42,735 bases of DNA from the NCBI GenBank assembly GCA_003248075.1, contig QJYK01000197.1, positions 1-42,735 on the forward strand, read 5' to 3'. This DNA is from Gemmatimonadota bacterium. Lineage in GTDB: Bacteria > Gemmatimonadota > Gemmatimonadetes > Longimicrobiales > Gaopeijiaceae. Of the stretch, positions 1 through 42,735 are shown in pieces (position 1 is the stretch's first letter; the number at the start of each line of letters is the position of its first letter). The translations under genes were made by a program, and so were the position numbers. Under the pieces are notes generated by a model. It saw nothing but the letters and a program-made list of their open reading frames with translations, was not told where the DNA came from and searched no databases.

Positions 1-1
1 G

Positions 2-211
2 GTCGTCCGGGGTATGGCCGGCTTCGGCGCCAGCGCGCGCCTGCACACGGACCGGGTGCTGCGTCTCTCCAGCGACCTTCCGGTGATCGTCGAAGTGGTC
101 GAAGACGAAGGCAAGCTCGCCGAGGTGCTGCCCCTGCTGGATACCATCATGGGTGGTGGGCTGATCACCATGGAGCGCGCGCACGTGATCCGCTACCGCG
201 CCGAGCGGTAG
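2..211 (+). CDS. DUF190 family protein, C-terminal part (5' partial)
   Basis: The reading frame is open at the left window edge and ends with TAG at 209-211, so only the last 69 residues are present. The visible part (FGASARLHTDRVLRL, then DLPVIVEVVEDE and a C-terminal ITMERAHVIRY) matches the conserved core and end of DUF190 proteins as I know them. These are small cytosolic alpha/beta proteins often encoded next to crcB/fluc fluoride channels. The neighbour that would confirm a fluoride link lies outside the window. The ATG at position 14 is internal to the domain and is not the true start. Family assignment is fairly sure; function is not. Confidence 0.8.
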   Translation, partial: VVRGMAGFGASARLHTDRVLRLSSDLPVIVEVVEDEGKLAEVLPLLDTIMGGGLITMERAHVIRYRAER

Positions 212-239
212 CCGAGCCTGGCCCGGGACCGCGTCGAGC

Positions 240-257
240 CCGCCGGCGAACCGGCGG
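240..257 (+). terminator. hairpin after DUF190 gene
   Basis: A perfect 7-bp GC stem (CCGCCGG at 240-246, CCGGCGG at 251-257) encloses a CGAA tetraloop, 28 bases after the DUF190 stop. No T-tract follows, so intrinsic termination is uncertain. The same loop occurs in the stronger hairpin at 34433-34458. Confidence 0.4.
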
Positions 258-296
258 TCGCAGCGCTCCCACCCTGGAGACCGAGGAGGACGCGGG

Positions 297-717
297 ATGA
301 TCCGAAACATCGCCGGCCTGGTGGCAGGAGTGCTCACCGTGGGCGTGGTCGTGCTGGCCCTCCAGTGGGTCGGCGCGCGGCTGTACCCGCTGCCCGAGGG
401 TCTCGACCCACTCGATCCCGAGCAACAGGAGCTATTCCGCGAGTACATGCGGACGCTTCCCGCCTCGGGGTGGTTCCTGGCGTTCTCTTCGGAGCTTCTC
501 GGTGCCTTCGCCGGGGCGCTCGTCGCAGCCCGGATCGCGACGTCACGGCGCCTGTGGATCGCGGGCGGGTGTCATTGTCGGGCTGGCCTTGGCCGGAAGC
601 ATCTCGAACTGGTCGTCCTTCCCGCACCCCACGGCCTTCGTCGTCGGTCAGATCGTGGGCTACCCGGTCACGTTCCTGACCGCGGCGGTGCTGCTGCGCG
701 ACCGCGTGCCGCGCTGA
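297..717 (+). pseudogene. small membrane protein, frameshifted
   Basis: The gene starts at ATG 297 behind a GAGGAGG ribosome site (about 281-287). It runs in one frame to about residue 90 (…RRLWIAG) and continues only in the +1 frame (GVIVGLALAGSISNW…) to TGA at 717. The switch falls in GCGGGCGGGTGTC near 560-574, where one extra G in a GGG run explains it; with GG the protein would read continuously as about 139 residues. The joined product has hydrophobic segments near residues 4-24, 58-80, 90-105 and 110-130, as in a four-helix membrane protein. I do not recognise the family. It could be a real mutation or a homopolymer sequencing error. The unshifted frame runs on to 794 with arginine-rich, non-natural-looking sequence. 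Confidence 0.65.
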
Positions 718-737
718 CCGATCTCCGCTCGCGGGCG

Positions 738-3371
738 CTACTCGACTCGCAGCGTCTCCGCGGGATCCACCGCAGTCGCCCTCAGCGCCGGTAAGAGCGC
801 CGCAAGGAGCGCAACCGCCGCGAGCGCCGCGAAGGCCGCCACGTAGGGGAGAGGCTCCCCGGCGTGCACCTCCTCGGTCAGGCGGGGCATCAACCCCGCG
901 GCGGCGAGCGCTCCGAGCACACCGAGCAGGGCGCCTACACCCCACAGCCTCATCGCACGCCCCACGACCGACCGGAGCACGACCGCGGGGGCGGCGCCGA
1001 GGGCCATGCGCGTGCCGATCTCTCCCCGCCTCTGTGCGACGGCGTACGCGAGCACACCGTAGATCCCCACAGCCGCCAGAAGCACCGCGACCGCCCCGAA
1101 TGCTATGAGGAGCACGAGCGCGATCCGGGGTCCGGCGACGCTCCGTGTCACCACCGCCTCGAGTGTGGATACCTGAGTGATTGGAATGCGGGGATCCGCC
1201 TCACGCACCGCCGCACGCACGCCCGGCGCGAGCGCCGACGGTTCGCCGTCCGTGCGCAACACCAAGATCATGCGGCGCATCGGGCGCTGCAGCACAGAAA
1301 AGTAGACGTGTCCGTTCCCGGGGCGTGCCAGGCTTTCGTCGGGGACCGATTCCACGACGCCCACCACGGTCGCGGTGGCGCCCGACAAAGCCCCCACGTG
1401 GACCGGCCTGCCGACCGGGGACCCCTCAGGCCAGTAGCGGCGCGCCAGGGTCCGGTCGACCACGACGACCGGAGCCGAGGCGTCGTCGTCGGCGTCCGTG
1501 AACGCCCTGCCCTCGAGCACCGGGATGCCCAGGGTGCTGAAGTACCCTGGAGCGACCGGGCGCATGTTGCCACCGGGGTCCGGGTCCGTGACCGAGGGGT
1601 CGGGATCGACCAGCTCGATGGAGGCGGACCAGTTCCGCCCCGTCAGCGGAAGGAATTGGACCCCACCGGCGTCCGTCACCCCGGGCAACGCGCTCAGCCG
1701 GGCGATGAGCGCTCGGTAGAACGCGACCCCCTCCGCCCCTTGGTATTCGCCGGCGGGAAGCTCGATCGCGGCGGTCAGCACCCCCTCAGCGCGGAAGCCG
1801 GGATCCCGATCGACCAAGCGGAAGAAGGCGGTGGACGCGAGCCCCACCGCAGCAAGCAACGTACACGCCAGAGCGACCTGCCCGACCACCAGGCCGTCAC
1901 GCAGGCGTGCCGATCGCCTCGACACGCCCGCGCGCAGACCCGACTCCCGTAGGACCACCTGCGGGTCTGCCCGCAGCGCGCGGAGCGCCGGCGCCGCTCC
2001 GAACGCGAGGACGGTCGATGCCGTCACCACAAAGGCGAAGCCCAGCACGCGCGGATCCATGCTGAGCGAGCCCAGCGCGCGCATCGCCTCGAGGTCGGCA
2101 GACGTCAGCGCCGCCAGGCCGAAGCGCGCGAGTCCGAGACCGCCCAGGCAGCCGAGCACGCCCAGGAGCCCGCCCTCGATGAGGACGATGCGGACCAGGG
2201 GCCACGGGCCGGATCCCAGTGCGCGCCGTAGTCCGAGCTCTCGGGTCCGGCGCTCGGCCCGGGCCAGCATCACACCGACGACGTTCGCGCATGCCATCGC
2301 CAGAACGAGGCCTACCGCCACGAGCAGCAGCACCACCGCAGGGCCCGAGGTGCCGACGCGCTCCTCGTAGAGGGTACGAACGACCCGGGTCTGACCGCGC
2401 TCGACACGCTGCGGAACCGCCTCGGCAAGCCGGCCGGTCAGCGACCGCGCCGCGGCTTCGGGCGTCGAGCCGGGGCGGAGCCTCGCGACACCTCCGAGGA
2501 ACTGCCAACCCCAACGTCCTGCGTCGTACCATTCGGGACCCAGGGCGAGCGCCCGCCAGGCCTCCGCCCCTCGGGGGAGGGCCCCGGCGGGGGGCGCGAC
2601 CCCAACCACCCGATACCCACGCCCGTCGAGCCGTACGGATCGCCCCACCACCTCGCGATCCGCTCCGAACGCGCTCGTCCAGAGGCCCCAGGAGAGCACC
2701 ACGGCGTCGTCGCCGCCCGGCACCTCCTCCTCGGGCACGAAGAAACGCCCCAACGCCGGTTCGACTCCCAGGATCCGGAAGAGCGAAGCGCTCGCGCGCG
2801 GCGCCTCGAGCCGCCTGGGCTCGTCGCCCTCGGTGAGGTGGACGGTCTCGCCCAGGGTCCACACACCGACGTCCTCCACGAGCGCATCGGCACCCCGGAT
2901 GTCCCGAACGTCCAGCGGCGACAGCGCGAACGCGGCCTGCGGGGCCTCCCGCGAGCCCGAGTACACCCGCACCAGGCGGTCCGCGTGGGGGTACGGAAGC
3001 GGGCGCAGGAAGGCGGCATCGGCCACCGCGAAGATCGCGGTCGTCGCGCCGATCGCCGCTGCCAGGGTGACGGCGACCACGAGGGAGACCCCTACCTCCC
3101 TCGACAGAGCGCGAACGGCGTGCCGAACGTCCCGTCCCAGACCACTCACGATTCCCTCCTCGGAAAGCACCCCCACCAGGCGTCCGACCAACACGGCGAC
3201 CACGAGGGACGCCGCCTCCCGCCCGTACCAGAGCTCCGCCAGGGCGCGGCGCGCACCCCTCTGCACGCGGCGCTCGAGCTCCTCGTCCAGGTCCCCGAGC
3301 GCATGCTGCTCATCCGGGCCCAGGAGGGTCCGGAGCAGCCCGCGCAGCAAGGAGGACGGCATGCCCGCCAT
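738..3371 (-). CDS. duplicated MacB/FtsX-type ABC permease (ADOP family)
   Basis: 877 residues. About the first 80 (LLGPDEQHALGDLDEELERR…) resemble the permease-prefix domain of the 'Acidobacterial duplicated orphan permease' family. A helix at about 93-115 is followed by a periplasmic MacB_PCD-like domain, three FtsX helices (about 340-470), then a second helix, PCD domain and FtsX block (about 490-877). No ATPase gene lies beside it, as is usual for these orphan permeases, so the substrate is unknown (export or envelope remodelling). It follows the PadR gene with stop and start sharing an A (TGATG at 3373-3369), so it is translationally coupled and probably controlled by that repressor. Confidence 0.88.
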   Translation of the reverse strand: MAGMPSSLLRGLLRTLLGPDEQHALGDLDEELERRVQRGARRALAELWYGREAASLVVAVLVGRLVGVLSEEGIVSGLGRDVRHAVRALSREVGVSLVVAVTLAAAIGATTAIFAVADAAFLRPLPYPHADRLVRVYSGSREAPQAAFALSPLDVRDIRGADALVEDVGVWTLGETVHLTEGDEPRRLEAPRASASLFRILGVEPALGRFFVPEEEVPGGDDAVVLSWGLWTSAFGADREVVGRSVRLDGRGYRVVGVAPPAGALPRGAEAWRALALGPEWYDAGRWGWQFLGGVARLRPGSTPEAAARSLTGRLAEAVPQRVERGQTRVVRTLYEERVGTSGPAVVLLLVAVGLVLAMACANVVGVMLARAERRTRELGLRRALGSGPWPLVRIVLIEGGLLGVLGCLGGLGLARFGLAALTSADLEAMRALGSLSMDPRVLGFAFVVTASTVLAFGAAPALRALRADPQVVLRESGLRAGVSRRSARLRDGLVVGQVALACTLLAAVGLASTAFFRLVDRDPGFRAEGVLTAAIELPAGEYQGAEGVAFYRALIARLSALPGVTDAGGVQFLPLTGRNWSASIELVDPDPSVTDPDPGGNMRPVAPGYFSTLGIPVLEGRAFTDADDDASAPVVVVDRTLARRYWPEGSPVGRPVHVGALSGATATVVGVVESVPDESLARPGNGHVYFSVLQRPMRRMILVLRTDGEPSALAPGVRAAVREADPRIPITQVSTLEAVVTRSVAGPRIALVLLIAFGAVAVLLAAVGIYGVLAYAVAQRRGEIGTRMALGAAPAVVLRSVVGRAMRLWGVGALLGVLGALAAAGLMPRLTEEVHAGEPLPYVAAFAALAAVALLAALLPALRATAVDPAETLRVE

Positions 3372-3694
3372 CAGGTTTCAGCCAACAGGTCGTCGAGGCC
3401 GGCACGCATCCGGTCGAGGTCCCGGGTGCTCGAGCGGAGCTCCTTCAGGCCCGCCTCCGTGACGGTGAGGAAGCGCTTGGCACGTCCCCCGCGCGCCGGG
3501 GTCGACTCACCCAGCCGCCCCACGAGGAACCCTTTGGCCTCGAGCCGGCGGAGCGCCGTGTAGATCGCACCCCGGGTCAGACGTCGCCCGGTGCGTGACT
3601 CGATCTCGTCACGAATGGAGACTCCGTACGCGACGGCACCCAGTCGAAGGGCCGCCAACAGGATGAGTGACTCCAGCTCTCCGATCGCGCTCAT
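3371..3694 (-). CDS. PadR-family transcriptional regulator
   Basis: 107 residues with a PadR winged helix: an N-terminal helix (ELESLILLAAL), then YGVSIRDEIE, the recognition-helix region GAIYTALRRLEAKGFL, a basic wing (GGRAKRFLTVTEAG) and a C-terminal dimerisation helix. PadR proteins are usually ligand-relieved repressors of an adjacent transporter operon. Here the coupled permease gene is the evident target. The ATG start has only a weak purine-rich site upstream. Confidence 0.9.
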   Translation of the reverse strand: MSAIGELESLILLAALRLGAVAYGVSIRDEIESRTGRRLTRGAIYTALRRLEAKGFLVGRLGESTPARGGRAKRFLTVTEAGLKELRSSTRDLDRMRAGLDDLLAET

Positions 3695-3730
3695 GGTCCG
3701 CCGACTCCGGCCGGGGCGGTGAGGTCTCGG

Positions 3731-3748
3731 AGTATACGACGTCTACGA
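3731..3748 (-). promoter_or_regulatory. candidate PadR operator and -10 box
   Basis: Read on the minus strand, this is a tandem 9-mer TCGTAGACG-TCGTATACT (7 of 9 identical) about 37 bases upstream of the PadR ATG. It includes TATACT, a 5/6 match to a sigma-70 -10 box. An AT-leaning repeat over the -10 box of a PadR gene fits autorepression. No convincing -35 box is visible. Confidence 0.4.
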
Positions 3749-3775
3749 AATCGAGAAAGTTGGAAGCGAGGGTCC

Positions 3776-5035
3776 TCAGCTCCCTCGAACCAGGGCCAGG
3801 CGTGCGGCCGCCTGCGGATGGTCGGGCGCGAGCGCCAATACCCGCTCGTACTGTCTCACCGCTCGGTCGCGCTGCCCGGTGTACCGGTATGCCTCTCCCA
3901 GCTGGAACTGGCTGTTCGGGTCGTCGGGATGATCCTTCGCGTTCAGCTCGAACACGGCCACTCCGGCGGCCGCCCTTCCCCCGGACAGGAAGCGGTACCC
4001 GACGGCGATCGCTTCGGCGGTAACGTCCTGTGAAGGTCTTGCCGCCCGGAAGGCCTCATAGGCGACGCGCACGGGTTCGAGACCCTCCTCGGGGCCTATC
4101 CGCTCGAGCACGTCGGAGAGCGACACCAGACGGACGCGCCGCAAGGTCGAGCGCGCAGCGCCCCCGCCCACCCCGTTGCCCGAGACCAGATCGTTCACCC
4201 ACAGCTCGGTGCCGGCGGGGGAGGAGGCGATGCCGTTCGGCTGGCTCATCGACGCAGCGAGCGCCGGCCCATCCCGCTCGGCCTGACGTCCATCTCCGGC
4301 GACCGGTCGATACGTGCCGTCCCGCTCGAGACGATAAACCCGATGTCCGCGGAACTTCGTGACGTAGAAGCCACCCCGTGCGAACGCGATGTGTCCGTTG
4401 CCTCCCGCCCCGGCGATCTCCGCGAAGCGCGTCGCAGCCCCGTCCGGCGTGATCCGCACCACGTTCACGTTTCCGAAGTTCACCACGTACAGATCGCCAC
4501 GGTCGTCGAACGTGATCCCGTTCGGGCACGCGAACAGCTCGCCGGCTGAAAAGGTTGATACGCTGCGGTCCGGTGCCACCCGCGCGATGGTGCCCGCATT
4601 GCAGTTGCAGACGTAGAGCTCGCCTTCGCTTCCGGCGGCGATCCCGACGGGCCCGCTGAGCCCCTCGTCCACCCACGTCTCCACGGTGCCGTCCCGATCG
4701 ACGCGGGACACGAAGTTGCCGTGGAAGCTCGACTGGTACAGCTCGCCCCTCGGACCGATCGCGTTCCCCGACGCGCCGTAGAACCCGCTCGCGTAAAGCT
4801 CCACAGGACCTCCCGGCGTGTACCTCCAAACGGAGTTCCGGAAGTCTGCGAAGTAGACGTAGCCCAGCGCATCCACGGCCACACCGCCAACCGCCCCCAT
4901 CCCCGGCACGGTGTCCGAATCCACGACGGTGGTGACGCTGTCCGGGGGGATGGCGCTCTGGCCCTCCACGCCTCCGGTGAATGTCGTCCACGCGATCACG
5001 ACCCAACCGGCGCTCTGCAGCATCCGGCCCACCAT
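3776..5035 (-). CDS. secreted NHL/SMP-30-like beta-propeller with C-terminal TPR
   Basis: 419 residues with a signal peptide (about 1-25, ending GGVEGQS). Residues about 40-300 are repeated propeller blades of the NHL/streptogramin-lyase/SMP-30 type (VDALGYVYFADFRN, GPRGELYQSSFHGN, DDRGDLYVVNFGN, PNGIASSPAGTELWVND). The last ~80 residues form TPR-like helices (NSQFQLGEAYRYTGQRDRA, YERVLALAPDHP). Enzymatic activity cannot be assigned; a periplasmic binding or scaffolding role is equally likely. A good ribosome site (GGAGGTGGGG) precedes the ATG. Confidence 0.75.
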   Translation of the reverse strand: MVGRMLQSAGWVVIAWTTFTGGVEGQSAIPPDSVTTVVDSDTVPGMGAVGGVAVDALGYVYFADFRNSVWRYTPGGPVELYASGFYGASGNAIGPRGELYQSSFHGNFVSRVDRDGTVETWVDEGLSGPVGIAAGSEGELYVCNCNAGTIARVAPDRSVSTFSAGELFACPNGITFDDRGDLYVVNFGNVNVVRITPDGAATRFAEIAGAGGNGHIAFARGGFYVTKFRGHRVYRLERDGTYRPVAGDGRQAERDGPALAASMSQPNGIASSPAGTELWVNDLVSGNGVGGGAARSTLRRVRLVSLSDVLERIGPEEGLEPVRVAYEAFRAARPSQDVTAEAIAVGYRFLSGGRAAAGVAVFELNAKDHPDDPNSQFQLGEAYRYTGQRDRAVRQYERVLALAPDHPQAAARLALVRGS

Positions 5036-5118
5036 GCCCCACCTCCGTCTCGAGGGGTACCCGCCTCGCCCCTACGCTCGAGGTGACGGCATGTTGCTGG
5101 ATGGCGCAGGTCGTGGTG

Positions 5119-5628
5119 TCAGATGAAGACGACCTGTGCCCCCTCCGCCTTCTCCCAGAAATCCATGGCGGTGATGCTCTCGGTGACCTGTGGTACCAGG
5201 TCCGAGACCTCCAGGCCGAACATCTCCATGGCCAGCTGGCACGCGTACAACTCGGCCCCGGCGTCTCCGAGGATCTCCAGCATCTCGCGAACGTCGGGAA
5301 TGTCGAGCTTCTCCATCTTCTTCTTCATCATGCCGGTGGCCAGCGCCTCCATTCCGGGCAGTCCCATGACCGAGTGCGGCATGGGGCTCGACGGATTTCC
5401 CAGCATCCCCGCGTGGAGGTGATCCACCTTCTTGTCGTTGATGATATCCAATCCCCAGAACGTGAAGAAGACCATCGCCTCGAGACCCATCATGCGCGCC
5501 GCGTTGGCCATGATGAGGCCCGGGTAGGCCATGTCCAGGCTCCCCTTCGAGCAGATGATGGCGACCTTGCGCGAGGTCTCGTTCGCCTCGACGGGGGAGA
5601 GGACGTCCGCCTCCATCGTGGTGTTCAT
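5119..5628 (-). CDS. DsrE2-type (DsrE/F-like) sulfur-carrier protein
   Basis: 169 residues. Start MNTTMEAD is chosen because its ATG overlaps the stop of the upstream DsrC/TusE gene (TGATG); a longer reading frame extends over that gene in another frame and is rejected. The fold pattern (KVAIICSKGSLDMAYPGL, then MGLEAMVFFTFWGL, then GAELYACQLAMEMFGL) matches the DrsE_2/DsrE2 group. Conserved cysteines at 26 and 130 are candidate persulfide carriers. DsrE-family proteins pass sulfane sulfur to TusA/DsrC partners, and the upstream neighbour is such a partner. It is the last gene of the sulfur operon. Confidence 0.88.
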   Translation of the reverse strand: MNTTMEADVLSPVEANETSRKVAIICSKGSLDMAYPGLIMANAARMMGLEAMVFFTFWGLDIINDKKVDHLHAGMLGNPSSPMPHSVMGLPGMEALATGMMKKKMEKLDIPDVREMLEILGDAGAELYACQLAMEMFGLEVSDLVPQVTESITAMDFWEKAEGAQVVFI

Positions 5629-5942
5629 CAGATGCACCCCTTCGGCTTGGACAGGCCGGCGATTCGCGAGGCCAGGATCCCGGGTCCCTTGGGGAAGAGC
5701 TGGTACATCTCCTTCGTCGAGATCCCGGTTCCCTTGGTGATGCCGCGCACCGTCGGGGGGGCTCCCTTGTCCGCGTTCGTCCTGCGGCAGAAGTCGATCA
5801 CCTGCCAGTGCTTCTCGCTGAGTGTGATCCCACTCCCCGCCGCGATCTCCGCCGCGATCTCGGGCGTCCATTGATCGGGATTCAGAAGGAACCCCTCGGC
5901 ATCCACCTCGATCGGGCTTCCCGCCAACAGCATCGTGCTCAT
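5628..5942 (-). CDS. DsrC/TusE-family sulfur-relay protein
   Basis: 104 residues, the normal size for DsrC/TusE. Typical features are DAEGFLLNPDQWTPEIA, KHWQVIDFCRR and a flexible C-terminal arm ending KPKGCI with the penultimate cysteine (Cys103, 'CysA'). The second redox cysteine of respiratory DsrC ('CysB', 11 residues earlier) is serine 92 here, so no intramolecular trisulfide of the dissimilatory DsrC kind can form. The protein is therefore closer to TusE or a persulfide carrier. It overlaps both neighbours by 4 bases or fewer. No dsrAB is present in the window. Confidence 0.9.
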   Translation of the reverse strand: MSTMLLAGSPIEVDAEGFLLNPDQWTPEIAAEIAAGSGITLSEKHWQVIDFCRRTNADKGAPPTVRGITKGTGISTKEMYQLFPKGPGILASRIAGLSKPKGCI

Positions 5943-6517
5943 GTCGTTACTCCCGCGTCGTCGAAAGAGGTGGCCAGCGCCACCTCGGTCTTGGCATGGC
6001 CTTCGGATCCCATCTCCCGGAGCACGTTCAGCATGAGCGTCATGCCACGCCGCACTTCCGGGTCCCGCAACGCTCGCCAGAGCCCCGGCCGCCTGCGCGC
6101 GCCCTCGTCGGTCCCGTGCAGGGCCGTGGCGGCCCGGTCCGCGAGCTGCATGACGTCGGGCTGCGTGAGGTTGCGAACGGTTCTCAGGATTCCGACGACG
6201 TTGTCGCCGAGAAGACGGACGTCTTCTTCTGAGAACGACGTCGCAACCCGCTCGCCCATCTTCACCGCCTCCCGGGCGAAGCCGAGCGCACCGCCCTGCT
6301 CCAGCGCGTGGAGCTTGCGAGAGATCGCCTGGGAGGCGCCATGAACCATCGGCCAGAGGTCCTCGCGCATCTCCTCGAGCCCTTCGAGACGGTGTGTGAC
6401 CGCGTCGATGACGTGCTCGATGCGGTCCATCTTGGCGTTGAGCGCCCTCAGCTCCTGGAGGATCTCCGACGTACCGGTCTCCGCCGGCGAGAGGTCCATC
6501 ACTTCCGAGATCGTCAT
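5939..6517 (-). CDS. DUF1641 domain protein
   Basis: 192 residues from ATG 6517 (MTISEVMDLSPAETG); its stop overlaps the start of the DsrC/TusE gene. It is an all-helical, soluble-looking protein: residues about 18-60 form a likely coiled coil (ELRALNAKMDRIEHVIDAV), followed by the DUF1641 core (LLGDNVVGILRTVRNLTQPDVM, then RRGMTLMLNVLREMG). DUF1641 proteins are repeatedly found with SQR-like or formate-dehydrogenase-type oxidoreductases and have no established biochemical role. Here it sits between a flavoprotein and two sulfur carriers, so an adaptor role is a reasonable guess. Confidence 0.85.
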   Translation of the reverse strand: MTISEVMDLSPAETGTSEILQELRALNAKMDRIEHVIDAVTHRLEGLEEMREDLWPMVHGASQAISRKLHALEQGGALGFAREAVKMGERVATSFSEEDVRLLGDNVVGILRTVRNLTQPDVMQLADRAATALHGTDEGARRRPGLWRALRDPEVRRGMTLMLNVLREMGSEGHAKTEVALATSFDDAGVTT

Positions 6518-6519
6518 AG

Positions 6520-7752
6520 TCAGCTCCACTTGCCCAGCAGGGACATCTTCGAGTCGACGAACGGGATCTCGCGTCCAGCCAGCAGCTGGTTCCAGTAGAC
6601 CGAGCGAAACGCCATCTTGCCCCAGTGGTTGGCCTCGCTCTCGCCGAGAAGGCTCAGCGGGCCGATGCCGGGAAGCGGGAAACGACCAGGAAGCGGCTCG
6701 GTGTCGTAGTTGAAGTCGATGAGCACCGCCTTGCCGAATCCGGTCTCGATGAAGCAGTTGGCGTGTCCGTCGAAGTCCTCGCACAGCTTCCGGCCATCGA
6801 TGGCGCGGAGCACGTTCTTCTCGAGGACGTCCCCCTGGAAATGGGCCACCGACCCGGCCTTCGATGAGGGGAGATCGGTGGCATCACCGAGAACGAACAC
6901 GTTCTTGTGCTCCTTGGAGCGGAGCGTCTCCCGCTCCGTGGGGACGAAGGCGAGGTCGTCACCCATCCCGGATCGCTCGACGGCCTCACTCCCCATGTTC
7001 GTGGGTATCGACACGAGCAGATCGTACCGGACCTCTCGCCCGTCCCAGCTCTTGAGGATGCGACCGTCACCGTCGATCTCGCTCGCGTTGAACTCGGTCT
7101 CGACCAGGACGTTCTTCTCTGCGAGCAAGCCTCCCAGAAGCGCGGATGCCCGTGGCTTGGTGAAGGCTCCGTCCAGCGGCGTCGCGTAGACGAGCTCGAC
7201 CCTGTCCCGGTTCCCCTTCTGGTGGAAGAACCAATCCGCCAGAAAGAGAAACTCGAGCGGAGCGACCGGACACTTGATCGGCATCTCGGCAACGTTGAGC
7301 ACGAGCCGCCCCTGCTCGAACCGCTCGAGGGCGTAGAACAGCTGTTGGGCTCCCTCGAGCGTGTAGAAGTCGAAGATGTTCTTCCGCCAGCCCGGCCCGG
7401 TCAGCCCCTCAGTCTCCGCGGGTACGATGCGGCTTCCGGTCGCGACGATCAGGAGATCGTACGGGAGCCTCGACCCGTCGGAGAGCCGGACGGAGGACGT
7501 GTCCGGGTCGATCACGTCGATGCCCGACAGAACGAGCTCCACCCCGTTCGGGATGAAGCGTCTCCTCGGCTTCACGACATCGCGGGCTCGGTAGATCCCG
7601 AACGGGATGAAGAGGAGGCCGGGTTGATAGACATGGCGATCGTCCTGATCGACCACGGTGATCGCCCACTGGTCGGGGTCCAGCGCCCTGCGGAGCTTGG
7701 ATGCCATCATGGTCCCCGCGGTGCCACCCCCCAGGATCAGCAGCTTCTTCAT
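6520..7752 (-). CDS. sqr: sulfide:quinone oxidoreductase-like FAD protein
   Basis: 410 residues from ATG 7752, behind GAGGAAGGAC; the reading frame extends upstream but lacks a signal there. An N-terminal FAD Rossmann motif (LLILGGGTAGTMMASKL) and a second dinucleotide motif (VFVLGDATDLPSSKAGS) mark the SQR/FCSD-like two-dinucleotide-binding family. Cys161 (MPIKCPVAPLEF) and Cys333 (DGHANCFIETGFG) correspond to the two redox cysteines of mitochondrial-type SQR (human Cys201/Cys379 contexts). This supports oxidation of sulfide or a related sulfur compound with electrons to quinone. The C-terminal segment (about 360-410) has hydrophobic and aromatic residues suited to membrane docking. First gene of the operon. 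Confidence 0.85.
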   Translation of the reverse strand: MKKLLILGGGTAGTMMASKLRRALDPDQWAITVVDQDDRHVYQPGLLFIPFGIYRARDVVKPRRRFIPNGVELVLSGIDVIDPDTSSVRLSDGSRLPYDLLIVATGSRIVPAETEGLTGPGWRKNIFDFYTLEGAQQLFYALERFEQGRLVLNVAEMPIKCPVAPLEFLFLADWFFHQKGNRDRVELVYATPLDGAFTKPRASALLGGLLAEKNVLVETEFNASEIDGDGRILKSWDGREVRYDLLVSIPTNMGSEAVERSGMGDDLAFVPTERETLRSKEHKNVFVLGDATDLPSSKAGSVAHFQGDVLEKNVLRAIDGRKLCEDFDGHANCFIETGFGKAVLIDFNYDTEPLPGRFPLPGIGPLSLLGESEANHWGKMAFRSVYWNQLLAGREIPFVDSKMSLLGKWS

Positions 7753-7794
7753 CGTCCTTCCTCGTGTCGAGCCGCCGGGTTCTGTCACCGGCGC

Positions 7795-7826
7795 CATCGA
7801 CACGAGGAGCAACAGCGATGCCGCAT
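7795..7826 (-). promoter_or_regulatory. sigma-54 promoter of sqr operon
   Basis: The minus strand reads GCGGCATCGCTGTTGCTCC: GG (7822-7821), exactly 10 bases, then GC (7810-7809). This matches TGGCACG-N4-TTGCW at 9 of 12 positions, including the invariant GG/GC and TTGCT. Transcription would start near 7797, leaving a leader of about 45 bases before the sqr ATG at 7752. The adjacent sigma-54 activator gene supports it. Confidence 0.72.
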
Positions 7827-7837
7827 GGGGTCGCGCG

Positions 7838-7885
7838 CTTATGTGACTATCCCACAGCGACTTATGTGAATAACACACCTGGTGT
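7838..7885. promoter_or_regulatory. repeat cluster between sigma-54 promoter and UAS
   Basis: A 9-mer CTTATGTGA occurs twice (7838-7846, 7861-7869) with starts 23 bases apart. It is followed by an 11-bp perfect palindrome ACACC-T-GGTGT (7875-7885). These lie about 40-90 bases upstream of the predicted start, where IHF or a second regulator would bind. TGTGA half-sites are CRP/FNR-like, but no full consensus site is present. Confidence 0.35.
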
Positions 7886-7910
7886 ACGGTCCTGAGGCGA
7901 AACGGAGCGT

Positions 7911-7946
7911 TGCAACGTCTTGAAACGTCTGAACCGTGACGTTTCA
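7911..7946. promoter_or_regulatory. candidate upstream activator sites (UAS) for the sigma-54 activator
   Basis: Three related 10-mers occur in a row: TGCAACGTCT (7911-7920), TGAAACGTCT (7921-7930) and, inverted, TGAAACGTCA (7946-7937). The last two form a perfect 9-bp inverted repeat (TGAAACGTC at 7921-7929, GACGTTTCA at 7938-7946) with an 8-base spacer. It lies about 115-150 bases upstream of the predicted transcription start, a normal distance for NtrC-type enhancer sites. The same half-site occurs ahead of the activator gene. Confidence 0.65.
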
Positions 7947-8003
7947 GAAGGGCCCGGGCCGAAACGGCAGTCGATCGGCCGCGTGGCGGCGGCCGCGGCC
8001 GCG

Positions 8004-9722
8004 CTACAGGCCGTACTCCCTCATCTTCCGCCAGAGGGTCGTGCGGCTCATGCCCAGGATGCGGGCCGCCTCGTCACGCCGATAACGAGCCGACTCGAGC
8101 GCCGCCCGGATGCGACGCACCTCGAACGCCCGCCGGGACCCGGCGCCGTCGGGGTCCGTTTCGTCCACGGACCGGACCGTCGCCTGCGCGAACGCGGGAC
8201 CACCGGCGGGGAGGCGTGCATCCGCCTGCTCCTCATTGCCGATCTCGCGGGGGAGATCGCCGACGTGGATGGTCTGGCCCTGGCACACCGTGGTGGCGTA
8301 CTCCAGCGCGTTCTCCAGCTCCCGGACGTTCCCCGGCCACCCGTATCCGAGCAACGCCCGGCCGGCCGACGGGGCGAGGCGGAGGGATCGACCCCTCTCC
8401 CGACCGATTCGTCCGAGGAGGTGGCGGATGAGCAGCTCGAGGTCCTCGCGGCGCTCCCGGATGGGCGGGATGTGGATCGGCACCACCCGCAGCCGATAGT
8501 AGAGATCCTCCCGGAAGCGGCGCTCGGACACCGCCTGGACCAGGTTCACGTGCGTCGCCGCAATGATGCGGACATCCACCGTCCGCGTACGCGAGTCGCC
8601 GACCCGCTCGAACGTGCGCTCCTGCAGGAAACGCAGGATCTTCGCCTGCAGGGTGAGGGCGAGATCCCCGATCTCGTCCAGGAACAGCGTCCCGCCGTCG
8701 GCCAGCTCGAAACGTCCGGCCCGGTCCTTCACCGCCCCGGTGAACGCGCCTCGAACGTGGCCGAAGAGCTCGCTTTCGAGCAGCTCGGGGGGGATCGCAG
8801 CGCAGTTCACGGCGACGAAGGGGCCGCTCCGTCGGTGGGAGGTGTCGTGGAGCGCGCGCGCGACCAATTCCTTTCCCGTGCCGCTCTCCCCGGTCACGAG
8901 GACCGTCGAATCGTTCTCACGAAGCAGCTCGACCAACCGGAAGATCCGTTGCATCGCCGGCGACCGGGCGACCATCCCCTGGAACGCCGGCGCCGGTCCT
9001 GGCCCCGTCTCGGGTCTCATCATGACCACGTAGCGCCCCTCGGGCACTCCGCACGAGATCGTCTCGGGAACCGCACCGACCGTGAGGGAAACGCTCCGCG
9101 TGGTTCCGTCGGGCCCTGAGATCTCCGCGGCCCAGCCCTCCCTCCGCTCGCCCTGGGCAACCGCCGAGCGGAACGAGGCGGCCGGACCGAAGAGCTCGGT
9201 CCCGAGGAGCTCTTCCAGGGGCGTGCCCTGAAGTCGGTCCGTTGGGATGCCGACGACTTCGGCGAGCGCTGGATTGAAGGCCGCGACGCGGAAGTCGGAG
9301 TCGGCCACGATGAGAAGCCGTCCGAGCGCACCCAGGAGCCGGAACGGGTCGATCGCACCCGCCGCAGCGGAAATGGGCGTGCCGGAGGGACGAACGAACT
9401 CGATGGCGCCGGTCACGGCGCCGGCCTCGTCACGCAGGACCTGCCCTGACTTGAGCACCTCGACCTGCGTGCCGTCCGAGCGGTACAGCTGGAGCCGCAC
9501 GTCCTGCACCGACCCGTCCGCGAAAACTCCACAGCCCTTCAGGCACTCGGGGCAGCGGTTGAGCGTGAGACAGGAGCGCCCCAACACGTCGCGGGCGGCG
9601 AACCCCGTCAGGCGCTCCATCGCGGGGCTGAGAGCCACCACGTTGCGGTCCGCGTCGACGCGGAAGTACGGGAGGTCGGCCAGGTCGGCGAGCAGCGAGG
9701 TGGTGTCCCCTTCCCGGACCAT
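8004..9722 (-). CDS. sigma-54-dependent activator with Cys-rich PAS domain
   Basis: 572 residues from ATG 9722, preceded by GGAGG four bases upstream; a TTG 39 bases earlier is less likely and lies inside a palindrome. Domains: PAS-1 (about 10-112) with Cys51, 57, 60 and 64 (CLTLNRCPECLKGC); PAS-2 (about 126-225); AAA+ sigma-54 domain (about 240-470) with GESGTGKE, GAFTGA and GGTLFLDEIGD; C-terminal Fis-type helix-turn-helix (RRDEAARILGMSRTTLWRKM). There is no response-regulator receiver domain, so PAS domains are the likely signal input. The cysteine cluster suggests redox, metal or sulfur sensing, which is inference. It lies just upstream of the sqr operon, which has a sigma-54 promoter, and it probably activates it. 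Confidence 0.93.
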   Translation of the reverse strand: MVREGDTTSLLADLADLPYFRVDADRNVVALSPAMERLTGFAARDVLGRSCLTLNRCPECLKGCGVFADGSVQDVRLQLYRSDGTQVEVLKSGQVLRDEAGAVTGAIEFVRPSGTPISAAAGAIDPFRLLGALGRLLIVADSDFRVAAFNPALAEVVGIPTDRLQGTPLEELLGTELFGPAASFRSAVAQGERREGWAAEISGPDGTTRSVSLTVGAVPETISCGVPEGRYVVMMRPETGPGPAPAFQGMVARSPAMQRIFRLVELLRENDSTVLVTGESGTGKELVARALHDTSHRRSGPFVAVNCAAIPPELLESELFGHVRGAFTGAVKDRAGRFELADGGTLFLDEIGDLALTLQAKILRFLQERTFERVGDSRTRTVDVRIIAATHVNLVQAVSERRFREDLYYRLRVVPIHIPPIRERREDLELLIRHLLGRIGRERGRSLRLAPSAGRALLGYGWPGNVRELENALEYATTVCQGQTIHVGDLPREIGNEEQADARLPAGGPAFAQATVRSVDETDPDGAGSRRAFEVRRIRAALESARYRRDEAARILGMSRTTLWRKMREYGL

Positions 9723-9743
9723 GGGGCCTCCGTCGGGGCATGG

Positions 9744-9770
9744 TGGAACATCTCGTTTCAAGATGTTCCA
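9744..9770. promoter_or_regulatory. palindrome upstream of sigma-54 activator gene (autoregulatory site)
   Basis: Perfect 10-bp inverted repeat TGGAACATCT (9744-9753) / AGATGTTCCA (9761-9770) with a 7-base spacer, 22-48 bases upstream of the activator's ATG. Its arms match the half-sites before the sqr promoter at the pattern TGNAACRTCT. This fits binding by the same protein and autoregulation; a site this close to the start codon would more likely repress. Confidence 0.6.
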
Positions 9771-9842
9771 CGCATCGGGGTCGCGAAGTCGGGGATTCTC
9801 CCTTCCACTCTGTGGGGGCGGGGTTCCAGGTCCGCGGCCGGG

Positions 9843-11690
9843 TCAGGGACTGACGACCTCCCAGATCCCGAGGTCCGGCCTGGCCCGCCAGGGAAGGACC
9901 CAATCGGGCGCGTCCCCCGAGCGGAGTCGCGTCACGAACGGCGCCGCTCCGCCCTCCGGCGCCGCGGGAGCCTCGACACCGCAGGCCACGACCACGTCCA
10001 CGCCGCGCTCGTCGATCAACCGCTTCGCCTCGTCGGGATCAGGGGTCTCGAAGACCCGCCTGGCATCCAGGATCCCCCTGGCGTTCCGGTGGTACGGCGT
10101 CGCCACCACCGAGTGGAGTGTCCGGTACAGGAGGACCGGCCCGAGGTCCACGTGCGCGAGCACGATGCGCGGACGGTCGCCCAACCCTGCAGGGTCGTCC
10201 AGCGCGGCGACGAGCTCCTCCACGGGGCAGGCCTGGGTCTGAGTGGCCGCCGCGGCCTGAACCGCACCCCCCGCCTCCCCACCGGCGGCCATCACGGCGG
10301 CGCCGAGAAGCAAGGGGCCGGCGATGATGGCGGCCCCCGTGAAGGCCCGTCGTAGCCCCGACAGGGGCGAGGCTTCGCGGACCCCGAAGGATGCCAGCGC
10401 ATACGACAGCAGGGCCATGGCGCCGAGCACGCCGAGCAGCTCCGCGTACATGACGAAGCGTACCCAGCGAATGCCGAGGGGGAAGAAGAGCGCCAGCCCG
10501 ACACCGAGCAGGATCCACACGTCGAAGCGCCGCGTCCCCCGATCCGCGGTCAGACCGCGGGCCACCACGACCGCGGCGATCAGCGCCGAGCCCAGGTAGG
10601 CGACGATCCGCCCCACGTCCGCCACTCCATGAGGAACCAGGAACGGCTGGAACTCGGTCAGGAACGGGAGCCAGCTCCGCTTGAGCTCCGGATCCACGTC
10701 CGCCATCGGCCCGGCGAAGAAGCCCGGATAGGCGAGAAGCACGACCCCGGACCCCACCGCTCCACCCACGACGGCGAGCAGCAGTCGACCGGGGCGGCTG
10801 AGGTCCGAGGCGAGCCCGGACGCTGCCGCGACCCAGAACGACGCCACCAGGCCGAAAACGAGAATGTGGACGATGGAGACGCGGTCGAGCTCGGGGGCGA
10901 GGAGCGCAGACGGCGGATGCTCGAGCACCACGGCCAGCGCCGTGACGCCCACGAGGCCGGCTCCTGCGGAACGCGCGCGGGTCGCCATCTCCCGCCCGCG
11001 GCGGATCCAGGAAAGGGTGAGGGCGAGGATGAGAACGGCGACGGGCACGAGGAACTCGGTGCTGATCCACACCCCGAATGCTGCCCATGCTCCACACGGC
11101 CAGCCGCGCACGGATGGGGACGGATCCAGAAGGAGCCGGATCGCCGCCCCGTGCATCGCCACGAAGGCGAGCAGGATCAACATGTGGTGATCGGCGCGCC
11201 CGGGCAGCGCATAGCCCATAGCTCCGACCTGTGCCAGCACGGCGATCATGGTGTAATAGCGGACCCGGGAACCGGCCAGCGGGCGCACCGCCCAGGCCGT
11301 CGCGAAGCAGACCGCGATCAGGAGCAGGGGCGACAGGGCCACGCCGGCCACGTGGAGGGCGCGAGAGAACCCCAGCGCAGGCCGGAGGACGCCGGTGAGC
11401 ACGAGAATCAGCACGTCCACCGGGCGCGTCCAGTGGAGCGTCTCCCCGAACGGGGCGTCACTGCGGGGTATCGTGGCGTCGTACCACGCTCTCGACTCCG
11501 CGAGCTGACGGACGCGCACCAGGCGCATGTAGCTGTCCGTGTCGACCAACCTCCCGTCCAGCAGCTCCGGCACCACGCGCAGGACGAGAAGGGAGAACAG
11601 AGCGGTCACCGCCCCCGCGAAGAGCAGATCGCCGACCCGGGAGCCCCCGGGCGGCTCCCATGCACCGGATCGGCTCAGCTCGTCCGACAC
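9843..11690 (-). CDS. STT3/PMT-like GT-C membrane protein
   Basis: About 615 residues from GTG 11690, preceded by GAGGAG; the in-frame upstream extension to 11840 is low-complexity and has no better signal. Many hydrophobic helices fill residues about 20-470. After the first helix comes an acidic loop (VDTDSYMRLVRVRQL), then LHWTRPVDVL and GRADHHMLILLAF. These three elements resemble the D-x-D, PPG-hW and DHH regions of STT3-family oligosaccharyltransferases. The C-terminal ~150 residues are periplasmic-like. It probably transfers a sugar from a lipid-linked donor in the periplasm; acceptor and donor are unknown. Confidence 0.65.
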   Translation of the reverse strand: MSDELSRSGAWEPPGGSRVGDLLFAGAVTALFSLLVLRVVPELLDGRLVDTDSYMRLVRVRQLAESRAWYDATIPRSDAPFGETLHWTRPVDVLILVLTGVLRPALGFSRALHVAGVALSPLLLIAVCFATAWAVRPLAGSRVRYYTMIAVLAQVGAMGYALPGRADHHMLILLAFVAMHGAAIRLLLDPSPSVRGWPCGAWAAFGVWISTEFLVPVAVLILALTLSWIRRGREMATRARSAGAGLVGVTALAVVLEHPPSALLAPELDRVSIVHILVFGLVASFWVAAASGLASDLSRPGRLLLAVVGGAVGSGVVLLAYPGFFAGPMADVDPELKRSWLPFLTEFQPFLVPHGVADVGRIVAYLGSALIAAVVVARGLTADRGTRRFDVWILLGVGLALFFPLGIRWVRFVMYAELLGVLGAMALLSYALASFGVREASPLSGLRRAFTGAAIIAGPLLLGAAVMAAGGEAGGAVQAAAATQTQACPVEELVAALDDPAGLGDRPRIVLAHVDLGPVLLYRTLHSVVATPYHRNARGILDARRVFETPDPDEAKRLIDERGVDVVVACGVEAPAAPEGGAAPFVTRLRSGDAPDWVLPWRARPDLGIWEVVSP

Positions 11691-11790
11691 CAAGGCTCGC
11701 TCCTCTCGCAAGACGCAGGCCCTCGAGGAATCGGAGGGTCGCGACGGTGTTGTCGGTCCTTGGAGGACTTCTGGCCTGCTGCGGGCTCCG

Positions 11791-12090
11791 TCAACTCTCC
11801 GCGTTGTACAGCTCTCGTCGGCCCTCCACGACCAGGTCATGGTAACCCTGCATCGCCGCCTGCGCGTCGGGATCGGACATGACCTCGGACTCGAGCTTGC
11901 GGAAGGCTTCGAAATCCTCGACCTGGCTCTCGAGCACGAGTGTCCAGAATCGAACCCCGCCGACGTCCGTCATGATCTTGAACGGTCTGTGACCCATCCG
12001 GGACATGATCTCGTTCACCTTCTTGAACTTCGACGCCAGCTCTCGGACCTTGCCGGGCCTGCAGTGGAGCACTTCACGTACGATCAACAT
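11791..12090 (-). CDS. small dimeric alpha-beta barrel (ABM/NIPSNAP-like) protein
   Basis: 99 residues from ATG 12090 (MLIVREVLHCRPGKV). A much longer reading frame extends over the divergent decarboxylase gene and is a shadow. The pattern beta strand, helix (VRELASKFKKVNEIM), two strands (FKIMTDVGGVRFWTLVLES), helix (FEAFRKLESEV) and strand is that of dimeric ferredoxin-like barrels such as NIPSNAP or antibiotic-monooxygenase-like domains. No catalytic assignment is possible. A GGGG ribosome site precedes it. Confidence 0.75.
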   Translation of the reverse strand: MLIVREVLHCRPGKVRELASKFKKVNEIMSRMGHRPFKIMTDVGGVRFWTLVLESQVEDFEAFRKLESEVMSDPDAQAAMQGYHDLVVEGRRELYNAES

Positions 12091-12120
12091 GGTGATTCCC
12101 CGATCCGTTGGTGAATCACC
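12091..12120. promoter_or_regulatory. inverted repeats in divergent promoter region
   Basis: GGTGATTC (12091-12098) is repeated inverted as GAATCACC (12113-12120), and GGTGA-A-TCACC (12110-12120) is itself an 11-bp palindrome. The site abuts the start codon of the 99-residue gene and lies between it and the divergent decarboxylase, so it could be an operator for either gene. Confidence 0.35.
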
Positions 12121-12216
12121 CCGGGGAGGGTTCCGGACAGGTAAGGCGTGAGGAGCAAGCGTCGCAAGTCGCTCCGGGTCGGCCCGGAGCCCCAAGAACC
12201 GCCAGAGGAGTCTGTC

Positions 12217-13665
12217 GTGTCCGATACCGCGCGGGTTCCCGACCGCAACGAGCTCGACGAGGTCGTCCGATTCTTCGAGGCGAAGGCCCGGGAGTATCTC
12301 GAAGAAGTGGATCGGAGGCCGGTGCTCGAGCCTCATGCCGACCAGGCCGCGCGCGACTTCGGCGGGGCACTCCCGCGCGACGGCGTCGGCGCGCTCGAGG
12401 CGCTGATCGAGCTGTGGGGTCTCGGACTCCCGGCGACCGCGACCACTTCCGGTCCCGGCTTCTACCACTGGGTCACGGGGGGCAGTACGCCCGCTGCCAT
12501 GGGGGCGGATTGGCTGACCGGTCTGCTGGACCAGCAGGCCTACGCATGGCTCGGCTCGCCGCTGGCCGTCCAGCTCGAGCACGTCTGCCTCGATTGGCTG
12601 AAGGAGCTGTTCGGTCTGCCGGCCGCATGGGGGGGCATCATCACCACCGGAGCGAGCATGGCCAACTTCGTGGGACTGGCCGCTGCGCGACAATGGTGGG
12701 GCGATAGGCACGGCGTGGATGTCTCGGAGGCCGGATTGAGCGGCCTCCCACGCATGCCGGTCCACGCGAGCGGCTACATCCACGCCAGCGCCGTGAAGAT
12801 GCTGTCGATGCTGGGCGTAGGGCGCTCGTCCATCGTGCGCCACACCCGTGACGCGGTGGGGCGCATTGATCTGGCCTCGATGGAGCGGGCCCTCCGCGCC
12901 CTGGACGGAGAGCCCGCGGTCCTCATGGCGGTGGCTGGCGAGGTCAACGCCGGCGATTTCGACCCCATCGGGGAGATGGCGGACCTCGCGGCCGAGTACG
13001 GGGCCTGGCTCCACGTGGACGGCGCGTTCGGCCTGTTCGCCGCCGCTTCGCCGAGGACCTCGCGGCTGGTCGACGGGGTCGAGCGGGCCGATTCGGTCAC
13101 CGTGGACGGCCACAAGTGGCTCAACGTCCCGTACGACTGTGGTTTCGCGTTCGTACGCGATCCCTTGCTGCTGGCCCAAGCGTTCGCGTACACCGCTCGG
13201 TACCTCTCCGACCCGGACGATCCGCGTCCGGTCCTGGGTGGCCTGGGTCCGGAGAGTTCCCGCAGAGCACGGTCGCTGGCGGTGTGGGCCACGCTTCGGG
13301 CATACGGCCGTGAGGGCTACCGGCGGCTCGTCGAGCAGCACCTCGACCTGGCGCAACTGCTGGCTCGGCTCGTCGGCGCGTCTCCCGATCTCGAGCTTCT
13401 CGCGGACGTGCCGCTGAACGTGGTGTGCTTCCGGTTCAATCCCGGTCTCGGGGACGGGCCCGAGCTCGATCGGCTCAACGCCGAGTTGGCCGAGCGAATC
13501 CAGCGGGATGGCCGCTTCATGGTCGGCGGGACCGAATACGGCGGCCGGGTCGCGCTACGACCGACCATCGTGAACTGGCGCACCCGAGGCGCTGACGTCG
13601 AGCGGTTCGTGGGCGTGGTTCGCGAGCTCGGGGCGCGACTCGCAGACGGCATGGCGGAGGGCTGA
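12217..13665 (+). CDS. group II PLP-dependent decarboxylase
   Basis: 482 residues. GTG 12217 is preferred because AGAGGAG ends six bases before it; an ATG at 12148 lacks a signal. The order is PLP-phosphate-binding segment (GIITTGASMANFVGLAAAR), the aspartate that pairs with the pyridine nitrogen (WLHVDGAFGLFA) and the lysine that forms the Schiff base (VTVDGHKWLNVPYDCG). This is the glutamate/aromatic-amino-acid decarboxylase fold. Substrate cannot be told from sequence; aromatic amino acid, glutamate or aspartate decarboxylation are all possible. Cytosolic. The gene stands alone, five bases before a beta-propeller lipoprotein gene. Confidence 0.88.
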   Translation: MSDTARVPDRNELDEVVRFFEAKAREYLEEVDRRPVLEPHADQAARDFGGALPRDGVGALEALIELWGLGLPATATTSGPGFYHWVTGGSTPAAMGADWLTGLLDQQAYAWLGSPLAVQLEHVCLDWLKELFGLPAAWGGIITTGASMANFVGLAAARQWWGDRHGVDVSEAGLSGLPRMPVHASGYIHASAVKMLSMLGVGRSSIVRHTRDAVGRIDLASMERALRALDGEPAVLMAVAGEVNAGDFDPIGEMADLAAEYGAWLHVDGAFGLFAAASPRTSRLVDGVERADSVTVDGHKWLNVPYDCGFAFVRDPLLLAQAFAYTARYLSDPDDPRPVLGGLGPESSRRARSLAVWATLRAYGREGYRRLVEQHLDLAQLLARLVGASPDLELLADVPLNVVCFRFNPGLGDGPELDRLNAELAERIQRDGRFMVGGTEYGGRVALRPTIVNWRTRGADVERFVGVVRELGARLADGMAEG

Positions 13666-13670
13666 CCCGG

Positions 13671-14903
13671 ATGCAAGGTCCAATTTCGACTGATTCGATG
13701 AGCGAGGGAGCGGTCCGGGTCGCGCTGGTGATGTGCTGCGCCGGGCTGATCGGCTGCGGCCGACGAACCGACGTGCCTGCATTCACGATGCGCGACAGCG
13801 CGGGCGTCGTCATCGTGGAAAGCACCCGGCCGGCATGGAACGACCGGACGACGTGGCGACTAGCGCCCGATCCGAGCCTGAGGATCGGAGCGGTGGAGGG
13901 GGAGCCGGGCTACGAGCTCTCCGACGTCACCGGTGTCGTACGCGCGGCCGACGGACGGATCGTGGTCGCGGACGGCGGCTCACAGGAAGTGCGCTTCTTC
14001 CGGCCGGACGGCACGCTTCTGGAGCGCCTGGGTGGTCGCGGGGAGGGACCCGGCGAGTTCATCGGGCTGTCCGGTGTGGGGCGCGGCTCGACCGGGATGA
14101 TCTGGGCGTACGACTTCACCCTTCGTCGCATCTCGTGGCTCACCGCAGCCGGCAGTCTCGTTCGAGTCACCACCCTGGGCCCAGAGCCCCCGGTGCTGAG
14201 TCCGGTCGGGGCCCTGCCCGACGGCTCGTTCGTGCTCAAGCAGCTCTGGGGCGCGCAGCAGGCCGCCGGGGCGATCCGCCCGGGGCTGCGTCGCGACCCG
14301 GTCGCGTATGTTCGATTCGACCCGAACGGACGACTCGTCGACACGGTGGGCCTCTTTCCGGGTCGGGAGATCGTGCTCACCGAGGAGGGCGGCAGGGGCG
14401 TGATGTCCAGCGCACCCTTCGGGCGCACCTCGGTCGCCGCCGTCCGGGATGGCCTCCTCCTGGTCGGGTCCGAGACCCGTTTCGAGGTCGAGGAGCGAGC
14501 GGCCGACGGCCCCTTGATTCGGGTGTTCGGCATTCCCGGCCGTGACCTCCGCCTGAGGGACGAAGACGTCAGGCGCTACGCCCAGGAGCGACTGGCAGCC
14601 GCGCCGCCCGACCGGAGGCGGGAGGTCGAGAGGGACCTTGAGGACGCGGCGTACCCAGAGCTCCGGCCCGCGTACGGCGACCTGATCGTCGACGCCGAGG
14701 GAAACCTGTGGGTCGGCGCGTGGGCCCTCGCCGTTCCAGAGACGTGGACCGTGTTCGGAGGCGACGGAGCCTGGCTGGGTGACGTGAGGATGCCTCCGGG
14801 CTTCTATCCACGCGACATCGGCGACACATGGGTGATCGGTATCGTGCGCGACGCGTTGGACGTGGAACAGGTCGTGATGTACCCGCTCGTGAAGCCTGGA
14901 TGA
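13671..14903 (+). CDS. 6-bladed beta-propeller lipoprotein
   Basis: 410 residues. A lipoprotein signal (VALVMCCAGLIGCG, lipobox Cys near residue 29) is followed by repeated blades of the 6-bladed propeller type (VRAADGRIVVADGGSQEV, FFRPDGTLLERLGGRGEGP, VDAEGNLWVGAW). The GRGEGPGEF element is typical of a large paralogous family of unknown function in Gemmatimonadota-like genomes. It starts five bases after the decarboxylase stop, so it may share its transcript. Likely periplasmic, anchored in the outer or inner membrane. Confidence 0.75.
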   Translation: MQGPISTDSMSEGAVRVALVMCCAGLIGCGRRTDVPAFTMRDSAGVVIVESTRPAWNDRTTWRLAPDPSLRIGAVEGEPGYELSDVTGVVRAADGRIVVADGGSQEVRFFRPDGTLLERLGGRGEGPGEFIGLSGVGRGSTGMIWAYDFTLRRISWLTAAGSLVRVTTLGPEPPVLSPVGALPDGSFVLKQLWGAQQAAGAIRPGLRRDPVAYVRFDPNGRLVDTVGLFPGREIVLTEEGGRGVMSSAPFGRTSVAAVRDGLLLVGSETRFEVEERAADGPLIRVFGIPGRDLRLRDEDVRRYAQERLAAAPPDRRREVERDLEDAAYPELRPAYGDLIVDAEGNLWVGAWALAVPETWTVFGGDGAWLGDVRMPPGFYPRDIGDTWVIGIVRDALDVEQVVMYPLVKPG

Positions 14904-15003
14904 CCGAGGGGGTTCGCCCCGGAGACGTCGCGCCGGCGTTGCCCGGCCCGCCCGCCACGCCCAGGATTCCATCGCCGACACGTTCGATCTGAGGGGAGCA
15001 CCG

Positions 15004-15627
15004 ATGATCCCAGCAAGAGAGGCCCTGGAGCGCCTCGTGGCCGGGAACCGCCGCTTTGTGGCCGAGGCCGGGGGGCAGGCCGAGACCACGGGGCCGTCGC
15101 GCCGAGCCGAGCTCGTGGCGGGTCAGAACCCGTTCGCGATCGTCCTGGGCTGCTCGGACTCGCGTGTACCGGCGGAGATCGTGTTCGACCAGGGGCTCGG
15201 CGATCTCTTCGTCATCAGGGTGGCGGGCAACATCGTGTCGCCGTCCCAGGTGGGGAGCGTCGAGTTCGCCGCAGACCGGTTTGAAACGCGCCTGGTCGTG
15301 GTGCTCGGACACTCCCAGTGCGGGGCCGTGGCCGCGACCCTCGAGGAGCTCGAGCGTCCGTCTCAGAGCCGCTCGCCCAACCTCCGCTCGATCGTCGATC
15401 GGATCCGTCCCTCGGTCGAGAGTCTCCTCGAGACCGAGCTGAAGAAGGATCCGGAGGCGCTCCTCGATCGTGCCGTGCGTGCCAACATCCGGTCGTCCGT
15501 GGACCGCCTCCGTCACGGCTCCCAGATCCTGGAGGAGCTGATCGACAGGAACGGACTACTCGTGGTCGGTGCCGAATACTCGCTCGAGACGGGCGTGGTC
15601 GACTTCTTCGACGGTTTCGGGGGCTGA
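15004..15627 (+). CDS. beta-class carbonic anhydrase
   Basis: 207 residues. Zinc ligands are visible in order: Cys-x-Asp-x-Arg (VLGCSDSRVPAEIVFDQG), then His and Cys in VVVLGHSQCGAV. FVIRVAGNIV between them is also conserved. It catalyses reversible hydration of CO2 to bicarbonate in the cytosol. No signal peptide, and no SulP-type transporter domain is fused. A RBS-like GAGGGGAGC lies just before the ATG. Confidence 0.95.
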   Translation: MIPAREALERLVAGNRRFVAEAGGQAETTGPSRRAELVAGQNPFAIVLGCSDSRVPAEIVFDQGLGDLFVIRVAGNIVSPSQVGSVEFAADRFETRLVVVLGHSQCGAVAATLEELERPSQSRSPNLRSIVDRIRPSVESLLETELKKDPEALLDRAVRANIRSSVDRLRHGSQILEELIDRNGLLVVGAEYSLETGVVDFFDGFGG

Positions 15628-15677
15628 CCCGTGACCGGCAGCGGACAACAACGCGTCATTCCACCGAGTGACCGGCC

Positions 15678-17078
15678 TCACCTCCCGCCGTCCGAGCCCG
15701 CCTCGGCGGTCTTCTCGCCGGCGCGCACCGCGATGTAGGAGAAGTTGAAGCACATCTCGTCGAACGAGCCGAAGCCGCCGTAGACGGTTTCGTCCGTCTT
15801 GTTCTCGTACGTGCATTCGACCGCCAGCGTGGCGCCCTTGAGGTCGTCCCGTTCGAAGACCTTGGGCGTGAGGAACGTGAAGTCCCGCTGCCACGCCAGA
15901 TCCCACCTGGGAATGGAAAGGAGGGTCTCGCGACGGCCGTGCCGGTCCGTGAGCGTGATCTCTCCCGAGTGGCCGAATGCGTGCATGTGCAGGTTCGCAG
16001 AGTGGATCTCGAGGGCCTGGATCCGATCTTCGTCGACATCGGTCACCCGCGCGATGTAGGGAAGCAGGTCCTCCAGATCCTCGGAGTACGCGTACGTCGC
16101 CATCCCCCCCGGCGGAATGACCATGGACTGGTTGTCCTCGCCGCCCAGCCACTCGTTGCGTGTCTGGGGCAGGTGCATCGCCGCCCGCTCGACGGTGGGG
16201 GCGGTCTGGAAGTCGAGGTGCGTGTTCGAGTCCGCGACCCCCGGGGACTCCTTCGTATAGTAGTGCATCTGCACGACGAGGCCCGAGCCCGGCTCCATGC
16301 GCAGCCCGGTCCCCTCGGGGAAGACGTGCCCATCCATGCCGGGCGCCCAGTGGGCCAGCCAGAAGCTGCCGTCGTTCAGCTGTCGGACCCCCTTCGGGTA
16401 GCGCTCCTCGTACGCCGTCCGCTCCGCCTTGCGACCGAGCCGGTCCGGAACCGCCCCGCCGAAGCAGCGATACCCCATTCCGTCCTCCTCCACGGCCAAC
16501 TCCTTGAAGCGGCCCTTCATCTCGGGCGTGACCGCGAACACGACCACGTGGTGAGCGACCTTCAGGTTGCCGGGGACCGCCCGGAAGCCCGTCACATAGG
16601 TGGTGGTCTCAGGCGTCCAGTCGACCACGAAGCATCGGTACTCGTCCGAGTCGGTCTGGTCGGGCAGGTACGACTGGCCCGGCATGACGTCGAGGGTCAG
16701 GTCGGGCTCGAACGAGGCGTGCACGACCCGGGATCCCTGATCGGGGCGTGGCTCGCCCTTCGCCAGCCCCCCTTCGCGCCAGAGGCGAACCAGCTCGATG
16801 GTCTCGGGACTCAGGGACAGATCGCCCTGATAGTCCTGATGCCCGGGCTCGGCGAGCCAGGGCGGCATCTTCCGGTCCAGGATCATACCGGCGATCTGGC
16901 GGCGGCGGCGGAACGCCTCCTCCGGGTCCTCCATCGACCACGCGATGCCCGCCTCCGAATGGCAGCGGACGCAGTTGTCGTTGAGGATGGGCCTGATGTC
17001 CTGGTAGTAGTCCTGGGCCCGGACCGGGCTCACGACGACAAGGAGACAGAGGGCGGACAGCGACGCGGGCAGGCGCAT
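15678..17078 (-). CDS. secreted cytochrome c / copper type II monooxygenase-like protein
   Basis: 466 residues with a signal peptide (1-21, ending SPVRA). A haem c motif CVRCH follows at about residue 36. The rest resembles the PHM/dopamine-beta-hydroxylase fold: a HH pair for copper H (KVAHHVVVFAV, about 180), then VVQMHYYTKE, an HMH-type motif for copper M (NLHMHAFGHSGEI, about 370) and DEMCFNF near the end, with the possible methionine ligand. The known reaction is O2-dependent hydroxylation using a one-electron donor. Here the attached haem may supply electrons. Substrate unknown. The gene is alone, convergent with the carbonic anhydrase. Confidence 0.75.
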   Translation of the reverse strand: MRLPASLSALCLLVVVSPVRAQDYYQDIRPILNDNCVRCHSEAGIAWSMEDPEEAFRRRRQIAGMILDRKMPPWLAEPGHQDYQGDLSLSPETIELVRLWREGGLAKGEPRPDQGSRVVHASFEPDLTLDVMPGQSYLPDQTDSDEYRCFVVDWTPETTTYVTGFRAVPGNLKVAHHVVVFAVTPEMKGRFKELAVEEDGMGYRCFGGAVPDRLGRKAERTAYEERYPKGVRQLNDGSFWLAHWAPGMDGHVFPEGTGLRMEPGSGLVVQMHYYTKESPGVADSNTHLDFQTAPTVERAAMHLPQTRNEWLGGEDNQSMVIPPGGMATYAYSEDLEDLLPYIARVTDVDEDRIQALEIHSANLHMHAFGHSGEITLTDRHGRRETLLSIPRWDLAWQRDFTFLTPKVFERDDLKGATLAVECTYENKTDETVYGGFGSFDEMCFNFSYIAVRAGEKTAEAGSDGGR

Positions 17079-17191
17079 CGGGATCTTCCTCGAGGAGTGC
17101 AGGGAGCAGAACCGTTCCTAAGGTAGTGCGGTGCGAGGCTCCGGCCCAAGCGTCGCGTCCCCGGACGAGGGCTTCCGAGGGCTCCCGGTGC

Positions 17192-17249
17192 TTGCGGGAG
17201 CCATCGGCGTTCGATATATAGAGAGACGATATACAGAGTGCCGATACTT
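17192..17249 (+). promoter_or_regulatory. promoter and repeat operator of the PadR gene
   Basis: TTGCGG (17192-17197), a 17-base spacer and TATATA (17215-17220) make a plausible sigma-70 promoter in an AT-rich pocket. CGATAT-like repeats start at 17212, 17227 and 17242, exactly 15 bases apart (CGATATATA, CGATATACA, CGATACTTG). They overlap the -10 box and start region, as expected for PadR autorepression. Confidence 0.5.
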
Positions 17250-17258
17250 GGAGGGGCC

Positions 17259-17612
17259 GTGCGCGAGACCGACTTCGACGTTCAGGGATTCGCCAGGGAC
17301 ATCAACGAGCTGCTCGTGTTGTCCGCGCTCCGCGACGAACCGAAGCATGGCTACCAGATCGCCCTCGACGTCGAGACGGACAGCAACGGCTTGTTCCGGT
17401 TCCGGCACGGAACGCTCTATCCGATTCTCCATCGGCTGGAGGACGCCGGTCTGATCCGGGGATCGTGGGCCGACGAAGGGGGACGGCGGAAGAAGGTCTA
17501 CGCGCTCACCGAGCGTGGCAGGCGGCACCTGAGTGGGGAGACGAGCCGCGTGCACGAGATCGTGTCGAGACTGCTGAGTCTCCTGCGGCACCCCGGCGAG
17601 GCCACGGCATGA
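17259..17612 (+). CDS. PadR-family transcriptional regulator
   Basis: 117 residues from GTG 17259, which has TTGGAGGGG just upstream; an in-frame GTG at 17238 lacks such a site. Winged-helix features are LLVLSALRDEPKHGYQIALDVE, FRHGTLYPILHRLEDAGLI and a basic wing (EGGRRKKVYALTERG). The stop overlaps the next start (ATGA at 17609-17612), so the regulator is coupled to the HAAS-type membrane protein that follows. Confidence 0.92.
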   Translation: MRETDFDVQGFARDINELLVLSALRDEPKHGYQIALDVETDSNGLFRFRHGTLYPILHRLEDAGLIRGSWADEGGRRKKVYALTERGRRHLSGETSRVHEIVSRLLSLLRHPGEATA

Positions 17613-18370
17613 GCACGAGGGCGGTCAGGGTCTTCCTACCAGCCCTGCGAGAGCTCGAGCGGGAGTTGCAGGCGCCGATTCCGGCCCGGTTGCGAATCCT
17701 CCGGGAGTTGGAGTTCGACCTCGAGGAGCTGCTTGCCGCGCTGCTCGCAAACGGGGTGCCGCCGGAGGAGGCCCACCGGCGCGCCACGGAGGCGCTGGTT
17801 CCGGACCGCCACACCCTCGCCATCCTCGACCGGCTTCACGCCCCCCTGTACCGGCGACTGACTCGTAGGGTGCGGGAGGAGCGACTGAGGCTGATCGAGC
17901 GCTCACTGCTCGTGATGGCGACGGTCGGCGTTCTGGCTGCCGGGACGACCGGGCTCTTCCGCGCAAAGCTTCTCGTCGACCCGTCACCCTACCTCTGGCC
18001 TGTGCTCGGCCTCGGTGCGCTCCTGCTCGCCACGGCCGGGAGCAAGGTGTTCGAGGTATGGATCAAGCGTGACCACCGCGTCCCGGCCCGGGGCCTCGGG
18101 GCCATCCTCGGACTTTCCGCCGCGGTGCTCCTCGCGGGGTTCGGCGGGACGATCCTCGACTTCTACCACCTCACGGCCCTGTTGGCGCGCGCTCCGGACC
18201 TGGCCAACGCGCTCGTGCCCGTCTGGCTCGTGCGCGACTGCGCGCTCCTGTCCGTTTCGATCATCCTGGCGCTGGCTGGCGGCCTCGTCTGGCTCGTCCT
18301 GGCACAGTGGCTCGCTCTGGTCTCGGGGGCGCGGCGAAGCGCCCTCGGCCTCGACACACATCACCCCTGA
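17609..18370 (+). CDS. membrane protein with N-terminal HAAS-like domain
   Basis: 253 residues. The first ~65 (ARLRILRELEFDLEELLAALLANGVPPEEAHRRAT) look like the HAAS helical domain that often accompanies PadR regulators. Four or more hydrophobic helices follow (about 90-110, 115-140, 150-175, 205-235). Known PadR-HAAS pairs are thought to sense membrane or envelope state, but no mechanism is established for this protein. It overlaps the PadR stop by four bases and is followed after 15 bases by an ExbB-like gene. Confidence 0.7.
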   Translation: MSTRAVRVFLPALRELERELQAPIPARLRILRELEFDLEELLAALLANGVPPEEAHRRATEALVPDRHTLAILDRLHAPLYRRLTRRVREERLRLIERSLLVMATVGVLAAGTTGLFRAKLLVDPSPYLWPVLGLGALLLATAGSKVFEVWIKRDHRVPARGLGAILGLSAAVLLAGFGGTILDFYHLTALLARAPDLANALVPVWLVRDCALLSVSIILALAGGLVWLVLAQWLALVSGARRSALGLDTHHP

Positions 18371-18385
18371 CGGAGGTTCGTCGTG

Positions 18386-18790
18386 ATGCTCGGCATCATC
18401 TGGAGGGACATGGGCTTCATGCGCTGGCCGCTCGCCTTCTCGCTCGTCGCCGTGCTGTTGTTGGCGTTGTGGGCGGCTGTCCGCCTCTTCCGTCCGGGGG
18501 CGGCCCCTGACCTGCGCACGAAGGCCTGGGTCGATGCCATCCTCTTCTGGGGCGGGTTCGCGGTCATCAGCGGCGTGCTCGGTACCCTCGTCGGCATCGT
18601 CATCGCGGCACAGTCCATCGAGGCCGCGGGCCAGGTGTCGACGATGCTCGTCTGGGGCGGGATCAAGGTGGCCATGCTCACCTCGGTGTTCGGGATGCTC
18701 ATCCTCGGCTTCGCCGCCCTCGTCTGGTTCGTGCTCCAGCTTCGTTGGAGGTTGCTGGTCGCGGACGCGGAGGGGCGAGCTCGGGCCTGA
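18386..18790 (+). CDS. MotA/TolQ/ExbB-like small membrane protein
   Basis: 134 residues from ATG 18386; the preceding GTG at 18383 is also possible, and CGGAGG lies at 18371-18376. Three hydrophobic segments (about 13-30, 48-70, 82-110) include GGFAVISGVLGTLVGIVIAA, resembling the ExbB/TolQ/MotA proton-channel core (conserved small-residue helix). It is shorter than true ExbB and lacks an ExbD partner here. Probably co-transcribed with the PadR-HAAS pair. Channel activity is unproven. Confidence 0.6.
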   Translation: MLGIIWRDMGFMRWPLAFSLVAVLLLALWAAVRLFRPGAAPDLRTKAWVDAILFWGGFAVISGVLGTLVGIVIAAQSIEAAGQVSTMLVWGGIKVAMLTSVFGMLILGFAALVWFVLQLRWRLLVADAEGRARA

Positions 18791-18803
18791 GGGCGGTCCG
18801 CGG

Positions 18804-19346
18804 ATGGCATCGAGGGTGGCGTTCCTGAGGGGGATCAACGTCGGGGGTCATCGCGTCAAGATGGAGGACCTCCGCGCCCTGTTCGGGCGCGCCGGGTTCG
18901 GGGATGTCCGCACGTTCATCGCCAGCGGGAACGTGATCTTCGAAGGCGGCCGTGGATCGTCCGCGAGTCAGGAGCGGACCATCGAGGCGTTCCTCGCGCG
19001 CGCACTCGGCTACGAGGTCGCCACGTTCGTTCGCGGCATCGACGAGCTCCACGGGATCGCGGCCGTGCCGACCTTCATGGCGGCCGACTACGCGGATCCT
19101 TCCTACAACCTGCATGTCATGTTCCTGAGGAGCGCCGCAGGGGCCGAGGTCCGCCGGGCCCTCGAGGCCCTCCAGAGCGATCGGGACGAGTTTCGCTTCG
19201 CGGGCCGGGAGGCCTATTGGCTCACGCGCGGCAGGATGAGCGAATCTCCGCTCTTCGCCGGCGCGCTCGCCAAGGCCACGGCGAGCCTTCCCCACACCAT
19301 GCGAAGCGTGAAGTCGCTCAGGAAGCTCCTCGCGAAGCACGGCTGA
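18804..19346 (+). CDS. DUF1697 domain protein
   Basis: 180 residues from ATG 18804. The start MASRVAFLRGINVGGHRVKM and ...FIASGNVIFE are the hallmark of DUF1697. Further conserved elements are YNLHVMFL and the end (LPHTMRSVKSLRKLLA). It is a cytosolic alpha/beta protein of unknown function that is widespread in bacteria. It follows the ExbB-like gene by 13 bases. Confidence 0.92.
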   Translation: MASRVAFLRGINVGGHRVKMEDLRALFGRAGFGDVRTFIASGNVIFEGGRGSSASQERTIEAFLARALGYEVATFVRGIDELHGIAAVPTFMAADYADPSYNLHVMFLRSAAGAEVRRALEALQSDRDEFRFAGREAYWLTRGRMSESPLFAGALAKATASLPHTMRSVKSLRKLLAKHG

Positions 19347-19431
19347 AGGGCTGGGAGGGAGCGGGCCTGCCCTGCGGCCCGCCGGCGCTCGCCGGGGTTC
19401 CCCCGCGCCGGGCCCCTTCCGATCTTTCGGG

Positions 19432-19908
19432 ATGACGGATCCTGCCCGAGGACCGGCCGCCGCCGCGGCCGGGACGGGCGAGGGGCCTGGTGGCTCGGCA
19501 CCCTCTCCCCTCCTGCTCTACGACGGGGTGTGCGGATTCTGCGACGGCACGGTGCAGTTCGTCCTCCGTCGCGATCCGGGGGGCCCGATGCGCTTCGCGA
19601 CGCTGCAGGGCACCGCCGCCCAGACGGTCTTCGCGCGGCACCAGGGACTCGAAGGAGTCGATTCCCTGATCCTGGTCGAGCGCGCTCCATCGGGTGCCGA
19701 AAGAGTTTCGGTGCGCTCCGAGGCGATCCTGCGACTTTGCGCATACCTGGGCGGAGTGTGGCGCCTGACCTCGTTGCTGCGCATCGTGCCAAGACCCCTC
19801 CGCGATTGGGGATACGATGCGTTCGCCCGCTACCGCTATCGGGTGTTCGGACGATACGACGCGTGTCCGCTTCCGTCCCCCGAGGTGCGCGCTCGCTTCC
19901 TGCCCTGA
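19432..19908 (+). CDS. DCC-family (DUF393) thiol-disulfide oxidoreductase-like protein
   Basis: 158 residues. After an Ala/Gly-rich start comes LLLYDGVCGFCDGTVQFVL, with the CxxC of the DCC/DUF393 family. MRFATLQG and the SEAILRL segment follow, and a typical end (YRVFGRYDACPLPSPEVRARFLP). Thioredoxin-like redox activity is predicted; partners are unknown. It converges with the DoxX-like gene, leaving only 28 bases between stops. Confidence 0.88.
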   Translation: MTDPARGPAAAAAGTGEGPGGSAPSPLLLYDGVCGFCDGTVQFVLRRDPGGPMRFATLQGTAAQTVFARHQGLEGVDSLILVERAPSGAERVSVRSEAILRLCAYLGGVWRLTSLLRIVPRPLRDWGYDAFARYRYRVFGRYDACPLPSPEVRARFLP

Positions 19909-19936
19909 ACAGGCGGCGCCCCGATCCCGAGGCGCT

Positions 19937-21214
19937 TCAGCGGTTGAACGGCAGCTCGCTGATCCAGTGGAAGCCGCGACGCGTCAGGAGGAAGGACCTC
20001 TCGTCGAAGCGGCGCAGCCGGATCGAGAGCGTGTCGCCCTCCCAGAGGCCCCGGGCCTCCAGGAGGTCCGGCTCCAATCGATCGAAGGTGAAGGTGCGCA
20101 CGTCCTCGGGGGAGACGAGGCTCTGCAGTCGGAAGACGCCGGCCACGGTGTCCGGCTCGAAGCCGTAGCGCAGGGAGCCCTCGCCTTGTAGCGGAGACGT
20201 CATCGTCTGAAGCGCGGCGAGCCGACCCTCGACGATCATGCGTCGCCATCGGACCGAGTCGCCGAGCAGCGCCGGAAGCGTGTCCGCATTGCGCACGAAC
20301 CGCTCCGCCTCCCAGATGCCGTACAAAGGAGGCAGCTCACGTCGCTGCCGGTGAACGGCCCACGAGGTGGACAATGTGGTCCAGGTGAAGAAGCCGATGA
20401 GTACGGACTTGACCACCCACCCTGCCACCCTCGCGCGACCCGGCGGGAGCAGGGCCCCCAGCGTGCGAGCCTCGGTCGGTCGGTTGAGCACGAGAACCGC
20501 GATCAGCCGACGCACATCCGGGAGCAGGAGGAAGCCGGCCATCACCAGGAGATGCGACGAGAAGAGCTTCACCGGCACGTCGTAGGCGTAGTTCATCATG
20601 ACCACGTTGCTCAGCACGACGACCAGCAGCAGCGCTCCGAGAGTCGTGGTCCTCCTGAAGAAGATCAGAAAGCCGCCCAGGAATTCCCCGGCCCCGGCAA
20701 AGAAGCTGAAGGCCGGCGAGTACCCCATGAACTTCCAGAGCAATCCCATCGGCGAGCCGTTGCCGAGCGGCTCCAGGAGGCGGACCAGGCTTGGATAGGG
20801 GAACTGCGTGGGGATGATCTTGAACGCTCCGTACGAGAGCATCGTGGCACCCAGGTAGAACCGTACGTAGGTGCGCAGGGCGTCCAGCAACCGTCCGTGG
20901 GACGCCCGACCGCGTGCGAGGAGGCTCCACGCGAGCGCGCCCGCGGCCGCCACGACGAGCTCGACGACAAGGATCGTGAATGCCTGAGCCGTGTCGCCGC
21001 TCCCGGTGGGCTGGATCACGACCTCCAGGCCCAGGACGTGAGACCCGACCCATCGCGACACGGCGTCCTGGAGGTCGCCCCACCAGCCTGCGACCGACCG
21101 GGTTCCTGGGATCTGCCCCAGGGGGAAGGGCAGCGCGTAGATCACGAAGTAGAGGAATACGAAGCGGAAGAGCACGCGGCTCCAGGCACTCCACTCCGCA
21201 CGTCGCTCGTCCAT
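19937..21214 (-). CDS. DoxX-like membrane protein with periplasmic C-terminal domain
   Basis: 425 residues. Hydrophobic helices at about 12-30, 75-100, 115-130, 155-180, 185-235 and 275-295 include YLGATMLSYGAFKIIPTQF and FFAGAGEFLGGFLIFF, similar to DoxX/SURF4-like quinone-interacting membrane proteins. The final ~125 residues are soluble and probably periplasmic (lipocalin-like beta-rich pattern: SLRYGFEPDTVAGVF, GDTLSIRLRRFDERSFLL). Role unknown; a redox or thiol role is suggested only by family and by the DCC-family neighbour. Confidence 0.6.
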   Translation of the reverse strand: MDERRAEWSAWSRVLFRFVFLYFVIYALPFPLGQIPGTRSVAGWWGDLQDAVSRWVGSHVLGLEVVIQPTGSGDTAQAFTILVVELVVAAAGALAWSLLARGRASHGRLLDALRTYVRFYLGATMLSYGAFKIIPTQFPYPSLVRLLEPLGNGSPMGLLWKFMGYSPAFSFFAGAGEFLGGFLIFFRRTTTLGALLLVVVLSNVVMMNYAYDVPVKLFSSHLLVMAGFLLLPDVRRLIAVLVLNRPTEARTLGALLPPGRARVAGWVVKSVLIGFFTWTTLSTSWAVHRQRRELPPLYGIWEAERFVRNADTLPALLGDSVRWRRMIVEGRLAALQTMTSPLQGEGSLRYGFEPDTVAGVFRLQSLVSPEDVRTFTFDRLEPDLLEARGLWEGDTLSIRLRRFDERSFLLTRRGFHWISELPFNR

Positions 21215-21401
21215 TCCGCCCTCTGTCCCTTTCTGCGGATTTCCCCGCCCCGGCCTCGGCTGCCGCAGCCTAGGGTCGCCGACGGTCGGTCACAAGCAGG
21301 CGGGAGCCGGCGCTTGTTCGAGCCGCCTACAGGCGTGACGTTTTGCTGATTCGCGGCTCGCCGCACCACAGCCCGTCCCGCTGCCGGAGGAATGTCGTCT
21401 G

Positions 21402-22649
21402 ATGCGCGCGGTCACCTTCAACGTCACGGTGCCGAAATACCTTCTGGGAAAAGCGTTCGGCCCCATGACCGAATCGGTCCTGTGGGGCGCGGCGAGCGGC
21501 GTCAGGCTCGTGGACGTGCCGGAGGTCGCGCTCCCGGGCCAGAGATGGCTGCGAGTCGAGGTGCTCAAAGCAGGAATCTGCGGAACGGACATCGGGAACC
21601 TGACGCTGAAGGCGAGCCCGGCTCTCGAGCCCTTCGGCTCGTTTCCGGCCGTGTTGGGGCACGAGATCGTGGGGCGCGTCCTGGAGGTCGGCCCCGCCGT
21701 CCGCCGGGTGGAGGTGGGCCAGCGCGTCGTGATCGACCCCATGATCTCCTGCACCATGCGCGGCTGGGAAGAGCCGTGCCGGGCGTGCGCCTCGGGGCGC
21801 CACGCCACATGCGAGCGAGCGGGCGAAGCGGGGCCGCTCGTGATCGGAGGGCGTCCGATACGACGCGGCACGATCGTGGGCTACCACGCCGACCTCCCCG
21901 GCGGGTGGTGTGAGCGCACCATCGCGCACGAGGACCACGTCTTCGCCGTTCCGGACTCGATGGACGACCGGACCGCGGTGCTCATCGAGCCGTTGGCCAT
22001 CGCCCTTCATGCGGTGTTGGCCAGCCGACCGTGGGGGGCCGGGCCCACCCTGGTCATCGGCAGCGGTCCGATCGCCCTGTCGACCGTCTGGGCGCTACGG
22101 GCGGCGGGCTTCGAAGGCGGGCTCGTGGCGCAGATCAAGCGGGGTCACGAGGCGGTGCTGGCCCGCGCCTTCGGAGCCAGCGAGGTCGTGACTCCGGGTG
22201 CAGAGGCCCGGGAGGCGTTGATCGCGACGGGCGCCCACGCGTACATGCCGATCGTGGGTCCCGAAGTCTACGCGGGCGGGGGCTTCCCGCTGGTCTTCGA
22301 CTGCGTCGGCAGCGCCCAGACCGTCGCCCAGAGCCTCCGCTATACGGCGCCGCGCGGGCGTGTGATCCTGCTCGGAAACGCCCCGAAGCTTCCGAGACTG
22401 GATCTGACGTTCCTTTGGGCACGCGAGCTCCGGGTCCATGGGCACGTGGGTTACGGCCGGGAGGAGTGGCGCGGAGAACAGGCCCACACCTTCGAGGTCA
22501 CCCGTGATCTGGTGGCCGGGTCGTCGCTCCCCCTGTCCGGGATGGTGAAGCACGTCTTCCCCCTGGAGCAGTACCGGGACGCGTTGTCCGTCGCCCGGAA
22601 CCGCCGCGCGCGCGGGTCCATCAAGGTCCTGTTCGACCCCAAGGCGTGA
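21402..22649 (+). CDS. zinc-dependent MDR alcohol dehydrogenase family protein
   Basis: 415 residues with a GGAGG ribosome site. Conserved medium-chain dehydrogenase features are the catalytic zinc region (AGICGTDIGNLT, then LGHEIVGRVLEVG), a structural-zinc cysteine cluster (SCTMRGWEEPCRACASG, then HATCERAG) and a Rossmann motif (VIGSGPIALS). It differs in length from classic threonine/sorbitol dehydrogenases, and the exact substrate is unknown. It is followed, 66 bases on, by a DadA-like oxidase in the same direction, so the two may act in one catabolic route. Confidence 0.88.
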   Translation: MRAVTFNVTVPKYLLGKAFGPMTESVLWGAASGVRLVDVPEVALPGQRWLRVEVLKAGICGTDIGNLTLKASPALEPFGSFPAVLGHEIVGRVLEVGPAVRRVEVGQRVVIDPMISCTMRGWEEPCRACASGRHATCERAGEAGPLVIGGRPIRRGTIVGYHADLPGGWCERTIAHEDHVFAVPDSMDDRTAVLIEPLAIALHAVLASRPWGAGPTLVIGSGPIALSTVWALRAAGFEGGLVAQIKRGHEAVLARAFGASEVVTPGAEAREALIATGAHAYMPIVGPEVYAGGGFPLVFDCVGSAQTVAQSLRYTAPRGRVILLGNAPKLPRLDLTFLWARELRVHGHVGYGREEWRGEQAHTFEVTRDLVAGSSLPLSGMVKHVFPLEQYRDALSVARNRRARGSIKVLFDPKA

Positions 22650-22715
22650 TGAGCGCCGCTGCCACCTCGAAGGGCGACCCACGAGCCACGCGCCCCGTCG
22701 GCGTCGGGGGCTGAG

Positions 22716-23969
22716 ATGCAGGGCCGTGTGATCGTGGTCGGCGGCGGTGTGGTGGGCGTGAGCTGTGCCTACGAGCTCGCGGCGCGGAGTGTGGAGGTGG
22801 TACTCCTCGAGCGGACGACGCTGGCCTCCGGCGCGTCGCGAGGGAACGCCGGCACGGTGAGCGCCGGGCACCCTCCCCTGAACAAGCCCGGTCGGGTCCC
22901 GCAAGCCATCCGCCAGATGGGCGACCCCTCGAGCCCGCTGTACATCCAACCTCGATGGGACCCCGCGCTGTGGAAGTGGCTGGCCGACTTCGTCCGCTAC
23001 TGCACGGACCAGCACGTCGAGGCGGCAATGGGGGTCATGGCTCCGCTCGGCCTCGAGGCGCTGGCCGCCTTCGAACGGATCCTGGCCGCGGAGACGATCG
23101 ATTGCGGGTATCGGGCAGCGGGATACTTCGATGTGTGCGCGACCGAGCGGGGCCTGGAGGGCGCATGGCACGAGGCCGAGATCATCCAGCGGCACGGATA
23201 CCACCCGGAGAAGCTGGACGGCCGTGGGCTCCGCGCTGCCGAGCCGGCCCTCACCGAGGACGTGCTCGGTGGCGTCTATTTCCCCGAAGCGGCGACGCTG
23301 GACCCATACGCGTTCGTGGTCGGGTTGGCGAACGCGGCCCGGAAGCTCGGTGCGCGCCTCCAGGAGGGTGCGCCCGTCACGGAGCTGCTCACCCGATCCG
23401 GTCGCGTGACGGGCGTGCGACTCGCGGACGGCTCGGTCGTGGCGGCCGACGCCGTCGCCTGGGCCACCGGGCCGTACGACCTGGGGCTGGTGGAGCGCAC
23501 CGGTGTGCGCCTGCCCGTCCAGCCGGGGAAGGGATACCACCGCGACATCCGGGTCGGCCCGCGAGGAGCGCCGCCCATGCGCATCGCATGCGTGCTCAAC
23601 GAGGCGTCGGTCTTCTGCACACCGATGAGGGGCTTCGTGCGCTTCGCGGGCACCATGGAGTTCTCGGGCCTCAACGATGTCATGCGCCGCGAGCGACTGG
23701 AGCAGCTCACCACTGCGGCGGCGCGCTACCTCCCCGGCCTGGGTGACGACGAGCCGATATCCGAATGGTGCGGCCTCCGACCGATGGCCGTGGACGGCCT
23801 TCCCATCGTCGGACTCGTGCCCGGAGTGGAACGGGTCGCGGTGGCCACCGGACACGGGATGCTGGGACTCACCCTGGGACCCGTGTCCGGTCGGATCGTG
23901 GCCGATCTCCTCATCGACGGCACCACCGACTCCCGCTGGGCGCCACTCGGACCGGAGCGCTTCGGCTGA
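22716..23969 (+). CDS. DadA-like FAD-dependent D-amino-acid dehydrogenase
   Basis: 417 residues. The N-terminal FAD motif is VIVVGGGVVGVSCAYELAAR. The DAO/DadA family fold is further shown by LASGASRGNAGTVSAGH, PVQPGKGYHRDI and the C-terminal FAD loop WCGLRPMAVDGLPIVG followed by GHGMLGLTLGP. It oxidises an amino or imino acid (probably a D-amino acid or proline derivative) and passes electrons to a quinone or carrier. Predicted to be cytosolic-membrane-associated. The substrate is not visible from sequence. Confidence 0.85.
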   Translation: MQGRVIVVGGGVVGVSCAYELAARSVEVVLLERTTLASGASRGNAGTVSAGHPPLNKPGRVPQAIRQMGDPSSPLYIQPRWDPALWKWLADFVRYCTDQHVEAAMGVMAPLGLEALAAFERILAAETIDCGYRAAGYFDVCATERGLEGAWHEAEIIQRHGYHPEKLDGRGLRAAEPALTEDVLGGVYFPEAATLDPYAFVVGLANAARKLGARLQEGAPVTELLTRSGRVTGVRLADGSVVAADAVAWATGPYDLGLVERTGVRLPVQPGKGYHRDIRVGPRGAPPMRIACVLNEASVFCTPMRGFVRFAGTMEFSGLNDVMRRERLEQLTTAAARYLPGLGDDEPISEWCGLRPMAVDGLPIVGLVPGVERVAVATGHGMLGLTLGPVSGRIVADLLIDGTTDSRWAPLGPERFG

Positions 23970-23984
23970 CCCCTCCCGGGCGCC

Positions 23985-24620
23985 CTAACGCACGTCCACG
24001 GCGAGCCGCTGCGGCCCGCTGAGCTCCAGGAGCCGCACCTGGTCGCCCGAGGTCAGGCCGGCGGCCCAGACCATCTCGTTGTCGTCGACACATAGCGTTC
24101 CCGCCCGGGTGACGCGGGCCCCGCCGACAGCGCGCGTCTCCCCCACGCCGTCCAGGCCGGCGCCCTCGCGGCGCGCCGGAGCGAGGTGGATCACCAGCGC
24201 CCGGTCCCCACCCAGGTCCAGGGGACGCTCCTCCCCGCCGCAGGCCAGCGGCGCCGTCACATCCACGATCTCGACACTGTATCCGGGGAACGGCGCCGTG
24301 TCCGTGAATCGAAACAGCACCCGGTCGAAGGTCTCGTGGGACGCGGTCACCACCTCCAGCACCCCCGAGCGCGCGGCCGCCGGGCGCGGCTCATGCGAGA
24401 CGCGGTTGTTCGTCCAGGGGACCTCGACCGACAGCTCGGCAAGAGACAGGCCTGCGAGATCGGCCTCCGTGAGCGGCGCGCGCGCCACCGGCGTGACCGC
24501 CGCGTCGGCTTCCGGCGTCCCGGCCCCTGGCCCGTCGGCGGATGCGTCGCCCCCGCAGGAGCCGGCCGCGAGAAGGAACAGGAGGGGCACGAGTGACGGA
24601 GCGATCCTGACGTTGGCCAT
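23985..24620 (-). CDS. AMIN-like lipoprotein
   Basis: 211 residues from ATG 24620. The signal ends at LFLLAAGSCGG with a lipobox cysteine (about residue 22), followed by an Ala/Gly-rich linker. The folded part has SHETFDRVLFRFTD and FPGYSVEIVD, the signature of the AMIN-like domain of secreted proteins. No enzyme function is known. The longer frame upstream has no start signal and was not used. It converges with the DadA-like gene, 15 bases from its stop. Confidence 0.7.
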   Translation of the reverse strand: MANVRIAPSLVPLLFLLAAGSCGGDASADGPGAGTPEADAAVTPVARAPLTEADLAGLSLAELSVEVPWTNNRVSHEPRPAAARSGVLEVVTASHETFDRVLFRFTDTAPFPGYSVEIVDVTAPLACGGEERPLDLGGDRALVIHLAPARREGAGLDGVGETRAVGGARVTRAGTLCVDDNEMVWAAGLTSGDQVRLLELSGPQRLAVDVR

Positions 24621-24745
24621 GGGCGTTCTTTTCGTGGTTCGAGCGGGTACCTGGAAACCGGTCGGTCGCTTCCTACACGAACGTGGTCCCGAGGTTGCGG
24701 GAGACGGGGATCCGCGGCGCGGACGGCGCGATGGCGGGAGGCGCG

Positions 24746-25291
24746 CTACAGATCCAGACGCAGCACCTCGGGATACACCCGGCTCGACTCGCGCGCCCCG
24801 TCTGCATGGACGTTTTCCACCCTGAGCAACGCGACTTTCGCGGCCAACCCACCGCTGAAGCCGCCGAGGCGATGCTCGGCGGCGACCACGCGATGGCATG
24901 GGATGATGATCGGAATCGGGTTCGCACCCACCGCCTGACCGATGGCCCGCGCCAGCTCGGGGCGACCGATGGTCTGCGCCAGCGCACCGTACGTCGTGAG
25001 GCGGCCATACGGGACCTTCAGCAGCTCGGCATAGACCTCACGCTGGAAATCGGTCACCGCGTCGAGGTCGAGTGGAAGGTCGAAGGCGCGACGGGAACCC
25101 GCGAAGTAGTCGCGAAGCTGCCCCACCGCGCGGGCCAGCGTGGGCGGCCAGGCTTCGGGCGACTGCACATGCGCGTCCGTGGGAAGGCCCCCGAACTCCA
25201 CGCGTCGAACACCCTTGTTCGATACCCACACCGTGATGGGCCCGGCCGGCGAGTCCGGAAGATGAGCGGAATAGACATCGGACGCGTTCAC
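24746..25291 (-). CDS. ogt: methylated-DNA-[protein]-cysteine S-methyltransferase
   Basis: 181 residues from GTG 25291, whose first bases overlap the sufU stop (GTGA), so it is translationally coupled to the SUF operon. The active site is PCHRV (IIIPCHRVVAAEHRLGGFSGG); YGALAQTIGRP and RAIGQAVGANP precede it. The protein transfers alkyl groups from O6-alkylguanine to the cysteine in a suicide reaction. It has the N-terminal extension of Ogt/MGMT and no Ada domain. Confidence 0.93.
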   Translation of the reverse strand: MNASDVYSAHLPDSPAGPITVWVSNKGVRRVEFGGLPTDAHVQSPEAWPPTLARAVGQLRDYFAGSRRAFDLPLDLDAVTDFQREVYAELLKVPYGRLTTYGALAQTIGRPELARAIGQAVGANPIPIIIPCHRVVAAEHRLGGFSGGLAAKVALLRVENVHADGARESSRVYPEVLRLDL

Positions 25292-25740
25292 GGCTCAGCT
25301 CCTTTCGCGCTCCTCTTGAGGGCCTCCTGCAAGGCGTCGAAGCCCAAAAGCGCGCATTTTATGCGCACGGGGAACTTGCTCACGCCGGCCAGCGCACGCA
25401 GATCGCCCATGCTCGGGTCCCGCGACGCCTCGGCATCGCCGTGCATCATCTGCGTGAAGCGGGATGCCAGCGACTCCGCCTCGTCGAGCGAGCGTCCCTT
25501 GAGCAGGGTCGTCATCATGCTCACTGACGCCTGGGAGATGGAGCATCCGTGGCCCACGAAGCGGGCCTCGGCGATGTGATCGTCGTGCAGGCGTAGCTGG
25601 AGCCGGATCTCGTCCCCGCACACCGGATTCCGCATGTGAACCTCCACGGTACCGTCGGGAAGCTCACCCCTGTTCCGCGGGTTGCGGTAGTGCTCGAGGA
25701 TGAGCTGCTGGTACAACGAGTTCAGCGGCGGCGTTTCCAT
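25288..25740 (-). CDS. sufU: SufU/IscU-like iron-sulfur scaffold
   Basis: 150 residues. Three conserved cysteines in context: MRNPVCGDEIRLQL, VGHGCSISQAS and RIKCALLGFDAL, as in SufU, which receives persulfide sulfur from SufS. LYQQLILEHYRNPRN is the typical N-terminus. It follows sufS by 53 bases and overlaps ogt by four. Gram-positive-type SufU also binds zinc through these cysteines. Confidence 0.93.
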   Translation of the reverse strand: METPPLNSLYQQLILEHYRNPRNRGELPDGTVEVHMRNPVCGDEIRLQLRLHDDHIAEARFVGHGCSISQASVSMMTTLLKGRSLDEAESLASRFTQMMHGDAEASRDPSMGDLRALAGVSKFPVRIKCALLGFDALQEALKRSAKGAEP

Positions 25741-25793
25741 GTGCGCTGCAATGTAGGGTCGAGGACGCGCCGCGACAGGAGGGGAGGGGCGCG

Positions 25794-27023
25794 CTAGCCG
25801 AAGATGGTACGCACCGCTTCCAGCCCCTCGACGAGGCGGTCGACGTCGGCCCGCGTGTTGTACAGGTAGAACGATGCCCGCGCCGTCGCCGAGATACCGA
25901 AGTGCTTCATGACGAGCTGAGCGCAGTGGTGACCCGCGCGTATCGCGACTCCCTGGGAGTCGAGAATGGTCGAGATGTCATGGGGGTGCGCGTCACCCAT
26001 CGTGAAGGACACCACCGCGGAGCGCTCGTCGAGGGACTCGGGCCCGTAGACCCTCACGCCGGTCACCGCAGCCAGGCCCTCCAGGGCATAGCGCAGCACG
26101 TCGCGCTCGTGTTCGACAATGGCATCCATCCCCAACGCGCTAAGGTATTCCACGGCGGCACCCAGGCCCACGGCGCCCGCGATGTTCGGAGTGCCGGCCT
26201 CGAACTTGTGTGGCACGGGCGCCCAGCTGCTCATGTCACGCTCGACGGTATGGATCATTTCGCCGCCACCCTGCCACGGGCTCATCGAGTCGAGCAGCTC
26301 GCGGCGCGCCCAGAGGGCGCCGATCCCGGTGGGCCCGCACATCTTGTGCCCGCTGAGGGCGTAGAAATCCGCCCCGAGCTCGTGGACGTCGACCCTGGAG
26401 TGCACCGCGCCCTGGGCACCGTCCACGAGCACGAGCGCGCCGGCGGCCCTCGCCCGGGCCGCGACCTCTTTCACCGGATTCACCGTGCCCAGAGCGTTGG
26501 AGACCTGCCCGAGCGCGACCAGCCTGGTGCGTTCCGTGAGCAAGTGGTCGAGACCGTCGAGGATCAGGCGGCCCTGGTCATCGATCTCGATGTAGCGGAG
26601 CCTGGCACCCGTGCGACGCGCCAGCAGCTGCCACGGAACGATGTTGGAGTGGTGCTCGAGCACGGTGAGGAGGATCTCGTCGCCCTCCCGCACGTTGTCG
26701 AGCCCCCAGGCGTGGGCCACGAGGTTGATGGCTCCGGTGGTTCCGGTGGTGAAGACCACCTCGGCCGCGTCCGACGCGCCGATCCAGCGGGCCAGCTCGA
26801 GGCGTGCGCCCTCGTAGGCTTCGGTGGCGCGCCGGGACAGCTCATGGATGCCACGGTGGACATTCGCGTTGTCGTGTACCCAATAGGCGTCCAGCGCGTC
26901 GAGAACGGGTTGCGGCTTCTGCGAGGTCGCGGCGCTGTCGAGATAGACCAGCGGCCTACCGTTCACGGTCTCCGCGAGCGTGGGAAACTCGGCGCGCACG
27001 CGCCCCACATCGAGCCGGTGCAT
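25794..27023 (-). CDS. sufS: SufS cysteine desulfurase
   Basis: 409 residues from ATG 27023, which coincides with the last base of the Rieske gene; the frame extends upstream over that gene without support. Class V aminotransferase features: YLDSAATSQKPQPV, VFTTGTTGAINLVA, the PLP lysine in LSGHKMCGPTG and the persulfide cysteine in IRAGHHCAQLVMKHFG. It takes sulfur from cysteine for Fe-S assembly, producing alanine. Confidence 0.95.
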   Translation of the reverse strand: MHRLDVGRVRAEFPTLAETVNGRPLVYLDSAATSQKPQPVLDALDAYWVHDNANVHRGIHELSRRATEAYEGARLELARWIGASDAAEVVFTTGTTGAINLVAHAWGLDNVREGDEILLTVLEHHSNIVPWQLLARRTGARLRYIEIDDQGRLILDGLDHLLTERTRLVALGQVSNALGTVNPVKEVAARARAAGALVLVDGAQGAVHSRVDVHELGADFYALSGHKMCGPTGIGALWARRELLDSMSPWQGGGEMIHTVERDMSSWAPVPHKFEAGTPNIAGAVGLGAAVEYLSALGMDAIVEHERDVLRYALEGLAAVTGVRVYGPESLDERSAVVSFTMGDAHPHDISTILDSQGVAIRAGHHCAQLVMKHFGISATARASFYLYNTRADVDRLVEGLEAVRTIFG

Positions 27024-27331
27024 CAGACCTCCACGAAGACCTCGCCATCGCGGATCTCGACGGGGAAGGACTTGACCGGGCGCACCGCGGGCAGGCCCTT
27101 GTTGCGACCTGTGCACACGTCGAAACGCGCCCCGTGATAGATGCAGGTCAGATCATCGCCGTCGAGCTCCCCGTCACTGAGCGGGAACTCCTGATGCGAG
27201 CATTGATCCTCGAGCGCATAGATGTCGCCGTCCACGTTGGCCAGCACGACGGGCTGGCGTCCCACCATCACGCCCTTCAGGGTCCCGGCCGGGCACTCCG
27301 CAAGGCTCGCGACCCGTGTCCACTCCGCCAT
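27023..27331 (-). CDS. Rieske-type [2Fe-2S] protein
   Basis: 102 residues. The Cys-x-His and Cys-x2-His pairs are seen as CSHQEFPLSDGE and CIYHGARFDVCTGR, matching the ferredoxin-like Rieske subunit of non-haem oxygenases (also NirD-like). Its position between sufD and sufS, overlapping sufS by one base, is a recurring SUF arrangement in some phyla. It may donate electrons for cluster assembly; that is inference. Confidence 0.9.
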   Translation of the reverse strand: MAEWTRVASLAECPAGTLKGVMVGRQPVVLANVDGDIYALEDQCSHQEFPLSDGELDGDDLTCIYHGARFDVCTGRNKGLPAVRPVKSFPVEIRDGEVFVEV

Positions 27332-27341
27332 CTCGGCCCGC

Positions 27342-28685
27342 TCAGGCCTTGCGGGCGAGCTTCTGCTGGATGACGCGCGTCACCTTCTCGGACACGCCCC
27401 CCAGCGGAAGCCGCGACAGCACCTCCCCAAGGAATCCCAGCACCACCAGTCGCTCCGCCTGGACCCTGGGAAGCCCTCGGCTCTGGAGGTAGAAACGCGC
27501 CTCCTCGTCCAGCTCACCCACGGTGGCACCGTGACTGCACTTCACGTCGTCGGCCTCGATCTCGAGGTTGGGCAGCGAGTCGGCGCGCGCATGCGGTGAC
27601 AGCAGCAGGTTGCGGTTCGTCTGGTACGCGTCGGTGCGCTGGGCGCCGGGGTGCACGCGGATGATGCCCCGGAAGACAGCCCGACTCGCACCGTCGAGTG
27701 CGCCCTTGTAGAGCAGGTCGGAGCCCGCGTTCGGCGCGACGTGGTCCTGACTCGTGTTGAAGTCGAAGTGCTGGTCCTCGTCCCCGAAGTAGAGGCCGAG
27801 CATGTCCGAGTTCGAGCCGGGGCCGAGCAGCCGCGCGTTCAGATCCACGCGCGTGGTCGTCCCGCCCAGAGCGACGTTCAACGTGTCGAGCGTGGCGTCC
27901 CGGCCGGCAAGCGTGCGCTGCACCGACTGGTAGAAGGCGCCCTTCCCGAGTCGTTGCACCGCGACGTACTGGACCTGCGCACCATCCTGTGCGATCACCT
28001 CGACCGCGGACGACGTGAGCATCTGCGCATCGAAATCGTCCGACAGGACTTCGTCGACGTACGAGACCTGGCTCGCCGTCTCCGCCACGATGAGGGTGCG
28101 AGAGAACGAGGCCACGCCGGCCTCGCTGAACCAGCGTGTGATGCGGACGGGCGACTCCAACCGGACGCCGCGAGGCACGTACAGGAAGATCCCGTCGTTC
28201 CAGAGCGCCGCGTTCAACGCGGCGAACTTCCCTTCTTCCGGGGGTACGGCCTTGGTGGCGAGGTACTCCTTCACCAGGTGCGGATGAGACTCGATCGCGT
28301 CGTGTAGCGAGGCGAGCACAACACCCTTCCTGGCGAGCGACTCGTCGATGTCCGTGTGTACCACGTGCCCGTCGATGACGACCAGGTGGCCCGACGCCTC
28401 GCGGTCCTGGGCCATGGTCTCGCGCAGGCGCATCGGCCACGACGCGAAATCGTCCGCCGCGGGCGGCGCGTCACTTAGCCGCAGCACCTCCAGGTCGAGC
28501 TTCCGCCGCAGGTCCGTGTAGCGCCACTCCTCGAGCCGCGTCGACGGCATCGGCGTGCGCTCGTACACGTCCCACGCGTGGTCGCGCCGCTCACGCAGCC
28601 AGTTCGGCTCCTTGGCCGAAACGCGCCCGACCGCCGCGCCGTTGAGCGCCGAAGTCACCCCTTCCATGAGCCCCGTATCGTTCAT
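27342..28685 (-). CDS. sufD: SufD, Fe-S assembly protein
   Basis: 447 residues with the SufB/SufD beta-helix core: GIFLYVPRGVRLESPV, then RTLIVAETASQVSYVDE, DARLLGPGSNSDMLGLYFG and KCSHGATVGELDEEARFYLQSRG (the His/Glu region). It lacks the extra N-terminal region of SufB and forms SufBC2D with the neighbours. Spacing: 10 bases to the Rieske gene downstream, 150 bases to sufB upstream, where a palindromic element sits. Confidence 0.93.
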   Translation of the reverse strand: MNDTGLMEGVTSALNGAAVGRVSAKEPNWLRERRDHAWDVYERTPMPSTRLEEWRYTDLRRKLDLEVLRLSDAPPAADDFASWPMRLRETMAQDREASGHLVVIDGHVVHTDIDESLARKGVVLASLHDAIESHPHLVKEYLATKAVPPEEGKFAALNAALWNDGIFLYVPRGVRLESPVRITRWFSEAGVASFSRTLIVAETASQVSYVDEVLSDDFDAQMLTSSAVEVIAQDGAQVQYVAVQRLGKGAFYQSVQRTLAGRDATLDTLNVALGGTTTRVDLNARLLGPGSNSDMLGLYFGDEDQHFDFNTSQDHVAPNAGSDLLYKGALDGASRAVFRGIIRVHPGAQRTDAYQTNRNLLLSPHARADSLPNLEIEADDVKCSHGATVGELDEEARFYLQSRGLPRVQAERLVVLGFLGEVLSRLPLGGVSEKVTRVIQQKLARKA

Positions 28686-28729
28686 GAGCGACAGTTCTGG
28701 TTCCCTAGAAAAAGAACAAGAAAGTTCTG

Positions 28730-28837
28730 AGAGCGTTCAAATCGGATGCCAGAGCACCGGATTCCGAGACGTAGCGGCGCTACGTCGGAGTTAACGGAGC
28801 GGAGCCCAACGCAGCATGGCGCCGATTTCAACGCTCT
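28730..28837. repeat. 108-bp palindromic MITE/REP-like element between sufB and sufD
   Basis: Terminal inverted repeats AGAGCGTTCAAATCGG (28730-28745) and CCGATTTCAACGCTCT (28822-28837) match at 15 of 16 positions. Near the centre is a perfect 8-bp hairpin, GACGTAGC (28768-28775) / GCTACGTC (28779-28786), with a GGC loop. The right end lies against the sufB stop (TAG at 28838-28836), and the left end follows an AT-rich stretch before sufD. No coding capacity. A folded RNA here could adjust the sufB:sufD ratio. Confidence 0.65.
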
Positions 28838-30251
28838 AGCCCACCGACCCTTCCATCTCCAGCTCGATGAGCCGATTCAATTCCACGGCGTACTCGAGCG
28901 GCAGCTCCTTCGCGATCGGCTCGATGAACCCGCGCACGATCATCGCCATCGCCTCGTCTTCCGGGATGCCGCGGCTCGTCAGGTAGAAGAGCTGCTCCTC
29001 GCCGATCTTCGAGACCGAGGCCTCGTGGCCGACGTTCGCGTCGTTCTCCTCGATCTCGATGTAGGGATACGTGTCCGTGCGCGACGTGTCGTTGATGAGG
29101 AGCGCGTCGCACTCGACGTTCGAGCGGGCGTGGTGTGCGCCCTCGTGTACCTTGAGCAGCCCGCGGTACGACGAGCGGCCCGTTCCCTTCGAGATCGACT
29201 TCGACACGATCGAAGACGTAGTGCGTGGCGCCACATGGATCACCTTGCCACCCGTGTCCTGGTGCTGGCCGTTGCCCGCGTAGGCGATGGAAAGGATCTC
29301 GCCGTGCGCACCCTCGCCGATCAGGTAGCAGGACGGATACTTCATCGTCAGCTTCGACCCCAGGTTCCCGTCCAACCACTCCATGTGGGCGCCCTCGTGC
29401 ACCAGCGCCCGCTGGGTCACGAGGTTGTACATGTTGTTCGACCAGTTCTGGATGGTCGTGTAGCGGAAGCGGGCGTTCTTCTTCACCACGATCTCGATCA
29501 CGCCGGAGTGGAACGACTCGGTGCTGTAGACCGGCGCTGTGCATCCCTCGATGTAGTGCGCGTTCGCACCCTCGTCGACGACGATGAGGGTGCGCTCGAA
29601 CTGGCCCATGCGCTCCTGGTTCACGCGGAAGTACGCCTGCAGCGGGGTCTCCAGCTTCACGCCCTTCGGGATGTACACGAATGACCCGCCGGACCAGACC
29701 GCCGAGTTCATGGCCGCGAACTTGTTGTCGTGCGGCGGGATGACCGTGGAGAAGTACTCCCGGAACAGCTCGGGGTGGTTCTTGAGGCCGTCTTCGATCG
29801 AGTCGAAGATCACGCCCTTGGACGACCACTCCTCGCGCAGCGAGTGGTACACCATCTCGGACTCGTACTGCGCACCGACGCCGGCCAGGATCTTACGCTC
29901 GGCCTCGGGAATCCCGAGCTTTTCGAACGTGTCCTTGATCTCCTGCGGGACCTCGTCCCACGTGTGGCCCATGCGGTCCTGCGGTCGGACGTAGAAGTAG
30001 ATCTCGCTGAGCACGTCCTCGAGCCCGCGCAGGTCCCCGCCCCACGTGGGCATGGGCTTGGCCTGGTAGATCTTCAGCGCCTTGAGACGGAACGCGAGCA
30101 TCCACTCGGGCTCGTCCTTGTGCGCGGAGATCTGGCGCACGACCTCTTCGGACAGGCCCTTCTCCGCCTGGAAGACGGGCTTGGCGTCGGTCTTGAACCC
30201 GTACTTGTACTGGTCGAGGTCCAGACCCTGGATGACTTCATTCTGCGGCAT
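28836..30251 (-). CDS. sufB: SufB, Fe-S assembly protein
   Basis: 471 residues. Typical SufB elements are YKYGFKTD at the start, [56 protein letters not shown] and the C-terminal [21 protein letters not shown] with its conserved glutamates, plus [13 protein letters not shown]. It is the scaffold of the SufBC2D complex. The gene follows sufC by about 38 bases. Its stop codon is at the edge of the palindromic element. Confidence 0.95.
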
Positions 30252-30289
30252 GGTCGATCCTTCGTTCCTGACGGACGTCCTCTCCGACT

Positions 30290-31072
30290 TCAGGCGCTCT
30301 GCACGGCCTCGTGCTCACGCCAGCTCTTGTAGCCCTCCTCCTCCAGCGCGATCGCGACGTCGGGCCCGCCCGACCGGACGATCTTGCCGTCCACCATCAC
30401 GTGGACGTAGTCGGGCTTGATGTGCTCGAGCAGTCTTTGGTAATGGGTGATCAGCAGCACCGTCATCTCCGGGTTTTCGACGGTCAACTTGTTCACCCCG
30501 TTCGACACGACCTTGAGCGCGTCGATGTCGAGCCCGGAATCGGTCTCGTCCATAACCGCGAGCGTGGGCCTCAGCACGGCCATCTGGAGGATCTCGTTTC
30601 TCTTCTTCTCTCCGCCCGAGAAGCCTGCGTTCACGTGCCGCTCGGCGAAGGTCGGGTCCACGTCCAGAAGCTCCATCCGCTCGAGGAGCACGTCCTGGAA
30701 GTCGAACAGGTCCAGCTCCTCGCCTTCGGGAAGGTGGGCCTGCACGGCAGTGCGGAGGAAATTCGCGATGGAGACGCCGGGGATGTCCACCGGATATTGG
30801 AAGGCCAGGAAGATGCCGGCCCGCGAACGCTCGTCGGGCTCCCGGTCCAGGATGTCCTCCCCCTTGAACGACACCGCGCCGGCCGTGACCTCGTAGCCGG
30901 GATGGCCGGCCAAAACCTTGGCCAGGGTGCTCTTTCCTGATCCGTTGGGGCCCATGATCGCATGGATCTCCCCCGCTCCGAGCTCCAGGTCCACCCCGCG
31001 CAGGATCTCGAGATCGTCCTCCGCCACCTTGGCATGGAGACCGCTGATCTTCAGAATGGGAGCGTTGCTCAT
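30290..31072 (-). CDS. sufC: SufC, ABC-type ATPase of Fe-S assembly
   Basis: 260 residues from ATG 31072; the frame extends much further upstream through the divergent lipase gene and that part is a shadow. Walker [10 protein letters not shown], signature [12 protein letters not shown], Walker B ending [16 protein letters not shown], and the D-loop region are present. It hydrolyses ATP to drive conformational change in SufB-SufD. First gene of the suf operon. Confidence 0.96.
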
Positions 31073-31114
31073 CGAGTCCTCATCGGCGCGTGGATCGCCG
31101 GGCGTGGGGCCCGG

Positions 31115-31142
31115 CTTATCAAGAATGATTCTCGGTTTCAAA
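31115..31142 (-). promoter_or_regulatory. suf operon promoter with palindromic operator
   Basis: In an AT-rich pocket 43-70 bases before sufC, the minus strand reads TTGAAA then GATAAG, spaced 15 bases (a short but possible sigma-70 promoter). Between them is the 11-bp perfect palindrome AGAAT-G-ATTCT (31122-31132). Its surroundings match the 7-1-7 Fur consensus at about 9 of 14 positions. An IscR/SufR-type site is equally possible; no regulator gene is in the window. Confidence 0.45.
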
Positions 31143-31169
31143 CCTAGACGGGGGTCCCCCGAGAGGCAA

Positions 31170-32096
31170 GTGGACGAAACCGCCGAAAACGTCGCCCGGG
31201 GTGGCCGCACGCCGGTCCCCGAAGAAGGGGGGTCGGGTACCCCCGAGCCGCTCCCCGGGTCCCTCGGATCGGAACCGTGGCTGGTGCTCGGCGGCGGAGG
31301 GTTGAAGGGGCTCGCACACATCGGTGCGATCAGGGCCGTCGTGGAAGCCGAGGTCCGCATTGGCGGCATCGTGGGAACGAGCATCGGGGCGTTGATCGGG
31401 GCCATCTGGTCGGCCGGCACGGGGTGGCGGGAGATGCGCGAAGCGGCACGCGCGCTACGGAAGGAGGACATCATCCGCGTGAACCGCCGGGCGGTCCTGT
31501 TCAACGGAATCCGCCAGCCGAGCGTCTTCCGCGGCGACACGCTGCGGGAGTACCTGGAACGGCTCCTGCCGGAGGGAGGCTGGAGCGCGCTGAGGGTGCC
31601 CCTGCTCGTCAACGCCGTCGACTTGGCCACGGGGCGTACCGAGTGGTTCGGCCCCGGGGCGCGCACCGACCTCCCCCTCGTCGACGTGGTCTATGCGTCC
31701 TCGGCACTGCCCGTATTCTATCCACCGCTCGTCGAGGGCGGACGCGCCTATGTGGACGGCGGCGCCGAGCATCCGATCGGCGTGGCCCGCGCCAGGGCGG
31801 CGGGCGCGTCCGGTCTCATCGCGGTGGACGTGGGGTCGGGCGAGACCGGAGATGCCGAGACGATCCTGGCAAAGGGGATGCTCGCGGTGCACCAACGGAT
31901 CTTCGCCATCATGACCTATCGGCGGAGGCGCGAGGCCGTCGACGGCTGGGCCGGTCCGCCCCTCGTCTACGTGCGCCCGCGTCTCGAGGGATACGGGACC
32001 TTCGACTTCGGGCACGTGGAGTACTTCGTCGAGGAAGGGTATCGGGCCACCCGAGAAGCGCTCGGCCGTGGAAACGCTTCCCCCCCGCCCACGTAG
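31170..32096 (+). CDS. patatin-like phospholipase
   Basis: 308 residues from GTG 31170, preceded by GAGAGG; the frame runs upstream into sufC antisense and was cut there. Oxyanion-hole glycine cluster VLGGGGLKGLAHIG, nucleophile GTSIGAL (GxSxG) and catalytic aspartate DGGAEHPIG are the patatin serine-aspartate dyad. It probably hydrolyses phospholipid or acylglycerol. No clear signal peptide; cytosolic or membrane-associated. Divergent from sufC, with which it shares a 97-base gap. Confidence 0.9.
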   Translation: MDETAENVARGGRTPVPEEGGSGTPEPLPGSLGSEPWLVLGGGGLKGLAHIGAIRAVVEAEVRIGGIVGTSIGALIGAIWSAGTGWREMREAARALRKEDIIRVNRRAVLFNGIRQPSVFRGDTLREYLERLLPEGGWSALRVPLLVNAVDLATGRTEWFGPGARTDLPLVDVVYASSALPVFYPPLVEGGRAYVDGGAEHPIGVARARAAGASGLIAVDVGSGETGDAETILAKGMLAVHQRIFAIMTYRRRREAVDGWAGPPLVYVRPRLEGYGTFDFGHVEYFVEEGYRATREALGRGNASPPPT

Positions 32097-32104
32097 GCAA
32101 GCGC

Positions 32105-32500
32105 ATGGTAAGCTCCCGACGACGGACCATGGGCAAGCGCGTGTCGACGAGGCTGGTGCTGTCCACCTTCATGCTCCTGGCGGGGTGCGGCGACGAGCCG
32201 AGCGGCCCCGGGACGCTCACCGCTACCCTGGTGTCGCCCAACGGGGCTGAGGGCTCGGCGCTGGTCGTTCTGTACGGACAGGGTCTGGGCGCGGTGCGGC
32301 CGATCGAGGGCAGCGTGTTCAGCCGTGAGGCCGGGGACACGCTTCGGGTCGTGGTCGTGAATCCCGACGGGGGGCCGCTGCGCTTCACGGTGACGGTCGA
32401 CGACATCACCCGCATGCCGACTGCGGCCGTGCTCGAGGTGGCGGACACCGAGGACCGATTGCGCACCCTGGCGGGCTATACCGTGGAGATCACTCGATGA
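32105..32500 (+). CDS. small lipoprotein coupled to M6 protease
   Basis: 131 residues from ATG 32105 (ATG 32129 also possible). A lipobox LLAGC lies at about residues 24-28 (STFMLLAGCGDEPSGPG). The mature part is a beta-rich ~100-residue domain (LTATLVSPNGAEGSALVVLYG, TLRVVVVNPDGGPLRF). Family not recognised. Its TGA overlaps the ATG of the metalloprotease gene (ATGA), suggesting a paired role, perhaps as an anchor or chaperone for it. Confidence 0.75.
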   Translation: MVSSRRRTMGKRVSTRLVLSTFMLLAGCGDEPSGPGTLTATLVSPNGAEGSALVVLYGQGLGAVRPIEGSVFSREAGDTLRVVVVNPDGGPLRFTVTVDDITRMPTAAVLEVADTEDRLRTLAGYTVEITR

Positions 32501-34410
32501 GGTCCTCCGGGCGGCGCATCGGGCGCACCGGGGCCCTCGCCTTGGCCCTGGCGGCCCAGGCGGCCCAGGCGGCGCCCGGCACGGCGCAGGACATCGAGAC
32601 CGCGGCGCGCATGCGGGGCATTCCCCTTCCCACCGCCTACTACGAGCGCGTGGCGCGGGATCCGCGTGCGTTCACCCTGCCGAACGGGCTCTTCACGGTC
32701 GACGCCGACGGCGTCGCGCAACCAGCGTTCGGCATCCAGGGCACGAAGCGCGTCGCGGTGGTGCCGGCACTCTTTTCGGACTCTCCCGAGCCGCACGTGA
32801 GCTCCGAGCAGATCCAACGGGCGATCTTCGACGGGCCCGCGTCGCGGGGCACGCTGACCGAGGCGTACCTCGAGATGTCGCGGGGAGCGCTCACGGTCTC
32901 CGGGGAGGTCAGCCCCTGGGTGCGCACCGCGATCACACGGTCCGAGGTCGTCGGCGAGTCGGACGGGCTGGGTGCCGACGCGCGCGTCGGGGAGTTCCTG
33001 GTGCAGGCGCTCGCCCTCGCCGACCCGGACATCGACTTCGGCCTCTACGACAACGACGGCCCCGACGGCATTCCCAACTCCGGTGACGACAACGGGCTCG
33101 TCGACGCCATCGCCTTCGAGTTCATCGAGATCGCGGCTTCGTGTGGCGGCCCCGGCATCTGGCCGCATCTGTGGGGGATCTCGCCGCAGAACGACGGTCA
33201 GCCGTACCTCTCGGACGACCAGGCGCCGAACGGGGAGCCCATCCGCATCGATGCCTACATCGTCCAGAGCGCCGTCGACTGCGGGGGGGTGGAGGTCCAG
33301 GACGCCGCCACCATCGCCCACGAGTTCGGCCATGTACTCGGCCTTCCCGACTACTATCACCCGACCGCCGCCGGAGGGGCGGACGGACGACGCTGGGTCC
33401 TGGGTTGCTGGGAGCTCATGGCGGCAGGGTCCTGGGGGTGCGGCCCGGTGGGCTCGACACGTGAGCCGTTCGGACCGACCCACATGAGCGCCCGGTCCAA
33501 AGCCGCCCTCGACTGGCTGAGCTACGTCACGATCCCTCCAGACGCCCGGGACCTCACCGTCGAGCTGGATCCGGTCCAGGCGTCGGGGCAGGCCCTGCGG
33601 ATCGCGCTGGACGATTCAGGGCGCGAGTACCTACTGGTCGAGTACCGGTCGCAAACGGGCTTCGACGCGCAGCTGCCCGCGGACGGGGTGATGATCTACC
33701 ATCAGGATTTCCAGGGGGCGTTCCGGCCCGACCCGGCGTCGACCACGCCGTACTTCATGTCGGTGGTGGAGCAGGACGACAACGACGGCCTGGTGCGGAA
33801 CAGCTACGAGGGTGGCAACCGGGGCGAGGCCACGGACGCCTGGGGAGTCGACGGCCTGGATCGGAAGTTGAACGGCCTCACGTCGCCGAGCACGCTCCGC
33901 CACGACGGGACGGCCTCCACGGTGGCCTTCCACTCGCTGGTCGTCGAGGCCGGTAGGGCCCGGCTCCGCCTGTCGACCGCGAGGACGCCTCAGATCGCCA
34001 CGCCCACCGGGCCGATCCAGGTGACCAGGATCGCGGAGTTCGAGCGGAGGCTGCTCATCACGGGTGGAGCCATGCCCTACGCCGTGGAGGCGACCCTGCC
34101 GGACGGCATGAGCGCCGCGGCTGAGGAGGACGACCTCGTGCTGACCGGATCCGTCGACGCCACCGGGCCCTTCGAGCTGGAGCTCCGCGTGATCGACGAC
34201 CGGGGCTCGATATCACCGCAGCTCTCCGTACCGATGAGCGTCGGAGAGTGGACGGTGGGGGAGGACCGCCTCCTGCAGCAGTTCCTCGCGTCGCACGCCG
34301 AGCCACTCGGCACGGCGGAGCTTTCCTACCTGGATTTCGTGGGGAACCGGAACGGACGCTACGACGTCGGAGACCTCAGGGCCTGGCTGCGGAGCCACCC
34401 GGGGAACTGA
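32497..34410 (+). CDS. M6-family secreted metalloprotease
   Basis: 637 residues. Signal peptide about 1-29 (ALALAAQAAQAAPGTAQ). The zinc motif HEFGHVLGLPDYYHP (HExxH, third His, and downstream Met turn in GCWELMAAGSWG) identifies the M6 immune-inhibitor-A-like family. A beta-sandwich region follows (about 380-560), then a short C-terminal unit (FVGNRNGRYDVGDLRAWL) that resembles a dockerin-like calcium loop. Secreted or surface-located. Downstream is a strong hairpin terminator. Confidence 0.9.
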   Translation: MRSSGRRIGRTGALALALAAQAAQAAPGTAQDIETAARMRGIPLPTAYYERVARDPRAFTLPNGLFTVDADGVAQPAFGIQGTKRVAVVPALFSDSPEPHVSSEQIQRAIFDGPASRGTLTEAYLEMSRGALTVSGEVSPWVRTAITRSEVVGESDGLGADARVGEFLVQALALADPDIDFGLYDNDGPDGIPNSGDDNGLVDAIAFEFIEIAASCGGPGIWPHLWGISPQNDGQPYLSDDQAPNGEPIRIDAYIVQSAVDCGGVEVQDAATIAHEFGHVLGLPDYYHPTAAGGADGRRWVLGCWELMAAGSWGCGPVGSTREPFGPTHMSARSKAALDWLSYVTIPPDARDLTVELDPVQASGQALRIALDDSGREYLLVEYRSQTGFDAQLPADGVMIYHQDFQGAFRPDPASTTPYFMSVVEQDDNDGLVRNSYEGGNRGEATDAWGVDGLDRKLNGLTSPSTLRHDGTASTVAFHSLVVEAGRARLRLSTARTPQIATPTGPIQVTRIAEFERRLLITGGAMPYAVEATLPDGMSAAAEEDDLVLTGSVDATGPFELELRVIDDRGSISPQLSVPMSVGEWTVGEDRLLQQFLASHAEPLGTAELSYLDFVGNRNGRYDVGDLRAWLRSHPGN

Positions 34411-34432
34411 GGGGGCCCGACCCTGAACATCA

Positions 34433-34458
34433 CCCCGCCCGGCCGAAGCCGGGCGGGG
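34433..34458. terminator. bidirectional hairpin terminator
   Basis: Perfect 11-bp stem CCCCGCCCGGC (34433-34443) / GCCGGGCGGGG (34448-34458) with loop CGAA on the plus strand and cUUCGg, an extra-stable tetraloop, on the minus strand. It lies between the convergent metalloprotease and LTxxQ genes. There is no clear T-run on the plus strand. Confidence 0.7.
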
Positions 34459-34525
34459 TTCGCGAGACCCACGCTGGGGTGAGGGATGTGTGGGCGTGGG
34501 CCCCACAGCGTCGCATGCTCCTGGA

Positions 34526-35167
34526 TCAGGTCGCGGTGCCGGAGGGCCGCGGAACCGCGCGGGAGGTGTCCGGTGGGGCTCCGCGGAAGCCACGACCGGG
34601 CGCCATCCCGGGACCAAAGCGCGGGCCCATGTTCCTGCCGCCCCGCATGCCCGGGCCGAATCCCATGCCACCGCGGCCGCCGCGCATGCCCTGCCGTCCT
34701 CCGCGCATGGCGCTGCGCCGACCCATCATGAACGCCTGGGCTCGATCGCGGATCTGCTGCAGCTCGTCGCGTTGCGCCTCCGTGAGGATCTCTTCCACGC
34801 GCTCGCGCTCCGCCTGCCGGATTCCTTCCGCGCCCTCCCGTTGGGCCTGCATCTGCGCGCGGAACTCCGCCTCCTCGCCCTCCCCGGCCATGACCCTCGA
34901 GCGCAACTCCTCCATCTGGCTCCGGTGCGCATTGCGACGCGCGACCGCCTCCTGGCGGATCTGGTCCAGCTGCTGAATCTGTGCTTCGGTGAGCTCCAGG
35001 CGATCACGCATCCTCAGGATGCTCTCGACCCCGGGGCCCATCTGCGCAGGCGGGCCACCCCGCCCCATGCCGGGACCCATGGCTCCACGGCGTTGCCCCT
35101 GCGCCGCACCGGGGGCGACGGCCAGCGCCATCGCCAGAATCGCCACACCGCTCGTCATCCGCTTCAT
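34526..35167 (-). CDS. secreted LTxxQ-motif protein with RG/GM-rich tail
   Basis: 213 residues. Signal peptide 1-24 (MALAVAPGAAQG). A helical core (about 45-140) carries LTEAQIQQLDQIRQEA and a second helix with AQRDELQQIRDRA, the LTxxQ pattern of Spy/CpxP-like periplasmic chaperones. From about residue 140 comes a run of GGR/GM repeats (AMRGGRQGMRGGRGGMGF). The Met/Gly/Arg tail is unusual for CpxP. A metal-binding or protein-stress role is possible. Promoter and regulator are not visible. Confidence 0.7.
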   Translation of the reverse strand: MKRMTSGVAILAMALAVAPGAAQGQRRGAMGPGMGRGGPPAQMGPGVESILRMRDRLELTEAQIQQLDQIRQEAVARRNAHRSQMEELRSRVMAGEGEEAEFRAQMQAQREGAEGIRQAERERVEEILTEAQRDELQQIRDRAQAFMMGRRSAMRGGRQGMRGGRGGMGFGPGMRGGRNMGPRFGPGMAPGRGFRGAPPDTSRAVPRPSGTAT

Positions 35168-35246
35168 CGTCTCGTTCTCCTCTGCCTCGCCCGATCTTCC
35201 CTACTCCGGGCATCCACACGATTGGAGCCTGGGGAAGGGGGGTTCG

Positions 35247-35831
35247 TTAAAAGGAGCGCCTGAACGCCCGAGACCAGTCCGCCAGGGAGGAGCGCAGGTA
35301 CCGCGCCTCTTCCCGGGCGCTTCTGCTGATGGGGCCTTCGGCGCCCCGTTCGACCGGCACGTGCACCAGGGTGGGTCCCGGTGTCGTCAGGAGCTCCGGC
35401 ACGGCGGCCGCGAAGGCCACGGGATCGTCGTGCCGGACGCCGCGCGGGAAACCCATCGCCCTGGCCAACCCCGCCCAGTCGATCGCCCCACTGCCAGGAA
35501 CGGGCTGGTGGCCCGTGATCTCGAACGTCCCGTTGTCGACCACGAACAGCAGGTAGTTCCGGGCCCCGCTCTCGACCACCGTCGCAAGGGTGCCGAGGCT
35601 CATCAACATGCTGCCGTCGCCGTTCAGGCAGACGACCATCCGATCCGGGCGGGCGAGTGCCACCCCCAGAGCCAGGTCCGCCGCGTGGCCCATGGCCGAG
35701 TCCGCCGACGCGAAGTCCAGGTCGTGGTCCGAGAGGCGTCCCCAGGGCCTGGTGACGCTCATGGTGGTCACGACCACCTGGTCGGTTCGGTAGTGGGCAA
35801 TCGGACCCAGGAGCTCGTCACGAGTGAGCAC
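35247..35831 (-). CDS. TPP-dependent decarboxylase, PP-domain subunit (ComE/sulfopyruvate or phosphonopyruvate type)
   Basis: 194 residues from GTG 35831, two bases after the stop of the upstream subunit gene. The TPP-binding motif GDGS…DNG is seen (CLNGDGSMLMSLGTLATVVE, then FVVDNGTFEITGHQ), and ADSAMGHAADLALGVAL precedes it. This is the PP half of a split decarboxylase, like ComE of sulfopyruvate decarboxylase or the C-terminal half of phosphonopyruvate decarboxylase. It works with the Pyr-domain subunit beside it. Substrate undefined. Confidence 0.82.
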   Translation of the reverse strand: MLTRDELLGPIAHYRTDQVVVTTMSVTRPWGRLSDHDLDFASADSAMGHAADLALGVALARPDRMVVCLNGDGSMLMSLGTLATVVESGARNYLLFVVDNGTFEITGHQPVPGSGAIDWAGLARAMGFPRGVRHDDPVAFAAAVPELLTTPGPTLVHVPVERGAEGPISRSAREEARYLRSSLADWSRAFRRSF

Positions 35832-35833
35832 GC

Positions 35834-36391
35834 TCAGACCATCGACCCGGTGACGAGGAGCGCGACCGGCCGCTCCTCGGTGCGCGCCCGCACGACCGTG
35901 GCGGTGACCGCCTCGGCCAGGTCCGAAGCGCTCTCGTTGACCTGGAAGGGCACGCCCCACGCCGCCAGGGTCGCCGGGGTGAGGAGGGCCACCGAGTCCA
36001 CGTCGGGGCGAACGAGAAGCTCCCGCGACCGCGGCGCCTCGGGTCCGACGCCTGCCGCCGTCATCTTCGCCCACCCGCGCGCGGTGACCACGATGGGAAG
36101 CGGCACGCCCATGCGGGTCGCCGTGCCCCGCAGCGCGTCGCCGGACTCGAGCAGCCCGGTGTTCTGGATGAGGACCAGCGGGTCGGCCCCACCCAGCCAG
36201 AGGCCGGCAGCGAGGGCGAAGGCCTCCCCTTCGCGCGTCACGATCAGCAATCGAGGACGGCCCGAGACGCGAAGGGCGTCGAAGAGCGGCGCTGACGTGT
36301 TGTCGGGTATGCCGACCACGTGGCTGACTCCGAGATCCTCGAGCACGGGCACGAGCCCGGAGGGCCGCCCCGGGTCGTCCCCACGCCGCAT
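35834..36391 (-). CDS. TPP-dependent decarboxylase, Pyr-domain subunit (ComD type)
   Basis: 185 residues from ATG 36391 (GTG 36394 is alternative; AGGAG lies upstream). The Pyr domain has the catalytic glutamate in TREGEAFALAAGLWLGG. VLIQNTGLLESGDALRG is the QN(T/S)GL signature of sulfopyruvate/phosphonopyruvate decarboxylases. It pairs with the next gene to make an alpha/beta enzyme that converts a beta-substituted pyruvate to an aldehyde and CO2. It follows the permease gene by about 25 bases, in the same operon. Confidence 0.82.
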   Translation of the reverse strand: MRRGDDPGRPSGLVPVLEDLGVSHVVGIPDNTSAPLFDALRVSGRPRLLIVTREGEAFALAAGLWLGGADPLVLIQNTGLLESGDALRGTATRMGVPLPIVVTARGWAKMTAAGVGPEAPRSRELLVRPDVDSVALLTPATLAAWGVPFQVNESASDLAEAVTATVVRARTEERPVALLVTGSMV

Positions 36392-36416
36392 CACCGCCGC
36401 TCTCCTGCGCCGGGGC

Positions 36417-37754
36417 TCACGCCTTCTCCAGGCGCCGAGCCGTCCACCATCCTGCCAAGAGCATGGCGGTGATCATCCCCCCCGCCCCGAGGGTCAATGC
36501 GGGCTGTGTCCCCACCAGGATCGCCAGGATCGCGATGTACAGCGCGATGGTGAGCGCCGGTAACCACGGGTGCCCCGGCATCCGGAAGGGTCGTTCCAGG
36601 TCCGGCCTGGCGGCGCGGAGCTTGAAGTAGCCCAGCAACACCATCGTGTCCACCGAGATCGCCACGGTCATCATGAAGCGGATGAGCAGCTCGAACGCGC
36701 CCGTGAGCGCGAGTGCGCCGATCCAAAGCGCGATGAAGTAGAGCGCGTTCCTCGGGGTCCCTCGTTCGTCTACAAGGGTCCACGCTCTCGGCGCCAGCCC
36801 GTGTTGGCCGAGTCCGTAGGCGACCCGCGGCAGCCCCAGGAAGTTCACGTTCGCGCTGCTCACGAGGATGAGCAGGCTCGCGAGCACGACCACCGTTCCG
36901 GCCGCTTCGCCGAACACCGCCGCGATCGCATCCTGGGCCACCAGCTCCGACCCGGCCATCTCCTCGGGCGTGAGCGCGGCCAGAAAAGCCACATTCAAGA
37001 GCAGATAGAGGATCATGACCGCGATCGAGCCACCCACGAGGATGCGTGGCAGCGCGCGGCCCGGATCCCGGACCTCGGCGGCCATCTTCGCCGCGTCTTC
37101 CCATCCGTAGTAGGCGAATGAGATCGACTGGTACGCGAGCGCGAAGGCGAGAAGACCCGCCGAGGGGCCAGAAGGTGGCCTGGCGGCGACCTCGAAGCCG
37201 GCCAGGTCCCCCGCCCATATGCCTGCGGCGGCAATCATCAGGATCACGAGAACCTTGATCGCGGTGGTCACGTTCTGGAATGCCGTGCTCGCCTTCAAGC
37301 CGCGCGTATGCAGCACGAAGAACCCCAGCACCACGGATGCGGACAGGATGGGGAGAGAGCCCCGCCCGCCGGCCAGGATCCTTACGTACTCGGCGATGAC
37401 GACGGCCTTGGACGCCCCCGAGAAGCCGCGGGTGATCAGCAGCTCCGACCAGCCCGCGAGAAAGCCCATGGTGGGCCCCCACGCGTGACGCGCGTACACG
37501 TACTTGCCGCCCGCCTCCGGCAACGCGGCGGCCATCTCCGCGAGCACGAGGGTCGAAAGCGCCACGACCACGCCCCCGAAGATCCAGGCCAGCAGGATGA
37601 GGCGAGCGTCGCCGAGGTAGCCCGCGATGAGCCCCGGGGTCCGCAGGATTCCCGCTCCGATGACGATCCCCACCGTCACCGCCATGCCGTCCCGGATGCG
37701 CAGGACCCGCTGGAGCGCGTGCGTCCCGGCCTCTGCGCTCGGTGTCGCGGTCAT
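36417..37754 (-). CDS. APC-family amino-acid/polyamine permease
   Basis: 445 residues from ATG 37754, chosen because AAGGAGAG is directly before it; another ATG seven codons upstream has no such site. About 12 hydrophobic helices begin with MAVTVGIVIGAGILRTPG (the G-rich first helix of APC transporters). It continues with EMAAALPEAGGKYVYARHAWG. The location between lutC and the TPP decarboxylase genes suggests uptake of the substrate or a related organic acid. The cargo cannot be read from sequence. Confidence 0.9.
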   Translation of the reverse strand: MTATPSAEAGTHALQRVLRIRDGMAVTVGIVIGAGILRTPGLIAGYLGDARLILLAWIFGGVVVALSTLVLAEMAAALPEAGGKYVYARHAWGPTMGFLAGWSELLITRGFSGASKAVVIAEYVRILAGGRGSLPILSASVVLGFFVLHTRGLKASTAFQNVTTAIKVLVILMIAAAGIWAGDLAGFEVAARPPSGPSAGLLAFALAYQSISFAYYGWEDAAKMAAEVRDPGRALPRILVGGSIAVMILYLLLNVAFLAALTPEEMAGSELVAQDAIAAVFGEAAGTVVVLASLLILVSSANVNFLGLPRVAYGLGQHGLAPRAWTLVDERGTPRNALYFIALWIGALALTGAFELLIRFMMTVAISVDTMVLLGYFKLRAARPDLERPFRMPGHPWLPALTIALYIAILAILVGTQPALTLGAGGMITAMLLAGWWTARRLEKA

Positions 37755-37771
37755 GGCTTCTCTCCTTGAGG

Positions 37772-38404
37772 TCATCGGGAGGTCGGGCCTTCGAGAACGA
37801 GCGCCACCACGCGCGCGGGCCCATGGACGCCTCGAACGAGGACCTGGCCGATGTCGGCTGATTTGCTCGGGCCCGAGTGAAGGCCGATGGCCGAGGGCAG
37901 GTCGCCGGCCAAAGAGGTCAGCGCGTCCGTCAGGGTGGCGTGGACGTCACGCTCACGCACGAGCACGACATGGGTCGGAGGGAGGATCTGGGTCCGTCGT
38001 CCGTCGCGGGCATCGAGGATCAGAGAACCGGTCTCGGCCACGGCGCCACGCGCCATGGACACACCCAGCGCGGCCAGCTCGGGCGCCGCGGTGCCCAGGC
38101 CGACCGCGACCCCGAGCGGGAGGGTCGCGCCGAGCGAGACCGCGCCGAAGCCCTGCGCAAAGCGGAGCAGCCACGACTCGGCCTCCTCCTCGGACGACGC
38201 CCGGGCCACCTCGCCCCCGGCCGCCGCGAACATGCGGGCGAAGCGGTCCACGAGCTGAGCCGGCGTCGGGGGTTTCTCGGCTCCCCCGGTGGGCCGCCAT
38301 CCCTCGAACGGACCCGGGTGCTCGAAGCGGAGACGGCCCTCCAACGCCGATCGCACACGGCGGAGAACGGCATCACGACCCTGGCCCCCGACCCCGTCGC
38401 TCAT
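37772..38404 (-). CDS. lutC: LutC-like LUD-domain protein
   Basis: 210 residues from ATG 38404, overlapping the lutB stop (TGATG). The LUD domain (DUF162) is shown by SLGATLPLGVAVGLGTAAPELAAL-like text, AETGSLILDA and PTHVVLVRERDVHATLTDAL, and the end SADIGQVLVRGVHGP. LutC is the third component of the LutABC L-lactate oxidising complex. It lies 17 bases before the permease gene. Confidence 0.9.
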   Translation of the reverse strand: MSDGVGGQGRDAVLRRVRSALEGRLRFEHPGPFEGWRPTGGAEKPPTPAQLVDRFARMFAAAGGEVARASSEEEAESWLLRFAQGFGAVSLGATLPLGVAVGLGTAAPELAALGVSMARGAVAETGSLILDARDGRRTQILPPTHVVLVRERDVHATLTDALTSLAGDLPSAIGLHSGPSKSADIGQVLVRGVHGPARVVALVLEGPTSR

Positions 38405-39795
38405 TCGATCCCCTCCCTCCAGAGCCGGTGGAAGGGCTTGGGGCTGAACGAGGGAGCCAGGCGCTCGTCGGTCCATCCACCGAGCACCGGCAGTGAACGG
38501 CGGCCTATCGGCGAGCTCGCAGCGCGCAGCGCCGCGCCCGCGAGGTGGAACAGAGTCGGCCGCTCGGCCGCGACGGCGAACCCGTGCATCGCCGCCCGCT
38601 CGGCCGACGGCACGAGACCGGCCTCCACGGCGCGCTCCCTCCAGTAGAGAAGGAGGTCCGGGATGGGGATGCGCACCGGGCATACGTCGGCACAGGCGCC
38701 GCAGAGGCTGGAGGCGTACGGAAGCGGCATGGCCTCCTCCAGCCCGAGGAGCCCCGGCGCCAGGATCGCCCCGATGGGGCCGGAGTACGTGAAGCCGTAA
38801 GGGTGGCCTCCGGTCTGGCGGTAGACGGGGCAGATGTTCAGGCAGGCTCCGCAGCGTACGCAGCGCAGCGCCTCCCAGGCGCGATCGTCCGCGAGCACGC
38901 GGGTCCGGCCATTGTCCACCAGCACGACGTGCATCTCCTCGGGCCCGTCCCGCTCGTCGTCTCCTCGCGGACCCTGGATCAGCGACACGTAGTTGCCGAT
39001 GGGCTGACCCGTCGCGCTCCTGGACGTGAGCTGGAGGAAGGCGGACAGGTCGACGAAGCGTGGGACGAGCTTCTCGATCCCCACCATGGCCACGTGGATG
39101 CGCGGCGCCGACGTGCTCAGTCGGATGTTGCCTTCGTTCTCGATGAGCGCGACGGTCCCCGTCTCCGCCGCAAGGAAGTTGCCGCCCGAGATCCCGAGGT
39201 CGGCCTTGAGGAACTCGGTGCGCAGCGCCGCCCGTGCCGCCGCTGCCAACGCGTCCGGGGTAGCGTCCGGTGGGGTCCCGAGCACCCTCGCGAAAAGCTG
39301 CCTGCAGTCCTCGACGCTCAGGTGGATCGCCGGGCCGACGATGTGGCTCGGTGGCTGACCCAGCAGCTGGATGATGTATTCGCCGAGATCGGTCTCGCGC
39401 ACGGTCACGTCGTGCGACTCGAGGAAGGCGTTCACACCGAGCTCCTCGGTGAGCATGCTCTTCGCCTTCACCGCGCGCTTGACCCCGGCTGCCCGCACGA
39501 TGCCGTCGAGGACGTCCAAGGCATCCGCGGCCGTCTCGGCCCAATGGACGCGGACGCCGTTCCGCTCCATCGCCCGCTCCGCGACCTCCAGGTATCGGTC
39601 CAGGTGCGTGAGTGCATGCCGCTTCACGTCTCGCAGCCAGTCCCGCCAACGGGCCGCATCAATCTCACGCCACGCGGCCTCCCGTCCGCCATCGAAGGTG
39701 CGCGTCGCCGCGGAGACGGCTCGGCGTACTCCGGGCTGCTCCCGGATCGAGCGCTTGGAGCGCTCGGGATAACCGGCGGGCCCGTCCGGCATCAT
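38401..39795 (-). CDS. lutB: LutB-like iron-sulfur LUD protein
   Basis: 464 residues from ATG 39795. An LUD domain (about 60-300; KAKSMLTEELGVN, ETGTVALIENEGN) is followed by two 4Fe-4S motifs (RCVRCGACLNICPVY and LCGACADVCPVRIP). LutB carries electrons from 2-hydroxy acid oxidation. The start overlaps the lutA stop. Extra N-terminal reading frame beyond this ATG is a shadow over lutA. Confidence 0.93.
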   Translation of the reverse strand: MMPDGPAGYPERSKRSIREQPGVRRAVSAATRTFDGGREAAWREIDAARWRDWLRDVKRHALTHLDRYLEVAERAMERNGVRVHWAETAADALDVLDGIVRAAGVKRAVKAKSMLTEELGVNAFLESHDVTVRETDLGEYIIQLLGQPPSHIVGPAIHLSVEDCRQLFARVLGTPPDATPDALAAAARAALRTEFLKADLGISGGNFLAAETGTVALIENEGNIRLSTSAPRIHVAMVGIEKLVPRFVDLSAFLQLTSRSATGQPIGNYVSLIQGPRGDDERDGPEEMHVVLVDNGRTRVLADDRAWEALRCVRCGACLNICPVYRQTGGHPYGFTYSGPIGAILAPGLLGLEEAMPLPYASSLCGACADVCPVRIPIPDLLLYWRERAVEAGLVPSAERAAMHGFAVAAERPTLFHLAGAALRAASSPIGRRSLPVLGGWTDERLAPSFSPKPFHRLWREGIE

Positions 39796-40532
39796 GGAGC
39801 GGTCCTCAGCCCAACCGAGGTGCCCACCCCCTCCCAAAGCACCGAGGCGAGATGACGGAACCGGGTTGTCAGCAGACGACGCCCGGCGCGGCCAGAGAGC
39901 TGCATGAGGCATCCACCATCGGCCGAGGTGACGAAGTGCACGTCCGGAAGCGAGTCCAGCTTGGCGTCCGCCATGGCCGCGGACACCGCAGGTAGCTTCG
40001 CGGCGAAGAGGCCTCCGAAACCGCAACACTCGCGGTCCGCCCTCCAGTCGACGACCTCCGCGCCGGCCCCGGCGAGCAGCCTCAGGGGCTCGTCGTGCTC
40101 GCCCAGCAGGCGCAGCGCGTGACACCCATGGTGATAGGCCACGCGACGTCCCGACAGTCCCGTTCCGAGCCGCTCCACTCCGGCGACGCGCACCAGGAAC
40201 TCCGAGAGCTCGTACGTCCGGGCCGCGAGCGCCTCGGCATGCCGCCGTTCCTCACCTTCGAAGAGCTCGGGAACGTGATGGCGCATCATCGCTGTGCAGC
40301 TTCCGGAGGGAAGCACGACCCAGTCGGCGCCCCCCAGCGCTTCGAGTGTGTGGCGCGCGGCGCGACGTGCCTCCTGAGCGTACCCGGCATTGAGCGCAGG
40401 CTGTCCGCAGCACGTGAGCCCGGCAGGCACCTCCACGGTCGCGCCGACGTGGCGGAGGAGGCGGACCGCGTCGACGCACGCGTCGGCGAACAGTCGATCC
40501 CCCAGGCAGGTCGAGAAGAAGGAGACGCGCAC
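39792..40532 (-). CDS. lutA: LutA-like CCG-domain oxidoreductase subunit
   Basis: 246 residues from GTG 40532. Two cysteine-rich CCG domains are seen: LTCCGQPALNAGYAQEAR and CCGFGGLFAAKLPAVSAAMADAKL, plus YHHGCHALRLLGE. These bind 4Fe-4S clusters as in LutA/GlcF/HdrB. It lies four bases after the membrane glycosyltransferase-like gene and overlaps lutB. Confidence 0.93.
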   Translation of the reverse strand: MRVSFFSTCLGDRLFADACVDAVRLLRHVGATVEVPAGLTCCGQPALNAGYAQEARRAARHTLEALGGADWVVLPSGSCTAMMRHHVPELFEGEERRHAEALAARTYELSEFLVRVAGVERLGTGLSGRRVAYHHGCHALRLLGEHDEPLRLLAGAGAEVVDWRADRECCGFGGLFAAKLPAVSAAMADAKLDSLPDVHFVTSADGGCLMQLSGRAGRRLLTTRFRHLASVLWEGVGTSVGLRTAP

Positions 40533-40536
40533 CTGC

Positions 40537-42129
40537 CTACCCCTCCACCCTGAAGATCAGCGTGCGCGGCGTCGCGTGTACCAACGTGAACCCCGGGTCG
40601 GAGCGGAGGTGTCGGGTGAGCTTCGGGTTGCGCGCCGGCTCGACGAGCACCCAACGCGCACCGAAGTGGTCGCGGATCGCCTCGTGCGTCGCCGTGGCGG
40701 TCCCCTCGTAGCAGGGAAAGGCATCGCACGTGTACTCGACCACGAGGTCCCCGGCGAGGTAGTAGTGCTCCCAGTACCGGTGGGGGTCGTGCTCGAATTG
40801 GAAGATGGGGTCCATGCCCCCCAGATATCGGTTCTCGCGGTTGTTCGCGAACAGCGGCCCGAAGTTGTCCCAATGTGCGTGGAACACCACGTCGCCCTTG
40901 ACCGAGTTGCGCGCCAGCCAGTCCGCCGGCTCGGCCATGAGGTCTGGGGGGAAGGCCACGAAGGTCACATTGAGCAGGTGCCGCCACACCGTCCAGGGGA
41001 GGTGCGCGCACGCGAGCACCACCATGACCAGCCCGATGCGCCGCCGGGTGCGGGAGTCGTCGGCCAACGACCAGGCGAGGGGGACGGCCATGGCTCCGAA
41101 CAGCGTCCACTCGACGAGCGCGCGTCGAGCGGACAGCAGGGCCAGGGCGGAGAAGACCCCGGAAACCGCGAGGCACACGGCGAAGAAGCGGACATCTTCC
41201 ACGGCCGGCCCGGGACGGCGCCGGTGGGCTTCACCCCCGTCGGCGCGGACCTTCAGCACCAACGCGGACACGCACACCGCCGACGCACACATCCAGGCGA
41301 TCGCGAACAGCCAGGAGGTGCGCAAAAGCTCGGCCAGCGGGAGGGGTACGATCTCGCTCGCGAAGGCCAGGGGTTGCTCGGCGCCCTTTTGGCCCATCAG
41401 CCGGACGATCTGGATCCAGGCGAGCTTACCCGCGCCCCAGGGGTTGGGGCGGAGCATCCACCCCAGTGCCGTACCCGCCAGAACTGCGCCCACTCCGGCC
41501 ACCACGGCCACAGAGCCGCCGTTCGCGGACCGCCCCCCCAGCAACCGTCCCCCCATGCGAACCATCGCGTAGGCGATGACGATCCCCGGGGCCAACCAGA
41601 ACATCCCCAGGTGGAGCCAGCTGATCGCGGCGGCCACGAGCAGCACCTGCCACCACCGCCCGCGCGCGAGCACCGAGACGAGCAGCAGCCCGAGGCTCAA
41701 CGAGAGCACGTGGGGTCGCACCATCAGGAACCGGTACAGGACGTTGGGCACCGCCAGCAGAGCGGCCAGCGTCCACCACCCCGCGTGGCGCACCGCATGT
41801 CGGGCCAGGACCCACCAGACGGTCCCCACGAAGGACAGCGTGAGGAGGAACGCGGCGACACGGATCGCCTCCACCACCTGTCCCGTCGCCGCGAACGGGA
41901 GCAAGACCATGTGGAAGCCCCACCAGATGTCGGAGCCGACGTCGCCGATCACGGACTGTGTGCCCCATGGGAACGACGTGTCGAGGGGCCCGCGCTGCGT
42001 ATACTCGAACGCGTGTCCGACGTGGTAGAACGCGTCGACGCCCGCGACGCGAGGGGCGAGGGACAGGTGAGCCGCAGCGACGGTGGCGACGATGGCCACC
42101 CCCGCGATCAGGTCACCGCGCGACCTCAC
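40537..42129 (-). CDS. multi-pass GT-C-like membrane protein
   Basis: 530 residues from GTG 42129, which overlaps the S9 peptidase stop (GTGA); an ATG at 42165 would overlap more. About ten hydrophobic helices. The loop after the first helix has VAGVDAFYHVGHAFEYTQRG, and SFPWGTQSVIGDVGSDIWWG follows; acidic residues at these places recall GT-C glycosyltransferases. A C-terminal soluble region (about 400-530, ARNSVKGDVVFHAHWDNFG) is probably periplasmic. Family not certain; a glycosyltransferase or lipid-linked sugar transferase is most likely. Confidence 0.6.
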   Translation of the reverse strand: MRSRGDLIAGVAIVATVAAAHLSLAPRVAGVDAFYHVGHAFEYTQRGPLDTSFPWGTQSVIGDVGSDIWWGFHMVLLPFAATGQVVEAIRVAAFLLTLSFVGTVWWVLARHAVRHAGWWTLAALLAVPNVLYRFLMVRPHVLSLSLGLLLVSVLARGRWWQVLLVAAAISWLHLGMFWLAPGIVIAYAMVRMGGRLLGGRSANGGSVAVVAGVGAVLAGTALGWMLRPNPWGAGKLAWIQIVRLMGQKGAEQPLAFASEIVPLPLAELLRTSWLFAIAWMCASAVCVSALVLKVRADGGEAHRRRPGPAVEDVRFFAVCLAVSGVFSALALLSARRALVEWTLFGAMAVPLAWSLADDSRTRRRIGLVMVVLACAHLPWTVWRHLLNVTFVAFPPDLMAEPADWLARNSVKGDVVFHAHWDNFGPLFANNRENRYLGGMDPIFQFEHDPHRYWEHYYLAGDLVVEYTCDAFPCYEGTATATHEAIRDHFGARWVLVEPARNPKLTRHLRSDPGFTLVHATPRTLIFRVEG

Positions 42130-42734
42130 GAAATCGGCTTCTCGCCCAGCCAGCGGTCCCACCACTCGAGCGTCGAGTACAGGCGGTGCAGATACCGCCA
42201 GTGCGTCCAGCCACCGTGGTAGGAGTCGGGATAGCGGACCATGCGCGCTGGCACGCCCTGCTTCCGGAGCGCCGTGTACATCTGCTCGGCCTCCTCGATG
42301 GGCACCCGGTGGTCGGACTCACCGTTGACGAAGAGCGTCGGCGTGGACACGCCCTTCGCATGCACGATCGGCGACGACGCCAGCAGGTTCTTCAGCCCCT
42401 CCTCCTCCCAGGGGGGACCGAAGAACTCGCTCTCCTTCGTACGCGGTATGTCCGCCGTCCCGTAGTCGCTGACCCAGTTCGAGATCCCCGCGCCGCTCGC
42501 AGCCGCCGCGAAGCGGTCCGTCTGTGTGATGATCCAGTTCGTGAGGTAGCCGCCGTACGAGTACCCGGTCACGCCCATGCGTGCCTCGTCCACCGGCCAG
42601 CGCCCGAGCACGTAATCGACTCCGGCCATGACGTCGTCGTAGTCCTCGTCGCCCCAGCTGCCCCAGGTGCCCCAGCGGAAGGCCTCGCCGTACCCCGTCG
42701 AGGCGCGAGGATTGGTGGTCAGCACGAAGTAGCC
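42126..42734 (-). CDS. S9-family prolyl oligopeptidase-like peptidase, C-terminal part (5' partial)
   Basis: 202 residues visible, continuing beyond the right window edge upstream of GYFVLTTNPRAS. The nucleophile is in GYSYGGYL, the aspartate in FVNGESDHRVPIEEA and the histidine in PDSYHGGW: the full alpha/beta-hydrolase triad of S9 peptidases. The N-terminal beta-propeller is outside the window. The gene's stop overlaps the next gene's GTG start, so they are coupled. Confidence 0.92.
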   Translation of the reverse strand, partial: GYFVLTTNPRASTGYGEAFRWGTWGSWGDEDYDDVMAGVDYVLGRWPVDEARMGVTGYSYGGYLTNWIITQTDRFAAAASGAGISNWVSDYGTADIPRTKESEFFGPPWEEEGLKNLLASSPIVHAKGVSTPTLFVNGESDHRVPIEEAEQMYTALRKQGVPARMVRYPDSYHGGWTHWRYLHRLYSTLEWWDRWLGEKPIS

Positions 42735-42735
42735 C

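Follow-up and report, generated by a model that had tools for sequence, protein, structure and literature searches.

The contig analysed here, a stretch of 42,735 nucleotides from a Gemmatimonadota bacterium (hereafter the window), carries a gene for a DUF1641 protein lodged between the gene of a flavoprotein resembling sulfide:quinone oxidoreductase (SQR) and those of two sulfur carriers of the DsrC/TusE and DsrE2 types. This arrangement raises the question of the contribution of a domain of unknown function to such an operon, and of the destination of the electrons and the sulfur that the flavoprotein would release. The SQR enzyme class and the class of coupling proteins to which we relate DUF1641 below were each already known separately. 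In the openly accessible literature searched, no paper tying DUF1641 to SQR operons was found, nor any description of a conserved operon that combines SQR and DUF1641 with the two carriers DsrC and DsrE2, or of the gene fusions reported here.

Our main reading, to which we give about two chances in three, is that the four genes constitute a regulated sulfide-oxidation module in which SQR passes its electrons to menaquinone via DUF1641 and its persulfide to DsrC and DsrE2. The type III SQR would oxidise sulfide with its FAD and the Cys161/Cys333 pair, the electrons going to menaquinone; DUF1641, a helical protein akin to ForE, YjlC and HucM, would dock on SQR at its C-terminal domain, on the quinone side, and couple it to the membrane quinone pool; and the sulfane sulfur, rather than leaving the system, would be taken up as persulfide on CysA of DsrC and Cys130 of DsrE2. 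Such a scheme provides a domain of unknown function, part of a sulfur operon with a wide distribution, with a role open to testing, and proposes a destination for SQR-derived sulfur in bacteria lacking the usual acceptors. It also brings ForE, YjlC, HucM and the DUF1641 of the module under one idea, that of a shared helical adaptor connecting peripheral oxidoreductases to menaquinone.

Composition and distribution of the four-gene module

The four genes recognized in the initial annotation at positions 5119-7752 are present, and Pfam and NCBIfam models agree with their assignment to families. All are on the minus strand and are read from 7752 to 5119 in the order sqr, DUF1641, dsrC, dsrE2. The first (6520-7752) encodes a type III SQR-like flavoprotein of 410 aa, which scores 625 bits against the type III SQR model NF049943 (cut-off 525) and matches an SQR of the Protein Data Bank (PDB) at E=6e-49. 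It is followed, after the 2-base gap previously reported, by the gene of the DUF1641 protein (5939-6517, 192 aa; PF07849, 42.8 bits for a gathering cut-off of 21). The dsrC/tusE-like gene (5628-5942, 104 aa; PF04358 and TIGR03342) and the dsrE2-like gene (5119-5628, 169 aa; PF13686) complete the set. Overlaps of 4 bases had been described at both remaining junctions; this holds for DUF1641/dsrC (ATGA), whereas dsrC and dsrE2 share a single base (TGATG, 5630-5626), the ATG start of dsrE2 being at 5628.

Both redox cysteines initially pointed out in the flavoprotein, Cys161 and Cys333, are present, and they are kept in 106/107 and 107/107 homologues respectively, the one exception having Asn at position 161. 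The NF049943 model carries the label “selenoprotein subtype”; the window sqr has no in-frame TGA and encodes Cys at both catalytic positions, as do the other homologues counted. The window SQR is thus the Cys form, and the absence of selenocysteine has no bearing on its type III membership. An SQR-like paralogue at locus L070 (4616-5935) has Asn in place of Cys161, with no dsrC or dsrE2 match nearby.

Among the 395 genomes of the same phylum searched for an SQR of this kind, 50 encode one at E<=1e-60, and 34 of those are above the NF049943 cut-off. The regions around these genes, together with 80 named loci from a species-genome collection, make up a set of 111 loci (107 distinct SQRs); the 80 named loci were those most similar to the query, and they provide no measure of module frequency. 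All four genes are present and separate in 55 of the 111 loci, and DUF1641 and DsrC are fused in one open frame in 14. DUF1641 is not indispensable, since 31 loci keep sqr-dsrC-dsrE2 without it; the last 11 are incomplete, several being cut by contig ends. The same order sqr-DUF1641-dsrC-dsrE2 occurs in at least 12 phyla, the DUF1641-bearing named hosts being affiliated to Chloroflexota, Actinomycetota, Calditrichota, Fidelibacterota, Ignavibacteriota, Bacteroidota, Verrucomicrobiota, Planctomycetota, KSB1, WOR-3, Myxococcota and Pseudomonadota-labelled bins, in addition to named relatives within the Gemmatimonadota. Across many phyla, the DUF1641 start lies no further than -10 or +14 bases from the SQR stop, with a single exception among 73 loci (72 of 73), and this gene order is far beyond chance. 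In the SQR tree, at least six changes in the presence of DUF1641 are needed, and at least two for the fusion. No DUF1641 homologue was found in the plasmid collection searched.

DUF1641 relatives and the predicted connection to the quinone pool

The initial annotation considered DUF1641 to have no known activity. This view is not supported: the protein belongs with the ForE/YjlC/HucM coupling proteins. A profile built from 58 DUF1641 proteins and matched against the PDB retrieved ForE1/YjgD, the menaquinone-coupling subunit of a formate dehydrogenase (E=7e-11), and YjlC, described as an “NDH-2 membrane coupling protein” (E=1.6e-4), whose partner in the same PDB entries, the flavoprotein YjlD, is among the matches of the window SQR. 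The profile of the module subgroup reaches HucM directly at E=0.14 only; for a DUF1641 protein whose gene neighbours that of a Huc-type hydrogenase, the match to HucM has E=2.7e-14, terminal DUF1641 motif included. ForE1 was required for formate:menadione activity and bound MK-7 (PMC8808070), and HucM builds a tube of helices that is probably the path taken by menaquinone to Huc (PMC10017518). The AlphaFold2 model of the window protein is all-helical, with a 58-residue helix (pTM 0.45). Foldseek and VIA-align gave no structural match to it, probably due to the long isolated helices of the model, and the connection with ForE, YjlC and HucM is consequently drawn from sequence. The best reading of these similarities is that DUF1641 would be a membrane/quinone coupling subunit of SQR. 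The adaptor role initially suggested for it is retained as far as a linking protein is concerned; from its membership of this group, the protein would mainly link the flavoprotein to quinone in the membrane, and the fusions with DsrC appear as a second tether.

Each of the known systems resembles the module in part. In the ForCE complex of Bacillus subtilis, ForE is a DUF1641 protein, its gene adjoins that of the catalytic subunit and a soluble enzyme is coupled to menaquinone (PMC8808070), but catalysis there is by a formate dehydrogenase with Mo/W and there are no sulfur carriers, in contrast to the SQR and carriers of the module. YjlD-YjlC (PDB 9pxk and 9snk) associates a flavoprotein of the SQR superfamily with a coupling protein bearing the DUF1641 motif, although it uses NADH and not sulfide, and the full-length similarity of YjlC is weak. 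The Huc [NiFe]-hydrogenase likewise relies on a DUF1641-type helical subunit, HucM, for menaquinone access of an enzyme that is not membrane-integral (PMC10017518); HucM itself is a tetrameric stalk.

An independent survey was made with 25 DUF1641 genes of Bacillota, Chloroflexota and Gemmatimonadota found by the Pfam model and not via SQR, the neighbouring proteins being clustered and representatives scanned with Pfam. A predominance of unrelated oxidoreductases had been set beforehand as the outcome that would speak against the initial interpretation, and the result is mixed and informative: 14 of the 25 genes adjoin an SQR-III-family flavoprotein and 7 another quinone-linked oxidoreductase (5 Huc-type hydrogenases and 2 formate dehydrogenases), the neighbourhood being unclear for 4. 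The common factor of these neighbours is quinone-linked oxidoreductases, not DsrC. A neighbouring FAD oxidoreductase was also reported to rise together with a DUF1641 protein in Ignicoccus (PMC3149612). Within the Chloroflexota part of the survey, the SQR of L205 (635 bits) and probably those of L208 and L210 are close copies of that of the module, and these loci may be further copies of it. In 5 of the more distant SQR-type cases (L201-L204 and L207), a different DUF1641-SQR operon type of Chloroflexota, a metallo-beta-lactamase/rhodanese protein of the persulfide-processing type is encoded.

The latter proteins also bear on the substrate. The sulfide role of this SQR subgroup derives from homology, and the flavoprotein could instead take another thiol or a persulfide, the module then being a persulfide or redox-stress system. 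The proximity of related DUF1641-SQR pairs to rhodanese/metallo-beta-lactamase proteins, the invariance of both SQR cysteines and the close match to the type III model make this improbable, and we retain sulfide as the predicted substrate.

The C-terminus of the flavoprotein is consistent with coupling through a partner protein. In most SQRs it forms a pair of amphipathic helices (PMC9666304). The proteins studied here present one conserved helix (NHWGK..YWN) followed by a tail of 17-18 residues in most homologues and 18 in the window, apparently leaving no room for another amphipathic helix that could serve as anchor. Caldivirga maquilingensis SqrC is of the same SQR type according to the model and the cysteines; its membrane binding has been ascribed to the C-terminal helices (PMC9666304), in contrast to the one helix, short tail and coupling protein of the window. 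The loci without DUF1641 count against the main reading, as no obvious replacement anchor was seen in their SQR tails. A column-by-column comparison of SQRs with and without DUF1641 placed 9 of the 14 most label-linked columns within residues 337-410, in the C-terminal domain, against 1-5 for six control clades and 1-6 for fifteen clade pairs, and still 9 after omission of the largest DUF1641-less clade; this region was chosen once the ranking was known, which makes the signal a hint only, and the loci compared share ancestry and are phylogenetically non-independent. The same comparison returned fewer DUF1641-linked columns in DsrE2 than in SQR and almost none in DsrC, the latter result also counting against the main reading.

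The fusions suggest that DsrC is tethered near SQR in the lineages that have them, and they offer ready-made constructs for experimental tests. Those of the Myxococcota type (L110, L113, L114, L118, L119, L128, L142, L149, L150, L151 and L156) have a Pro/Ala-rich linker, where an extra cysteine often occurs within a short motif (ACAVPS or ACATPS, for example). In the one fusion protein modelled, the DsrC domain is well folded, helices are predicted with lower confidence for the DUF1641 part and the linker is disordered; no confident DUF1641-DsrC interface was obtained in this model. With 14 fusions of at least two origins, and DUF1641 sitting between sqr and dsrC wherever it is present in the module, the protein could be thought of mainly as a scaffold bringing DsrC, and with it DsrE2, to SQR for persulfide hand-over, its quinone role being secondary. 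We consider this unlikely: relatives of DUF1641 serve formate dehydrogenase, Huc-type hydrogenase and NDH-2, none of which has a DsrC, as well as SQRs lacking that carrier, the modelled fusion has a disordered linker and no confident contact between its two domains, and it is the SQR sequence, not that of DsrC, that responds to the loss of DUF1641. Coupling of SQR to the quinone pool is therefore kept as the main predicted function. A bolder version of it, which we advance tentatively and would not bet on at even odds, is that SQR, DUF1641 and DsrC form one membrane-docked complex, where the DUF1641 stalk would give access to menaquinone and the DsrC tethered to it, covalently attached in Myxococcota and some Gemmatimonadota, would receive sulfane sulfur directly at the active site of SQR. 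This would amount to a cytoplasmic sulfide-oxidation route operating without glutathione persulfide, TusA or reverse sulfite reductase in at least a dozen phyla.

The sulfur carriers and the predicted persulfide relay

The product of dsrC scores 84 bits against TIGR03342 (cut-off 53.5) and has the penultimate cysteine (CysA, Cys103), which places it in the TusE/DsrC superfamily of sulfur relay proteins. As noticed from the start, Ser92 occupies the CysB position. The homologues counted agree, CysA being kept in 98/98 and CysB in 0/99 (Ala in 90, Ser in 9); organisms that lack DsrAB are reported to show this same pattern (PMC3397948). A DsrC acting as sulfite-reductase partner is characterized by CysA, CysB and DsrAB; the window protein lacks CysB, and the genome to which it belongs (assembly 96% complete) gave no match for DsrA. 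These two observations favour sulfide oxidation over dissimilatory sulfite reduction, in line with the initial proposal, and the reverse Dsr pathway was rejected for lack of a DsrA match in this assembly. The same assembly gave no match for TusA, and a TusA-linked relay was likewise rejected for this genome.

The product of dsrE2 scores 126.7 bits against PF13686 (DrsE_2, cut-off 25) and 110.6 bits against NF047629, the equivalog model of the DsrE2 sulfur carrier, below its cut-off of 210; it is therefore designated as DsrE2-like and not as the named equivalog. Cys26 and Cys130 had both been highlighted and are both found in the window protein; Cys130 is invariant (91/91 homologues), and Cys26 is not to be stressed, being kept in only 38 of about 95. 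A persulfide relay, as initially put forward, is supported as the likely role of the two carriers. It recalls the DsrEFH-DsrC system of Allochromatium vinosum, where a persulfide is carried on the penultimate cysteine of DsrC and on a DsrE-family cysteine (PMC3397948). That relay nevertheless involves a reverse DsrAB and a DsrC bearing CysB, and here neither DsrA nor CysB is found. In Allochromatium, sulfur goes from DsrE to DsrC and not back, and in the present module the orders SQR to DsrC to DsrE2 and SQR to DsrE2 to DsrC are consequently both possible.

The absence of CysB together with the conservation of CysA is also what would be expected from TusE, and the operon might merely supply sulfur to a DsrC acting in tRNA 2-thiolation. 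We regard this as very improbable, given the 66 bits obtained against the TusE equivalog (cut-off 191), the lack of a TusA match in the genome, a partner that is DsrE2 and not TusBCD, and the constant coupling to a quinone-linked SQR. The persulfide relay from SQR thus remains the preferred role of these carriers.

Heterodisulfide-type CCG proteins are encoded in the genome, with further copies on contigs C7 and C41. The CCG pair of the window (39897-40526), considered as a candidate sHdr, adjoins a LutB-like gene and is probably involved in lactate utilisation and not sHdr, whereas the copies on C7 and C41 may still belong to an sHdr system; the LutB-like gene and the CCG-domain matches together span 38401-40553 on the minus strand. 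The window also contains a SUF Fe-S assembly operon (25288-31666, minus strand) composed of an ABC ATPase, two SufB/D and a SufS-like class-V aminotransferase, about 18 kb from the module.

Upstream region and candidate regulators

Upstream of sqr, a candidate sigma-54-type promoter, CGGCATCGCTGTTGCT (GG-N10-GC), is located at 7808-7823 on the minus strand. It is preceded by two copies of an 18-nt direct repeat, spaced 23 bases apart (7838-7855 and 7861-7878, minus strand), which are possible activator sites. Further upstream, a gene on the same strand (8004-9761) encodes a sigma-54 activator (EBP; Pfam Sigma54_activat) with PAS domains, the likely regulator of the module; in other Gemmatimonadota-like loci, relatives of this activator also precede sqr. 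Of 110 sqr genes examined, 21 have a sigma-54-like site upstream, for 3.4 expected, and every locus with a close relative of this activator has such a site. In other lineages the same position is occupied by a MerR-like, ArsR-like or other helix-turn-helix gene, as named from the starts of their sequences, and with these different regulator genes in one position the module seems to form a unit under its own regulation. The EBP also displays in its PAS domain a cysteine motif, C-x5-C-x2-C-x3-C, conserved in the 8 sequences that could be aligned, a duplicate record included, which could possibly act as a sensor of sulfide/persulfide or of redox state.

Follow-up and report, generated by a model that had tools for sequence, protein, structure and literature searches.

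The sqr operon of a Gemmatimonadota bacterium very probably constitutes an enhancer-driven σ54 switch for sulfide oxidation, and comparison with related loci suggests that the σ54 activator of some relatives has been pared down, probably on more than one occasion, to a switch resembling an autorepressor. The operon is located in a 42,735-nucleotide stretch of contig QJYK01000197.1, the whole of which is referred to below as the window. In the proposed mechanism, activator dimers would bind to two 17-bp operators located three helical turns apart, at ca. −109 and −141. The N-terminal cysteine-rich PAS domain of the activator would meet a signal, and gene context together with conserved cysteines points to sulfane sulfur or another thiol-reactive sulfur species in this role. 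The signal would lead to assembly of the AAA+ ring and to looping to σ54 RNA polymerase at the −24/−12 element, after which transcription of sqr-DUF1641-dsrC-dsrE would start. A third operator, located before the start codon of the activator gene, may allow the activator to limit its own synthesis.

The sqr operon and its predicted promoter

The four genes of the operon are on the minus strand. The first, sqr (6520–7752), codes for a type III sulfide:quinone oxidoreductase (SQR; NF049943, 625.9 bits against a cut-off of 525). It is followed by genes coding for a DUF1641 protein (5939–6517, PF07849), a DsrC/TusE-like sulfur carrier (5628–5942, PF04358, with TIGR03342 over its cut-off), and a DsrE-like protein of the DsrE2 type (5119–5628, PF13686, with NF047629 below its cut-off). 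No persulfide dioxygenase was recognized among these four genes. One model whose cut-off sqr exceeds is named “selenoprotein subtype”, yet the sqr frame is open throughout and contains no in-frame TGA.

The initial annotation had placed a GG-N10-GC element upstream of the sqr ATG, and such an element, CGGCATCGCTGTTGCT, is indeed found at 7808–7823 of the minus strand. In its −12 GC, the C occupies position 7809, 57 nt upstream of the ATG at 7752, and the predicted transcription start is at ca. 7797 (minus strand). When scored against the σ54 consensus TGGCACG-N4-TTGCW, the predicted promoter reaches 9 of 12, its −24 box being CGG and not TGG. When the 200-nt region was dinucleotide-shuffled 1000 times, this score was equaled 37 times (P 0.037), and the element is therefore modest by itself.

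Regulators with the same cysteine-rich PAS domain (Cys-PAS) were found in 13 of 121 genomes of the family, in 12 of 395 genomes of the phylum, and at eight loci on GTDB contigs, the three sets overlapping; loci found in duplicate (L018/L045, L020/L046, L016/L021, L014/L022, and L017/L023) were counted once. Left out of the counts were L048 (N-terminal piece, more distant AAA+ protein, cut by the contig), L024 (also cut by the contig), L054/G246 and L057/G005 (matches near 1e-18, the cysteine motif not being found by pattern), and three full-length regulators with no adjoining sqr (L050, L025, and L053, the last of which is also cut). The SQR type itself was found at 18 loci in 200 genomes, and all five genomes with a Cys-PAS regulator fall among these 18 of 200. 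The 13 loci that have no regulator were used as controls; in one of them, L069, the start of sqr was unreadable, leaving 12.

A GG-N10-GC element scoring 8–11 of 12 is present 47–72 nt before the sqr ATG in all seven loci where a full-length regulator and sqr are in tandem. The shuffle P of the best element was 0.037 in the window, 0.031 in L014, 0.068 in L015, 0.001 in L019, 0.009 in L047, and 0.208 in L058, while in L051 no shuffle equaled it (0/1000); the elements of L015 and L058 are weaker than that of the window. In the eighth full-length locus, L020, where sqr is divergent from the regulator gene, the element scores 11 of 12. The initial annotation had named lack of conservation in orthologous loci as evidence that would count against the element; the scan found it in eight of eight loci with a full activator (seven tandem, one divergent). 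The same scan before sqr revealed no such element in any of the five loci with an AAA+-less regulator, and the 12 readable controls had neither a match of at least 8 at the promoter place nor an operator match of at least 10 within 400 nt. The comparison of loci supports the predicted σ54 circuit proposed earlier: the element occurs in full-activator loci alone, and the operators keep a fixed distance from the predicted start. The genome of the window contains rpoN (430.1 bits, over the cut-off), as do all five genomes tested.

Paired operators upstream of the predicted promoter

An inverted repeat with an extra half-site had also been described upstream of the promoter. Its arms, TGAAACGTC (7921–7929) and GACGTTTCA (7938–7946), are present, with more half-sites alongside, but the 26-bp repeat was rejected as the operator unit, since relatives keep not this form but a 17-bp palindrome, TG(A/C)AAC-N5-GTT(T/G)CA (TGMAAC-N5-GTTKCA). 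What is conserved in the window is a pair of such palindromes on the minus strand, the predicted distal enhancer operator TGAAACGTCACGGTTCA (7930–7946, centered at −141) and the predicted proximal enhancer operator TGCAACGCTCCGTTTCG (7898–7914, centered at −109), each with 11 of 12 matches. The extra half-site between them (7921–7929, strand not assigned) is one arm of the 26-bp inverted repeat, and a weaker operator match (8 of 12), centered at −122, runs across it. A third operator, TGAAACGAGATGTTCCA, which the initial annotation had missed, is found at 9744–9760 (minus strand), 21 nt before the activator ATG at 9722, and is predicted to be autoregulatory.

The 5.64-Mb assembly contains six places that match the operator with at most one mismatch, and three of these (7898, 7930, and 9744) lie within 1.9 kb at this locus. 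A backwards control pattern matches 27 places in the same assembly; at the rate given by these 27 places, the chance of finding at least three operators in a 1.9-kb stretch is ca. 1e-7 (calculated by hand). The operators at this locus are not there by chance. The genes at or in which the other three places of the genome are found have no evident connection with sulfur, and these places were taken as background rather than as a wider regulon. If up to two mismatches are allowed, the window alone has four matches, compared with a mean of 1.47 in shuffles; with so loose a threshold, this result says less.

The distal and proximal operators are centered at −142/−110 in L015 and at −143/−110 in both L047 and L058. 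In L051 the proximal operator is at −108 and the distal match, at −144, is weak; in L014 the sites at −144/−110 are imperfect palindromes, and the top-scoring site is at −123. The proximal position is held in six loci, the window included, and is shifted one helical turn further out in L019 (−153/−120) and L020 (−153/−121), where the 32–33 bp spacing between the two operators is kept. The SQRs of L019 and L020 are sisters in the SQR tree. When the top-scoring site or sites of each of the seven tandem loci were compared, five fell within one 3-bp interval; none of 2000 shuffled sets reached this number, the largest count being four (13 sets).

The activator and its own operator

As the initial annotation had it, an activator gene lies upstream of sqr. 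It runs in the same direction as sqr; its stop codon is at 8004 of the minus strand, and the gene ends 251 nt upstream of sqr. According to domain matches and the translation, the gene (8004–9722, minus strand) codes for a protein with a Cys-PAS domain, a second PAS domain, a σ54 AAA+ domain, and a Fis-type helix-turn-helix (HTH). The AAA+ domain (PF00158, 243.9 bits) has a GAFTGA loop that can be read in the translation, and the C-terminal HTH (PF02954, HTH_8) occupies residues 543–583 of 585. The ATG at 9722 is the preferred start; the listed open reading frame begins with a TTG at 9761, inside the operator. The cysteines of the first PAS domain form the motif C-x5-C-x2-C-x3-C, the second, third, and fourth being 6, 9, and 13 residues away from the first. 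All four are invariant in the first five regulator sequences aligned; among 16 regulators, the first three cysteines are present in every sequence and the fourth in 15. The first cysteine appears to be located near the position of the photo-adduct cysteine of LOV domains, the rest of the LOV motif not being kept.

The palindrome at the activator's own start is found in the window and before 11 further regulators of both the full-length and the shortened kind, and is weakest in L047 (9–10 of 12). It mostly ends 13–27 nt before the likely start codon; exceptions are L015, where it abuts the ATG, and L047, where it is 35–45 nt before the start. For L050 and L049 the distance depends on which start codon is used: it is 16 nt and 27 nt, respectively, with a GTG, and 58 nt and 84 nt with the ATG. 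The L020 regulator shares operator sites with the divergent sqr, and L019 is cut before the regulator start, so its own-start site would be outside the available sequence. The position of this operator suggests that the activator represses its own gene. By eye, no operator is present before the regulator start of L025, a Myxococcota relative of the full-length activator (5941–7629 of that locus). In place of sqr, the L025 gene is followed by one showing CxxCH motifs of a haem-binding-like kind; a gene for an iron-sulfur protein comes further along.

Regulators without an AAA+ domain

At five loci (L016/G190, L017/G075, L018/G261, L049/G253, and L052/G238), the regulator is shortened to one Cys-PAS domain and HTH_8. 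None of these five proteins, referred to as minis below, has an AAA+ match, and the second PAS domain is missing as well. The sqr gene starts 2–43 nt past the stop codon of the mini gene. An operator was found only before the regulator, and the enhancer pair of the full-length loci was not found; no σ54 element above chance was found either before sqr or before the regulator, and in two mini loci that were reread there was no operator in the 400 nt before sqr. Both mini genomes tested still contain rpoN. The L016 protein was modeled confidently with AlphaFold2 (mean pLDDT 87.5), and the solved folds nearest to its PAS domain are LOV domains.

The Cys-PAS/HTH protein, encoded directly before sqr and behind the kept own-start operator, would serve as a releasable repressor. 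Minis most likely act as repressors released by the signal to which the full-length activator would respond; their operator near the start codon suits blocking, and they have no AAA+ domain with which to remodel the σ54 polymerase.

In an SQR tree built with outgroups, the regulator-linked SQRs form one clade. Full-length loci are found on its deep branches, while minis and the window are in the derived part, where the window groups with L016, L018, and L049 (support 90.8/96). The position of the full-length window among minis suggests that the AAA+ domain was lost several times, the regulator tree, in which most supports near the minis are 23–64, being too weak for a count. For the complete history we see an even chance: in one family, a σ54 activator of the sulfide response would have lost, in frame and probably more than once, its AAA+ and second PAS domains; each time sqr would have come to lie directly behind the regulator gene, the σ54 promoter and the enhancer pair would have gone, and the formerly autoregulatory operator would have become the only one of the operon. 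One set of sensor, HTH, and DNA site would then serve two mechanisms, activation from an enhancer and release from a repressor. The clade of regulator-linked SQRs also includes L071 (G051), which has no regulator, operator, or σ54 element nearby, a point against the proposed circuit; the enzyme can be kept with the switch absent.

Alternative explanations

It is highly improbable, in our estimate, that sqr is transcribed from a σ70-type promoter, the GG-N10-GC element being a chance match and the repeats being repressor operators. The recurrence of the element at a constant place in eight of eight full-activator loci, and only there, argues against such an arrangement even though the element is weak when taken alone (P 0.037), and operators located more than 100 bp upstream fit enhancers and not repression. 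A σ70 scan of positions 5000–10000 gave nothing in the sqr intergenic region, its single weak match being at 5510–5537, away from sqr. What speaks for a σ70-type promoter is that the operator is retained at loci with shortened regulators, where no σ54 element was found, from which it follows that operator sites can serve without σ54. A second alternative retains the σ54 circuit as described but has the PAS domain sense another cue, either redox state, through a metal or iron-sulfur center on the four cysteines, or a flavin. We regard this as possible though doubtful: the C-x5-C-x2-C-x3-C motif could hold a metal center, and the nearest solved folds are LOV domains, but a sulfide-oxidation gene context accompanies 13 of the 16 regulators, and the LOV motif is by eye not kept after the first cysteine.

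For the minis, the proposal that they activate σ70 transcription, or assist a different AAA+ protein that acts in trans, appears unlikely. No second Cys-PAS gene was found in the five mini genomes, and the lone operator precedes the start codon by 13–27 nt (by 84 nt in L049 when its ATG is taken as the only start), a position that is probably downstream of the −35 region and suits blocking. PAS-HTH regulators of either sign nevertheless exist, as exemplified by CrtJ, which can repress or activate according to PMC9144470. Less probable still is an ancestral AAA+-less form that later gained the domain; a regulator tree with poor resolution and supports mostly of 23–64 near the minis would accommodate such a gain, but in the SQR tree with outgroups the deep branches of the clade belong to full-length loci, and minis, like the window, occupy derived positions. 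Loss of the AAA+ domain, leaving a repressor, is the reading that we prefer.

Relation to known systems

The locus combines the features of systems controlled by bacterial enhancer-binding proteins: an AAA+ domain with GAFTGA, a C-terminal Fis HTH, a −24/−12 element with operators ca. 100–150 bp upstream, and rpoN in the genome. At glnAp2, NtrC occupies two dimer sites ca. 32 bp apart, near −108 and −140, an enhancer geometry resembling the −109 and −141 of the window; the signal and the operator sequence differ, and there is no receiver domain here. PpsR/CrtJ regulators contain PAS domain(s) and a Fis-type HTH and no AAA+ domain, and in this they resemble the minis. PMC4452267 describes the PpsR/CrtJ repressor as having cysteine-linked redox control and palindromic sites. 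The minis differ from it in having one PAS domain instead of several, in their operator (TGMAAC-N5-GTTKCA, not TGT-N12-ACA), and in their association with sulfur genes rather than photosynthesis genes.

Among known activators, FisR comes closest in function and gene arrangement. FisR of Cupriavidus pinatubonensis and of Acinetobacter baumannii (PMC7315123 for the latter) is described as a σ54 activator with an N-terminal sensor, an AAA+ domain, and a Fis HTH, whose gene adjoins sqr and which is predicted to drive sqr from a σ54 promoter. The system of the window shares the N-terminal sensor, AAA+ domain, and Fis HTH, the adjoining sqr, and the predicted σ54 promoter. It is FisR-like and not FisR, because neither the spacing of the cysteine pair nor a persulfide dioxygenase neighbor is found here: C-x5-C-x2-C-x3-C does not fit the Cys53/Cys64 pair reported for FisR in PMC9495516, and the operon contains dsrC, dsrE, and DUF1641, no persulfide dioxygenase being recognized in it. 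The activator gene is also in tandem with sqr, whereas the A. baumannii gene is divergent.

A member of the enhancer-binding family that has abandoned σ54 is Caulobacter NtrC, which has no GAFTGA and acts at σ70 promoters (PMC12421884). In that protein GAFTGA alone is missing and the AAA+ domain is kept, whereas minis are devoid of the whole region comprising the second PAS and AAA+ domains, and their promoter is rearranged. How a regulator leaves σ54 has so far been approached through proteins of this kind; relatives that seem to have cut out the motor domain and kept the DNA site offer a natural test of how an activator can lose its activation machinery, and regulators with and without the AAA+ domain, on one and the same operator, make a natural series for this transition. 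Among papers on AAA+-less enhancer-binding proteins, none was recognized as this case from titles and abstract openings. A search for Gemmatimonadota, sulfide quinone oxidoreductase, and σ54 jointly found no report, and the locus provides a compact predicted σ54 circuit with a defined operator in a phylum for which no report of σ54 control of sqr was found.

Other features of the regulatory regions

A perfect 12-bp inverted repeat (7759–7770 and 7797–7808) spans the predicted transcription start and the ribosome-binding site of sqr; its upstream arm is mostly before the predicted start, and may therefore not be transcribed. No conserved 5′ leader hairpin was evident. The AT-richer stretch between the operators and the promoter contains two 18-nt direct repeats (7838–7855 and 7861–7878), which are 83% identical and not obviously conserved among relatives. 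A search for a good IHF-like site between operators and promoter in eight loci gave a full match (9/9) in L051 alone, with 7/9 in L020, and the lack of such a site in the other loci speaks against the proposed circuit. A σ54-like match at 27524 is inside a suf-type gene and was taken as chance.

Upstream of the own-start operator, the five minis L016, L017, L018, L049, and L052 have the sequence TTCCCGACA (7–9 of 9 matches), at a distance of 35–36 nt in three of them and 47–48 nt in two. By eye, TCCCCGA(C) is seen at similar phased distances near 9795 (minus strand) in the window and in several full-length loci. The TTCCCGACA sequence could be a promoter −35 element or the site of a partner protein.
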